Origin: Apoderus coryli
Taxonomy: Eukaryota > Arthropoda > Insecta > Coleoptera > Attelabidae
Reading direction: 5' to 3'
Length of the DNA: 64,000 nucleotides
NCBI GenBank assembly: GCA_911728435.2
Contig: OU452201.1
Span: forward strand, 17,112,001-17,176,000
The number at the start of each line of letters is the position of its first letter. Position 1 is the first letter of the stretch. Positions 1 through 64,000 of this stretch are shown here, one piece after another. The position numbers and the translations under genes are program-made. The notes under the pieces are model-generated. The model did not search any database. It was not told the DNA's origin and worked only from the letters and a program-made list of their open reading frames with translations.

Positions 1-222
1 AATTATGTTATATATAACCCTCAATTCAATAGTGGTAAGTAGAATGTGTTGGAAATAGTTTAGAATATTAGGGGAAATGTAGACAAATATTTTATTTTTG
101 CATGAAATGGGTACTTGACCTGCGTGCCATTTAAGCTGCTGGAGGAGCTAACGCCGTATAGGGCGATGATCTCTCATCTTAGCGAATTTGTTAAAACTTA
201 AAATAGTGTCATTATACACTAT

Positions 223-670
223 CACAACCTTCTTTAGACAAGCCAAATTATACGGGAGGATAATTACCTTCAACCATATGAAACTTTAACAAAAATTCCC
301 TATAAACCTAAACTTAAACCATATGCGTGTCCATCTATTTCTCCAAATTTGCCTAAATGTTTGTCAAAAACAGTCCCAATCTCTAGATAAAATCAGTCCA
401 AGAACGAAAATGTGACCAAATCGAACGTTCCAAAGAAAAAAATTAATTGAACATTTAGAATATTTTCTTTTAAATTTAAGTAAAATTGATGTTTCTTATA
501 ACTGGATTAGAATTAGAAAAAATTAAAATTTAGAATTCTATGTTGCAAAATACCATTACTAAATATTTTCGTTGCGACCTCTCAACGGCCGAGTATGCCG
601 AGTAGCTGGTTTACTAACCATATTGCGGTGTTGCCATTGTCTGTTCATGGCTTGTCTAAAGAAGGTTGTG
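223..670. repeat. Segment bounded by a perfect 23-bp inverted repeat
   Basis: Positions 223-245 (beginning CACAACCTTCTTTAG) are the exact reverse complement of 648-670, with about 400 bases between. Similarity continues weakly outward (TATACACTAT on the left against an ATATACTAAT-like sequence on the right), so these could be the termini of a small non-autonomous DNA transposon. I see no convincing target-site duplication and no coding capacity inside. Superfamily not assigned. Confidence 0.7.
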
Positions 671-1660
671 GCATTAGTATATCCCGTATACCAAACCAAC
701 TCGAGGAGGGAGAAAACGCTTATGTTACTCTTAAACATGTAGAAAGCAAATTCGTATATTAGTGCTCTTGATTATTTGGTATCACTGTTAATAGATCCAA
801 CCAAATTTTGACATAAAGATGGAAAATATTACACTAAAGTTGCTTTTGCAGTGGCGTGTAAAACCTCCGCGAAATTTAGAAGTACTTGCTGAAATAAAAA
901 ATTGTTACTCCGATAACGTACATTTGTCGAGTGGCATCATAAAATTGAAGAATACGACTATAATATTCAAAGGTAACCAGTCCTAAATTTGAGACAATAA
1001 AATTTTTATTGATATAGAATTATTTAAAATAATAGCAGCTATTTCAATAATGTATATAATATACTATGGTATGCCCGCCTACATCATGTCAAGTAAAGGA
1101 AAAAGGGGTGTAACGATTTCTTTATTTCTTTTTCCTTTTTCTTCATTTTTGTATGCAAATTTTGCTTAAGGAAATATGAATAAAAGGGTGTATATACATA
1201 CGTTTATGTATGTATAATAATATTATTATTCTATTGATGTTTCTTTGGAGAGGTACTCGTTCAGTTCTTCTTTCGTTCGGCTTTCATGAAAGCCAATCCC
1301 TTTTAAATTATTATTCAATATTTTATTATTACATGTGGCTCACATATTTATTTATTATTTTTTAATGAATGCATTTTTAAACAATACGCTCTTGTATGAG
1401 TTTAATCTTAATATAATATGACTTAAGTGGTTTCTTTAGATGTCTGTTTCAAAATGTGTGTAATTAAAATTGAAAAATGTTAACTAAATCCGTAGTATTT
1501 ACTAAATCAAAATGTTGGGTTCACAAAATATCCATAGTATTTAATTATCATTATGTTGTCAATAATCATCAGCATGAATTATATGTTTGCCTTTTAATTT
1601 TTATGAAAATAATTTTAATAATTCATATTTTATTAAGGCTTTTTGATGAGTCTCCAAATG

Positions 1661-1662
<2 letters not shown>
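671..1662. other. No gene seen; AT-rich DNA
   Basis: This stretch has only short, low-complexity open frames. A CAGTGGCGT string at about 850 resembles some hAT ends, but no partner was found. The short frame at 1477-1698 runs into a dinucleotide repeat and is not credible. Confidence 0.6.

Positions 1663-1697
<35 letters not shown>
1663..1697. repeat. (AT)n microsatellite
   Basis: An uninterrupted AT dinucleotide run of about 35 bases, seen directly. Confidence 0.97.
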
Positions 1698-1699
<2 letters not shown>

Positions 1700-1850
1700 A
1701 GATGGCTAATTATGCACTTATTTTCTAATTCTTGAACAAAAAATATCTGTCGAAGAAATCCATTAGAGAGGAGTGATGTATATACAGGAAATGAAACGTC
1801 ATCTACTCCATGAAATTCAAAATTATATGTTCAAATCAGAACACTATAAG

Positions 1851-1892
1851 GGTCATATATGTTTCAAGACTTAAAGTCTCATCATCAGCTAA
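1851..1892 (-). ncRNA. Hammerhead-like ribozyme motif, degraded copy (locus A, left arm)
   Basis: On the minus strand CTGATGA (1888-1882) is followed by a hairpin AGACTT/AAGTCT and then GAAACATATA. Stem II is perfect. Stem III (ACATAT) has lost one pair, and stem I pairs poorly here, unlike the sister arm at 2335-2375. It is likely inactive even if the sister motif is functional. Confidence 0.4.
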
Positions 1893-2334
1893 ATCGCACA
1901 TCAATCACTGAGTAATAAATAAAATAAATTATAATAAACTTACTCAGTGAATGATGTGTGATTTAGCTTCGACCTTAATGAATGTACTTAGGAAGATGAA
2001 ATTGTCAATATTTACCTCCCAATTGTGTCATATTATAATTCCAATTAACCATTTTCAATTACCTCGTGCTGAACACAAATTTAAGTTATATCCTGTTTAA
2101 TAATTTTCTAATCAATTTAATATGATAAATAAGAAGAAACTATTATATCAATGCATCTCAATGATGAAAACTTTTGATACAAATTAAGTCTTAGTCGTAG
2201 TGTTAATAATTATATTTTAAAATTTTCCCACGAAATGGTAAGATTAACAAACCTTCTACATTCAAGAATATCTCATTAGCATAAGTCTGTTTTAGATCAT
2301 ATGGATGTTTAATTCGATGGTTTTCTTGTATTAA

Positions 2335-2375
2335 GTCACTGATGATGAAACTTTAAGTCTTGAAACATGTATGAC
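2335..2375 (+). ncRNA. Hammerhead-like ribozyme motif (locus A, right arm)
   Basis: Reading the plus strand: GTCA (stem I), CTGATGA, one extra base, a hairpin of ACTT/AAGT type, then GAAA. A palindromic ACATGT can form a three-pair stem III, A fills the cleavage position, and TGAC closes stem I with GTCA by four Watson-Crick pairs. The architecture is that of a type I hammerhead with a minimal stem III. The departure from the textbook core is one additional base between CTGATGA and stem II. Function is inferred, not shown. Confidence 0.5.
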
Positions 2376-2562
2376 CCTTATAGTGTTCTGATTTGAACAT
2401 ATATATAAAGAATTTTGTGGAGTAGACAACGTTTCATTTCCTGTAAAAAATATCTTTCTGAGCATATAACTTTGTCAGATGATTCTATAATATAAAAAAA
2501 TAGGTTGTGTCGCCGCGAAACTTTCCCGACAAGATATAATATAATTAAAAATATATTATGAC

Positions 2563-3639
2563 TAAAGGGCGGAATATATGCAAAGTGCATATATATGCAT
2601 ATTTTGCATATTTTTACAAATTTCATAAAAAATTGCATATTTCGGCAAAAATAAAATTTGTGTGCATATTTTTATGTTTTTCGTTTTATCAAAATATTAA
2701 GTACGACCCTTTCAGGTAACTGAAATAATTTAACAGGTGGGTAGGTTTTATTATTATATTGTTTATGGACCCATTTTATTATTATATGGTTTATTGCCGG
2801 CATTTATTGGATGTTTAGGAATTTAGTTAGTTTACCTCCAGAGCCCGTAATTACTCGATGGGGAACATGGATTAAGGCCGCGATATTCTACGCAGACCAT
2901 TTTGAAGCCATTAAAGACATAGTTTTAGATTTAGAAGACAATTCACAGTGTGTAGTGCAAAGTCAAGCAGTATTAAAAACTGTAAATTTAGCTAAGGAAC
3001 TTGTTTTTATTAAGGTTAATTTTAGTTTTATACCAGATATAATAACTTCGTTAGAAAGTAGGAATATAAGTTTAAGAGAATCAATTAAAATTGTTGAAAC
3101 TTTTTCCGGCAAATGCAAAAAAGTTCCTGGTGATGTAGGAAATCAAGTAAGAAGTAAACTCGAAGTTATTGTGGGAAAGAATGAAGGCTTTAAGTATTTA
3201 ATGGAAGTCAAAAATATTTTTGATACTAAACCATCCAACGAAGTAATACCTTGGCCTTATAACTTACTACCCAAATTAAAATATTGCCAGATCACATCGG
3301 TAGATGTTGAAAGAACTTTTTCTTTGTACAAACATATTTTTACAGACAGAAGGCAAACACTTTTATCGGAAAATTTTGAAAAATATATCGTTATAAATGC
3401 ATTTTATACTATTTCAGGTTAAAAATTTTACCTATTACATTTTTCTTTTAATTTTATTTAAAATAAATAATTTTTGTAAGAGTCGGCGTTTCCTTATTTC
3501 TATTTTTCCATGTTATATTCAAGGCATATAATTGCATATTTTGACAAATAAATGCATATTGTTGCATATTTCAAAGAAAAACTATGCATATATATGCGCA
3601 TATTTTAATTGAATTGACGTGCATATATTCCGCCCTTTA
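2563..3639 (+). mobile_element. Complete hAT-superfamily element with 8-bp target duplication
   Basis: The ends are a perfect 20-base terminal inverted repeat beginning TAAAGGGCGGAATATATG. The flanks are the same 8 bases, ATTATGAC, at 2555-2562 and 3640-3647; 8-bp duplications are typical of hAT. The 1,077-bp body holds one open frame for the C-terminal half of a hAT transposase. Both subterminal zones (about 2580-2690 and 3525-3625) are packed with TGCATATT-like repeats, as expected for transposase-binding sites. The element is too short for a full hAT transposase, so it is an internally deleted, non-autonomous copy. The perfect ends and duplication suggest a recent insertion. Confidence 0.93.
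2811..3422 (+). CDS. hAT transposase, C-terminal part (intact open frame, N-terminal half missing)
   Basis: A 203-residue frame lying inside the terminal inverted repeats of the 1.08-kb hAT element. Near the start, residues about 8-20 read LPPEPVITRWGTW, the RW-G motif of the central hAT domain. Residues about 160-175 read ITSVDVERTFSLYK, the hallmark of the C-terminal hAT dimerisation region, followed by DRRQTLLSENFEKYI. The usual N-terminal BED zinc finger and the first catalytic aspartate are absent. The frame stays open some codons upstream of the first ATG, so the chosen start is only the first methionine and probably not the original one. It cannot encode an active transposase, but it could encode a DNA-binding-deficient dimerisation fragment. 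The absence of stops is notable next to the decayed hAT copy at 7.2-8.5 kb. Confidence 0.85.
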   Translation: MFRNLVSLPPEPVITRWGTWIKAAIFYADHFEAIKDIVLDLEDNSQCVVQSQAVLKTVNLAKELVFIKVNFSFIPDIITSLESRNISLRESIKIVETFSGKCKKVPGDVGNQVRSKLEVIVGKNEGFKYLMEVKNIFDTKPSNEVIPWPYNLLPKLKYCQITSVDVERTFSLYKHIFTDRRQTLLSENFEKYIVINAFYTISG

Positions 3640-3845
3640 ATTATGACCTACGTAACGAAACAGAATTTTAATAATTACTATTATTATATTTGCTTTATTT
3701 TCTTGAACATTGTATATCAATTTTTTTTCTTTATTTTTCTTGGGGTGTTGGTTTCAACATTATTATTATAATTGTATTATTTTCATTATTTCCAATAAAC
3801 TAACGTAACAAACTAACCCCTTTATTCTAAAAGTAGAAAAGAAAA

Positions 3846-4030
3846 AGTATTGCCCCAGCTGGGATTCAAACTCAGAACCTTTCGCATGCGAAGCCCACAC
3901 TCTATCAATGACGCCACAAAACTCTCTCTCAAATTATTGTATTATAATTCTAATAAGATAGGTTCCAACTACGTAACTGGTGAAATTTTAAACGCAATTT
4001 TCTCGAGAATTATGGGGCAAAAATAATATT
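3846..4030 (-). repeat. Dispersed repeat with tRNA-Ala-like end (family D1), copy 1
   Basis: On the minus strand the segment contains a tRNA-like stretch (GCTTCGCATGCGAAAGG followed by a diverged B box and CCCAGC). Next to it is the family body (GTTTAAAATTTCACCAGTTA, and near 3950 a sequence related to TTCTTATAAGAAT). The same sequence recurs at 6374-6600, 11155-11545, 27985-28235 and 37786-37930. The tRNA-like part resembles tRNA-Ala with a CGC-type loop, but it is not a functional tRNA. It could be a SINE or a DNA element that captured a tRNA. Confidence 0.75.
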
Positions 4031-5394
4031 TAAAATGATTTTGATTTTCTTGCTTTTTTAATTTTATTATTTTAATAGTAGCTATGAAATTAATCACTTT
4101 GAGAAAAAAGTTTATTAGTGTTTTTTTGCACAATTGGTGTAATAAATCACGGTTTTAAAAATAATTTCATAAAATTAAAAAAAAAAACAAAAAAATCAAA
4201 ATCATTAAAAATGTTATTTTTGATATACCCTGTATAGTAATAGTAAATTTGGTATTTGAAATTGTAGTTTCGACACGAGCAGACGTTTTTATAAAGAATG
4301 ACTTTTTCTTCTAAATCGACAAATAAAAAACACATTGTATAAACACTAAAAGCAGCTATGTTTGACCCTGCGATGTAAAAAACTGATGATGACTTCAGCT
4401 GAAACATATGTTGGTCAATGGTTTAGAAAAAAAATTAGTGCATGAGACATAGTTTTATTTCAATAATATAAGCACACAATATAATTTAAAATTTTAGACA
4501 ATATAGTAGGTTTTACAATAATGAGAACAGCCTGTAGAATTTCAGCTACCACATGCGGCCGTCCATCGGACCCAATGCCGGTTTTGTCAAGTTGAAACAC
4601 AGCGGAGGCGGAAATGGGTTTCGTATCGCGTATATGCTGGCGAGCTTTCAGTAAAATAAGGGGGCGTCAAGGGGTTGGAAAACGCTAATGACTGTTCACC
4701 GGTTTGCAATGGGGTGATGTATAGAGAGCAACAGGAAAAAAAATACGGAAAAACAACAGTAAACTAATTTCAAATTACAACGTGTAGATTTAGCGGTGAG
4801 AAGATGAACATGTTTAGACAGCTTGCTGCTTTGAAGGGAACTTTACGCATCTTGTAGTTACTAAATACGTTTGGAGCGACCAAATGTATTTGCAAAAAAA
4901 TCAGTATTAGTGTTAAAATGCAAATATTTATTGAACGCCTCATATACCTTTTATGTACCTACCCTTTCATCAGTAATGGTAATGAAGGGAGTTTTCCCTT
5001 TCTCTCTCGTGTCCTGGCTCGATTCTGTGTACTTAAATTAATGGCCAATCATACGCTCGAATTCTCTTGTGGATGGATTTCATTTACATTAATATGGTCA
5101 TGCATAATATGATCCAGAAAATAGTACATTGTGTTACCTATTTAGGCAATACCTATATGATATACACTGTGTCCAAGATAAGAATGGGATGGCATTGGAA
5201 TCTTGGAAACGGTAGGAGTTACAATGTGTGTTTTCAAAATTAAACTAACTTTAGCCGTTTTCGAGAATTTTTAAAAAAAATATTTTTTTGCGATTTTAGT
5301 TTTTATTTATTTTTGACATTATTTTTACAGATATAGAAAAATTAAAAGAACTTTCTTATTGTTACTTTTTGAGGAGATAAATATAACGTTTATA
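4031..5394. other. No gene seen; scattered transposon-end motifs
   Basis: A TATACCCTGTATA string (about 4222) resembles mariner-type ends. A degenerate hammerhead-like core (CTGATGATGAC...GAAACAT) lies at about 4383-4410. An unusually GC-rich patch at about 4550-4720 has no recognisable protein. ATATACACTGTGTCCAAG at about 5161 looks like another mariner-type terminus without a partner. Confidence 0.5.
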
Positions 5395-5404
5395 AATTTT
5401 CACT

Positions 5405-5445
5405 ACGACCGACGTTTCGTTTTTAAAGAACCATCATCAATTGGA
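5405..5445 (-). ncRNA. Hammerhead-like motif, degenerate
   Basis: On the minus strand TTGATGATG, a weak hairpin GTT...AAC and GAAACGTC are present in the family order. The first core base is T rather than C and stem I does not pair well, so this is a decayed relative of the motif at 5815-5858. Confidence 0.35.
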
Positions 5446-5699
5446 TTTTTTTCAATACAGCCCTAGATTTTTTATTGTTAAATTTAAAGCCATTTTCAAT
5501 TTAAAAATTGGTGGTATATCACATGTAATGGTTTAAACAAGTTTTCAGTGTTTTTAGTTGTTATTTAAAATGGGACTTAACTGACAGAGTAGTAGGTTTT
5601 GCAAAAACATTATTTCGTCGTTACTCATAACTATTTATTCGTATATGACAATTTATTTCTGTCTCAATACAGCATTTTATTCTGTACGTACGCTTTTTA

Positions 5700-5862
5700 A
5701 ATTTAGTTGAAAATTTGATTTTTCTTGGGGTGCTCGGTTCTTATAAAATAATTTTGTTTTTAAACAAAAAACAATATCAATTTTTTATTTTCCACAAATT
5801 ACTTCAATAAAATGAACACGACGACGTTTCGTTACTAATTAGTAACTTCTTCAGGTTTGAAC
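5700..5862 (-). repeat. Hammerhead-family repeat with TTCTTGGGGT tail
   Basis: On the minus strand a CTGAAGA core (5854-5848) leads through a perfect hairpin (GTTACTAA/TTAGTAAC) to GAAACGTC. About 100 bases further is the complement of TTCTTGGGGTGCTCGGTTC (5713-5735). The same spacing between core and a TTCTTGGG-like string occurs at 9025-9124, 50030-50177 and 50234-50378, and weakly at 16340-16430, so this is one repeat family about 160 bases long. Only the first two base pairs of stem I are intact here. Confidence 0.65.
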
Positions 5863-6373
5863 AAAATTTTCCTCTATCTAACACAAATTACAACATATTC
5901 ACATAAAAAATAACAAACAATTTTCTTTATTATTACAAACACAACATTCAACTATATAAAACTCATTTTATAAAGATGGATTTGACATATTAATTGCCTG
6001 GTATGTTGTGTTGAAGTGGTAGTATCATCAAAAAATGCTCCGAATTTAATCTTAGCCCTGAGTCCAGAGTAATAGAAGAATATTTGAATTTATGAAATTT
6101 TTTTTTTATGTATGCATGTCTGCAGTTTACTACTTTTACCTACTTAATTATTTACCTCTCTATTAGGTACCTTATTGTCTTTGGAGTACCTAGTCGTCAG
6201 TCTCAAAAAAGAGTTGTCTTGTCAGTGTTAAAAGAATTCCTCAACATGCTGACCGTAGAACAAAGAATTTTTATAGTGCTATGATATGGAAGTTGTCACT
6301 GCTCTTATCGCTATGCAGCGCATGCATCCACCGAAAATTCCCTGACGTACTTTATTAAAAAATAAAAAAAAAA

Positions 6374-6600
6374 TTGCCAGAGCTGGGATTCGAACCCATA
6401 ACCTTCCGCCTGCGAAGCGAACGCTTTACCAATGTCTTAAAGTACTCAATTACTTTATATTACATTCTTATAAGAATATAGATCCCAACGACTTAACTGG
6501 TGAAATTTTAAACGCAATTTTCTCAAAATTTATGGGGACAAATATCAAAAGTGACCTATCGCTGTAAAGCAGTTAAAAAATGCTTGCGTGTCAGATGAAT
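6374..6600 (-). repeat. Dispersed repeat family D1, copy 2 (best tRNA-like end)
   Basis: The minus strand reads TGGTAAAGCGTTCGCTTCGC, then GGCGGAAGG and GGGTTCGAATCCC. GGTTCGAATCC is a perfect polymerase III B box. The non-tRNA body (TTCTTATAAGAAT, GTTTAAAATTTCACCAGTTA, GATATTTGTCCCC) matches the other D1 copies. An aligned A box and acceptor stem are not evident, so it is tRNA-derived rather than a tRNA gene. Confidence 0.8.
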
Positions 6601-7189
6601 AAGAAGAAATGGACCAGTTTAATGGCTTCCAAGAAGTCCCGACCTGAGATAAGCAGATTATTTCCTTTGGGGCAGTCTAAAGCAACTTACCTATGCGCAA
6701 CCAATGGATACCAATGTTGATTTTTTAAAATTAAGAATTAGGCGAATTAGGAATCATTGACAATCCAAGAGATTCGAGCCAGTTTTGATTATCATTGATT
6801 AGGAACCAGTTGGAAAAGTGTATTGAATATGGGGACGGGTTTTTGAACTCTGACTATGATTGCGTTTTGTTTATTTAAATTTATTAATCTTCGTTTCAAT
6901 TTTCATTTTAATTTGTTTAATTTTATGTTTATGCCTGTTTAATAAAAAATATTTTTTTCAAATTTGTTTATCAAGAATAACTTTTTTTCGTATCTTTCAA
7001 TTTTTAGTCCATTTGTCCTTTTGTTAACCGCATCCGTGGACATACTGTACATTTCGATGTTTAATTTATATTTAATTTTTGCCAGAAATACTCTTTTCCG
7101 TTTATTACAAGCGATGTATTTCTGGTAGTCAGCACATTTCACCTATTTTCAAAATGCTATGAAAATATTGGTATCACTTTTTTAGTTTA

Positions 7190-8480
7190 CAATGGACAAG
7201 TAAAATTAAATCCAGCAACACTAAGAAAAGAAAACACATGGAAGAGTACATCATGTACGGGTTTACAGTTATGGTAAAGAACGGAGTGAATTGTCCCCAA
7301 TGTGTTTTATTTTATGACGTTATTGGCAATGGCACTTATCTACAAAACATGGTGGACTAAAAGGGAATCTAAAGAATATACTTAAGCTTAAGTTGAAATT
7401 TTAAAACTCATGAAGTTGAACAGTAACAAAAAAACTGCCTCATGCTATTGGTGAAACGCTCATTAAACTCTGCCTTCTAAAAGCTGCTGATGTTCTTCTT
7501 GATTCCGGTAGCAAAACAAAGCTTTTGCAAATTTCACATTCGTACAATACAGTTAAACGGCGTATTGAGGAAATGGGAGAAGACATCAAGTTTCAAACAG
7601 TGGAAGCCGTTCGCAAATCGCCTTTTTTCACAATTCCGTGTGACGAAAGCATCAATGTTGCACGATCTTGTCAATTATTCATAGTTTTTGTACGAAGTGT
7701 TTGTGATGGTGCTATAATAGAAGAGATCCTGTTCTCGCAAGAGCTTCAAAACCCGCTGATGAAGGCAGCTATTGACTTTATTGAAAAATATCACATTTGA
7801 TGGGAGGAACTTATTGGTGTATGTACAGATGGTGCCCTTTCAATGCTCAGGAAAATCCCAATATTACACAAACTCATTGTATGATACATCGGTAAGCTTT
7901 GGTGCTTTCAAACAAATTTAATGAAGCTTTAAATATGGCTATTAAAGTTGTTGATTTCATTAGAAAAATAATGCCTTGAACACCAAGCTTTTTGCAACTT
8001 TTTGTTCTGATTTATGTTCAGAAGAAAAAAAACTGCTATTTTATATGGAGGTACGCTGGCTTTCTCAGGGAACTATGTTAAGTCCAGGCTGTTCGAGTTG
8101 AGGAAATGCAGCAATTTCTCAGAAAGCAAAAAAAGAGCAGTTGTTGGACGCGTTTACTGATGAAAATTTCCAAAACAAATTAGCCTCTCTAACTGATATC
8201 TTTGAGGCATTAAATGTACTTAATTTGAAGTTGCAATGCAACATTTTATCAAATGTCCTATCATCATTCTATTCAAGCCTTCTTAGAAAAATGCTGTTAT
8301 GGAAAACGGCGCGTCGTTGGCTTACTAACACACCAAATATTTCTTCATTTCCAAAATTAGCTTCATTAATAGACAATAGTGGCAATACCAAAAATGAAGA
8401 GATCACAGCATTTAAAAGGTCTTTTCGATGAATTTCAATTATATTTTCCCAATTTAAATGAAGATAATGAACATACATTT
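7190..8480 (+). pseudogene. ZBED5-like hAT transposase pseudogene
   Basis: Frame-shifting pieces along the plus strand follow the ZBED5/Charlie-like transposase order. First comes a BED zinc-finger region with MYGFTVMVKNG and CPQC (about 7250-7310). Then follow a segment around IEEMGEDIKFQTVEAVRKS and FFTIPCDES (7560-7650), with the catalytic-type D, and VCTDGALSML (about 7820-7845). Next is a diverged RWLS region (about 8045-8070), then LTDIFEALNVLNLKLQCN (8190-8240), and finally FDEFQLYFPNLNED near the C-terminus. Multiple stops and frameshifts interrupt it (for example the TGA ending the frame at 7800), so it is dead. No terminal inverted repeats or target duplication were identified. It is unrelated to the younger hAT copy at 2.6-3.6 kb. 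Confidence 0.88.
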
Positions 8481-9014
8481 GTACGGAAGCCGTTTAGTGT
8501 CGATATAAACTGTATAAACTGCCTTCCAAGACAAATTATGCTATATTTTCCAACACAAATAATATGTTTTATTTTAATAAAAACAAAGTTTTGTTTCTAT
8601 AATAAGGAACAACTGTTCCAAAGTAAAGCTAGCTGTTGTAAATAGATATAAAGGTTCATTATAAGTACTGCATACTTTATTAAAAGTTTCTCTTCAGTCT
8701 AATAAGTTATTAAAATATGTCATTCCGACCCTCGTTCCCTTTGATAATATACATTTTTAATAATAAAATTTCAAAAACATTAAATTGATACATACTATGC
8801 TAATGTTGAAGAAAAAATTTAATAAAGAGAAGTTTCGGAGAAAAGTAAATATTCTGTTGATGTCAGAAATTTAAAATATGTATGCAGTATTATAATAAAA
8901 AGTAATGATTTATAATATACACAGTGGAAAATATATGGCCATGTAGACCTATTTGATTGAAAAGTGCGGAAAAGCTCACTTTTCTTTAATACTTTAGTTA
9001 TTTTTCGCAAAAAC
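8481..9014. other. No gene seen
   Basis: AT-rich sequence without credible coding content or clear repeats, possibly the 3' remainder of the preceding hAT pseudogene. Confidence 0.5.
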
Positions 9015-9019
9015 ACTTC

Positions 9020-9124
9020 TTTCTTTTTCTTGGGATAAAGGTTCTATTATAAAAGGGAATTATTATTTGAAATAATTTTTATTTCATGTCAGTACAACGT
9101 TCCGAGTCGTTCTTCTTCAGGTAC
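9020..9124 (-). repeat. Hammerhead-family repeat copy
   Basis: On the minus strand GTAC precedes CTGAAGA (9120-9114). A weak stem II and GGAACGTT follow, then GTAC, which pairs perfectly with the upstream GTAC as a four-base stem I. The GAAA element has become GGAA. About 70 bases beyond lies the TTCTTGGGAT tail shared with 5713 and the 50-kb copies. Confidence 0.6.
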
Positions 9125-9920
9125 ATTTCCTCTCTAACATTAAAAAAAAAATTAAACAAATATTTGGTACATTTACAAAACATCACAAGAAATCGTCAAT
9201 TAGAAAATTTACTTTTATAGATATACATTGGTTCACGCAAACATAAGATGCATATCAGATCAAAAACTAATTTTTATCAGCTTGTCTTCATCGACGTCTC
9301 AGACCTTTCTAAATAATCTTTGTATCAACGTTAAAAAAAAAAGATACAATGTATGTTTATAGCCTTCGAGAAAAAATATCTCTTCATATGCATATTTGAC
9401 AAGTAACAAGAAATGATGACTCCATTTCGTGCAACTGCAACCGCGTTTTAAAATTGGACCTTATCTGTGGTCCTCATCAGCGTTTTGCATTTTAATTTTT
9501 TTATGTTATTTTTCATAAAATATCAATATTTTCAACTAATGTGTTTGTTTATAAGAAGTCTGTTTGTAATTGTTTCCATTTTAAAAACTCCATTAAGATA
9601 CCGCGAACGGGATAATGGGCAATTTATCATTTTGTCATGTGGAATCGTATAAATAAAATGTCTACTGGAAGAATTTTTGTTTTGACTGAGTGCATCCGAA
9701 ATTTATTTATCATAATAATACGGATGCCATATGTTGAGTAATTATGATGTTAAAATTAATGCAGTGAAAATGTACGGGGTAAGAAAGTGAAGTTTAGAAA
9801 TGTGTTCTTTTAGTCGCTTATAATGAAAACATTATAGAATAATGAAATAAAAGTTAGCATGCTGCCTGTCGTCATTCGAATATTATGATATTAGTGTATT
9901 AACCGAAATATTAATCCTTA

Positions 9921-10012
9921 TAATTTCTGATCGTGCTGTCTTTGTCGTCGAAAATCTGCAAAAAAAATAATTTCTGATCGTGCTGTCTTTGTCGTCCAAA
10001 ATCTGCAAAAAA
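9921..10012. repeat. Two-copy tandem duplication, 47-bp unit
   Basis: AATTTCTGATCGTGCTGTCT and the following bases at 9921 recur at 9968 with one difference (GTCGTCG against GTCGTCC). No coding role is seen. Confidence 0.9.
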
Positions 10013-10099
10013 TGACTGCTATCTATGTGACTTAACTTAAAGCTGCACCAAAGGTGCAGCCGCAGGTCTGTCTCTATAGAAAATTTGTTTTTTTGCGGC

Positions 10100-11154
10100 A
10101 TCCCAACGGGTACTTTTCAAGGGGATTTAATGCAGCCACACTATTTTATTAATTAATTTTTAATTACATCTGCAAAAGTTCATTTTATGTGCGACGCAGA
10201 GGGAGATATCAACTATTTCCCATCCATCAGACAATGTCACTTTAGGTTATTATCACTTTTTCAGTAATATTACTTCAAATACACAATGAAAACTTTTAAA
10301 TTGACTACAAGTATATGGCGTAACCATTTTATGACACTACAATATACAACATGTTGATAGAAATTGATCTTAAACATAAAAATAATGCCGAAAACTATTA
10401 GGCTATTAATGTAAACAAAGAAAATAACAATAAACTATTTGACACAAGCAATTTGTCATCTTACCAAAACCAAATTATGACGTGAACTAGAAGTGTCAAC
10501 TAAACTAAAATCAGTGACCCCAACGTTAGAAAAAAATACTACCAAATTATGACAAACCAACGAACCATAATAGAGAGATATGGTAGTCCTAAAAATAACG
10601 TCCTCCGCTATTAACTTTAACGTTAAGTTAAGGTTATTGAATTTGACAAGTGGTTTATTATTTAAATTAAGTATTTATCAGATTATAACAACATTAATTA
10701 ATAAACAGCATGTACAGGGTGATGCAAAAAAAAACATTAATTAGCCGACATTTAACAAATTTTCTAGATTGCAATCGAATAAATTTTAAATGTTTAGAAA
10801 TTTTTAGCATACACTTTAAATTTATATACGGGGTGAGTCAAAAATGTAGTTGTTTATTTTTTTAAGGTAATAAGTAATATTTTGAATAATCTTTTGATTT
10901 AGATTTGAATTGAAGCTCGTAGAGGTGATCTACGGGGTAACTCAAAAATGTTTCAATTTATCTTCAATATTTTTAGGAGATATATAGATTTTTGAATTTT
11001 TTTTTTTTATAACCCTCAATGACTTTTGTCATAGATAAAACTACCACAAAACTACTGGGAAATCACGCAGTGATTTCTTGTTATGTATAATAAACTGTGT
11101 TCACCGCGTACTCTTGACAACTACATTTTCCAAGTTACTGGCATTGTATATTTT
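10100..11154. other. No gene seen; solitary transposon-end motifs
   Basis: TACAGGGTGATGC (about 10714), ATACGGGGTGAGTCAAAAATG (about 10827) and a related CTACGGGGTAACTC (about 10930) look like repeated termini of mariner-related elements. They have no assignable bodies between them. Confidence 0.45.
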
Positions 11155-11545
11155 ACTTGCCCGCACAGCGGAAGTATTGTGAACGCGCTAAATAAAAATT
11201 GAGATAAAGACGGATATAACCATTTTGAAGTTCCCTGAGACGATTAAGACCATTTTTAGATGGAAGTCTGTCTGTCTGTGTATATTCTTCCACAATAGCG
11301 CCCAAAGACTTTAACCAATTGAGCTAAATTTTGGTATATGAGTTTGAGGCGGCCCTAGGATGAAGCCATTTGATTTTGGTTGAAATCGCTTAAGCCCTGT
11401 GATAGGGGTGGACACAACCGCTAAATTTTCATATATCATTAGGGGTCGAGTGATACATCATATTAAAGCATTTTTTATCTGCTTTACAGCGATGAGTCAC
11501 GTTTGATATTTGTCTCCACAATTCTCGAGAAAATTGTCAACTTAA
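11155..11545 (+). repeat. Dispersed repeat family D1, copy 3 (longest 5' part)
   Basis: It begins near GCCCGCACAGCGGAAGTATT and continues through GAGATAAAGACGGATATAAC, CTGTCTGTCTG, TAGGGGTCGAGTGATACATC and CTGCTTTACAGCGAT to TCTCGAGAAAATTG. The first about 125 bases match 37786-37930. The stretch from CCTAGGATGAAGCC onwards matches 27990-28120. The end matches 6540-6600. Aligning these overlapping copies implies a full element longer than about 450 bases that ends in the tRNA-like segment. Confidence 0.8.
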
Positions 11546-11697
11546 TTTATTTTGGTCCAAAATAGGTCTCCAGTTCGTGATTTTCCCGTTTGCATAGACA
11601 GAATCCTCAAATTAATTTGTTAAATATAACGGTTTTATTGATATACCTTACAAATTATATCGTACCTACGTATTTGACAATACATGAATTATGAATT

Positions 11698-12030
11698 TTA
11701 TTTGGCAAAAATATCCTTCAGACAAGGCAAATTATAAGCAAGCAAATATAATTCAAAATATTCTTTCATAAACCCAAGTTCATCAAGTCTGTTTTTTTCA
11801 TTAAAATCATTTATAATCACTATTCTTATTACAAATTCATATTTTTTTGTTCTTTTGTAATACATGTAATGTATATACGGGGCCCCATGATTAATAGAGC
11901 CATTAAAGCATGCATGGCGGCTTAAACGATCTTCAACTGTTTTATTATTAATGCTAATATGGAGTCGATTTCGTATTATAAATTCATCATGTATACAGCA
12001 ATCTGCATTAAATATTAAATAATTTTCCAT
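11698..12030 (-). CDS. Unrecognised 110-residue open frame
   Basis: A 110-codon frame on the minus strand, long for DNA this AT-rich. I recognise no family. It has no signal peptide or membrane segment; it contains several Cys/His residues near the start (ADCCIHDE, RHACFNG) and ends ELYLLAYNLPCLKDIFAK. An AG-preceded pyrimidine-rich stretch just upstream could be a splice acceptor, making it a possible terminal exon, but this is speculative. It could equally be a transposon fragment or a chance frame. Confidence 0.25.
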   Translation of the reverse strand: MENYLIFNADCCIHDEFIIRNRLHISINNKTVEDRLSRHACFNGSINHGAPYIHYMYYKRTKKYEFVIRIVIINDFNEKNRLDELGFMKEYFELYLLAYNLPCLKDIFAK

Positions 12031-12277
12031 ATATGGCTAATAAAATCTTACTTTGACATAATATTGGCTGTATGATATACCTAGAGGTAACTTTTAATAG
12101 AAAGTGATTGTTAAAATTTATATAAACAAAAAATCAAACAACTATTTACGATCATTTTAAAAATAAAAAAAAATAGGTTTATGTTTACTAAATTAACAAA
12201 TTATCTTAAAATCGCCATATTCTCTACCACAATGTTTTATGTTTGTTAGATCTAAGCAAGTACATTATTTATAATAC

Positions 12278-12537
12278 AAGGTGTATCTAAAATAGGTGGT
12301 CAAAATTTGTGAGCGAATTGGGAACGTCTAATCATGAAAAAATCCTAAATTGAAGACGATTTTTTTGAAATATTTTCGAGACGAGTAAAGATGAATCTAA
12401 TACGATTAATTAGATCTTCCTTTGTTCGAACAGGTGTACCATATAGTTTTTCTTTCAAATAACCATACAAACAAAAGTGTGAGGATGTTAGATTGGAGGA
12501 ACGTTCGGGCCAAAGAATTTACCCTAATAATAATAAC
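12278..12537 (-). pseudogene. Mariner-type (DUF4817 family) transposase C-terminal fragment
   Basis: On the minus strand a short frame reads LWPERSSNL...HFCLYGYLKEKLYG, then PVRTKEDLINRI and IFTRLENISKK. This corresponds to the W-PPRSPDLTPLDFFLWGYLK-VY region around the last catalytic residue and the C-terminal helices of this insect family. The SPD motif is changed to SSN, so the last catalytic Asp is lost. It ends near a GGTGTATC terminus-like string at 12282. A smaller scrap of the same 3' region is at 56346-56425. Confidence 0.75.
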
Positions 12538-12539
12538 TA

Positions 12540-14100
12540 ATAAAATGTTTATTATTATATTACAAACAATATTACACAATTAAATTAATTTAAACCGAAC
12601 TGTCACAGCTATTTAACTTGATTGTGCTTCAAAGTTTGGCATTTTCTAGGAGCTCTTGTTATCTATTTTCACCCTATTTTTGATTTGTTAGGATATCGGT
12701 AATCATAGTACAATAATACTAGGAGCAGAAGTAGAAAATAAAATAATTCCCAACTCTTAGTTAATTTATAAAACCACTTTTGACATACCTTGTATCTCGA
12801 ACTCTGTTGGGTTGCACACCCCCGCAGTTTATTCTCTTGCAAGTCCCGCTGTTTTCAGTAAATAATCATTTACCATCTCTTAGATTAATGTTTGTCTGTA
12901 CTTCACATAAGAGTAAATATATTTATCCCTGCCTATCTATGATAGATAATAATAGTAATAAAACAAAACGATATGTAATTTTTTACATTAATAATAATGT
13001 TTTTAAAAATGTACATTTATATCAGCTGAATATTGTGATAAATGAATATAAATATTTAGGATTAGATTTAGGAGTCTATCTTATTGTTATGTCGAACATT
13101 CAGTTTTTGATATTCTACACAGTGGCGTCTCGCGACCCGTTAAAGGGGCTCCTATGTAGAGCGTAGATATCAGTAATAAAAACATTTAAAATGTGTTAAA
13201 CGCATTTGATTTGTAAGATGCTGTTTGGAATTTCCATGCAGTTTGGCCTTTCCAGCGAGATACACTAAATCATCAACACCACTGTGTTTCCATTTTTGTG
13301 CGAATTAACGAGGTTAGCTGTTTTAAATAACTGTCAAACATAAACTAAATGACTTGCTCAAAATTTTACAGTAGTCTACCGAGAGTTAACGGGAGTAGTG
13401 TTGCCATTAAAGTTACTGCGCGGGAAATTCAAATAGTTACAGACTTATAAAACTACCCTCGTAACTATAACAATATTTTGTTATAAACCACTAATATTTA
13501 GAGCGAAGGTTACAACATGTAATGTGAAAGTGGACCTAAATCTGATTAACATACGCTCCATTTACGCTTTTTTACTTTAAATAATGACATTAGTTCACGA
13601 TAAAAATCTTTTCTAGCAAAGATTGAGTCACTGTCGTATAATAAGGGTAGAGTCCTTTTTTATATGCACGACATTGTAGGTTTTTGCCTTTAGCTTTGTT
13701 GTATATAGATATATTATAGCAACTTTCTTGGTGTATTTTTTCGCAATAGATAAGACTACCCTTATTATTGCATGAAGGGTCTGAAAAATTATGTTTTTCT
13801 GTGCACAATACCAGACCAAATAAGCACGATATCTCGTGTCACCCTTTCTTGTTAAAATACCTATTAATAACTATAAATCAACTCAAAAGGGGTTCAAAAG
13901 TAATGTGTGTAACTACAAATTTAGAAGGTTTGTAATAATTATAATGCATATTTAAATAAACATAAAACTGTCCCTAAAAATGTTGAAAACAACAATTTGT
14001 TTCTTTTGTCAAGAAATGGCTGAATTATGAAGGACATTTACATACAATTATTATATTAAAATGGGTTTTAATAATTATATATTTTGCAGTATTATTTAAA
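12540..14100. other. No gene seen
   Basis: A 128-codon frame starting at 12780 has no recognisable family and looks like chance, being rich in Asn, Tyr and Leu. A CAGTGGCGTCTCGCGACC string at 13121 resembles a hAT-like end without a partner. The other small frames are unsupported. Confidence 0.5.
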
Positions 14101-14106
14101 TGTAAA

Positions 14107-14169
14107 ACTAAAAACAAATAGGCACAAAATAGAACGGCACAAAGTTTTTGTGCCTATTCGTTTTTGGTT
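14107..14169. repeat. Small hairpin
   Basis: CTAAAAACAAATAGGCACAAA (from 14108) pairs with its complement ending near 14166, leaving a loop of about 16 bases with one or two mismatches. It abuts the larger palindrome. Confidence 0.85.
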
Positions 14170-14172
14170 TAT

Positions 14173-14532
14173 ACATTAATTCATTACGCGAAAAAAATTG
14201 TTGATAAATAAATCACATATTCTTGTTAATTTATTAAAATTTTTGTTAAAGCATTAAAATCTACTGTCCAAAAAAAACCTTGTGTTACTCATTATTTGAA
14301 CCTTATTACGACTTTTCTTTTTATATATCATTAATTAATTGCTGAAAGATAGTTGAATCAATCTGCAACAATTTTACCTTTTAATTAATGATTTATAAAA
14401 AGAAAAGCCGTAATGAGGCTCAAATAATGAGTATCACAAAGTTTTTTTTTAGTAGATTTTAATGTTTTAACAAATTAACACGAATATGTAATTTATTTCC
14501 CAACAAATTTTTTCGTGTAATGAATTAATGCG
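14173..14532. repeat. Long imperfect palindrome, about 360 bp (foldback MITE)
   Basis: The left arm (14173-14339, starting CATTAATTCATTACGCG) is matched by the inverted right arm (14381-14532, ending TGAATTAATGCG). They agree over about 150 bases with scattered mismatches and small gaps; the loop is about 40 bases. Shared landmarks are ACTCATTATTTGA and CTTTTCTTTTTATA. No open frame. The layout is that of a foldback or stem-loop miniature transposon; a target duplication was not resolved. Confidence 0.88.
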
Positions 14533-14599
14533 TTTCTCCTAATTAATAAACTAAATAATTGTAACAATAATAATGAAATATTTTTTTGTAATTTGGATA

Positions 14600-14690
14600 A
14601 CCACTGTTGATGGGGCATGGTGCTCGAAACATGATTTTTAGAGAAATCTATTAAATTTATTACGTGGAGGTTGACTTTTATTTAAAAAAT
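14600..14690 (+). repeat. Hammerhead-family repeat copy (GAAACAT subtype)
   Basis: CTGTTGATGGGGCATGGTGCT is followed by CGAAACATG, and about 40 bases later by GTGGAGGTTGACTTTTA. The same core-to-tail arrangement occurs in the arms of loci A and C and at 29969-30080. Here stem I no longer pairs and the core has a T insertion or substitution, so it is decayed. Confidence 0.6.
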
Positions 14691-14699
14691 ATAATCTTA

Positions 14700-17280
14700 T
14701 TAATTTTAGGGAAAGTGTGTAAATAAATAAATTCGATAAAACTCTTTATGAAAAACTATTTGAGCAACAGCAATTTAGATACTGGCCGCTAAAGAATGCG
14801 CCAAATAAGTAGGTAGTTTTTTATTTTTTTCTTAAAATCAAAAAAGTTGAAAACATTTAATTAAGCCGACAGTTTCTGCGCTCGAGAGGGTACTCAATAA
14901 AAATGTTAAAATTAGGACTCTTGTAACTTTATTGTACCATAACATTCAAAAATCTCACATTCACGAAATTATTTATTACCATATAAGATTCATAACTTCA
15001 AATTTCATCATCTTTAAGAAAACCTATTTGTACAAAGTCTTATTTTGCCAGACGTGTAATTTTAATTTATGGATTATTTAAATTTACTTATTTATATTAT
15101 AGATTATAGTATAGTTGTTGTAGTATGATGTCTTGATGATAAGAGATCAAAATGATAAATAAATAAACATCAACTAATCTATACTGATGAATCCAGATGA
15201 TAATTCAATTTCAACGTAAATTAAAAATGTTAAAACCACCATTAAAGAGTTCGATAATCGACGCGACCGAAGTGTTGGTAATTTCTTTTTAACAAGAAAT
15301 AATTATGATACAAGAAACTTGAAAGTAATAATAAGGCTATTAATGTTCCAATCGTGTAACATATAGGTGTACAAGGTGGAATTTCTGCTATGGGCATTCC
15401 ACCACAAGAAATAATTGTTTATTTATTTTTTTCACCTTTTCTCTGTCTTGTTAGTTAGTTGTGCACGTACAATAGTATTTAGCTTGTTTTTCTTGTTCAT
15501 CTGCAGTAGAAATACTTTTAATGTTTTACATTAATAAGGCTCATTATATATTGTTTAATTTAATTAAAAATTTTGCAGCGTGCCAAATGAAGACAAATCA
15601 ATATCTGGTACCGCATCCACCAAAATACAGATCAAAAACCCGATAAATATTCACAAGAAGTTTATTGTGTTGATTCACAAAACTTCCTTTTCTACAAATT
15701 GTTGATGAATTTAGAAGTTTAAAGCCGTCTGCAGGGTTGTTGTTACACTCGTATTTGGTAACTAACAGTTCACTGAATTGCTCTGAAGAAGCTAACAGCA
15801 TGACCACGACAACTTTCGTTATCGTGTGATTTTGACAACGGATCTATCCAGAGGTATTTTTCCAATAAGTAACTTCCTTATCAATACTGAACAGAAGAAA
15901 TTTACATTACATAACTTAGATGTCCGGATATGGCAACCCTGCCTTCAAAAATAAGTACATGTTTGAGGAACTCCAAATAAGAATATTGGCAGTGTGTGTG
16001 CACACTTAACCAACCATAAGTAGTCGAGAATAGTCGATTGCCACGTTTAGCATTTTGAATAAAAATCTTTCTTACATTTAACTACTGACCCCCAAATCGT
16101 TCTAGTAGACTCTACGGTCGTAGTCTCTGATTGGATACGTCAAATATTTTCCCTGAATATCTTCTACTGGATTTATATGCACTTAGTAGATTGATAACAA
16201 ACCAAGGGTATGGTAGGAAATCCTACGGTTCCTGGTTGATAACGAACAATATAACTAAGACTCATTATCTCCAGAATGTGATGGTGGAAATGTATTAAGT
16301 TTTAATGTTTTTCTAGAATATCTGTTTTATAATTTTTGTTTTTTTTCTTGGGGTACTCATTTTTTTATTACAAAAATCAAAATGTTCATATATTTTTCAG
16401 CACTTAAAATTTAGACGTTTTGCCACACGTATTTGGTTTTATTCATGTAACTACACAAAAAATGGATAACAAAAGTAACAAAAAAGAAAAAGATTGAAAG
16501 ACATGGCACCATAAACCATAGATTTATAGATAGATTATACATTTTTGTCTCCATGTCTCTCTACTCTAGAAGCCACGTCATCGTTATTCCCTTCGCCATG
16601 TGAATCACACCAAGCGAATTCCCTCCCCTTGCCTTCTTCCAAACTTTTTCGCCGGACAATGTCCATTGCTTCGGCATTTCTGTACACGGCATACAACTCG
16701 TGTTTGATTACCTCACGCGTCTTCCCTTACAAACACCGACCGATTTTGTCCATTTTCCATTTTACCAAAAACTAAAACTTGCCCAACAGCTGTTTCACAT
16801 TAACCACTCTCCAGGATTGTTTGACTAATATTGAACCTGGCCATTTCAAGAATATCTCACGTAAACAACAACGAGAATACGACGAGCAAATATCATATCA
16901 TCATCGTCTTAGAGAAAAATACCCAAAGATATGTTTTATGGTTGAAGATACATGAGAATTTTATTTTATGGGTAATATCAGACCGTAATCATATAAAATA
17001 TTAAAATAGAGATAAACTAACGAAGAAAATATGTAAAAGGAGACTTACGCATCCAAATCCAATTGATCTTGCCCAGGGATATGTATATAGTATGTTTTAA
17101 TCCCAAAGATAAAAATTTTATGTGAAGAATATGGCTTAATTATTACTAAAATTATATAGAGGAGGTCCCTAAATAATGTACCAAACTTAGGAAGGTTATG
17201 GGGGACGTTGTTGTCGTTAACTTCTGTAATGTAAAAAAACGCCAATATCTTATTATTTTTTATTACAAACAATTAAAAAA
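14700..17280. other. No gene seen; one repeat scrap
   Basis: A TTCTTGGGGTACTC string at about 16346 is a tail fragment of the hammerhead-associated repeat family. A 69-residue minus-strand frame (15598-15807), a 76-residue plus-strand frame (16545-16775) and a 75-residue minus-strand frame (17045-17272) match nothing I recognise. Confidence 0.45.
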
Positions 17281-17339
17281 AAACACAGTAAAGGTTCAAA
17301 ATGACGGCTCCTAACTATGCGTTACATATGTTGATCCTT

Positions 17340-18835
17340 CGACAGATTGAATCGCCCACCCGTTCTTCGTTCGTCTTAGGTTTCAACAGAGGATTCATAC
17401 ACCAAAGATTTCATGTAACCCCAGAAAAAAAAATCCAATGGGGTTAAATCGGGACTTCGGTCGCCACCTAACCGAACCTCTTCCGATCCATCGCACAGGA
17501 AATTGTTGGTTTAGGTGATTCTGTACAGAACGGGTAAAATGTTGGTACCACATTCTAGCTCGTATACCTATAGCAACGTGTACATAGTCCAATAGCTGAG
17601 GAAGAACACCTGCAGAAAATGAAAATCCTCAACCATATCGACCCACAGGTTAATGTTAAATTGGTGTGGGTGAATTGCCATCACGTTTCGACGTCCAGAG
17701 CCTGGAGTACCGAAGAATTAGGAGCTCATTGATAAAAAAGCGACTGCTCTTGTCTGATAACTTGCTTAAATTCCTTAGTCCAAAGGTTAAATACCAGATC
17801 GAATATAACATTTGACTCATATTAACCATTCAATTTTTTAGTTTGTCCTTTAAATGGGAAACTGTTGGGCAATAAACGCTTTATTTATATGTGGCTGTTG
17901 CGACACTTGAAGCAGCGGACGTTGGTGAAACAAGCCTCATCGCTGAATAGAATGATCGAACCAAAATCCGGATGGTTTACGATACGCTGTAAAAACGATT
18001 GGCATTAGAGCTATATAGATCACATCCTTCAAAAACACGAATGATTCAGCACGTTTAAATCGACTTCAAAAGAGAGTTGCTTTTATAATAGTTATTGTAA
18101 AAGAGATTTCGATTATGTACTCACTCACTAGGACTTGTCTGCTTGTTGGTGAAACAAGCCTCATCGCTGAATAGAATGATCGAACCAAAATCCGGATGGT
18201 TTACGATACGCTGCAAAAACGATTGGCATTAGAGCTATGTAGATCACATCCTTCAAACACGAAGGATTTATGATGTTAAATTCGACTTCAAAAGAGAGTT
18301 GCTTTTATAATAGTTATTGTAAAAGAGATTTCGATTATGTACTCACTCACTAGGACTTGTCTGCTTGTTGGTGAAACAAGCCTCATCGCTGAATAGAATG
18401 ATCGAACCAAAATCCGGATGGTTTACGATACGCTGCAAAAACGATTGGCATTAGAGCTATGTAGATCACATCCTTCAAAAACACGAAGGATTCATCACGT
18501 TATAAATTCGATTTCAAAAGAGAGTTGCTTTTACAATAGTTATTGTAAAAATGATTTCGATTATGGACTCACTATACTCACTAGGACTTGCCTGCTTGTT
18601 GGTGAAACAAGCCTCATCGCTGAATAGAATGATCGAACCAAAATCCGGATGGTTTACGATACGCTGCAAAAACGATTGGCATTAGAGCTATGTAGATCAC
18701 ATCCTTCAAACACGAAGGATTTATGATGTTAAATTCGACTTCAAAAGAGAGTTGCTTTTACAATAATTATTGTAAAAAAGATTTCGATTATGGACTCACT
18801 ATACTCACTAGGACTTTTCTGCTTGTTAAAATATG
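17340..18835 (-). pseudogene. Mariner-type (DUF4817 family) transposase pseudogene with internal tandem amplification
   Basis: The minus strand carries, from its higher coordinates down, PDFGSIILFSDEACFTN (catalytic D region, 18650 and copies down to about 17960). A diverged central part follows (17600-17720, where NLWVD and FHFLQ can be seen in changing frames). Last is HLNQQFPVRWIGRG with a mutated SPDLTPLDFF-like block, SRFNPIGFFF, at about 17420-17520. The order and motifs match the DUF4817/DDE transposases of insects. The catalytic-region segment is amplified fourfold. The SPD motif is lost, and stops and frameshifts are frequent, so the gene is dead. Confidence 0.8.
17920..18828 (-). 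repeat. Four tandem copies of an about 225-bp transposase segment
   Basis: Units begin at about 17920, 18145, 18367 and 18598 with GTTGGTGAAACAAGCCTCAT and are 222 to 231 bases long. They differ by small indels (for example one or two ACTCACTA blocks, AAAACACG against AAACACG) and few substitutions. Each encodes on the minus strand the catalytic-Asp region of the surrounding transposase pseudogene. The amplification therefore arose inside an already inserted copy, most simply by replication slippage or unequal exchange. Confidence 0.95.
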
Positions 18836-20555
18836 AAAATTTAAACAGGTGTCGTAACTACAACGTAATGCTTATTCTCGCTCCTGCAATCTGTTACAAG
18901 AGCAAGCAGACACATAAATATATTATATATATAGATATTATTTTAATGATATAAATGAGTTTTTATATTTTTGTTTCTACCAATCGGTAACAACCCACAG
19001 TAGGAAACAATATTACCGTTTGACATATCGCAATGATTTAGTGTAAATTTGATATTAAAATGGTTATTATTTCAGTTATATTTTTCACAAAATAAATTAA
19101 TTCCTCACAAATGAAATCATTCGTGAATAAGTCTTATCTGGATTTATATCTTATATCATGCAATATTTTGTATCACCTATTCAATGGATTGGAAGGAGAA
19201 AAAAGGAGGAATTTACAAAAAAATATAATGCTTATTTTTCTACTTTTCAACTAATACCTACTAAACGAAGAAATTACTATACAGTAGCAGATTGGTATTG
19301 ACAATAAAAGTGAATATATAAAAATTAAATACTTGCCGTAAAAATTGTAGTCAATTTGAGCCTCAGCTGTTGTTTAACAGTCTGTTTTTGTAGCATCTGA
19401 ATCTCAAGTGTAGTATAGTCGTCCAAGAAATCAGATTACCTAAATCGATTCATAAATTTAAACAAAACTGGGAGCAATACACTCCTACGACCCAGGAACA
19501 ACCAAACCTAGACTGCAAAAATGAAAGTATTCCTATCATCCACTGTTTGCTTGTACAGTTTTAGAAATTTGTTCGTCGACTAAATTTGAAAAAGTTAAAA
19601 GTCCTACTGATGGTTAAAGTTAAAAGGAGGTACAAAAAGTCAACCATATTGGAAGAACAACAAAGTGTTTATCCATCAAGAAGAGAATGAACCTACCCGC
19701 AGTTTGGTGATCGCTATAGATAAAATTCGCGAAAGCAACATATTTCAGATTCTTAAACCCGAAATTCTACTGAGCAAGGCGCTTTCTATTATTTGAAACG
19801 GTTAAAAAGGTTAGAGCATCTTTAATGAAAGTGGATTGGCTTAAAAGAGTACACCCTGATTAAAACAAATACTGTGGAAAACAATACCAAGAGGCTCAAA
19901 GAACCCTTGTCCCTGCGCGAAAATATTTAGTTTTTACAAACTACCAATAACGCAATAGGCTGTTTTCTGGATTATGCAGAACGAATGCAAAAATTGAATT
20001 TATAGTTTGGCCAAACGCTTTTTGTGTGTGCACCATAACCCTGATAAAAGTGATCAAAGACATCAACCTGTCAGACTTCATTTCAAAAATCGGATAAAAC
20101 TACATCCCTTGAATTAAATAGATTTTTCACGAAGTAACCTTGCAGTTCAGCTGGCTCGCAGATAGAGTATAAGCAGTAGTATAGGAAAGTACATATCTAC
20201 ATCTAGTTTAATAGTTTTAAAATGATATTACATTTGCTTGAAACTCTGTATGCTATTGTCACATTTGGTTTTAACGTGAATTATGGAAACATTTAGAAGG
20301 ACCTTATTTAAGAGGTTGAAACACCGAATGTCAAGTTTAAAAATAATAATTTCATTAACAGATAAAGTTGAGAGAAGAGATTACAGAATAATTGACTCTA
20401 AAGCTACATATTACATAGAGTGCATATGAATTATATCGATAGACTACAAATAAAATTACATAAGTGGGATATCTATTTATTGAAGAATAGAAATTAAACT
20501 CCTGTCGATATAAAACTACAGCTAAGGCTGACATGTGATAATAACTCCTGAGAAT
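18836..20555. other. No gene recognised
   Basis: AT-rich sequence without identifiable domains or strong repeats. Some short plus-strand frames around 19680-20140 are free of stops for 30 to 40 codons, but they match no family I know. Confidence 0.45.
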
Positions 20556-20559
20556 AGCC

Positions 20560-22010
20560 TCTTAACAAACCAGATGGCTCTCGTCTTCTAAGGGATTGCA
20601 CTTCAATTCGTTCCCGGTGGAAGGAATATTTTCAAACTAAACAGGGACACGAATATCGATAATGCAATACTCGATCGGTTGCTACAAAGACCAACCCAAC
20701 AACACCTTCCCTGCAAGAAGTTGATAAAGCTATTCGACAACTTAAAAACAAAAAAGCAAATGGCCATAATGCCATATCTCCTGAGCTTTTTAAAGACGGA
20801 AGACCAGTGATATTGGAACATTCTCATGTTCTAATTACCAAACTATGGAACACCAAAACCGTGCTAAAATGCGTGATGCCTCATTTGTCACTATATTTAA
20901 GAACGGTCACGATAGGTCCGTATGTGGAAACTATCATGGTATCCCACTCCTCTGCTCTCCTCCTCCCTCTCTCCTCGCCGGAAGGGTCCTTGCAAGAATT
21001 TTGTCCAATCGTCTTCCCCCACTCTCGGAAGGATGCTTGTTCGAAAACACAATTTGGTTTTAGCCCCAACAGGGGTACAGCCGACATGCTATTTAGTGCC
21101 AAGCAAATACAGGAAAAGTCGCGGAAAGCAAATCGTCCTCTATACATGGGTTTTAAAGACCTAGTCAAGGCGTTCGACTCCTTTAACCGTGAGGCTCTGT
21201 GGAGTATATTAAAGCTCAACGGATATCCCCAGACATTCAAATACGACTCCTTCACGATAATTCATATTCTCGTGAAGGAGGCAGTTCATCCTTAACAAGT
21301 TGAATGGCAATGGCACAAAACAGGTTTGGGTCATTGGACCGATCTTGTTTTCGTTGTTTGTGGGAACGGCCATTGCCATGCAACTTGTTAAGGATGAACT
21401 GCTGGGGAGAATAGAGATTTGATAGTGGCGGACTTTCTTGGACAAATATTGTTTCCACGTCGGTCATTGAGCTTCAATACGCGGATGACAATTTTGTCCT
21501 AGCTGTACAGATGTGAATCTTCAATATATACTAAATGCATTTAACAGCGCATAGCGGATTATCGGGCTTGAACTGAATTTAAAGAAAACCAGATTTTCTA
21601 CCAACCCGCAACAAACACTGTGGCACTTATCGGAGGCATTTAAAAACCTTAGAAAAATACCATCAACGATGTCCTAGAAGAATTCTTGGAATTAAATGGC
21701 AGGACCGACAAACAAACATTAGCGTTCTGGGGGAAGCTGAAACAACTAGCATTAAGGCGATGATTGTCAGGCATCACCTGCGATGGAATGGCCACGTAAT
21801 ACGCATGCCAATGGAAGGCCTTCCAAAAAGAATGCTTTGTTCACAGCTTAAGGTCGACTGGGAGCAGATCGCGAACTAGCGACCGAGATAGCGGCGTACC
21901 ATTTACAGGATCATCAAGTTTTTGAAGAGCAGCGTTGACAACATGAGGATGCGTAGAGACAGCATCGAAAATAGAGAGAACGCATTGATTGGGTAGCGCA
22001 CCAACAACGG
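20560..22010 (+). pseudogene. LINE reverse transcriptase pseudogene (clade not resolved)
   Basis: Plus-strand frames in order: SIRSRWKEYF (about 20610) and SLQEVDKAIRQLKNKKANGH (about 20705-20765, the typical RT lead-in). Then CGNYHGIPLL (about 20925), FGFSPNRGTADMLFSAKQIQ (about 21050-21110), GFKDLVKAFDSFNREALW (about 21150-21200, RT box A with the catalytic Asp), GPILFSLFVG (about 21336) and LQYADDNFVLA (about 21470-21505, the YADD box). The C-terminal region RILGIKWQDRQTN...HHLRWNGHVIRMP is at about 21675-21815. Frameshifts separate most pieces, so it is inactive. The 5' endonuclease region and a 3' tail were not seen. The C-terminal WQDR / LRW-GHV-RM signature is common in insect endonuclease-RT LINEs. 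Confidence 0.88.
21249..21402. repeat. Inverted duplication inside the LINE pseudogene
   Basis: 21281-21314 (GCAGTTCATCCTTAACAAGT and on) is repeated inverted at 21369-21402 with one or two mismatches and a spacer of about 55 bases. Directly upstream, TCCTTCACGA (21249-21258) pairs with TCGTGAAGGA (21271-21280). Part of the reverse transcriptase sequence has thus been copied in inverse orientation. Confidence 0.88.
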
Positions 22011-24722
22011 TCGGTAAATGGTGGCAATTGGGTGTGTCAGTTTGGTGACAAAATTTGTGGCTCGGGGATCGGTTGTTTCACAAGAGATGATTGGTAATGA
22101 GCTGAGGCCGAATTTTAGGAAAATTAGATAAAAATTTAGTGGAATCGAAATGGGTTTCATTTCTTTTCTTCACTAAAAATATAAGGGTACAAGGTTAACC
22201 TAAACGTTGGTTCACATTTCATTAATTCCAGGTACGTTTTCTATTGGTTACAGTTCCAGTTTCTCATATTTCTTAGGCTAATTTTAAATAAACAATTTTT
22301 GATACTTTGTGTCTTAAATCTTCATTTCCGTTTGGTTCATCCTATATAGTACCCATCATCTAAGAGATGCAAGTAATAAAAAGCAAGTATTTCTCTAGTT
22401 TCTCGCTTCTGTGTAGGTATATGTATTTGTTCGTATTCTCGCACTTAGCTGAGGCATACTAAAATGTCTTAAAATGGCTTTGCGAGGGCACATTCTGAAT
22501 TTTAAATAAATTGTACAGAATGTCTGTTGTTCCAATTAGCGCAACGTCGAGGTGTTGACTGCTTTGAAATGGAAATAGTTATGTGTTTTTTTTTTTCAAA
22601 GAACTTACAACACAAACGACTATAGGTGGAATATTATTGGAATACAGTAAGTCCAAAATTTTCTGTTACATAAAAAGTAAAAACAAATTAAGTGTTTTTA
22701 ACTTTAAAATCCATAAGACAATACAGCAAAAGCAATAGAAATTTATTTTTTGGATGAACAATGTTATATGATGATAAATACGATGAATTTTGAAAATACT
22801 TTAATGACCTGAAAATTCTAAGATTTAGGTATATGATACTAATACAGTTTGAAAGGCGAAAAATACAGGGTGAAATTAGAGTTTGAATATGAGTACACCC
22901 GGAGCAAAGTTTCATTTCATAAATAATAATTAACAAAATTAATATATTATGCAATTTATGGTTTAAAATAACATCGTTTAAATGACATCCTCGATTTTTT
23001 CAATTACATTTTTGTAATTGGGATCTAAAACTTTGCATAAGTCGTTCCAACATTTCTGCTCAAATATTATTTATTTGTTCTGAAATACAAATTTTATGTT
23101 CTTGAATGATATTGGGACGCCTTCCATAAACCTTTTTCTTCAGGTATCCCCAAAAGCAAAAATCAGGGGAACATTTCTTGCCACAAAATTTGAGTTTGTC
23201 GTGCTGTATGAGCGTTAGCCCCATATTGTTGGAACCAAATATGATTGTGTCCCAGTTTTCGCAATTCAGCCGTAACAATACCCGTGATATGTTAACGTAA
23301 CGTTAGGAGTTTATTGTAACAGTTTCGTTATTCTTTTCAAAAAAATATGGCCCTATGATACCATACATTGTGGTCTTTGATGAAGCTGTTGCGGATGTGC
23401 TTCGGACCAGTAACGATAATTTTGTTTATTCAGATATCCGCTTAAATGACATCATCAAGAAATTTAATTGCTTTTCATCATTTTTTAAAATTTGTAAAAA
23501 TTGTCTACAGAAGACAATACGAAGTGCTTTATCTGCTTCTTTTAACTTATGAGCAACTTCGATTTTGTATGGGTGAAAATGCAAATCAGAATGCAGAATT
23601 CTCCGCAATGTCCTGTTGGAAATGTGCAACGCAAGTGACTGTCTTCGTGCAGATAGATTCGGACTTCTTCTACAGCTTGCCTTACCCGTTCAATATTTTC
23701 AGGAATTCTAACTGTACGTAGAGTTGCCGCGAGACACGAGACACGTCTCGTCTCGTCTCGAAGCCGTTTTGTCTCGACTCGAGAGCATTTTGTCGAATTT
23801 CGAGACAAGGCGAGACGAGATAAAAACCTTCGAGACAAGTTCGAGACGAGACGATACATACGATCGAAAAATTGTAATGCCTTAAAACAATTCAAACCAT
23901 TTATAATAATAATAATATTTTAAATTTCAATTAATAAACAACAGCATTTTAGGGTGTCCTTAATTATAAATAAAAAATAAAATTTAGAATAAAATATAAA
24001 ATCTTAATTAAAAAAATGTATTGTGCTTTACAGTAAAAAAAAAATGAAAAAAATTAAAGTATAAATATTATCTTTTTTTAAAAATTAAAATATAATTACC
24101 AATAACAATAAGTAATTTTTGGAATGATTGATTTTTCATTTCTTCACCCCAGAAAGTCTTTAAAAGCTTTGATGAATATTTCATCACTTGCTGAGGGTTC
24201 TGTCTTTTTCTCAAGTTCTATCACAAGGTTTTCTATTTAGTCAATTGACATGTTGAAGCCGATTATGACCAGTGGTAATGTTGCGTATCTCCCGATATTA
24301 TATAACTGATGCACGTACTTAAAGCATCGCAATTTACTAAAGTTATTAACATATTTACAGTAAGTATTTAAGAGAAAAATAAAATACTCTTTCCTTACTC
24401 TTGTCTTGAAGTTTGCTATTTCAAAGTATCAAGCAGAGACTACTGCGCATACTTCCTGCTCGTTCATACTCATCAGGCAGCCAAACCGCGCTCGATATTT
24501 TGCTTTTAGAACACTTTTAAATTAGAATAATCATTTTGCACAAAATTCACAGGAAAAAACTTATTGAAGGTTGGCAAATTATTTTAACACTTCTGTATAT
24601 TGATAATAAACAAATATTACAATGCAATGAATTTACTGGCTGTTGTTTATTGCACTTTAGAAAATATAATTTTAGTTTAAAATTCAAAATCTTTTACTTT
24701 GTTTAAAACTTTATAAGGCAGA

Positions 24723-24724
<2 letters not shown>

Positions 24725-24760
<36 letters not shown>
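24725..24760. repeat. (TA)n microsatellite
   Basis: A pure TA dinucleotide run inside the hAT-type element. Confidence 0.97.
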
Positions 24761-24761
<1 letters not shown>

Positions 24762-25052
24762 TGATTATGTATTTTTAATGTCATGTTATTTTTCTTTGAT
24801 GTCTAGATATTTTACTGTTTTTTGGTTTTACTTTATTTCTTTGACCTTATTATAAATATTTTTATTTTTACATTTTTTCTTGATTTTAGGTCATAAAATA
24901 AAAATACAAACTGACCAATATATTGGTAATATATATTAATCTAATTTTGCATCTAGTTTAGTGTAATTTATTTGTTAGGTATATGTTGAATTGACGCCGA
25001 AAATGATGTGAAGTGTAGTTGTCTGATATTCACGTATACCAGAATTTTTAAA

Positions 25053-25085
25053 AAGACCATAGCGATGGTCGAAAAACGTCACATT
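25053..25085 (+). repeat. Hammerhead-like scrap (hairpin plus GAAA)
   Basis: A strong hairpin GACCATAGCGATGGTC is followed by GAAAAACGTC, matching the second half of the hammerhead-like family. CTGANGA is missing. It directly adjoins the piggyBac insertion site. Confidence 0.35.
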
Positions 25086-25087
25086 AA

Positions 25088-26153
25088 CACTTTGACTGCC
25101 ACGTCATATTCACTAGAGGGTCGCTAGGGCCACGCGTTTTTTTATATAGAAATTGAACTAAATGCCTACACAACACTCACTTATATATACTAGGTGTTAA
25201 TTTCATTGATATTATGGCCTTTAACGCTAGTGTATAAAAAATATACACGTGGCCTATAAGCGGAAAAAATACCTAGCGCCACATGTATACGACGATATAC
25301 ACATTTTAAATCTGGAAAAGGTTCCTGGAAGAGTCGAAGGCAAAACAAAACCGGAAGCCGTGGTTGACTGTAGTCAACCTTTTGCTTTATTATAATAAAA
25401 CAAAAGGTTTTCTTGACATCTCGGACCAGTTATCGTCGTATGCCTTCTCGGTAAGGTGCAACATCATGTAGTACAAGAAAGTGGCACTCGAATTACTTAC
25501 GGGCGCAAGTGTAATAAACGCATGTTATCTATACAACAAAAACTAATCGAAAAAAGTTAGCATTATCGATTTCAAGGAGAAATTGTGTTTGGGGCTGCTG
25601 TCCATTGGCAAAAAAATATTCCTGCACCAGATTGTCTACCTCCACAAGTACACAAATTGAATTAAGTAGCAAAAAAAGCCGTTGTGTTATTTACTACCAA
25701 CGAAATAAAAACCAAGCTTACCACTAAATGCCAAGTGTGTATTGTCAAATATCTCTCTTAGACTGCTTTTTGCCAGACACAATATTGTGCGTAAAATAAA
25801 TCATTCGACACTAATTAAAATTATTTGTTGTATTTCGATTAATGTATTTATATTTAGGTATTATAATAAGTCCTAATCTACCAAATTTATTTAATTTCAC
25901 AAAAAAATAGTGCCTAAGTAATAAAATTATCAATAAAATATTTAACTTTTATCAAAAGTCGGCGCTAAAATTATTTTATCATAGCCCCACGCCTCGCTAA
26001 ACAATATCCCATAAGAAATGCACGTAAATCGTGCTACTCTAGCATACACACGGCGCAATATTCATGATCGCATGTGTATACCAGAATATACACGTGGCGA
26101 TCTGGTCTAGGCTACTGTGTATACTCAAAGATACACACGGCAGTCAAAGTGTT
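25088..26153 (+). mobile_element. piggyBac-type element with TTAA duplication
   Basis: A perfect 13-base terminal inverted repeat CACTTTGACTGCC is flanked by TTAA at 25084-25087 and 26154-26157, the diagnostic piggyBac target site. At 1,066 bp it is internally deleted. The subterminal regions contain four copies of a GTGTATA...TATACACG-like palindrome (about 25230, 25279, 26074 and 26117). A decayed transposase C-terminus lies inside. It is the innermost of three nested insertions and so the youngest. Confidence 0.92.
25325..25790 (+). pseudogene. piggyBac transposase C-terminal pseudogene
   Basis: Plus-strand frames show KPEAVVD (about 25352) and then GFLDISDQLSSYAFSVR (about 25414-25465), the conserved (G)xxDxxDQ-x-SY motif containing a catalytic Asp. 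After it come YKKVALELLTGASVINA (about 25480-25525) and SIIDFKEKL, followed by a weak Cys-containing tail (KCQVC, about 25730). The N-terminal half with the first catalytic Asp residues is missing, and two stops interrupt the start, so it is inactive. Order and spacing match piggyBac family C-termini. Confidence 0.85.
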
Positions 26154-26700
26154 AAAGCATGACATAGGTAAAAATTGTGTATTCTTATTATATGACCTAA
26201 AATCAAGAAAAACCTAAGAAATAAAGATATTTTACTGTGATTGGAGACAGATTGGTCTCACAACGAAAAAGTCTAATTAACTTTCCTAATGTCTATATAT
26301 TTTTTTACTAACTTTCGAGACAAACGAGACGAGACGAACACTAGTCTCGTCTCGTCTCGAAAAACATTATTTCAAAATTTCGAGACGAGACAAAACCTTA
26401 TCTCGTCTCGTCTCGTGGCAACTCTAACTGTACGCAAACTTCCACTCAAAATCTCTTACCCATTTCAAAATGGTTTGGCGAGTCGGAATTCTTCCGTATA
26501 TTTCCACATTAAATTCGCCACGAAAATTTCTTTGGACTTTGTCCATGACAAATTAAATTGCAACTATTGACACATAGGAATATCTCACTTAAATTGCCAA
26601 CAACAAAATATTGTTTCTACATCCCACTATGATAAATGGATGGCTAACCCGTTATTTAAAAACTCATTACTTTGTTACTCTTTTTTAAAGCACCCTGTAT

Positions 26701-27984
26701 ATTTTAAAATGTGGAATAAGTAAATATCTAAATTAATGGACACGCATATGGAACGAGGTAAGTGTACATGTTTACCATAAAATGAATAGTTCATTCATGT
26801 TTAGGCTATCTAAAAAAAGTAGATATCCGTGAATCACTGGCGTTGCGGAAGGCTGCTATGTTTTTGTCGGCCTGTGTAATTATGTTGTGTATATCGAGCC
26901 TATTCGTGCGTCCACCCAGTATAGGAAGACAAACTTTTAGATAATTTTCTAAACAAAATATCTCCAATGTATCTTCATACCTTTCAACAAGCGCCTGAAA
27001 AATGATTAGTTCCTTTAAGCAATTTTGCGAAATCTACCCCACACCCTCTACTACTATTTTACCCCATGATAGATGTCTGTAATGCGAAGCTTCTGTTCGG
27101 TCGGGTATAAGTTGCAACTTGCGAAAATTTATTGCCAGCTCCATGTTAAAGTAGATACATAGATGGGTAGAGGAGAGGTTTATAGGCATAATACAGTTTG
27201 TCCCACGTCTATATTGGCTTAAAAAGCAATTTCTACTAGTAAATACACTCACAAATCATTCGAAATGTAATAAAAGGAGGGGAGCGAAAAATATAATGAG
27301 GTGTTATATTGACTCATCGTGATAATAAAGATTTGCTACAATGAACTTAGAAGATGACAGTGACATATAAATGTAATAAATTATATTGGCAAGTTAATGT
27401 CTCAAGTTTAATATTGAAAAATATGTTCCAGGTTTCATTCGATATTTGAAAATTACTTTGTGCTACACCTAAACGAAAACGACAATTTTCATCAAATTTC
27501 AAGTCAATAATAAACGAATACAATAATTATACTTTTGTTTACTTTATCGCACGGAGTTTCACATACTTTGATGCAAAATTACAACAGGAGCCGCAGTAGA
27601 GTGTCTTATTCATCTGACTGAATAATTGCCGTGTTATACACGAGAAGAAGCCTAAATACTTTCTCCAAGACTATTCGGAATCTGAGAAATGCATTTTAAA
27701 AAAGCAATAGATCCAAACAAATATATTGTTGTTTCGATTATAACCTATGCAGCTTACGAGCATTACCATAATAAATATTCGTATGCGTCGTAAGCCTGGA
27801 CGTTTGTTAGCAAGTGGACGAAAGAGGAAAAGGAGATGTTAATAAATTCAAAGGTTAAGGAAAATCTATTATAATCAATCGTAAACAAAGCAGTACAAGT
27901 AATAGAATATTATCATGATCAGAAATTGAAAATAATCTTGTTATATTATTTATCATTTTAAGAACTAATGTGATAATATATGTC
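26701..27984. other. No gene seen
   Basis: AT-rich DNA with no recognisable protein domain. The 72-residue minus-strand frame at 27034-27252 has no family assignment. Confidence 0.5.
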
Positions 27985-28235
27985 CTAGGATGAAGCCATT
28001 AGATTTTGGATGAAATCGCTTAAGCCCTGTGATAGTGGGACACAACCGCTAAATTTTCATATATCAGTAGGGGTCGAGTGATACATCATTTTAAATCATT
28101 TTTTATCTGCCTTACAGCGTTTAAAATTTCATCAGTGTTGGAATCAATATTCTTATAAGAATATTATATGTAGCTCCTTGAGTACCTACTTTATAACACA
28201 TCGATACAGCGTTCGCTTCGCATGCTTATATATAT
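27985..28235 (+). repeat. Dispersed repeat family D1, copy 4
   Basis: CCTAGGATGAAGCCATTAGA, TAAGCCCTGTGATAG, TAGGGGTCGAGTGATACATC and CTGCCTTACAGCG match copy 3. TTCTTATAAGAAT and GCGTTCGCTTCGCATGC match the tRNA-like end of copies 1 and 2. This copy therefore links the two halves of the family in a single element. The B box is missing. Confidence 0.82.
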
Positions 28236-29485
28236 TATCATTGTATCATATTGTTTATATATTTATGTATATAGTTAAGTGTCTGTGATGTATTGTTACT
28301 ATGAATAAAACTTGTTGGGTTTGAATCGAATATATTTTTTTAAATGTTTGAGTAAAGTAGTTAATTTGTTACGTTAGTTTATTGGAATTGATGAAACATA
28401 TTTCCTAAACATAGCAGAAACACTAGTTATTTATATAGGGGTTCGTGGAAAAGGGTTCAATATAAAAATAATATTTTCTATATAAACTTATTCGAAATAT
28501 GGAATAGTTGTGACAGAATATAACGTAAAAAATGTCACATCGAAGAACTGATTCACACAGGCGTTCACAAATAGTATAAAAAGGGGTCAAAAATAAAAAA
28601 CACATTCCCCAAATATACCAGATTCTCTCTCAAATACAAGAGATGGAATCACAAGTAAACGACAAAAAAACAAATTGCATGGTGGTGTTTTACTTTTTTT
28701 TTAAATCAGAAAATGGTCCTAGACAAACTACATGCAGGTATTTTTGTCTAAAAATAATATAGTTATCACCGTAAATTATATATTTAATTATTAAATGTAC
28801 AGCGTGTATGTATAAAATTTCCCAAAATAAATTTGTTGGCTCTGCCGACCCTGCCGTACCTGCCTAACCGTCACTGGGCCTAGTTCTTATTTAAAGAACA
28901 CAAAAGATTATTTATTAATATAATAAGATATAGCTAATTACATAATATAAATTCGATTTAACATATTGTATCTAGTGCCCTGTACATTATGTACTTAATG
29001 CATATGAGAGGTTGATAAGCATCCTTTCTACTGTAAAGTTAATTACATAAACAGTTCATTTAAATTTAATCTTCGTGTACGGGAAGTTTGTCCGTCTTGA
29101 TCTTTCCAACTTCAAAGTTAAATATATGTTGAGAGAGAAACTGCAAATTGTAGAGATGGCAAGCAGGCAGGTATTCTACTTACTGTTAGTAGATACATTT
29201 ACGTATGTTAGATATAGTAATATATATTGCAACGTAAAGTAAGACAGGAGAGAAGACACTTGGAACAGTTTTACTCAATGTGTATTTTGTGCCAGAGAAA
29301 AGGCCTCGGGACAAGAAAGCAATTATGAAGCGTAAACGGTGGAAAGGTAAAGGCAGATAGGTAGTCATAGTTTGTTCTCGTGGTTGCCAAGTTTTTTTAA
29401 TTCGATAATTTTTTATATAGATAGTGATGATAAATGAAGAATCGAGTTTCACACCTAGATTTGTACATACCTCAGAAGATCTCAG
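28236..29485. other. No gene seen
   Basis: AT-rich sequence with short unsupported frames only. Confidence 0.5.
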
Positions 29486-29489
29486 TGAA

Positions 29490-29800
29490 GCGTCTTTAAT
29501 GTATAGTTAATATTCTGGCTGACACTTGTACCATTTTTTCCAAACATTATAATCAAATCCATCTTTGACTGATTGAATAATGAATTGTGAACACCAGAAA
29601 TCATCAGCAAACTGTAATTTGGTATGCTGTAGGCAATTTTTAAAATCGGTTGTATATATGTAAAAAAGCAGTGGCTCAAGTAACTTCTTATCAGACCAAC
29701 AGTAGCATTTCCAACTCCCAAAAACCGCAGTTTATCACACATCATTTTGTGATCTAAGGTGTAATGGTGTAAGGATACTCTATCGTTGTTAAAAAACCAT
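29490..29800 (-). pseudogene. LINE reverse transcriptase fragment (Jockey-like), internally deleted
   Basis: The minus strand reads LDHKMMCDKLRFLGVGNATV, then LIRSYLSHC (about 29675-29765), the region after RT box A in Jockey-like elements. After a short gap it continues, in another frame, LQFADDFW (about 29600-29620), the (Y/F)ADD catalytic box. The GVPQGS-LGPLLF block between them is deleted. It is a small dead fragment of a different LINE family from the 20.6-kb copy. Confidence 0.75.
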
Positions 29801-29968
29801 TTATAAGTAAGAAACTTGTTAAATCACCCAAAATAATCTATCTTTACAACTTAAAACCATTTATGCATCTAATAAATTTTAATTTTACTTCTAGTCTATA
29901 TAAATGTGAAATTAACTGTGCTTAAGTTGACCTGGACACTATATTTATGTAAAATTCCAAATGTTATG

Positions 29969-30085
29969 GCCACTGATGATGGAATAAGTTCCGACACATC
30001 TCTGGCACTTTCACCGAACTTACGAGTTAAGCATATTATATAAAAGAAATTATGTGGAGTAGACGACGTTTGTTTTTTAAAATAC
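29969..30085 (+). repeat. Hammerhead-family repeat copy (GAAACAT subtype)
   Basis: GCCA, CTGATGA, one base, hairpin GGAA/TTCC, then GACACATC and TGGC (29969-30006). GCCA and TGGC form a perfect four-pair stem I. The GAAA element has one change (GACA) and stem III has lost one pair. A TGTGGAGTAGACGACGTTTG tail lies at about 30050-30070, as in loci A and C. Confidence 0.65.
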
Positions 30086-32040
30086 TTAATAATTGTTTGC
30101 CTATTATTTTTTCGATGAGTTTAGACATTGTAGGCAATATACTAAGCGATGCAAAAGTACGACGCTACGTCTTGAGAGGTCCAATTACCAAAACCTAAAT
30201 GCAAACATTTTTAAAATTTCCTTAAACCACTCTTATTTTATACAATGAATTTGTGTCCATAAATTTAATAAACGGAAAAATTACTGGTGTTATCTACACA
30301 AGGGATTTTGTTTAATTTAGCAGGGCGTCAGTCTAAATCAGTAGAACCAGACCGAGGCAATAAGAAATAGTCCATTATGTAATATAACAAATTGATTATT
30401 TCGTGGAGGATCGACTTTGATTCTTATTGCACTCTTAATTTTGTGTATGTGAATATTATATAATAGTGATCAGACAAAACAGGCATAATACTCAAAACTA
30501 GAGCGCACTATGGAGTTGTAAAGAGTCAAGAGACATTTTTTAATGTTAGTAAAACTGAGCATTCTCAATGCAATTTATAATGTTCATGTTGTTAAAAAAT
30601 TTAATAGGGTTTATTACCTATTGGATAAGATCTTCTCCCATGAAGACGCGTAAGCCAATGCTGAATGAGAAAGCTAAAAAAAAATCAATAGCAGTGTTGG
30701 CCAGCATCATAGCATTTTGAAAAATAAGAATTTTTAAGTTATTAGCACTTCTTACCAAACCGAAAACAGCTTTTGATGTTACGCCACTGGAATACACCTC
30801 TATATTAAGAGTAGAAACTTGGATTTGTTCATTAAGCTGTTTAATTGCATAGTATTATTTGTAAATTCGGTTTTAATTACATAATGTCAAAGTAGCAAAT
30901 TTTCACTGCACGCCACTGAATGCAATAACGTTCAATAAGTGCTTCAATCTTTTCTCGGCGCAAGAAATCCACTTTATGCAACATTATAGGAAAAAATACC
31001 AATTTTTACGAGACACCCCGAGAAAGTGCCTTTTTTAGAGAGACATGTATGTAATACTTTTAAAAATTCGATAATTTGAGTTATAGTCAACTTTCAAAAA
31101 ATTTGAGATATAACTTTTTTTAGGATAGTCCAAAGATCAAAAAGATACATAGAAAACTTTCCAAAAATTGAATTGAAAATCTGACATAGCCCTAAACTTT
31201 GCTAAAAAACATGACTTCCTTTGCTCACCCTGTATAAGTGGATAAATAAAATAAATATATCGGTCGAACCCTGTACGTGTTCTTAAAGAGTCGGTCAAGA
31301 ATCTCCCGAATACCTCAACTCGATATCTCTTTCCAATCCGAAAATATCGAGATTCGAGTTTGGGTACAATTTTCCATGTTGCAAAGCAACTGTCCACTAG
31401 TTTAATTCATTTTTAATACACCAACAATCCAAAAGATTTGCATTTCATTGCACCGTAAACAATCATATTAGCCCTCACTGTATGATGCACGTTACAAATT
31501 TTAGAAAATGAACATTGACAACCAGGGCAACACTGCACACAGTAGTGTAACGTGAGTGCAGCTACTTAGATAAGCAAATAATATATCACGTTGATCAAAA
31601 GACGTCTCCATCACAAAGGTTGCCTCTATTCACAACTGCAAAACCTTATTTCGGTTATCTACTCCACTATAACGTACACTCATATAATACACTATCTCTA
31701 TAGGTACAGAGGACACGATTTTGGGGAATATGCTGTATACCGTAGTGATATGCTCTGCTTCTTTGAAATCTGGTTGTTGCACGTTAAAATAATTACCAAT
31801 TTGCATTAACGTGTAGAGTGGTGTGAGAATAATGCATTATACATCCTTCTAGTTAAAAGGTGTAAGCATAAAATACAGGTATCTTGTTTGCTAAATTATG
31901 GGTATTTCTTTAATGGCAAATTTTTTTGTTCTGTTGCTTGTAGAATTTAATGTTTGTAAAACTAGAATTTTCTTTTATTTTAAACAAAATAAATTATCCA
32001 TCATCAAAGTGGAGTGTCAGTTTCAAATAAAAGAAAACAA
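30086..32040. other. No gene seen; isolated mariner-type termini
   Basis: GTGGAGGATCGACTTTGATTC (about 30399) is an orphan tail of the hammerhead repeat family. CACCCTGTATAAG (about 31224) is an orphan mariner-type end. TACGCCACTGG (about 30780) and ACGCCACTGAA (about 30909) are similar short strings of unknown origin. The 86-residue minus-strand frame at 31137-31397 is not convincing as protein. Confidence 0.45.
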
Positions 32041-32230
32041 ACAAAAACTTTCAAAGTCAACTCCACAAAATCTTTAATTTAATTATGAAAAAGGAAACTA
32101 GTTTCGGTTCAACAAGCCATCATCAATCCTACAATAAAGATAAAAACGAACGCACAAGAGAAATAAAACGTAAATCGGGCAACAAATTTGCACATAAGTT
32201 CATAACCTCCTCACACCCATCGATCCGACA
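32041..32230 (-). repeat. Hammerhead-family repeat copy (GGCT subtype), single
   Basis: The minus strand contains a hammerhead-like core at 32092-32130: AGGA, TTGATGA, one base, GGCTT/GAACC hairpin, GAAA, palindromic ACTAGT stem III, and TCCT. AGGA/TCCT makes a perfect four-pair stem I; the first core base is T instead of C. The tail TGTGGAGTTGACTTTGAAAG lies at 32050-32075. This copy is an uninterrupted relative of the repeat into which the 10.7-kb foldback element inserted, and it shows the unbroken ...TTTCTCTTGTGCGTTCG... junction. Confidence 0.75.
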
Positions 32231-33367
32231 TTCAGTAAAGCAACTTGATACACCTTTTATTATTTAATTATCTTCATAAGTAATACAGAAAAACTGGCAA
32301 ATTTTGTTTTTCATTTTATTAAAAAAAAAACCAGGTATCAGATATGAAACAGTGCGTTTCAAACACTACAAAAACTAACACATAACTTTAGTTAAAATGA
32401 CAATATAAATTAAAAAACGAAAGCAAAACGTCTGTCCTAAGTTCACACGAAACATGAAATTGATCTATCGGATGAAAATAACAAAAAAACATCACACCAG
32501 GCACTTTTGACATATGTCAACATTTTGCAGCCGGGATGTCTGCATTTAGCTCTAGACTTCTGGATAGATACCATTCATATGCAACGGCATATGCTTCGAA
32601 TCTTTGTTCCTGAAGCTTTTATCTGAAATAGGCAAAGTGAATTTTTTCCTTGGAAGCGGTTCGTCATCGCTATCGAAACGAAGTTGTTGACTCGGTTGTA
32701 CTAACAAGCAAAATTATAGCCAAAGCAAATTTAAATTCGATGGTAATGCCTTTTTGTCGCATCATCTCTATATTGCAGCCAACTCGCTGCAACACTAAAA
32801 TCGAAAAAGTATTGAATTGTTCTGATGGTCCATTTTCTTGTTCTAGAACTCATTGCATATTTGACTATACCCAAGGTATCATCTATGGTAGCCTAGGCTA
32901 ATGACATCTGAACATAGTAAAATAAAAATTTCGGTCCGTACTAACACATCTACCTAATACTAAACTCTATGAAATCACAATTCACAAAAGAAATCATGCT
33001 TACTTACCTCGATTTCCATATTTATTTTGTGCTGTATTCATTATGGTTGTTAAACATGAAACAAATTGATAAAAAGTGAGATTAAATAGCACCAACTCAA
33101 CTGACGCCCATATAAAGGGTTGTGGGAATTCATTATCAAATATTCTATGATGGGTGTGAGTGCAAAATTAACTCTGAATTGTAGGAAAAAAAATATAATG
33201 CTTTGGTATCATATATCACACCAAACCAATGAGGAGGATATGTCAAGAAAAAACTTACCATTTTTACAAAAACATCTGTGTACACAAAAAATATCAAATT
33301 ATAAATAACATTACACGAAAAGCAACTAACAAACAGGAAACTATCCTGTGTTGAGTAAGAGTTTAAC
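32231..33367. other. No gene seen; extra scrap of the neighbouring repeat
   Basis: AACTTACCATTTTTACAAAA at about 33252 is repeated at about 33524 and, inverted, at about 33572, so a third fragment of the locus B repeat lies here. The small frame at 32650-32901 has no family assignment. Confidence 0.5.
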
Positions 33368-33651
33368 TTTCAAAGTTAACTCCACAAAATCTTTAATTTT
33401 ATTATGAAAAACGAAACTATTTTCGGCTCAACAAGCCATCATTAGTCCTACAATAAAGATAATAACGAACGCACAAGAGAAATGAAACGTAAAATGGCCA
33501 ACAAATTTGTACATAAGTTCATAAACTTACCATTTTTACAAAAACATTATAGATATTTTTTCTGTACAGATGTTTTTGTAAAAATGGTAAGTTTTTTTTT
33601 ACCTGATGAACTTATGTACAAATTTGTTGGCCGTTTTACGTTTCATTTCTC
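33368..33651. repeat. Head-to-head inverted dimer (locus B), left part
   Basis: The minus-strand copy (33368-33547, hammerhead-like core at 33412-33450) faces a plus-strand copy starting at 33570, with a loop of only about 22 bases. The plus-strand copy is cut at 33651 by the foldback element and resumes at 44345. Arms share GTACATAAGTTCAT and AACAAATTTG. The left core has CTAATGA and a damaged stem III, so it is probably inactive; its stem II GGCT/AGCC is perfect. Confidence 0.85.
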
Positions 33652-34015
33652 ACCGGTGTGAAAATAGCAGCTAAAGATAGCAGCCAAAATATCCGAACAC
33701 GCACGAACGCCAGTAGCCTCGCACTATATGCGCGCGCACATCGTATCGAGCCAGCGCTCATGACGGGCACGAACAACTTGCCACGTGGTAATAAACATAT
33801 AATTTACAGACAAATAACTTATTTAAAAAATAATTCATAAAATTAATAATGAAGTTAATATTTTGCAAAATATTGGACCAAAAGACAGTTTGAAGGTGGA
33901 TGGTGAAAAAATACATTTTAATTTAAGCAAAACAGTATTGGGTAACAAATTACGTACCCATTTGCATTAGTACAATAATTTAACTAAAAATTAGTGGAAG
34001 TGACGTAATAGGGCG

Positions 34016-36795
34016 TTAAAAGATAGCAGCCAAAACCGTCCTAGTGGGGAAAACTTAATAACTCCGAAACTATTGACCCTGCCATATCGGGCATTCAGAG
34101 TGTGTTAGATAACAACATGGGCAATATAACGTATATACTCATTATCACTTACAGGCCGTCGCAGGGGCGTACTAAAGCTTTAAAAGATTGCAGCCAAAAC
34201 CCTCCTGATGGTGAAAAATTAATTACTCCGAAACTATTGAGCCTGCCATATCGGGCATTCAGAGTGGGTTAGATAACAACATGGGCAATATAACGTATAT
34301 ACTCACTATCACTTACAGGCCGTCGCAGGGGCGTACTAAAGCTTTAAAAGATAGCAGCCAAAACCCTCCTGATGGTGAAAAATTAATAACTCCGAAACTG
34401 TAGAGCCTGCCATATCGGGCTTTCAGAGTATGTTAGATAACAACATGGGCAATATAACGTATATACCCACTATCACTTACAGGCCGTCGCAGGGGCGTAC
34501 TAAAGCTTTAAAAGATAGCAGCCAAAACCCTCCTGATGGTGAAAAATTAATAACTCCGAAACTATTGAGCCTGCCATATCGGGCTTTCAGATTATGTTAG
34601 ATAACAACATGGGCAATATAACGTATATACCCACTATCACTTACAGGCCGTCGCAGGGGCGTACCAAAGCTTTAAAAGATAGCAGCCAAAACCCTCCTGA
34701 TGGTGAAAAATTAATAACTCCGAAACTATTGAGCCTGCCATATCGGGCTTTCAGAGTATGTTAGATAACAACATGGGCAATATAACGTATATACCCACTA
34801 TTACTTACAGGCCGTCGCAGGGGCGTACTAAAGCTTTAAAAGATAGCAGCCAAAACCCTCCTGATGGTGAAAAATTAATAACTCCGAAACTGTAGAGCCT
34901 GCCATATCGGGCTTTCAGAGTGGGTTAGATAACAACATGGGCAATAAAACGTACACACTCACTATCACTTACAGGCCGTCGCAGGGGCGTACTTAAGCTT
35001 TAAAAGATAGCAGCCAAAACCCTCCTGATGGTGAAAAATTAATAACTCCGAAACTATTGAGCCTGCCATATCGGGCTTTCAGAGTGGGTTAGATAACAAC
35101 ATGGGCAATATAACGTATATACTCACTATCACTTACAGGCCGTCGCAGGGGCGTACTAAAGCTTTAAAAGATAGCAGCCAAAACCCTCCTGATGGTGAAA
35201 AATTAATAACTCCGAAACTATTGACCCTGCCATATCGGGCTTTCAGAGTGGGTTAGATAACAACATGGGCAATAAAACGTACATACTCACTATCACTTAC
35301 AGGCTGTCGCAGGGGCGTACTAAAGCTTTAAAAGATAGCAGCCAAAACCCTCCTGATGGTGAAAAATTAATAACTCCGAAACTATTGACCCTGCCATATC
35401 GGGCTTTCAGAGTGGGTTAGATAACAACATGGGCAATAAAACGTACATACTCACTATCACTTAGAGGCCGTCGCAGGGGCGTACTAAAGCTTTAAAAGAT
35501 AGCAGCCAAAACCCTCCTGATGGTGAAAAATTAATAACTCCGAAACTATTGACCCTGCCATATCGGGCTTGCAGAGTGGGTTAGATAACATGGGCAATAT
35601 AACGTATATACTCACTATCACTTACAGGCCGTCGCAGGGGCGTACTAAAGCTTTAAAAGATAGCAGCCAAAACCCTCCTGATGGTGAAAAATTAATAACT
35701 CCGAAACTATTGAGCCTGCCATATCGGGCTTTCAGATTATGTTAGATAACAACATGGGCAATATAACTTATATACCCACTATCACTTACAGGCCGTCGCA
35801 GGGGCGTACTAAAGCTTTAAAAGATAGCAGCCAAAACCCTCCTGATGGTGAAAAATTAATAACTCCGAAACTATTGAGCCTGCCATATCGGGCTTTCAGA
35901 GTGGGTTAGATAACAACATGGGCAATATAACGTATATACCCACTATCACTTACAGGCCGTCGCAGGGGCGTACTAAAGCTTTAAAAGATAGCAGCCAAAA
36001 CCCTCCTGATGGTGAAAAATTAATAACTCCGAAACTATTGAGCCTGCCATATCGGGCTTTCAGAGTGGGTTAGATAACAACATGGGCAATAAAACGTATA
36101 TACTCACTATCACTTACAGGCCGTCGCAGGGGCGTACTAAAGCTTTAAAAGATAGCAGCCAAAACCCTCCTGATGGTGAAAAATTAATAACTCCGAAACT
36201 ATTGACCCTGCCATATCGGGCTTTCAGAGTGGGTTAGATAACAACATGGGCAATAAAACGTATATACCCACTATCACTTACAGGCCGTCGCAGGGGCGTA
36301 CTAAAGCTTTAAAAGATAGCAGCCAAAACCCTCCTGATGGTGAAAAATTAATAACTCCGAAACTATTGAGCCTGCCATATCGGGCTTTCAGAGTATGTTA
36401 GATAACAACATGGGCAATATAACGTATATACCCACTATTACTTACAGGCCGTCGCAGGGGCGTACTAAAGCTTTAAAAGATAGCAGCCAAAACCCTCCTG
36501 ATGGTGAAAAATTAATAACTCCGAAACTGTAGAGCCTGCCATATCGGGCTTTCAGAGTGCGTTAGATAACAACATGGGCAATAAAACGTACATACTCACT
36601 ATCACTTACAGGCCGTCGCAGGGGCGTACTAAAGCTTTAAAAGATAGCAGCCAAAACCCTCCTGATGGTGAAAAATTAATAACTCCGAAACTATTGAGCC
36701 TGCTACATTAATTTTTCAGAATACGTTAGATAACAAAATTGGAAATATAACCTATAACTCATTATCACTTACAGGCGGTCGCAGTGTATCGCCCA
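34016..36795 (+). repeat. 163-bp tandem array, left arm (about 17 copies)
   Basis: The unit contains GATAGCAGCCAAAACCCTCC, CTGCCATATCGGGC, GGTTAGATAACAACATGGGC and GGCCGTCGCAGGGGCGTACT. Successive GGCCGTCGC marks fall at 34319, 34482 and 34645, that is 163 bases apart. Copies differ at a few recurring sites (GAGTGGG/GAGTATG/GATTATG; ATTGAGC/ATTGACC/CTGTAGAGC; ATAACG/AAAACG; TATACTC/TATACCC). The innermost copy (about 36700-36790) is much more diverged. Short frames inside are artefacts of the period, since 163 is not a multiple of three. Confidence 0.97.
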
Positions 36796-36960
36796 CCCAA
36801 CACAATCTTGTTGCTGAAAAATATAATGCAATCTATTGTAGATCGCAATTTAAATGAACGGAAATTTTAGAAAAATTCATATTCTTCTTAACTTGGCTAT
36901 ATTTAATAAATCAATTTCAGGTACAAGGTACAACTAATATGTTATCTAATGGCCTAAATA

Positions 36961-37308
36961 TACAGGGTGAATCACGACCTACAGTTTATTATGCGAACTA
37001 CTTCGGTTTCACCTTATAATTTGACAGTACATTAAAAAAATATATAGAATTTGTAGGTATTATTATTTCCTATACCTACCTGTGACGTTTTACGCTTATT
37101 GGAAATCGTTAAAAATTACACTTAGCATATTTTCCAATCAAAATATACAGGGTACTGCGTGTCAGAAAATGAAGTCGCGAGTATCTATTTTATTAAAATT
37201 TATATATTCAATTCAGGACACCCTGTAGAATGTGAACTAACATTATTACCTTCATCTTTTTGTTTCGTAATTTTCCGAATTGTCCCGTTAGTCATGATTC
37301 ACACTGTA
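36961..37308. mobile_element. MITE with mariner-type ends and TA duplication
   Basis: The left end is TACAGGGTGAATCACGAC and the inverted right end is TACAGTGTGAATCATGAC, flanked by TA (36959-36960 and 37309-37310). It is 348 bp with no coding capacity. An internal TACAGGGTACTGCG at about 37148 may be a third terminus-like string. Confidence 0.78.
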
Positions 37309-37785
37309 TAAGTTAAAATAGGATGCACATCTTCAGCGCCTTTTGTAATTATATTGCAATAAAGGCATTATTATATTGTTTGAATAAAACTATAATATAC
37401 CTAAAATTACTATCAAAGTTCATCGAAGATATTTTACATGTATAGTATGGTAACCTGTATAAACACCGTGCAAAGAGAATAACTTTTGTCGGTGGTATAG
37501 GTACGTACCTAAAATGGACAGAATCTCAGTTGACGCGGCGCAGCGGCATTTTCGACATAAAGGAATCGCGCTTTGGTAGCTTTTGGCGGCTTTGCGTTAT
37601 AGGCGGATAGGTTGGTAGGAAAATCAGGATTAGGATGATATTCCGACAATGCATTTAAATTGTAAATATCATATATTTTCCGCTATGCCACAAAATAATT
37701 TCTCTTCTAATTATATTTTATACATATAGATATACATTACCTATATAGATGTACATTTAGGTATTTAATATTTAATGTATTTTAC

Positions 37786-37930
37786 TTTCCCGCACATGGA
37801 AAGTATTGTCAACACGCTAACAAAAAATTGAGATAAAGACGGATATAACCATTTTGAAGTTCCCTGAGACGATTAAGACCATTTCCAGATGGAAGTCTGT
37901 CTGTCTTTGTGTATGTGTGTATTTTATAAG
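37786..37930 (+). repeat. Dispersed repeat family D1, copy 5 (5' part), inside the foldback centre
   Basis: CCCGCACATGGAAAGTATTG, GAGATAAAGACGGATATAAC and TGGAAGTCTGTCTGTC match 11160-11285 with few differences. The rest of the family sequence is absent. Confidence 0.85.
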
Positions 37931-39119
37931 CAATAAAACAAATTTCGCACCTATGAAATCGTTGCATCAAGTCGTACGGACACCTAGTCCAATTTGGTGT
38001 GTTATAATTATTTATCTGGGGTAAAGCCATCTACTTCGTAATGAGAGGAAATGCATTTACGACGTGATCCTCACCCATATTTCTTGATAACAAAACGTTA
38101 TACAATATCTAAAAATACAAAACACTATAAAATTGTTTAAATAGTAATATTTTTCTTTACCTGCATAATGCCAAAAAACAAACAAACATTCTTTTTAATA
38201 AATACAATTTTCGATCGTTCGTTCTATAGCATTCAATTTTTGGTAATAATAGTAAACCAGCATTGAATATATCAAATCTACGTACCTACCTACTTTCAAT
38301 TTATCTAAATAGATAAAAACATACAAAATCAGTAATTACTTCTGTCATATTTAAAGAAATAATAATTTAAGAGACACGAGGTGTTATTAAAAGTATTATA
38401 TTATTTTTTTAAGGGAAATGGCTTTAGATGATTTATCCTTTAGCCACAGATTATCTAATAAAAAGTATTATTTTACTTACTTACTTTAATAGAAATAATT
38501 ATATAAATTATATCTTAGTTACAAAAGTAAAAGGAGAAGGAGATATTAAGTATTTCTATGTTAAAAAATGTAATATACCTACTGTGTAGGATGCTAAAAC
38601 GACCTAAATGTTTTAGTATTTATATTTATTTTGTGTAAATAAATTAAACTTTATATCTACGATAGATAAGTTTTTCATTTTACATGTTTCATAATTTCTG
38701 TACCCTACGTGTTCCAGGTTAGGTTAACTTTCATACTACATCTAAATGGATTGTTAGGATTCTCCAACTGATTATTACACATTTTCTTGTATTTTATTTT
38801 GGTAAAATACAATTGTTTTTAATTATTTGCTTTTTTAGAATATATTGTGTAAAATTATTTTAAATATTAGGTATTTTGGATATTTTGAATCACTAGGGCA
38901 GCTGTTTTATATTTTTACATTGTGCAATTGATTAGAAATAATAGTAATATAATATAATTTTAAATATTTAGTTCATGTTCAGGTATATAATAATAATAAT
39001 TATTATGTAGAAATCAAGCTATTGATAATTATCTTCTGCGTTTAAATAAATAAATTCCTTTTAAAGCCGCAGAACCATTGGTTCGGGGTTATTTATTTTT
39101 ATAAGTAGTTGCGTGATTT

Positions 39120-42100
39120 GGCTGCATTTTCATAGGCAATATGATTCTAACTTATTCGAAAAAATTAATGTGGCAGGTTCCATAGTTTCGGAGTTATTAA
39201 GTTGCTGCTATCTTTAAAGCTTTAGTACGCCCCTGCGACGGCCTGTAAGTGATAGTGAGTATATACGTTATATTGCCCATGTTGTTATCTAACCCACTCT
39301 GAAAGCCCGATATGGCAGGCTCAATAGTTTCGGAGTTATTAATTTTTCACCATCAGGAGGGTTTTGGCTGCTATCTTTTAAAGCTTTAGTACGCCCCTGC
39401 GACGGCCTGTAAGTGATAGTGAGTATATACGTTATATTGTTCATGTTGTTATCTAACCCACTCTGAAAGCCCGATATGGCAGGCTCAATAGTTTCGGAGT
39501 TATTAATTTTTCACCATCAGGAGGGTTTTGGCTGCTGTCTTTTAAAGCTTTAGTACGCCCCTGCGACGGCCTGTAAGTGATAGTGGGTATATACGTTTTA
39601 TTGCCCATGTTGTTATCTAACCCACTCTGAAAGCCCGATATGGCAGGGTCAATAGTTTCGGAGTTATTAATTTTTAACCATCAGGAGGGTTTTGGCTGCT
39701 ATCTTTTAAAGTTTTAGTACGCCCCTGCGACGGCCTGTAAGTGATAGTGGGTATATACGTTATATTGCCCATGTTATTATCTAACATACTCTGAAAGCCC
39801 GATATGGCAGGCTCAATAGTTTCGGAGTTATTAATTTTTCACCATCAGGAGGGTTTTGGCTGCTATCTTTTAAAGCTTTAGTACGCCCCTGCGACGGCCT
39901 GTAAGTGATAGTGAGTATATACGTTATATTGCCCATGTTGTTATCTAACCCACTCTGAAAGCCCGATATGGCAGGCTCAATAGTTTCGGAGTTATTAATT
40001 TTTCACCATCAGGAGGGTTTTGGCTGCTATCTTTTAAAGCTTTAGTACGCCCCTGCGACGGCCTGTAAGTGATAGTGGGTATATACGTTTTATTGCCCAT
40101 GTTGTTATCTAACCCACTCTGAAAGCCCGATATGGCAGGGTCAATAGTTTCGGAGTTATACATTTTTCACCATCAGGAGGGTTTTGGCTGCTATCTTTTA
40201 AAGCTCTAGTACGCCCCTGCGACGGCCTGTAAGTGATAGTGAGTATATACGTTTTATTGCCCATGTCGTTATCTAACACACTCTTAAAGCCCGATATGGC
40301 AGGGTCAATAGTTTCGGAGTTATTAATTTTTCACCATCAGGAGGGTTTTGGCTGCTATCTTTTAAAGCTTTAGTACGCCCCTGCGACGGCCTGTAAGTGA
40401 TAGTGAGTATGTACGTTTTATTGCCCATGTTGTTGTCTAACCCACTCTGAAAGCCCGATATGGCAGGGTCAATAGTTTCGGAGTTATTAATTTTTCACCA
40501 TCAGGAGGGTTTTGGCTGCTATCTTTTAAAGCTTTAGTACGCCCCTGCGACGGCCTGTAAGTGATAGTGAGTATGTACGTTTTATTGCCCATGTTGTTAT
40601 CTAACCCACTCTGAAAGCCCGGTATGGCAGAGTCAATAGTTTCGGAGTTATTAATTTTCACCATCAGGAGGGTTTTGGCTGCTATCTTTTAAAGCTTTAG
40701 TACGCCCCTGCGACGGCCTGTAAGTGATAGTGAGTATATACGTTTTATTGCCCATGTTGTTATCTAACCCACTCTGAAAGCCCGATATGGCAGGCTCAAT
40801 AGTTTCGGAGTTATTAATTTTTCACCATCAGGAGGGTTTTGGCTGCTATCTTTTAAAGCTTTAGTACGCCCCTGCGACGGCCTGTAAGTGATAGTGAGTA
40901 TATACGTTATATTGCCCATGTTGTTATCTAACCCACTCTGAAAGCCCGATATGACAGGCTCAATAGTTTCGGAGTTATTAATTTTTCACCGTCAGGAGGG
41001 TTTTGGCTGCTATTTTTTAAAGCTTTAGTACGCCCCTGCGACGGCCTGTAAGTGATAGTGAGTATGTACGTTTTATTGCCCATGTTGTTATATAACCCAC
41101 TCTGAAAGCCCGATATGGCAGGGTCAATAGTTTCGGAGTTATTAATTTTTCAACATCAGGAGGGTTTAGGCTGCTATTTTTTAAAGCTTTAGTACACCCC
41201 TGCGACGGCCTGTAAGTGATAGTGGGTACATACGTTATATTGCCCATGTTGTTATCTAACATACTCTGAAAGCCCGTTATGGCAGGCTCAATAGTTTCGG
41301 AGTTATTAATTTTTCACCATCAGGAGGGTTTTGGCTGCTATCTTTTAAAGCTTTAGTACGCCCCTGCAACGGCCTGTAAGTGATAGTGGGTATATACGTT
41401 ATATTGCCCATGTTGTTATCTAACATACTCTGAAAGCCCGATATGGCAGGCTCTACAGTTTCGGAGTTATTAATTTTTCACCATCAGAAGGGTTTTGGCT
41501 GCTATCTTTTAAAGCTTTAGTACGCCCCTGCGACGGCCTGTAAGTGATAGTGAGTACATACGTTATATTGCCCATGTTGTTATCTAACATACTCTGAAAG
41601 CCCGATATGGCAGGCTCAATAGTTTCGGAGTTATTAATTTTTCACCATCAGGAGGGTTTTGGCTGCTATCTTTTAAAGCTTTAGTACGCCCCTGCGACGG
41701 CCTGTAAGTGATAGTGAGTATGTACGTTTTATTGCCCATGTTGTTATCTAACCCACTCTGAAAGCCCGATATGGCAGGGTCAATAGTTTCGGAGTTATTA
41801 ATTTTTCACCCTCAGGAGGGTTTTGGCTGCTATCTTTTAAAGCTTTAGTACGCCCCTGCGACGGCCTGTAAGTGATAGTGAGTATATACGTTATATTGCC
41901 CATGTTGTTATCTAACACACTCTGAAAGCCCGATATGGCAGGCTCTACAGTTTCGGAGTTATTAATTTTTCACCATCAGGAGGGTTTTGGCTGCTATCTT
42001 TTAAAGCTTTAGTACGCCCCTGCGACGGCCTGTAAGTGATAGCGAGTATATACGTTATATTGCCCATGTTGTTATCTAACCCACTCTGAAAGCCCGATAT

Positions 42101-43972
42101 GGCAGGCTCAATAGTTTCGAAGTTATTAATTTTTCACCATCAGGAGGGTTTTGGCTGCTATCTTTTAAAGCTTTAGTACGCCCCTGCGACGGCCTGTAAG
42201 TGATAGTGAGTATATACGTTATATTGTTCATGTTGTTATCTAAGCCACTCTGAAAGCCCGATATGGCAGGCTCAATAGTTTCGGAGTTATTAATTTTTCA
42301 CCATCAGGAGGGTTTTGGCTGCTGTCTTTTAAAGCTTTAGTACGCCCCTGCGACGGCCTGTAAGTGATAGTGGGTATATATGTTATATTGCCCATGTTGT
42401 TATCTAACATACTCTGAAAGCCCGATATGGCAGGCTCAATAGTTTCGGAGTTATTAATTTTTCACCATCAGGAGGGTTTTGGCTGCTATCTTTTAAAGCT
42501 TTAGTACGCCCCTGCGACGGCCTGTAAGTGATAGTGGGTATATACGTTATATTGCCCATGTTGTTATCTAACATACTCTGAAAGCCCGATATGGCAGGCT
42601 CAATAGTTTCGGAGTTATTAATTTTTCACCATCAGGAGGGTTTTGGCTGCTATCTTTAAAGCTTTAGTACGCCCCTGCGACGGCCTGTAAGTGATAGTGA
42701 GTATATACGTTATATTGCCCATGTTGTTATCTAACCCACTCTGAAAGCCCGATATAGCAGGCTCAATAGTTTCGGAGTTATTAATTTTTCACCATCAGGA
42801 GGGTTTTGGCTGCTATCTTTTAAAGCTTTAGTACGCCCCTGCGACGGCCTGTAAGTGATAGTGGGTATATACGTTATATTGCCCATGTTGTTATCTAACA
42901 TACTCTGAAAGCCCGATATGGCAGGCTCAATAGTTTCGGAGTTATTAATTTTTCACCATCAGGAGGGTTTTGGCTGCTATCTTTTAAAGCTTTAGTACGC
43001 CCCTGCGACGGCCTGTAAGTGATAGTGGGTATATACGTTATATTGCCCATGTTGTTATCTAACCCACTCTGAAAGCCCGATATGGCAGGCTCAATAGTTT
43101 CGGAGTTATTAATTTTTCACCATCAGGAGGGTTTTGGCTGCTATCTTTTAAAGCTTTAGTACGCCCCTGCGACGGCCTGTAAGTGATAGTGGGTATATAC
43201 GTTATATTGCCCATGTTGTTATCTAACCCACTCTGAAAGCCCGATATGGCAGGCTCAATAGTTTCGGAGTTATTAATTTTTCACCATCAGGAGGGTTTTG
43301 GCTGCTATCTTTTAAAGCTTTAGTACGCCCCTGCGACGGCCTGTAAGTGATAGTGAGTATATACGTTATATTGCATATGTTGTTATCTAACATACTCTGA
43401 AAGCCCGATATGGCAGGCTCAATAGTTTCGGAGTTATTAATTTTTCACCATCAGGAGGGTTTTGGCTGCTATCTTTTAAAGCTTTAGTACGCCCCTGCGA
43501 CGGCCTGTAAGTGATAGTGGGTATATACGTTATATTGCCCATGTTGTTATCTAACCCACTCTGAAAGCCCGATATGGCAGGCTCAATAGTTTCGGAGTTA
43601 TTAATTTTTCACCATCAGGAGGGTTTTGGCTGCTGTCTTTTAAAGCTTTAGTACGCCCCTGCGACGGCCTGTAAGTGATAGTGGGTATATACGTTATATT
43701 GCCCATGTTGTTATCTAACCCACTCTGAAAGCCCGATATGGCAGGCTCAATAGTTTCGGAGTTATTAATTTTTCACCATCAGGAGGGTTTTGGCTGCTAT
43801 CTTTTAAAGCTTTAGTACGCCCCTGCGACGGCCTGTAAGTGATAATGAGTATATACGTTATATTGCCCATGTTGTTATCTAACACACTCTGAATGCCCGA
43901 TATGGCAGGGTCAATAGTTTCGGAGTTATTAAGTTTTCCCCACTAGGACGGTTTTGGCTGCTATCTTTTAAC
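39120..43972 (-). repeat. 163-bp tandem array, right arm (about 29 copies, inverted)
   Basis: This is the reverse complement of the left-arm unit, with AGTACGCCCCTGCGACGGCC as the repeating landmark. It is longer than the left arm by about 12 units, so the arms have changed copy number independently. A linked pair of rare variants (ATTGTTCATG with GCTGCTGTCT) occurs at about 39437-39540 and again at about 42225-42330, about 17 units apart, a sign of block duplication. The innermost copy (about 39120-39230) is diverged. Confidence 0.97.
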
Positions 43973-44344
43973 GCCCTATTACGTCACTTCCGCTAATTTT
44001 TAGTTAAATTATTGTACTAATGCAAATGGGTACGTAATTTGTTACCCAATACTGTTTTGCTTAAATTAAAATATATTTTTTCACCATCCACCTTCAAACT
44101 GTCTTTTGGTCCAATATTTTGCAAAATATTAACTTCATTATTAATTTTATGAATTATTTTTTAAATAAGTTATTTGTCTGTAAATTATATGTTTATTACC
44201 ACGTGGCAAGTTGTTCGTGCCCGTCAGGAGCGCTGGCTCGATACGATGTGCGCGCGCATATAGTGCGAGGCTACTGGCGTTCGTGCTTGTTCGGATATTT
44301 TGGCTGCTATCTTTAGCTGCTATTTTCACACCGGTTCATTTCTC

Positions 44345-44468
44345 GTGTGCGTTCGTTTTTATCTTTATTGTAGGACTGATGATGGCTTTTTGAGCCTAAA
44401 CTAATTTCCATTTTCATAATTAAATTAAAGATTTTGTGGAGCTGACTTTGAAAGTTTTTGTTTGTTTT
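44345..44468 (+). repeat. Locus B right arm, continuation beyond the foldback element
   Basis: GTGTGCGTTCGTTTTTATC follows directly on the target duplication and continues the repeat interrupted at 33651. The hammerhead-like core is at 44372-44410 (AGGA, CTGATGA, GGCT...AGCC, then TAAA instead of GAAA). The tail TTTTGTGGAGCTGACTTTG is at about 44434-44453. Confidence 0.85.
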
Positions 44469-44569
44469 CTTCTTTTATTTTACTTGTCTTGGTTTGAGGT
44501 TCACAATCATACACAAAAATTTGTTGTAACTATTTTTTTTTAAATAATAGTTTGATGTCAGTTTTTGTT

Positions 44570-44622
44570 TCAACGGCAACGTTTCGACAAGAGTTAGCTT
44601 GCCTTTTTCAATAATTTCTGGA
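44570..44622 (-). ncRNA. Hammerhead-like motif, degenerate
   Basis: The minus strand has a GGCAAG...CTTGTC hairpin followed by GAAACGTTGCCG. CTGANGA is reduced to TTGAAAA and stem I does not pair. It is a decayed relative of the 50-kb copies. Confidence 0.35.
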
Positions 44623-44896
44623 ATGATAAGTAATTTTTACAATCAGTAACATAAACACTCAAACAAGATACTTTTATGTATAGATTTTAATGCATATTTA
44701 TTGAGATCTAGGCCTTTTCGGGTGTCCCATTTACATTTTTATATCGCATTCTTTTGAAAACGTTCTTAACGCGTTCATAACGCCTAATGGTAGGCAATAA
44801 AGCAGGTAGATATCTGTGAGACACCTGGGGAATTCCTAACACATTTTATAGTCGGAAATTTAGGTTCAGTTAGTTTTTGTTTAAGAATCAATTGAG

Positions 44897-45515
44897 ATGT
44901 CCAAACGTGTGTGTGTTTTGCTGAGAAAATTAAATTTGATCTTTATGAGCCTGTAGTCTGTAGCCTTTGCTACAAAAAAAATTATGTTATTGCAAAATTC
45001 GGTTTTTCCCCAAGAAAACTAATGTTCCAAGCTGTCGAAAACGAGTACGGGTGTGTTCTTACGAGGATGTAAATGAAGCAGTTTTACGCTAGTTTCAAGT
45101 GGCATGTACGCATCAAAACGTACCAATATCGGGAAATTTAATGAAGCAAAAGGCTCTACAATTTGATAAAGCCTGGAAGACTCGCAATGCGATTTTTTTT
45201 CAAAACGGTGTCTGGCGAGAGTGCAAACGTTAGTCAGGAGAATTGTGACATTTGAACTGAAACTGTTTGAAAAAATGTATTGAAAAAGTACGAGCTAAAA
45301 AACGTTTTCAATAGTGATGAAATCGGTTTGTTTTTTTCCCAAAAAAAACATTCGCTTTTAACGGTGATAAATGTTTTGGTGTTAAAACAAGTAAAGAAAG
45401 GGTAACACTTATGGTTGGAGCAAACATGGATGGGGGTCCCGCAAAAGAACTGGATTCTCTAATATGAAATTGCTGGCTGTGATTTCCAATAAACATGTTG
45501 AATAATTTATATTTT
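44897..45515 (+). pseudogene. Tigger/pogo-type transposase pseudogene (Tc5 HTH plus DDE_1)
   Basis: From ATG at 44897 (MSKRV), frames show the N-terminal DNA-binding part with its FGFSPRK-like segment. ISGNLMKQKALQFDKAWKTR follows (about 45128-45186), matching the I-G--I--KAL-FA block of the CENP-B-like HTH domain. Then come KKTFAFNGDKCFGVKTSKER and VTLMVGANMDGG (about 45340-45440), matching the region after the first catalytic Asp (NKTLAFKGEKC...SKERVTVLLCANMDG). The expected NADETG box is degraded to a short D/E-containing stretch near 45310. Stops and frameshifts are present and the C-terminal DDE part is missing. Confidence 0.8.
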
Positions 45516-45519
45516 CCTG

Positions 45520-45753
45520 GGTTATTACGACTTTGTTATTTAAAGTTTCTTCTTATAGTTTCGTTAAAACATGAGGTCATCGCCTTTATCAGCTATTGTG
45601 ATGACCTTCACACATCAGTTAAGTAAAAATTCTAAAAACAAAGCCCTATTAATAGCCTTATACAATTTATTATGAAATTTAAATTTTTGGTAATATGTGT
45701 ATGTGGGAAAAATAAAAACTTTTTCTAATCGATTGCTGAAAATGATGAACAAC
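45520..45753. other. No gene seen
   Basis: The only feature is a weak hammerhead-like arrangement around 45560-45615 (minus strand CTGATAAAGGCGATGACC...CGAAAC). Its spacing is wrong, so it is not annotated separately. Confidence 0.4.
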
Positions 45754-46373
45754 TTAGGTTTTGGGAGTTGAATTTATTTTTAAGTTATTATTAAAACTAT
45801 CTATTAAATTATTGTATGCTATCATATAATTTTCCGCTTTAATTGGTATACGCGAAATAATACTTAAAGCATATCCTTTTAATGAGGACAGTACTAAATT
45901 AAATTTACTAACATTCTCAAGTGAATCATTATCGTGAACTAAAGAGCCAAATAACTATCAAATTCCAGAGTATCACCACTGAAAATGGGTAATTCGATTT
46001 TTGGAAGCGGAAGATTATTACAAATAGCATTGGAACTTGCAGGCTGCGGCTCAGTTGGAGGTTTAAGAGCTTTAGCTAGATCATTATGTTTAGCTTTTGT
46101 CATAAAGAATTTAATATCAAAATCTTTTCTGATACTATCATGATAATTAAATAGTTCTTGATCATCCTCAGATGAAATCAAACCGATCACAACGTTGTGA
46201 CTTTCAAAAAAGTTAGATTTGATTGTGTCTAGTTCCACAATTTAACCATGCAATATAGAAGAAATTGCGTTGTCTCTTTCAGCTCTCACAGATATGTCAT
46301 AAGCCTCATTAATACGATTAATGTGTATTCGGCGGTTAGCTTAATAACGCTTCAGCTTGTCAGCGGTAGCCAT
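45754..46373 (-). pseudogene. BEL/Pao retrotransposon gag fragment (DUF1759 region)
   Basis: On the minus strand a frame opens MATADKLKRY at 46373. After two stops (one after KRY, one at about 46243) it runs open to LPLPKIELPIFSGDTLEFDS (about 45960-46010), the start signature of DUF1759. After a frameshift it continues SLVHDNDSLENVSKFNLVLS and SLKGYAL (about 45860-45930), the conserved continuation. It encodes the gag-like N-terminal part of a BEL/Pao polyprotein; protease, reverse transcriptase and integrase are absent here. Two stops and a frameshift make it inactive. Confidence 0.85.
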
Positions 46374-46866
46374 TATTATTGAATTGAAACCAAATTAATA
46401 ACAGGAAAACTGAGTTTTAAATTTAAAAGAACTGAATCTAATTTGATCAGACCTCGTAAATAAATTTCAAAAAGAGATAGAATATGAAATGTAACAAAAA
46501 CACTGACAAATTACCTATTTGCTGCAAACCATCAAAACAAATGTAAATACACTTGCTACTACAGCACAGGTATAGGTACCTACTTGAAACCAAGATAAAT
46601 TTAAAACTGATAACAAATAATAAAGAGTTGTCCTTATTTTTCAAATAGGTACATACATTTATCAATAATAGCAAAATACTGCGGGATATTATATGAATAA
46701 CTACCAATTTATATCAATGAAGCTTAATCAGAATGAGGAGAAAAAATTACTGACACTATCCGGCTCGAAAAGGACCATGTAATGTTTTGAGATAGATTTG
46801 GAGAGAAAAATGGACGTTGTGGATATAAAGAAAAAATGGAAACCTTTATAATGCTTATTTCCTATC
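46374..46866. other. Possible BEL/Pao leader; no gene
   Basis: This lies between the gag start and the candidate LTR. The 86-residue frame at 46447-46707 is very hydrophobic and AT-driven, with no family assignment. No clear primer-binding site was found next to the candidate LTR. Confidence 0.4.
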
Positions 46867-47099
46867 TGTTACCTGGTTTAGTTCCGCAGTTGGTTGGCTG
46901 GCCAGCACCTCGGGAACAGTTACCCAGTCCAGTAACTTTGGTTTTCTCCACACTAACTTCGATTATTACAATAATATATTCACATAAACAATAACAAATT
47001 AAAGCGGGTGGTTTATTACTAGCGGCGGTTAAAGTACCGTACGTAGCGAGAAACAATTAATTAATGTCTTTCTTTTGGTAGCGTCCCGTCACTTCAACA
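46867..47099 (-). repeat. Candidate BEL/Pao LTR, about 233 bp
   Basis: On the minus strand the segment starts TGTTGAAGTGACGGGACGC and ends GGTAACA, that is TG...CA. It lies upstream of the gag fragment in the same orientation. TGTTG-GTGACGGGACGC-like starts are familiar from BEL/Pao LTRs. No second copy and no 5-bp duplication were found, so the exact borders are inferred. Confidence 0.4.
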
Positions 47100-47284
47100 G
47101 TACCTATACGGGAAGCGATTTAAAGGTATATACAGGGACTGATCAAAAATGAATGAATTAAAAGTTAAAGCGGGATTGTGCGTAATTATAGAATTAATAT
47201 AATAAACTTAAACTAAATCTAAATAAAATATACAATGTGTCCGCGACAAATATTATGTACTGTAATCATATCTTGATACTTGAA

Positions 47285-47530
47285 GGTTGAAATCTCAAAG
47301 AAACAGCTACATCTACAAAAGCCAAAAGTGTTGTTTCACTAAGACAATCCATTGTATCACAAATCGATGAAAACTATGCCAAATTTAATGAATTAACCCA
47401 CCCACCGTATTCTCCAGATTTAGCCTCCAACGACTGAGGCCTATTTTGACGAGAAAGAAAAATCGTACTATAAAAGTGGTATCAAAAAGTTGGAAAACCA
47501 ACTATGTTGAATAAGTTTTGTCAAAATTTT
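47285..47530 (+). pseudogene. Classical mariner (DD34D) transposase fragment
   Basis: Plus-strand pieces read KPKVLFH, then MKTMPNLMN (about 47318-47395). In another frame follows HPPYSPDLASND (about 47398-47433), matching HPPYSPDLAPSDYHLF with the last two catalytic Asp. After a deletion comes EAYFDEKEKSYYKSGIKKLE (about 47438-47500), the mariner C-terminus. It is frameshifted and internally deleted, hence dead, and different from the DUF4817-type family elsewhere in the window. Confidence 0.82.
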
Positions 47531-47539
47531 GTTTTTTCT

Positions 47540-48495
47540 TACGGACTTATTGAATGACCATGTAAACAAAATTTACCTAGGCATTGGCTAATCTAGTAAA
47601 ACAGCTGTCAAATCTCTAGTAAAACAGCTGACAAATCATTGTCTGTTACCTGCCCATATAGACAGGCTATACCCAAATATCTCAATTTAGCAGAAGTTTG
47701 ATGGTGATTCTCACGTACTTATAAAACACTTATGTGTTCTTTAAAGTACGAATTATGTTTTCATTTTTTCTAAACGATTTCGAAATACAGCGAACGCCAA
47801 TTATTATTATACTCGAATGTGTTATGAATAGATATTATAAGCATTTACGGAAATAAATGTCTGATGTTTAATGTTCTTATAATAATCGTAAATCTCACAG
47901 CGTGCACCTAATTACACTGTTAGAAGAAGAAGATCATTTAGCTTTTTATATGGAATTACTTTCAAACAAGTTTATAATTGCATATTAAATTATATTATAT
48001 GCGCTGAAACTAGCGCTTTTATATTTTATATCTGCTCAAGAAATAATGTGAAACATAAAAACGTGGTACCTATAGGACTGCCTTGGGGAAATTTTCGGAT
48101 TAATTTCTAAGTGTGTGGTTATAAACAAATCAATATTTCTATCTTAGAATATTTTATTTATTTATTATTACTGTTATATCAAAATTTGAAACGGGATAAC
48201 AAATCTGGCCTGCTGAATGGATTGTTGCTTTCCAAAATTTTTCTAGAACAATGATTCCTTTACACTGGTAAGAAATTGTTCAGTATAGTCTGAAGCTCAA
48301 GTATTTTTCAACAATATTTCGGAGAAAGAAATTATTTGTGCTTCTAAAAAACTAAAGAATAAACAGACTTTAGATATACGGCTGGTATACCAAGTTCCCT
48401 TGTCAGAGATTGTATTTCCGTCTTTTTTCAGCCACTGTTTCACTTAATTCATGTAGGGGTTTGAACAAATAATTTTCTAGGTGTCTGGAAATGCA
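47540..48495. other. No gene seen
   Basis: A short near-tandem ACAGCTGTCAAATC / ACAGCTGACAAATC occurs at about 47600-47640. No coding content is recognised. Confidence 0.5.
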
Positions 48496-48499
48496 GTAA

Positions 48500-48872
48500 A
48501 GACAACAAGATGTTTTTGGCGACATCTAGTGTGAGCAGGCAATATACCCGGTGAAACACAGTTCATAAACGATGCGGCCGGACAAGACGTATCAACTCCA
48601 TTATATCTTATTGCCAACAACAGATACGCTCGAATTCCCTGGCGGGAGGCTTTATTTACATAAAGTAACAGGACTTATAGTTATGTTGGAAATTTGTTTC
48701 ACACTACCATGCTTGGTGATCGGTAGGCAATGTGGTTCAAATTTCCAACATTTACGAAGAGCTTATACTAGCACGAGATACCGAATGACAACAAGATGTA
48801 TGTGGCGACATTTAGCGTGAGCAGGCACTATATGAAATAAAGTTCACAAACGATGGCCGGAAGAGAAGTTAA
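48500..48872 (+). repeat. Dispersed repeat family D2, two copies in tandem with a hairpin between
   Basis: GACAACAAGATGTTTTTGGC, GACATCTAGTGTGAGCAGGC, CCCGGTGAAACACAGTTCAT and GGCCGGACAAGACG (48502-48590) recur in diverged form at 48784-48872. Between them GTTGGAAATTTG (about 48685) and its inverse CAAATTTCCAAC (about 48741) form a hairpin element about 70 bases long. Related sequence occurs at 58078-58172 and, inverted, at 59188-59383. Confidence 0.82.
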
Positions 48873-49499
48873 TTTTATTATATCCTATTCCCAACACTAC
48901 TCAGTACTTTCAAATAATAAATAAAGTTGCGACTGGGATTTTGTTACGTAGTTTTTGTTGCCATTAGTGTAAATTTCGGTAGATTCTTATTCAACTTTTT
49001 CACTCATGCGCCCTAGAAGAATCTATTCCTGTAGGCTACATTTATCAATGGGCGATGAGATTTCAGTGACGACCCAGTAAGAATATGATATATGATATGA
49101 GTTGCCAAATCTGTTACATTGGAGTGTTCTACGTATATTGCAATTTATTACAGATAAAATAATGTTTCTACATATCTTTTATAAGTGAATAAGCGATAAC
49201 GTTAAAATATAACTGAATAATCGGAAAACTGTAAACGTAATATAGTGTGCCATGACGACTAAAACAATGGCTTCTCTTTATTTGACGTTTTCAGAATGAC
49301 ATTTGCAGTGCATTATTCCTTCAATCTGTAGTTTCAGTTAGTGTGAGATTCCACGTTGAAATGAGTTAGTTTCGTAAAAAACGTAAAACGTAAAAAAGCA
49401 CAACGCCAAGAGATTTACTGCTACGCAACTAAAAAATCAATAATTACTAAATGCAAGGCAAGTCAATGTTTCCACCAAAACAATAATAAGTAGACTTAA
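48873..49499. other. No gene seen
   Basis: AT-rich sequence; the last about 120 bases may be a badly decayed upstream part of the Tc1-like pseudogene that follows. Confidence 0.4.
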
Positions 49500-49854
49500 G
49501 ATGGTCGATTTAAAGCCAAGACTAGAGTTCCTTGGCTTCATCCGCGCCATAAAATCGGACGGTTACAATTTGCAAGAGCACATGCTCTTTTTACAGACGA
49601 AACTTTGTTCTAATAAACTAGTACATTGAGTATGCCAGGATTGCGAAGCTAGAGTAGCCACCATACAGTCCTGGCGCATAGAACATGTATGCCACATTCT
49701 AAATAGAAATATTCGAGCTTGGAATCCAGCTCCTAACTCAATTGCAGAATTGAGGATTGCTGCACAGGAAGAATGGAATCGAATACCACAAGAAACCATC
49801 AAAGATCTTTTCCGCAGTATGTCTGGGAGGATACAGGCTTATCGTTACAGCTAG
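49500..49854 (+). pseudogene. Tc1-like transposase pseudogene, C-terminal, internally deleted
   Basis: Plus-strand pieces read LQFARAHALFTDETLF (about 49570-49612, around a catalytic Asp) and, after a deletion of most of the DDE core, WPPYSPGA-like sequence (about 49655). NRNIRAWNPAPNSIAELRIA follows (about 49705-49760), then EEWNRIPQETIKDLF with SMSGRIQAYR (about 49770-49850) and a TAG. This C-terminal order is characteristic of Tc1-like transposases. The final SPDLNPIEH block is damaged. Confidence 0.85.
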
Positions 49855-50135
49855 AGAAGGAAATACTAAATTGTTATTCTTTTGTCTTAAACTAATGTAT
49901 CGTGTCTTTTTCGTTGTTCTTTCCTAATTAAACGTTATTATCAAAATCAGGCCAGTTCACTAATTTCTCCACGAATCTGTTGTAAAGCTTCAATATGTAA
50001 ATAATTTGATTATTAATAGCCTAATTTTTTTATTCTTGTTTTTCTTTAGGTTTCAGGTTCTTGAAAACAACATTTTTGTTTTAATTTTTAGCGAAAAATT
50101 ACATTTCGCTTGTCGAACTTTATTAAATAAACTAG

Positions 50136-50177
50136 TAACCACGTCTCGGCGATGGTTTGTCGCCTTCTTCAGGTCAT
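50136..50177 (-). ncRNA. Hammerhead-like ribozyme motif, tandem copy 1 (mutated)
   Basis: The minus strand shows TGAC, CTGAAGA, one base, a GGCGA/TCGCC hairpin with a seven-base loop, then GAGAC, GTG and GTTA. GAAA is changed to GAGA and the cleavage-site base is G, so it should be inactive. Stems I and II are intact. Confidence 0.5.
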
Positions 50178-50337
50178 TCTATTATTTTTTTCCCTTTTTT
50201 TTATGTTCTTGAACCATATTTCTTTTAATTTTTTTATTCTTGTTTTTCTTTGGGTTTCAGGTTCTTGAAAACGACATTTTTTTTTATTTTTAGCGAAAAA
50301 TTACATTTTGCTTGTCGAACTTTATTAAATAAACAAG

Positions 50338-50378
50338 TAACAACGTTTCGGCGATGGTTTGTCGCCTTCTTCAGGTCA
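50338..50378 (-). ncRNA. Hammerhead-like ribozyme motif, tandem copy 2 (best conserved)
   Basis: The minus strand reads TGAC, CTGAAGA, one extra A, GGCGA, a seven-base loop, TCGCC, GAAA, CGT, T and GTTA. Stem I (TGAC/GTTA, one wobble), stem II (five pairs) and the invariant core are intact. Stem III is the self-complementary ACGT with no loop, so the active form would be an RNA dimer, as known for Penelope-associated hammerheads. The extra base between CTGAAGA and stem II is the one departure from consensus. Confidence 0.6.
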
Positions 50379-50390
50379 TTCTATTATTAA

Positions 50391-51733
50391 TAACGTAAAA
50401 GATTGTAATATAACAGATTTATCAACCGAAATCACAAAAGTGTTAAAGGGAAAAAATAAAGGCTTTAAATAAAATATGCAATAATTTTGTCCCTGATTGT
50501 ATTATGTATGTATGAAGTGTACTAAATATTAACATCCATGCAAAATTAATCAAGAATTTCTTCCATTTCTTGTCTGACGTAAATGCGAAATTTCCCCATG
50601 CCACTCTAAAAACAATATTAATTAGAAACTATTTTACCAATACCCCATTCTTCCTCCCCATACGCCTGTTGAAAATTAATCATAAAGCAATTTAGATTAT
50701 AAACAAGTGTACCTACACAACAAAATCATAACCACAAACATGACAATCAACGTTAAAAAGAAATTGGATGAACCAAGGTACGCGATAAATAAACCTGTCA
50801 CAAGGTATCAATTTTGTGTATGCATAATAATTTATTTAAGTTACTTTATCAAAATATGGAGCCGGCTTCAAAGTAATAAATACGCAAAGCCAATTAACAC
50901 AGCAAACAACTTATTGGGGGCTCCCTTTCATGGACCATGATGCTCTGCTTCTTTATTATTTTTTCGATTTATTTTTTCTTCTGTTAAGTGAATGTATTTT
51001 TATTTTAAACATAAGCATGGCGCCGCAGTTTGATGTTCAGTGCGGGAGGCTCTTTAAAAAATCTGTGTTATGTTTTAATTTTTTTTCTACCTGCGCTTTA
51101 TATTATCTGTTATGTTTTGACAGGATGAGATAGATTATTGAAAACATTAGCAAAATGTGTTGCGTGAATTTTAGTTAAAATGCTTTTAAGTAATTAGTAG
51201 TATAGTGCCAGATATTGCCAAAATGCTGACTAATATGTTCTGAATGCTATATAGGGTGCTTCATACCATAATAATTTATCTATCAGAAATAATTGTCTGA
51301 ATAATATTACACTTTTAAGTACAGACAGGCACCATCAACATTTTGTACATTTTCTACAATCAACACATGGTCTTCCTGTTTCTTGTTTAGCAACTAGATA
51401 GTTGACACTATTAAATCTGACTTCCTGCAGAACACTTTTGGTGCATTCGTGCTTAGGTCCAGCTAGATAGTTTGGAGAACTCTGCAAAGAAAGCATAATC
51501 CTTCTTATATACTGCATTAGGCTGGTTTTAGAAAAAGCAATTCTCCATACCTAAACTGCACATATTTACAATTGCGTCGCCGTTGAGACAAAAACGTACG
51601 AATGGCCAATGTTTTGAATCCTTGTACAAAACAACTCTCGCAAATTATCAAGTAAGTCGACGCCTCCCATTCCTTGATATATAAGTACATACAGACAGAC
51701 TTCTTTGACACCCCAGCATGAAGACATCAATAA
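50391..51733. other. No gene recognised
   Basis: A 60-residue minus-strand frame at 51335-51517 ends in a Cys-rich stretch (GRPCVDCRKCTKC), suggestive of a zinc-binding tail, but too short to assign. Other frames are chance. Confidence 0.4.
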
Positions 51734-53065
51734 TTGACACTGTTTATATTACAAAAGATGGGCTATATTGGTTTTCATTCAGATCTATTACAATTTTTTG
51801 ACTCTTACCTATCTGACCGCACACTATTCGTTGAGTATAATGGATTCAGGTCGAGGGGGTTTTCTGCGACCAGTGGGGCGCCTCAGGGTAGCAATCTGGC
51901 TCCTTTAATTTTCTCCATTTACATTAACGACATCGGATTGAATATAACGAGTAAGTTTCTGCTATTTGCAGACGATTTTAAATTATACAGGTTAATCGAA
52001 AGTAATGCAGATTGACTGCAACTGCAGGCTGATCTAGCAATGGTTGAGAGATGGTGCATAACCAACAGTTTACCACTAAATTTGTCAAAATGTAGGTTGA
52101 TGACATTTTCGAAGAGTCAGTTTCCTATTCGTTTTAATTACATTCTTAACAGCTCTGTACTAGAATTATCTTCTACCATTAGGGACCTTGGCGTGCTGAT
52201 TGATAGTAAGTTAGCTTTCAATTAGCATATAGATGCCCTTATTAAAGGTGAATTTCGGTCTCTGGGCTTTGTTATCAGAACAACAACAAATTTTCACAAC
52301 ATTAGTTGCTTAAAGATGTTTTATTTTTCCCTGATCAGGTCCAAATTAGAATATGCGTCTGTCATATGGTCACCAATATACCGTGTTCATGAGGACAGGA
52401 TCGAACGTGTCCAAAGAAAATTTTTTAAGTACGTATATTTCAAGGATCATGGACATTACCCTATAAGGGGATATGATAATGCACTATTGTTGCGCGGTTA
52501 TGACGTTCAACAACTGTCTGTGCGCAGGATCTGCGCCTATCAGGTATTTCTTTTTAAATTAATACATTTTCTAATTGACTGTCCCCAGCTCCTGAGTCAA
52601 ATAAAATTTCATATTTCGCAATACTATGCCCGCAACAATTATATATTCTAAATGTCGTATCTTCGAACCAACTATGAGGGACGTGCGCCATTGACTAGAG
52701 CTTGTAAGTTGACGAATACATTTAATTTACATCAAGAACTAGATTTTTTCGATGGCAAAATTGGCAGATTCCTGGCTGATCTGCGGAGATGCATGGGAAA
52801 TTTTATTTATTGAACATCAATATTGTTGTTTGGGTTCTAATGGTTGTTTTTATGTTTTATATAGTTATTGTTAAGACCTGTGGTGTTATTATATGGCCCA
52901 TGGGTACTCCTTCATCTGGTTATTTTGTATTATGAATAATTAAGCATTCTCGTACTTTTGTAGTTTGTTAGATTTATTTGATATTAATTGAAACTATGTA
53001 ATTTTTGTCTTGTAATTGGGCTCAGGCCTGTTAGGCAATAAATGATTATTTATTTATTTATTCTT
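51734..53065 (+). pseudogene. 5'-truncated Jockey-type LINE (reverse transcriptase C-terminus plus 3' UTR)
   Basis: A single 360-codon reading frame (51734-52813) is broken by three in-frame stops (52013, 52223, 52649) and no frameshift. It starts inside the reverse transcriptase (QKMGYIGFHSDLLQFFDSYL). It retains SGAPQGSNLAPLIFSIYIND (about 51876-51935), FLLFADDFKLY (about 51957-51990, the F/YADD box), RDLGVLIDSKL and FSLIRSKLEYASVIWSPIY (about 52325-52385), and ends LADLRRCMGNFIY. A 3' UTR follows with AATAAA at about 53036 and a TTTA-repeat tail (53045-53063), the end typical of Jockey-group elements. The first about half of the element is missing, as expected from incomplete reverse transcription. 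The lack of indels indicates a young insertion. Confidence 0.9.
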
Positions 53066-53844
53066 TATTTCAGAACCCAACTAATTAAATGTAGGTATGT
53101 TACAGAGTGTTTTCTACGCACAACCAACAGGGAACAACAGCAACAGATTAAGATAGTGGTAAGCAACCCCCAACATTTTAAATAGGTCTACAAGTGACAA
53201 GTTCTCATCTCAAATTTTTTGGCCTACAGCAAGCTCGATATGTTTTTTAATTTTCGACCTTTCCTTGTTACTGCTCTGTTTCAACTGTTCTTCTGTCCTA
53301 TTTCTGATAATTTTTGTATTTTCTTGTTTGCTCTTTATTCACAATATTTTTCTATCATAAACTGAAGAAACTTCCAATGAACTACCATTATCATTTCATT
53401 TAAAACGTTCAGTCTTACGTTATTTTTTCAATATTTTAAACTTTAATTGCTTCCATTGGTTGTCTCTGCATACCTTTTCCAATATGGCCAATTCGATGGC
53501 CCATATAACATAACCAAATCTAATCTTCGACAATTATTTATTTGTTCATAACCTTCCTCATCTTCTAGCTCTTTCGCATCTCGAGGATCTGATCGATCGG
53601 ACAAATTCATTCTGCAACAATAATACGCACATTTGCCCACCGTATGATATATCATACTTAATATTTTTGTCAGCGTTTCACAAAAAAAAAAAAAAAAAAA
53701 ACAGACCCTGGACAAGTCTGTCTGTGTTTAGTTTGTGTTGTCTTTAAACCTTAACTTAAACATCTCGATGTTCAATACTTGGTTGCCAATGTTAATTTGT
53801 AAATTTTCTGTATACGCCGCTGCACCCACTAATACCTATAATAT
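53066..53844. other. No gene recognised; poly-A run
   Basis: A run of about 20 A lies at 53681-53701. The 90-residue minus-strand frame crossing it (53443-53715) contains an acidic patch (RDAKELEDEEGYE) but no known domain. Confidence 0.45.
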
Positions 53845-55460
53845 TATACAGGTTGTTTCAAAAAGACGCCGCAATATTTAATGAGGTGATTTTTCAGGTC
53901 ATTTAATGAAAAAAATCTACCATCCAACCTTTTAATCTCTTGCAGTTTGTTCATATTATGTTGCTTCGTTTACGAGATACAAATTTAAACAAACCAAGAA
54001 TAAGAATAATTCAACCAAAACTAACATTAACATTTCGAAGCAAGATAAAACTAAATAAATAAATAAAATTAACACCTAATACAAAACATTTCAAAAACTG
54101 TTGAAAGTGTAGGTACATGAATCCAATCTTCTCCTCATTGACTGGCGTACTCTCTCAAAAATACCAGGGTCATTTCTAATCGAATTACATCCAGCAATAA
54201 TGCGATTCCTTAGGCTCTCCACATTGTCCACAGAGGAGTAGCGTCAACTAAGGACTTCAGGTGGCCCCACATGAAAAAAATCCAGTGGGTTCAAATCCGG
54301 GGATTGCGCAGGCCATACATGAGGTCCACCTCGATCAATCCAACTTTAAAAAGTATTATGGAAAGCGGGAACAAAATCAGAAAACTAAACAAACAATAAA
54401 GCACGCGCTCTTTCCTTGGGTTACATAAATAGGCTGATCTAGAACAGTTCTATTAGGTATTATTTTTACATTGGTGTTACTGACCACGGAGGTGAGGTTC
54501 ATTCATGTGGACAGTAAATTTATTTGAAGAATAAAAATAGGATATTGTTTGTTAATTTAAAGTACAGTAAATTTACAAAACTTTTGAGTTTTCTGAAGCT
54601 TTAATATTATTTTTTGTTAACTAAATCGGTACTTACGAACAAAATCATTAAGTTTCTTTGAAGGCCTACACTATGGGACATGACACGGAAGTGAGAAGTT
54701 GACGTTTATAAATAAAAAAAAAATCATTATTAAATATTTTAGAAATTTTTGACAAAAAAGAACGCTTTTTGTTATACTCGTATAGTTTGCTATCAAGGTT
54801 ATATTTTTAACTAACAAAATGTATTGAAAAACTTTCAAGGACGCGAATATTACGTTTTTGTAACAATCACCCGTTTCTATTAAAAAGTCACGAGGAACCC
54901 GACTAAAACGCGTTGGTGCATTATCCACATTGCATTTTTTATTGCCGATGTACCTCTCCGAGTAACCCGCAATTCCAATCCAAGCGTTCAACGAGAACTG
55001 ATGTAGAAAATGATCTTCAACCATCGTAGGCGGATTTTCAACACACCATAAATGGTTATTGTGTAAATTCCATATTGCATTTCTTGCAAAACTCGCTTCA
55101 TCAGTAATCAAAATCAACATCAGTAGTTGACGAATTTCAACAACTTTTTGCAAAAGCCATTGACATAATGCCACACGAGGAAAATCAGCAGGAATAAGTT
55201 CTTCAACGCGTTGGATGTGGTATGGATATAACGAATTGTCCTTTAGAATGCGACAAACATCAGTACTATTACTTACATTCAAAACTTCAGCAACTTTTCG
55301 AGTAGAAGTACCTGGATTTTCTTCAACCATATTCAGCACATCATCTATCAGCTCTACCGTTCTTGCTGTAATTGGCCTTGCTGTTTTAGTGTGCCTGTTT
55401 CATAAAGGCGTCGATGAATGGCGTTCGAAAATTTTTCTATGAGTAGCCATAGGCTGAGAA
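53845..55460 (-). pseudogene. Mariner-type (DUF4817 family) transposase pseudogene with internal insertion
   Basis: The N-terminal half reads ENPGTSTRKVAEVLNVSNST, LYPYHIQRVEELIPADFPRV, FCQW-like CQWLLQKV, LITDEASFARNAIWNLHNNH (first catalytic Asp) and SLNAWIGIAGYSERYIGNK (55339 down to about 54940). After a deletion comes DNAPTRFSRVPRDFLIETG (about 54885-54935). Then about 500 unrelated bases intervene before WIDRGGPHVWPAQSPDLNPL-DFF (about 54270-54345) and a C-terminal FERVRQSMRR (about 54130-54170). A terminus-like ATACAGGTTGTTTCAAAAAG lies at 53846. Most motifs are readable, so this copy is relatively young but dead. Confidence 0.87.
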
Positions 55461-57930
55461 AATCTTTCAGTGTACAACCGCCAAACTTCTAATGCATTGC
55501 CATCAGTGAGTCCATAGCGAGCATGTTGGCATTTATATAGTGATTCCTGTTAAGGGACATAATTATTGGATGATTGTACTCTATAGTATAGAGCTGATGA
55601 TTCGCTAATCATTCTGCAGTTCTGCACCCAAGGTTGGTCTTAAGAAACTGATACGATGATCAGTGAAATGTTACCTAGTATAAATTTGACGCAAGATTTA
55701 TCCAGAAAAATTGTAATATGTAGCTCTTCTACAAACTATAGGATGGTATATGTTTTGTTTCACCAATATAGTTTCCATATTTTTGTATCACTTAGATACA
55801 AAAACTGATACAAAAAAGTTACAACATTACTACGATTTTATTTATCGCTTAGCATACAACATCCAATTGTGCATATTATAATATGTAAAATTTGAATATC
55901 AGTATGCAATATGCATATTATATAAATATATCTCCATATGAATATAATATAATGCGGACAAAATTTCGAATTCCGAAAGAGAGATACATGCGACTGATGT
56001 GTTGTGTCCACCAAATGCGGTACGAGGCGGCGGTAACCCCCAAACTCTCTACCAGACCTGACCAGATTTTATCTCACCTTGTCATCGATGCAATATTCTA
56101 CCATCTACCGCATAATTTGCATGATACGTGTTCAGCCACATTTCATTTTCATATTATACGTATCATATATTTGTAGAAACTCTGATGCAAATATGCAGTT
56201 TTATGTGGATTAAAACAACTTTTTTGTTTTCTAATCACGCAGTTATAAAACTACTATACTAAAATATTATAGCTTGAAAGACTATACCTCCTGTGTGCAA
56301 TCCAACCTAAATTGTAATTTTTCGAAAAGACCTTATTTACAAAGATACAGGGTGTTAAAGAGGACTGCCTGAGGGCGATTGTTTTGAAATATTTTCGAAA
56401 CGAGTAAAGATGAATTAACCAAATGTAGCATATTTATTCACTTAGTTAAATGTCGTAAACTGACACTCAAACAATTTTGGCTACAACTAAATAATGTGCT
56501 CTTTAAAAATAATAATAATCTTAAATCAAAACTACCGAGTGTTCAAAATTAAACAATCCCCAAAATATTACGTGTGTAGGTGTTTTTTGAACAATTGATC
56601 CAAACAGTTTCTGGTTTTATTTATAATAATAATTGCAAATTAATTTCTAGAAAAAGAATGTTTGAAGAAATAAATATTTCTTTGTAACAAACAACGTATT
56701 TATTGGAAGCAAACTATCAGATTTTGCCCGATATATATTAAAAACAAAAAAATATTTATATAATACCTAATACGCCTAGTTGATTTCGCATTTGGCATAA
56801 ACGCCCGTGAATATGTTTCAAAAAAATATTTGTTTGAACTGAATAAATATTTCATTGCGTGATTTTCTTGTTGGTCCCTCAATATAAACAAGCCGCCATC
56901 TTTGTATTAAATACTGTTAAATAAAATCGCAGTTTCAAGATCATTTACACATTATCCACGTGTATCTACTACCCTTATTTTATCAATTCACTACGATAAT
57001 ATAAAAAAAAAAGATCTTATTATAACATTAGGTTTAGGTATCGATACATAGACTTACATGAAATAAACAATCATGTATTAGTACTCAAGCAATTTTAGAT
57101 TCTTTTGTCACCGTTTTAATTATAATTAACTTATAAATAAAATAAATTTAGGCACTTATATTCGAAAAGGGGTCATATAAGTGCTCTAGGTTCCACACCA
57201 CTATAATAACGATTCAACGGACATTATTTTTTTATTTATTATATTACATATGTAGGTATTAGTCATAACTAACAATAAATACCACCTTCTACATTGGACT
57301 AATACTAAACTAAGACGCGTGCGCTATGGAGTTGAATCCCCAAAAGCCATGCGCGTCGGCTCATTTTATTATTATTTATTTGATTCAAATAACCAGGAAT
57401 TAACTTTAATATAAAAGCCAAATAATTATTTATTAGGGTTCATTTTTAGAGTTTTTTTCAGTGTACTGGATATTAAATTGGAAATTTGTTTTTGGTCAAG
57501 TCCATTCCAAATTTGGTAACCATTATTTGAACATCTTGCAGATTGGCAGGAGGGGGTTGATGCTGTCTATTTTGTGTATTTTGTTTGATATTACAGATAT
57601 CAGAGAAATTAGAAAACCTAAATGTTTAGAAAACATGAGGCTACGGTATGATTTCACCATGCCATCCGTTGTTCTTGCTAATGCTACCTACAGCGTGTCT
57701 CAAATGTAACGTAACAAAACCATTCTTATTTTTGCACCCTGTATATGCCTAAAACTGAAGTCTGAATAAAAAATTCTATCACAATGCAATTACCAAAGAA
57801 AAAAGCTACAGTTAAAAAAAATAATCTAAATCGTTCTATCGGTTCGTGAGAAAATCAACTTTGAAAGTGTATCTTTAAATATATTTCAAATGCTTCCTAA
57901 ACATGTTTCTCAAAAGCGTTTTCGTGATAT
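55461..57930. other. No gene seen; one mariner scrap
   Basis: ATACAGGGTGTTAAAG followed by TTGAAATATTTTCGAAACGAGTAAAG (split here as TTGAAATATTTTCG and AAACGAGTAAAG; 56346-56420) matches the 3' end of the transposase fragment at 12290-12390. An orphan CACCCTGTATA lies at about 57734. Frames at 55892-56176 and 57461-57709 have no family assignment. Confidence 0.5.
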
Positions 57931-58172
57931 CATAGTTCCCTAAAATGCAAAAAAAGAAAACATTCTTCAACAAGACTGTTTCGTTGATCCACAAATCATC
58001 AGAGATGATCGGCAGGCTATATGATTGAAATTTCGAATATTAAGGAAGAGGGCTTATAGTAGTACGAACTATTAAATGACACCAAGATGGTATATATAGT
58101 GACATCTACTGTCTGAGCAGGCACTATGCCCGGTGAAACAAAGTTCACAAACGAGGGCCGGACAAGAAGTAA
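57931..58172 (+). repeat. Dispersed repeat family D2, copy 3
   Basis: GGTATATATAGTGACATCTA, GAGCAGGCACTATGCCCGG and TGAAACAAAGTTCACAAACG with GGCCGGACAAGAAGT (58088-58172) match 48502-48590. The preceding ATCGGCAGGCTATATGATTG (about 58009) and AGGGCTTATAGTAGTACGA correspond to the hairpin portion of the 48.7-kb copy, degraded. Confidence 0.75.
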
Positions 58173-59187
58173 AACTCTTGTTGCTTTGTTATCAGATTCT
58201 TGTGGAATTGTTTAGGAAATTCGCACGTTCTACTTTTTGTCTGGTCATCCCGGGCATATGGCATGCTCAAACAATAGATGTAGCCATAATATATATCTTG
58301 TTGTGACCAAAATGAATGTTTTGGTAAAACTATTTATTTTACAAATAAGTATTCAATTTTCTGTTCAATATTATGTGACATGCGTGAAACATTAAAAAGT
58401 ATCTACGAGCATTCTTAAATAAAACAAATGTACGTACTCGTGTATTAATCTTGTTTTTTATGTCCTACCGTACTTAAAAATCTGTACCTGGTAGGTCTCA
58501 AAAACGACAAGAGAGAACAGAAAACAGCCAAACACAACAATGTATGAAACATCCTTAACGGACCATAATAATAATAATTCTGCCACAACAGTTGATCTCG
58601 CATTTATTAAGCGGCAATGCAAATTGAAGAAAAAAAAATTTTGTTCCAGCGTATTGTAATGCCTGTAAAGTCAAACATTTTATGATACTTAATTTCAGCC
58701 GTCAAGTGTGTAGGATAATTTAATATGTATATTAAGTTCTCTATGGTATTTGGCTTTAGCTTGTTGTTTGCTTATTTAAAATAATTAGAGGTGGGGTTGC
58801 CTCTCATTTCTATTAAGGGAAACTTCAAGAACAAATTAACAACACCTGAGTCACTTGAAACTTGCTAACTGGTTTAAGCTATTTTATGCTCTCAATTTCA
58901 TTCTGCTTTACTAAATTGTACCTGTTTATACTTAAATAAGATTTCAGTTGGGTGAGGTTAAATTCACCTTGAAATATTGTAAATTAAGTGGTGCGTAGGT
59001 AAGCAACAGGGTGTATATAGTGTTGTAATTTCGATGAAATAATATACTTATGTACAGGGTTGCCCAATGATAACGAAGCAGGGGCCTGAAGAAATCCCAA
59101 ATGCAGCAGAATATCAATCCCAGCGACGAAGAATTGCCTTGAATGCACTCCAAGTTCATATGCAATGCCGTGGCAAGAAATCTGGCC
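58173..59187. other. No gene seen
   Basis: AT-rich DNA with no recognised domain. The frames around 58944-59270 overlap the inverted D2 repeat and a TACAGGGTTGCCC string (59053) and are not protein-like. Confidence 0.5.
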
Positions 59188-59383
59188 GTTTCGTTGATCC
59201 AGTGAACTTTGTTTCACCGGGCAACTTGCCTGTTGACACACTAGACGTCGCCATATACATCTTGTTCTAATTCGGTATCTCGTGCTCTTGGTAAATGTTG
59301 GAAATTTGATTCACATTGCCTGCTGATCACAACTGATGAGTTGTGGTGAAAGCATTGTAGTGTGAAGCAAATTTCCAACATGA
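59188..59383 (-). repeat. Dispersed repeat family D2, copy 4 (inverted)
   Basis: The minus strand reads ACAAGATGTATATGGCGACG, then TAGTGTG, CCCGGTGAAACAAAGTTCAC, preceded by the GTTGGAAATTTG...CAAATTTCCAAC hairpin (59297-59381) and ACGAGATACCGAATT. This is the same order as in the 48.7-kb copy, so hairpin and body are one element. Confidence 0.8.
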
Positions 59384-59714
59384 CTTAAAGTTTTGTTACA
59401 TTATGTAACAAGCAATTCGTAAATAACCATTTTTATTATTGTTTTTCAGCCAGTGCGTCCTTAAATACAGGACGAAAATAATCAGCAAACTTATCAACAA
59501 ACTTATCAACAATGTCAGCAGGGGTCCTATACGCCTCGCCTTTGTCATTATGCTAGGTATTCGATATTATTTTTTAATCGTTGATTTAATAAAAGACCAG
59601 AAGAAACAAGTATCTGATTTACCTCAATTTTCAGTTCGTCAAATAGGATTTGTAAGCTTTCGCAGTAGGTAATTGTATTTCTGATCTCAGATATTTATCC
59701 GCTTGGTACTACTA
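59384..59714. other. No gene seen
   Basis: A 77-residue plus-strand frame at 59439 has no family assignment; it may be chance. Confidence 0.4.
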
Positions 59715-60075
59715 ATTGTGCTGATAATGCATTTTCGTCGACACCTAAATGGAAATTATTGGAGTTTATGATCCCATTTTTACGAAAGCTACTTCCTCCG
59801 TGAATAGAAATTAACCCATGAAATTTGCATTACCTCTGTTCACAATAAAACACATTTTGAAACTTCAATCCTTCATTCAAAGATTTTAGAAACAAGTCAT
59901 GGGCTTCCTGTAGAAGATATCAATGTATTTTAAGGATTCTGCAAACGGTTGATATTGAGCTACTAATATGCGAATATTTCTTGAAGTACCTGCTTATACG
60001 ACATTTAGGCTATTCGTAGCTTCTTCAACACCCTCATTGCGATCGTTGCGATTCGATACTACTTGTGTTTGCTTT
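59715..60075 (-). pseudogene. Mariner-type (DUF4817 family) transposase N-terminal/central fragment
   Basis: The minus strand shows STVCRILKIH (about 59925-59960), FLKSLNEGLKFQNVFYCEQ (about 59845-59900) and GGSSFRKNGIINSNNFHLGV-DEN (about 59735-59810). These correspond to the HTH end, the linker and the TDE-SF--NG--N-HN-H-W-DENPH block. Frameshifts and stops are present. It cannot be part of the same copy as 60969-61440, because the domain order would be reversed. Confidence 0.65.
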
Positions 60076-60968
60076 TGACAAATTTTAAAATTACTTAGGA
60101 CATAATTCTTTCTTTACAAAACTTTGCTGTTTTTGTTAGCATGTTCTAACACAAGAACTTCTTTCATAGAAATGTTAAAATCTAGATTTTATAGACTGAG
60201 TATTAAAAATAGTTTAGGGAAATTTCATATAATGTAATACGAAAATTGTTTCGAAACAAACATTTAGTTTGTGGATGGATGATAAGTATGGAAATTTCAA
60301 AATTTAAATATGGTATTATGGTAATGGGACAGAAAGTTTGGTGAAGGAATGCCTTGTTGGTTTATTTGCCAACAAAAAAGTTTAGTCGAGCTTGTGAACT
60401 ATACAGCCTCTAGTAAATACGTGGTTTATTAAAGAAAAAGCGGCAAAAGGCACAGTAAAATGACAAAAAAAAAAAGATAATATTTTGTTTAATTTTATAC
60501 TACAATTATTAAGTTTTATTATCCCAAGAATTCCGCTCATTACCTATATTTGATACGTTATAATTGATTAAAAATCAAATATCAAATATTAATTATACGT
60601 AAAGTTCTATGTTAATTATTTATTTTTAAGAAACTATGTAACATGATGTGTATTTTAAAAATTTTCTTCTAAAATAAAATCCATTTGCTTCAAATACATG
60701 GAGTAACGTTTCGTGCGAAGAACAATTTTCCTGCAATTTTCAATTTTAAATAGATTTTTCCACTTAAGAGTGTATTTACCCTACAATGTTCAGGCTTAAA
60801 TGGGGGATCGGGTGTAGCGGGTTATTTTGTCAATTCTGTTGCTTGTTTACCCTTTCTCCAAGGTTTTTATCAGGACCGAACTTAGTAGGTATAGCTAGTC
60901 TTGCCCGAACGCTACGCGAATTTTACAAAAATTATTGTATAGGTAGGTACATCGCATACACCTACATA
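60076..60968. other. No gene seen
   Basis: AT-rich. GTAACGTTTCGTGCGAAG at about 60702 is a possible hammerhead-family scrap (GAAACGTTAC on the minus strand) without the rest of the core. Confidence 0.45.
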
Positions 60969-61440
60969 ATATACAGGGTGTTTGGAAGGTCAATAGAAAG
61001 TCTTGGGGAGGTGATAGGGCAGACCATGTAGAATCTTTTATGCCAAACATACCTTAGTACAAAGTTTTACGGTTGTCGAGATATTCGGATTTTGAAATTT
61101 AAATCATAAATTTGTAAATGAAACAAAATAAACTATTGAAACATGCTTTATTGGTGCTCAGAGTGAGAACCATTGTTTCTAATACATGCTTGAGCTCTGT
61201 GTCTTACTTCGGTAGTTGTTGTATGTAATAACCTGTCTTGCTGCATTACTTGAAAAGCTTCTCGAATTTTTCTTATTAAATGGTTTCGTGATACGATTTC
61301 TTCAGTATAAACTAACTCTTTAGCCCGCCCCCAGACATACACCAATGGTGTCGAGTCCAGGGATCTAGCAGGCCACAGAACATTGAGTTGGTCCACCTCT
61401 GCCTCTTCAGCTACTTGGAAAAATATCATCGAAATATTGT
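60969..61440 (-). pseudogene. Mariner-type (DUF4817 family) transposase C-terminal fragment with one terminus
   Basis: The minus-strand frame (61429-61148) reads VDQLNVLWPARSLDSTPLVY, VWGRAKELVYTEEIVSRN, IREAFQVMQQD and RHRAQACIRNNGSHSEHQ. This corresponds to W-PARSPDLTPLDFFLWG--K-LVY...ARACI-ANGGHFEH. SPD is changed to SLD. About 180 bases downstream is the terminus ATACAGGGTGTTTGGAAGG (60971). The 5' part of the element is missing. Confidence 0.82.
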
Positions 61441-61961
61441 CTTCCGTCTAAACGGAAATGATATTCAAATATATCAGATATTAAACATGTTGAACTCACC
61501 ATTTGTTAAAGATGAGTGTGCTCTTGAGCATATTAAATTGATTTGTTTGTGGAGTTGACAGGTTTTATTTGAATCACTTATTTATTATTTGTTTGCAGTC
61601 AATTTGTTTTTGTGTGTTCTCCAAATAAAAAAAAACACACACAAAAATATACCGGGTGCTCCATTTATCTTGAGATAGCCTTATATCTTAAAAACGGCTC
61701 ATTTTTCGCAAAAAAAAAATCAAATAAAAGTTGTTTGCTTTCGTGGGGCAAATGCAAATGCAATTTTGTATATTCCTCCAAAATAAAACTATTTTCGGAA
61801 TTGTTACGTAAATTACTATTATTGGATACATAAATAATAATCATGCTGGAAAATAATAAAAAAAAACGCTGTCGCATAAAACTAAAATAAATTTGCCTAA
61901 TTGAATCAAACCACTCGAATACAATAAACTGAACAAAACAAATACATAAATCTTTAAGGAA
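61441..61961. other. No gene seen
   Basis: ATACCGGGTGCTCCATTTAT at about 61647 is another orphan transposon-type terminus. The 105-residue minus-strand frame ending at 61665 has no family assignment and is compositionally AT-driven. Confidence 0.45.
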
Positions 61962-62036
61962 AAATACACGTCTACTCCACAAATGAATATGTATATTATC
62001 TTTTCATAAAAATAATCGTCAATCAACAATCATCAA

Positions 62037-62067
62037 ACCATACATGTTTCGGGAAATCATCAGTGGT
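62037..62067 (-). ncRNA. Hammerhead-like motif (locus C, left arm), stem II deleted
   Basis: The minus strand reads ACCA, CTGATGA, TTTCCC, GAAA, palindromic ACATGT overlapping it, A and TGGT. Stem I (ACCA/TGGT) and stem III are intact. The 5' half of stem II has been lost by an about 10-base deletion relative to the right arm. Confidence 0.5.
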
Positions 62068-62308
62068 ATATAAAAATTTTTTAAAAAAGAAAATGAAAAA
62101 GAAAAGGAGAAAATACATTCAAAGCATAACTATGTATTTCTGTGATGTAATTCAATATAATTAAGTTCTATTGTTTCGTATAATTTTCAATTAAAAAATT
62201 TTTCAACAAGTGGTAAGGACTTTGGCAATTCATTATTGATATTGTGTGGTTTAACACTCGATTGATTTTTTGTAGAATATATAACTTTCTATATTTCCCA
62301 ATTTATAT

Positions 62309-62350
62309 ACCACTGATGATGGGAACTAGATTTCCCGAAAGATGTATGGT
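62309..62350 (+). ncRNA. Hammerhead-like ribozyme motif (locus C, right arm)
   Basis: ACCA, CTGATGA, one extra T, GGGAA, loop, TTCCC, GAAA, then GATGT, A and TGGT. Stem I has four pairs and stem II five. Stem III has one mismatch (AGATGT instead of ACATGT in the sister arm). The two arms are thus each damaged at a different place, and together they define the intact ancestral motif. Confidence 0.55.
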
Positions 62351-62427
62351 TTGATGATTGTTGATTGACGATTATTTTTATGAAAAGATAATATACATAT
62401 TCATTTGTGGAGTAGACGTGTATTATT

Positions 62428-63269
62428 GCTTAAAGATAAAAATTACTCCTGGCAGGAAGATGGACTATTTTTACAAATACATAAATATTAACTTAACTGG
62501 ACTATGCATTGAAACTAACTAATTACAAAAAACTCAGAATTAATAATTATCTTCTAATAATGAGAACTGGGTGATTTCTGCATTCTTCCCAACAATAATA
62601 GTGAACAATAATATTTTAATAAACAATCATTGTTATACCTCTGGCATAATAAAAAGGATTTTTCTTTTTGTAAATCATTAAGATTGATACTGATTTTTTT
62701 TATATAAAATTATAATTTACGAAAACATGTCTATCTTATTGTATTTTATTAGACAATTAATTAAGTGGGAAAAGTCATGTACGTCACCTGTGATTTAATA
62801 ACTTGAAGTTGTTAACAATATGTGTTGGCGGCTTCAGCCATTAACCATATACACACATATATTTATAGATTAACTACTTCGTCCAACAAATACAACTTTA
62901 CGTTATTAAATGACAAGTGACTTTTCTCTCTTAATTAGTTTTCTAATAAAATACAAAAGCTAGACACGTTTTCGCAAATTATAAGTTTATATACAAAATC
63001 AGTATTAATCGCAATAATTTATAAAAAGAAAAAACCTTTTTATTATGCCAGAGACATTACAATGTTTGTTTGTTAAATATTCTTGTTAACCATTATGAAA
63101 TCCTAGAGATTTATATTTAGTTTTTTCCTTTCACTAAGTTACCTATGTAACTCATTTCCAAACGGATGATGACCCTATAGCTAGCGTCAAAACATGTATT
63201 TTTATTATTTGAAGAAGAGATTATTGGCTCAATACTGTTAAGCCCGGACTAACAGTCAGGTCGGTCAAC
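62428..63269. other. No gene seen
   Basis: A degenerate hammerhead-like string (GGATGATGACCCTATAGC...AAAACATGTA) lies at 63163-63202. Otherwise it is AT-rich DNA without features. Confidence 0.45.
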
Positions 63270-63680
63270 AATTAGCGATGACAAAAAAATGTACATCATT
63301 GCAGAAATGGTAGTAAATCCTACTTCTTCCACAAATCAAGTTACGTCTATCTATGAAGGCAGTCAAAGGGCAGTTGGCTAAAAACAATTTTTCTCAATTA
63401 ACCAATGACCAGACTACATAAACACAATATGCTTTAATGACGAAATTACTTTCTTCGTCAATAAAAATGTCAACACAGAAAATGTGAGATAGTGGAGTGA
63501 TACAAATCCTCACATCTTTCGTGAAAAGCATACACAATTTCCAGAAAAACTAAACGTTTGGTCAGGTAATTTGGGAACCACATAGTTGGGCCTATTGTTC
63601 TTAATGCTAACTTAACCGGTGAATTAGAGATGAATAATATGTTTCGAAACACAATTGATCCGTTAATTTATTTTCGCCAC
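63270..63680 (+). pseudogene. Mariner-type (DUF4817 family) transposase fragment, plus strand
   Basis: Plus-strand pieces read IAEMVVNPTSSTNQVTSIYE and SQRAVG (about 63298-63380). After a deletion come ICFNDEITFFVNKNVNTENV (about 63428-63488, catalytic region with N in place of S/T before D), WSDTNPHIFREKHTQFPEKL and NVWSGNLG (about 63495-63580). A few single stops and frameshifts occur. It is the only plus-strand member of this family seen in the window. The downstream part with SPDL is not present before the window ends. Confidence 0.82.
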
Positions 63681-64000
63681 TTTTGACTAGCACTGTATAT
63701 GAAAAATTAAAATCATGCAAATTTCGCAACAATGCGAATCATATTACTTCAAAAATTTAACAAAAAACGAATCAGAAAAGTAGGTAAAAAATATATAAAA
63801 TTATGAAGTTTTGGTGGTCATTCATATTTATCTTGCACCTATATCTGATGAACTGGCTAGAAAGGGATAAAATGTACCAGAAAATCCTAATATTAGCGCA
63901 GTGATTTTCATTTATATTAATTACAATGTAGAAACATTTTCCTACTATAAAAAATAAATACAAGTAACCATGTAGAATAAAAAATTGTATTTGATTCATC
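63681..64000. other. No gene seen
   Basis: AT-rich end of the window; the minus-strand frame at 63772-63999 is low-complexity and unsupported. Confidence 0.45.

Follow-up and report, generated by a model that had tools for sequence, protein, structure and literature searches.

Hammerhead motifs of Penelope type lie in head-to-head inverted insertions in the beetle Apoderus coryli

Short motifs resembling type I hammerhead ribozymes recur within a 64,000-nucleotide stretch of Apoderus coryli DNA (contig OU452201.1, positions 17,112,001 to 17,176,000 of the forward strand; hereafter the window). What kind of element carries them, and why do some lie in mirror-image pairs? An earlier note on this sequence had described at least six such loci with covarying stems, among them 62309-62350, and had cited as established that Penelope-like retroelements (PLEs) carry type I hammerheads. 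We find it likely that the motifs are hammerheads from the pLTRs of Penelope-like retrotransposons, some of them in short derivatives of these elements, and that the dimers arise from priming on two strands.

The motif letters and the pairing of stem I were present at all seven coordinates given in that note. The set was incomplete: with four further copies (at 1852-1892, 33411-33449, 44372-44410 and 50136-50176), the window has about a dozen copies of a PLE-type hammerhead motif, as follows.

62309-62350, plus strand: minimal type I hammerhead motif with ACCA/TGGT as stem I, GGGAA/TTCCC as stem II and a G.G in stem III
62037-62067, minus strand: mirror copy of the preceding motif, with the 5' half of stem II deleted
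2335-2375, plus strand: hammerhead of the A family, with an A.C in stem II
1852-1892, minus strand: mirror copy in the A family, absent from the earlier set
29969-30006, plus strand: solo hammerhead arm with GAC in place of GAA and a box (described below) at 30054-30064
33411-33449, minus strand: D-family hammerhead, left arm of a head-to-head pair, absent from the earlier set
44372-44410, plus strand: D-family hammerhead, right arm, with a 10.7-kb foldback-like insertion between it and the left arm, absent from the earlier set
32092-32130, minus strand: solo D-family hammerhead arm with T instead of C3
50338-50378, minus strand: hammerhead of the CTGAAGA class within a 202-bp direct tandem, the sole strict-descriptor match in the window
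50136-50176, minus strand: tandem copy of the preceding motif, changed at two conserved places, absent from the earlier set
9092-9124, minus strand: damaged motif of the CTGAAGA class with GGA for GAA
5831-5846, minus strand: stem II of a further PLE-type motif (GTTACTAATTAGTAAC), the same stem II as at the PLE loci L059, L060 and L084/L085

The seven noted stretches follow the order of a type I hammerhead: stem I, CTGANGA, one extra nucleotide, the stem II hairpin, GAA, a loopless palindrome, one nucleotide and the other strand of stem I. Stem III lacks a loop in the 11 aligned window copies, and where undamaged its palindrome is ACATGT, ACTAGT or ACGT. The type I core (CUGANGA and GAA, with H at the cleavage site and stem I open) is intact in many genome copies and damaged in most window copies. 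Only 50338-50378 fits the strict descriptor; several of the other noted motifs carry the damage listed above. The stem II GGGAA/TTCCC is present at 62309, and its mirror copy has lost half of it. The stem II GTTACTAA/TTAGTAAC, which had been mentioned without a coordinate, could be placed at 5831-5846 on the minus strand; by eye, stem I of this copy is not fully paired. At 1852-1892, again by eye, the 5' strand of stem I is broken by a hairpin repeat that begins there (an 80-bp self-complementary insertion at 1889-1968, on the margin of this hammerhead).

This architecture is close to that of the minimal PLE type I hammerheads (Cervera & De la Pena 2014; Lunse et al. 2017), which, as far as review descriptions of them go, share the type I order, the missing loop III, the pLTR location and a presumed dimeric action. 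A possible difference is the extra nucleotide that the copies here have between A9 and stem II (11 of 11 window copies, as we aligned them), which could be detrimental to activity.

To what extent do these motifs exceed chance? Three descriptors, all permitting one extra nucleotide ahead of stem II, were compared with shuffled sequence; a first scan that permitted none gave no match. The medium descriptor matched three places (2335, 32092 and 50338) against a shuffle mean of 0.23, and none of 60 shuffles reached three. The strict descriptor matched once (shuffle mean 0.017; 1 of 60 shuffles reached one match). The loose descriptor was near chance, with 14 matches against a mean of 8.3 and 2 of 60 shuffles reaching that number; loose matches thus carry little weight by themselves.

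The stems are more informative. In the 11 window copies, 40 of 44 stem I pairs are formed (shuffle mean 20.8; none of 100,000 shuffles as high), and sliding the partner strand by 1-3 positions leaves 14-25. For stem II, 36 of 40 pairs are formed in 10 window copies, a value that 1 of 100,000 shuffles attained. In an alignment of seven window sequences, 84.3% of the cells are paired against 67.4% after shuffling, and 15 cells are changed on both sides against 5.8 (none of 500 shuffles as high for either). Two weaker measures were closer to the shuffles. Six pairs show a change on both sides, against 4.1 shuffled (37 of 500 shuffles as high), and 10 further pair types occur, against 9.0 shuffled (187 of 500). 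Stem III in this alignment is 64% paired and shows no double change.

Because sister copies share ancestry, pairing at the level of families is the fairer figure. For this we used one full-length copy from each of ten genome families, chosen by us, with the A family combined from its two copies. Every pair is formed, 30 of 30 in stem I (2 of 200,000 shuffles as high) and 40 of 40 in stem II (none of 200,000). Compensatory change thus holds for stems I and II, and the covariation that the note had asked to see tested on genome copies is borne out. In nine of the ten families stem III is a short loopless palindrome (ACATGT, ACGT or AGCT); the D family has ACTAAT in the copy used for this set and ACTAGT at 32092. 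It is extremely improbable that the motifs are chance matches or relics that never experienced structural selection. Such a reading would suit the loose descriptor and the damage in most window copies, but it leaves the full pairing of ten families to a coincidence that shuffling almost never produced. That the hammerhead has been kept through ten families argues for a function, perhaps the trimming of multimeric transcripts.

Standard models did not recognize the motif. The Rfam hammerhead models, a search the note had proposed, gave no match over the whole window, at the gathering cut-off or at E 10, nor in two 81-base stretches; an absent model match is one half of a condition that the note had named as refuting its reading. 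A covariance model built from seven window copies gave 32 matches; it recovers its own training copies by construction, and it also finds 62037-62067, which lies outside the training set, at E 1e-4, as well as weak candidates at 4379-4412 (E 0.024) and 63159-63202 (E 0.14). The motifs at 50338, 50136 and 9092 are not among its 32 matches, which indicates that two hammerhead classes differ. A pattern scan of viral contigs returned two matches, coding-like by eye, where about two were expected by our own estimate, and we took them as chance.

The mirror-image copies lie in the arms of inverted pairs. Two complete insertions can be delimited in the window.

61952-62472, no strand: complete head-to-head PLE-derived insertion of the H family, 521 bp, holding 62309-62350 and its mirror copy 62037-62067
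61938-61951, no strand: left target-site duplication ACAAATACATAAAT, 14 bp
62473-62486, no strand: right target-site duplication ACAAATACATAAAT, 14 bp
62407-62417, plus strand: box GTGGAGTAGAC near the outer end of the right arm, a proposed reverse-transcription start region
61970-61980, minus strand: box GTGGAGTAGAC in the left arm
1749-2444, no strand: second complete head-to-head insertion, A family, with the left arm on the minus strand (long end) and the right arm on the plus strand (short end)
1738-1748, no strand: left target-site duplication AAAAAATATCT, 11 bp
2445-2455, no strand: right target-site duplication AAAAAATATCT, 11 bp

The H insertion consists of a left arm on the minus strand with a short outer end, a centre, and a right arm on the plus strand with a long outer end. 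Self-comparison aligns its arms (61950-62074 and 62302-62437) in inverted orientation at 89.7% identity, and the 14-bp duplication sets its ends. None of 2115 random pairs of 75-nt pieces of the window share 14 bases. The paired arms and the target duplication show that 62309-62350 is one half of a single 521-bp insertion. Consequently, 62037 and 62309, which the note had listed together, are not independent loci. In the A insertion, 2339-2445 matches 1888-1783 in inverted orientation; here the duplication is less exclusive, as 12 of the 2115 random pairs share 11 or more bases.

The arms of each window pair read outward as centre, hammerhead, variable linker, box GTGGAGTWGAC and end. By eye, the linker varies between families while hammerhead and box stay. 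With up to two mismatches the box occurs at 27 places in the window against 12.6 expected (none of 100 shuffles as high). In both the H and the A pair, the short end lies 17-18 nt past the box and the long end 52-55 nt. The D arms (33365-33527 and 44332-44480) each match the solo arm at 32025-32208, and no target duplication was found in the flanks of this pair. The 10.7-kb foldback-like element that parts them (33652-44335) is embedded in the D hammerhead element, within its right arm. Its ends, ACCGGTGTGAAAATAGC, are in inverted orientation, both of its arms hold arrays of a 164-bp satellite (34016-36784 and 39204-43971), and by eye it is flanked by a 9-bp duplication, TCATTTCTC, at 33643-33651 and 44336-44344. 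The satellite was considered as a retrozyme (CTGATGG...GAAAC) and rejected by eye, as its core and stems do not fit.

We then asked which coding elements carry the same hammerhead, using searches of the 428-Mb assembly in which all copy counts are lower bounds. There were at least 43 matches to the H arm (40 of 130 candidates scored), at least 43 to the A arm (40 of 436), at least 89 to the C-class arm (40 of 895) and at least 150 to a fragment of a PLE reverse transcriptase (150 of 1395). Most named protein relatives of a PLE from this assembly are from insects; the best-scoring named one is labelled as a bacterial metagenome bin, and one is from a rotifer.

The C class provides the link to PLEs that the note had drawn. 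Its pLTR hammerhead, as read in locus L034, is GCCA-CTGATGA-T-GGAC..GTCC-GAA-ACATGT-C-TGGC, followed by the box, and the stem I letters at 29969 in the window are identical to those of this family of coding PLEs. The pLTR repeats every ~3.6 kb in arrays such as <- <- <- -> -> on C1, and the pLTR of this unit is 99-100% identical to the C-class arm of L034, hammerhead and box included. An open frame spans 1.5 kb between two pLTR copies, with a match to RVT_1 (E 1.7e-10). The same frame runs on for another 1.0 kb before it reaches a stop, and GVYLLKCG..YIGQTGR within this stretch is by eye a GIY-YIG-like nuclease; Pfam gave no match for this 1.0-kb piece. Thus the C class at least has a coding element, and its hammerhead-bearing pLTR borders the reverse transcriptase frame. 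Among the copies inspected, those of the H, A and D families are all non-coding. L034 also contains (218-1744) a palindromic C-class element with arms about 99% alike, a 12-bp target duplication and one short and one long end, which is probably young.

A second group of loci, L062 to L065, are whole inverted dimers with arms 98.6 to 99.97% alike, in which each side has an open reading frame (765 to 864 aa) and a hammerhead close to its outer end. In the open reading frame of the F62 family, Pfam found no RVT_1 and only GIY-YIG, below the cut-off. As seen by eye in L062-L085, PLE families of the CTGARGA class have in common an AC-rich stretch close to the outer end, for example CCTTAACCCCAAGAA, at the place where the window class carries GTGGAGTWGAC; the two could be two kinds of reverse-transcription start signal. 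In the window, Pfam on X-masked frames beside 9092 and 50136-50378 found only an RVT_1 remnant at ~51.8 kb (51734-52648, by eye of LINE type).

The short elements might instead be retrozymes, spreading as small circular RNAs cut out by their hammerheads. They share with animal retrozymes (PMC7229834) the short non-coding format and a type I hammerhead, and 50022-50388, the only direct hammerhead tandem in the window, is built from a 202-bp unit. In the portions of PMC7229834 and PMC7761336 that describe them, however, animal retrozymes are direct tandems with canonical hammerheads, whereas the short window-class elements form inverted dimers flanked by target duplications, and a coding frame adjoins the C-class pLTR. 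We consider a retrozyme origin improbable.

We counted the orientation of close neighbours among the listed genome places. Among the 150 PLE reverse transcriptase places, neighbours within 5 kb are head-to-head 19 times, tail-to-tail never and direct once (two of the 19 pairs have identical spacing and may be one duplicated segment). For the C pLTR, 45 of the 89 places gave eight head-to-head, no tail-to-tail and seven direct neighbours within 6 kb. Within 5 kb, the A arms gave eight, none and none, and the H arms five, none and one, the last being one copy split in two. Altogether, 40 close neighbours are head-to-head and none tail-to-tail, a count that gives no share of insertions that are dimers, since most places had no scored neighbour.

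The outer ends, which lie ~45-135 nt past the hammerhead, show a second regularity. We retrieved four whole PLE dimers and both ends of ten more; L082/L083 (no alignment) and L084/L085 (no reference for the class) were left out of the classification of ends. Of the 12 classified, 11 combine a short with a long end, the two differing by about 30 to 54 nt, with boundaries set by hand and, for L065 and L080/L081, inside AT repeats. The remaining one, L070/L071, which is part of a three-ORF array, has two long ends. A script found exact duplications of 11-15 bp flanking 8 of 13 PLE dimers and none at L070/L071 and L084/L085; the flanks of two dimers lie in AT repeats and are uninformative, and at L062 a 15-bp duplication, TTTCTTTATAATAAT, was missed by the script and seen by eye. 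When PLE flanks were mismatched, 154 of 156 pairs shared 8 bases or fewer and two reached 16 and 22. Six of seven window-class pairs have duplications of 11-16 bp, and in all six of these the box is 11-20 nt away from one end and 49-60 nt away from the other; 1 of 42 mismatched window-class flank pairs reached 11 bases. Over both groups, 17 of 18 classified dimers combine a short and a long end, for which our own arithmetic gives a probability near 7e-5 if the two kinds were equally likely and independent. An inverted pLTR with a tail on one side and a target duplication is therefore a recurrent feature, present in many dimers and not in every one. The note had not described the head-to-head pairing, the target duplications or the coding elements; the motif itself is of a known kind, and what is new is the dimer architecture.

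Inverted arms, non-coding short elements and target duplications would also be seen if the arms were terminal inverted repeats of a cut-and-paste DNA transposon with an incidental hammerhead-like fold. We regard this as very improbable: the duplications vary from 11 to 16 bp, the two ends of one insertion differ by ~30-54 nt, and the C-class pLTR borders a reverse transcriptase frame and forms direct tandems.

A more serious alternative is copy-back, in which a single nucleic acid primes its own synthesis to give the dimer; this has been proposed for the PLEs of Adineta vaga, with an antisense template. The portion of PMC3846280 on these elements proposes self-priming from palindromes at the inverted junction, and calls head-to-head the commonest inverted arrangement. 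It also describes features common to both genomes, namely inverted pLTRs with unrelated sequence captured between them, together with an optional 31-bp tail on one inverted pLTR and duplications of 8-10 bp. The typical Adineta vaga copy described there consists of a direct element and, next to it, an inverted pLTR, whereas here we find whole ORF-bearing head-to-head dimers, short dimers bearing the ribozyme motif, and duplications of 11-16 bp, counted over the listed genome places. The palindromic centre of L034 fits copy-back, as do the arms of L062, identical over 3196 bp; since L062 and L063 differ by only 2 substitutions, this identity cannot separate one template from two. Copying back through the element end, however, predicts an inverted duplication of the flanking target and the same end on both arms, while in the dimers here the two flanks are unlike, a direct duplication is usually present, and almost every classified dimer is short at one end and long at the other. 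Self-priming does not predict two different ends with a direct target duplication, which tells against the rotifer-type explanation here. We consider it doubtful, though a credible contender.

Returning to priming on two strands, we propose the following sequence of events. The element RNA would carry its hammerhead near the 3' insertion end, and two motifs would pair through the loopless stem III (ACATGT or ACGT palindromes) for cleavage, as reported for PLE hammerheads. By analogy with other PLE hammerheads, cutting would require a dimer and perhaps bound protein as well. The PLE protein would make a staggered cut at the target, and the 3' ends of both target strands would prime reverse transcription internally, downstream of the hammerhead, one strand starting at the short site and the other at the long site. 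Both cDNAs would run inward and have their 5' ends joined, and repair would leave the 11-16 bp duplication. The product would be a head-to-head inverted dimer with both 3' ends outward, an architecture that accounts for hammerheads in mirror-image pairs. L1-type twin priming was not favoured, as the two arms share one and the same 3' end.

The nearest experimental counterpart is the Poseidon PLE PAc of the green anole. According to the sections of PMC11167929 that describe it, its hammerhead lies at the pLTR-ORF junction and cuts 26 bp into the ORF. Reverse transcription by the purified protein starts internally, in an AC-rich region 111-118 bp inside the ORF and so 85-92 nt beyond the cut, at two sites matching the tail, and both strands are cleaved and extended. 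The hammerhead was dispensable for insertion in vitro and cut only with protein present. In contrast to the dimers here, PAc loci are described as tandem repeats, the section on insertion mentions no dimer product, and the closing scenario draws no two-ended conclusion. Taking the cleavage and extension of both strands in the anole together with the dimers here, the most economical interpretation is that a single staggered cut lets each of its two strands prime a cDNA.

PLEs are relatives of telomerase, and on how they insert PMC11167929 leaves the steps after first-strand synthesis unvalidated. A more general proposal would be that PLEs integrate by two-ended target-primed reverse transcription, with the head-to-head dimer of one short and one long end as the normal product and tandem or single copies as secondary; our judgement of this wider claim is evenly poised. 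Solo arms count against two-strand priming, both in the window (29969 and 32092) and in the genome, where most H- and A-arm places have no scored neighbour. The many near-identical head-to-head dimers, mostly with a duplication and nearly always with a short and a long end where classified, turn it into a testable prediction on PLE integration. We did not find a two-ended model in the PLE and hammerhead literature searched, mostly at the level of listings or passages; the portion seen of a Drosophila virilis transposon paper (PMC12910113) has nothing on head-to-head Penelope copies.

Other repeats accompany the insertions in the window. At 60970-61642 lies a partial copy of a repeated ~1.1-kb element with ~125-bp terminal inverted repeats, mariner-like by eye, which keeps only a hammerhead relic near 61494-61559. 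Copies of this element elsewhere (L020-L024) carry a hammerhead inside, four of them with a visible inverted partner arm, indicating that the DNA element multiplied a captured hammerhead pair. A 242-aa open stretch at 54674-55399 on the minus strand resembles by eye a mariner-type transposase remnant, with no Pfam match at 0.001. The H insertion is adjoined by an inverted repeat at 62595-63096, whose arms of ~230 bp are 76-85% alike and which is probably a miniature inverted-repeat element. Finally, a 222-bp unit is present in four tandem copies at 17921-18827, with 94% matches.
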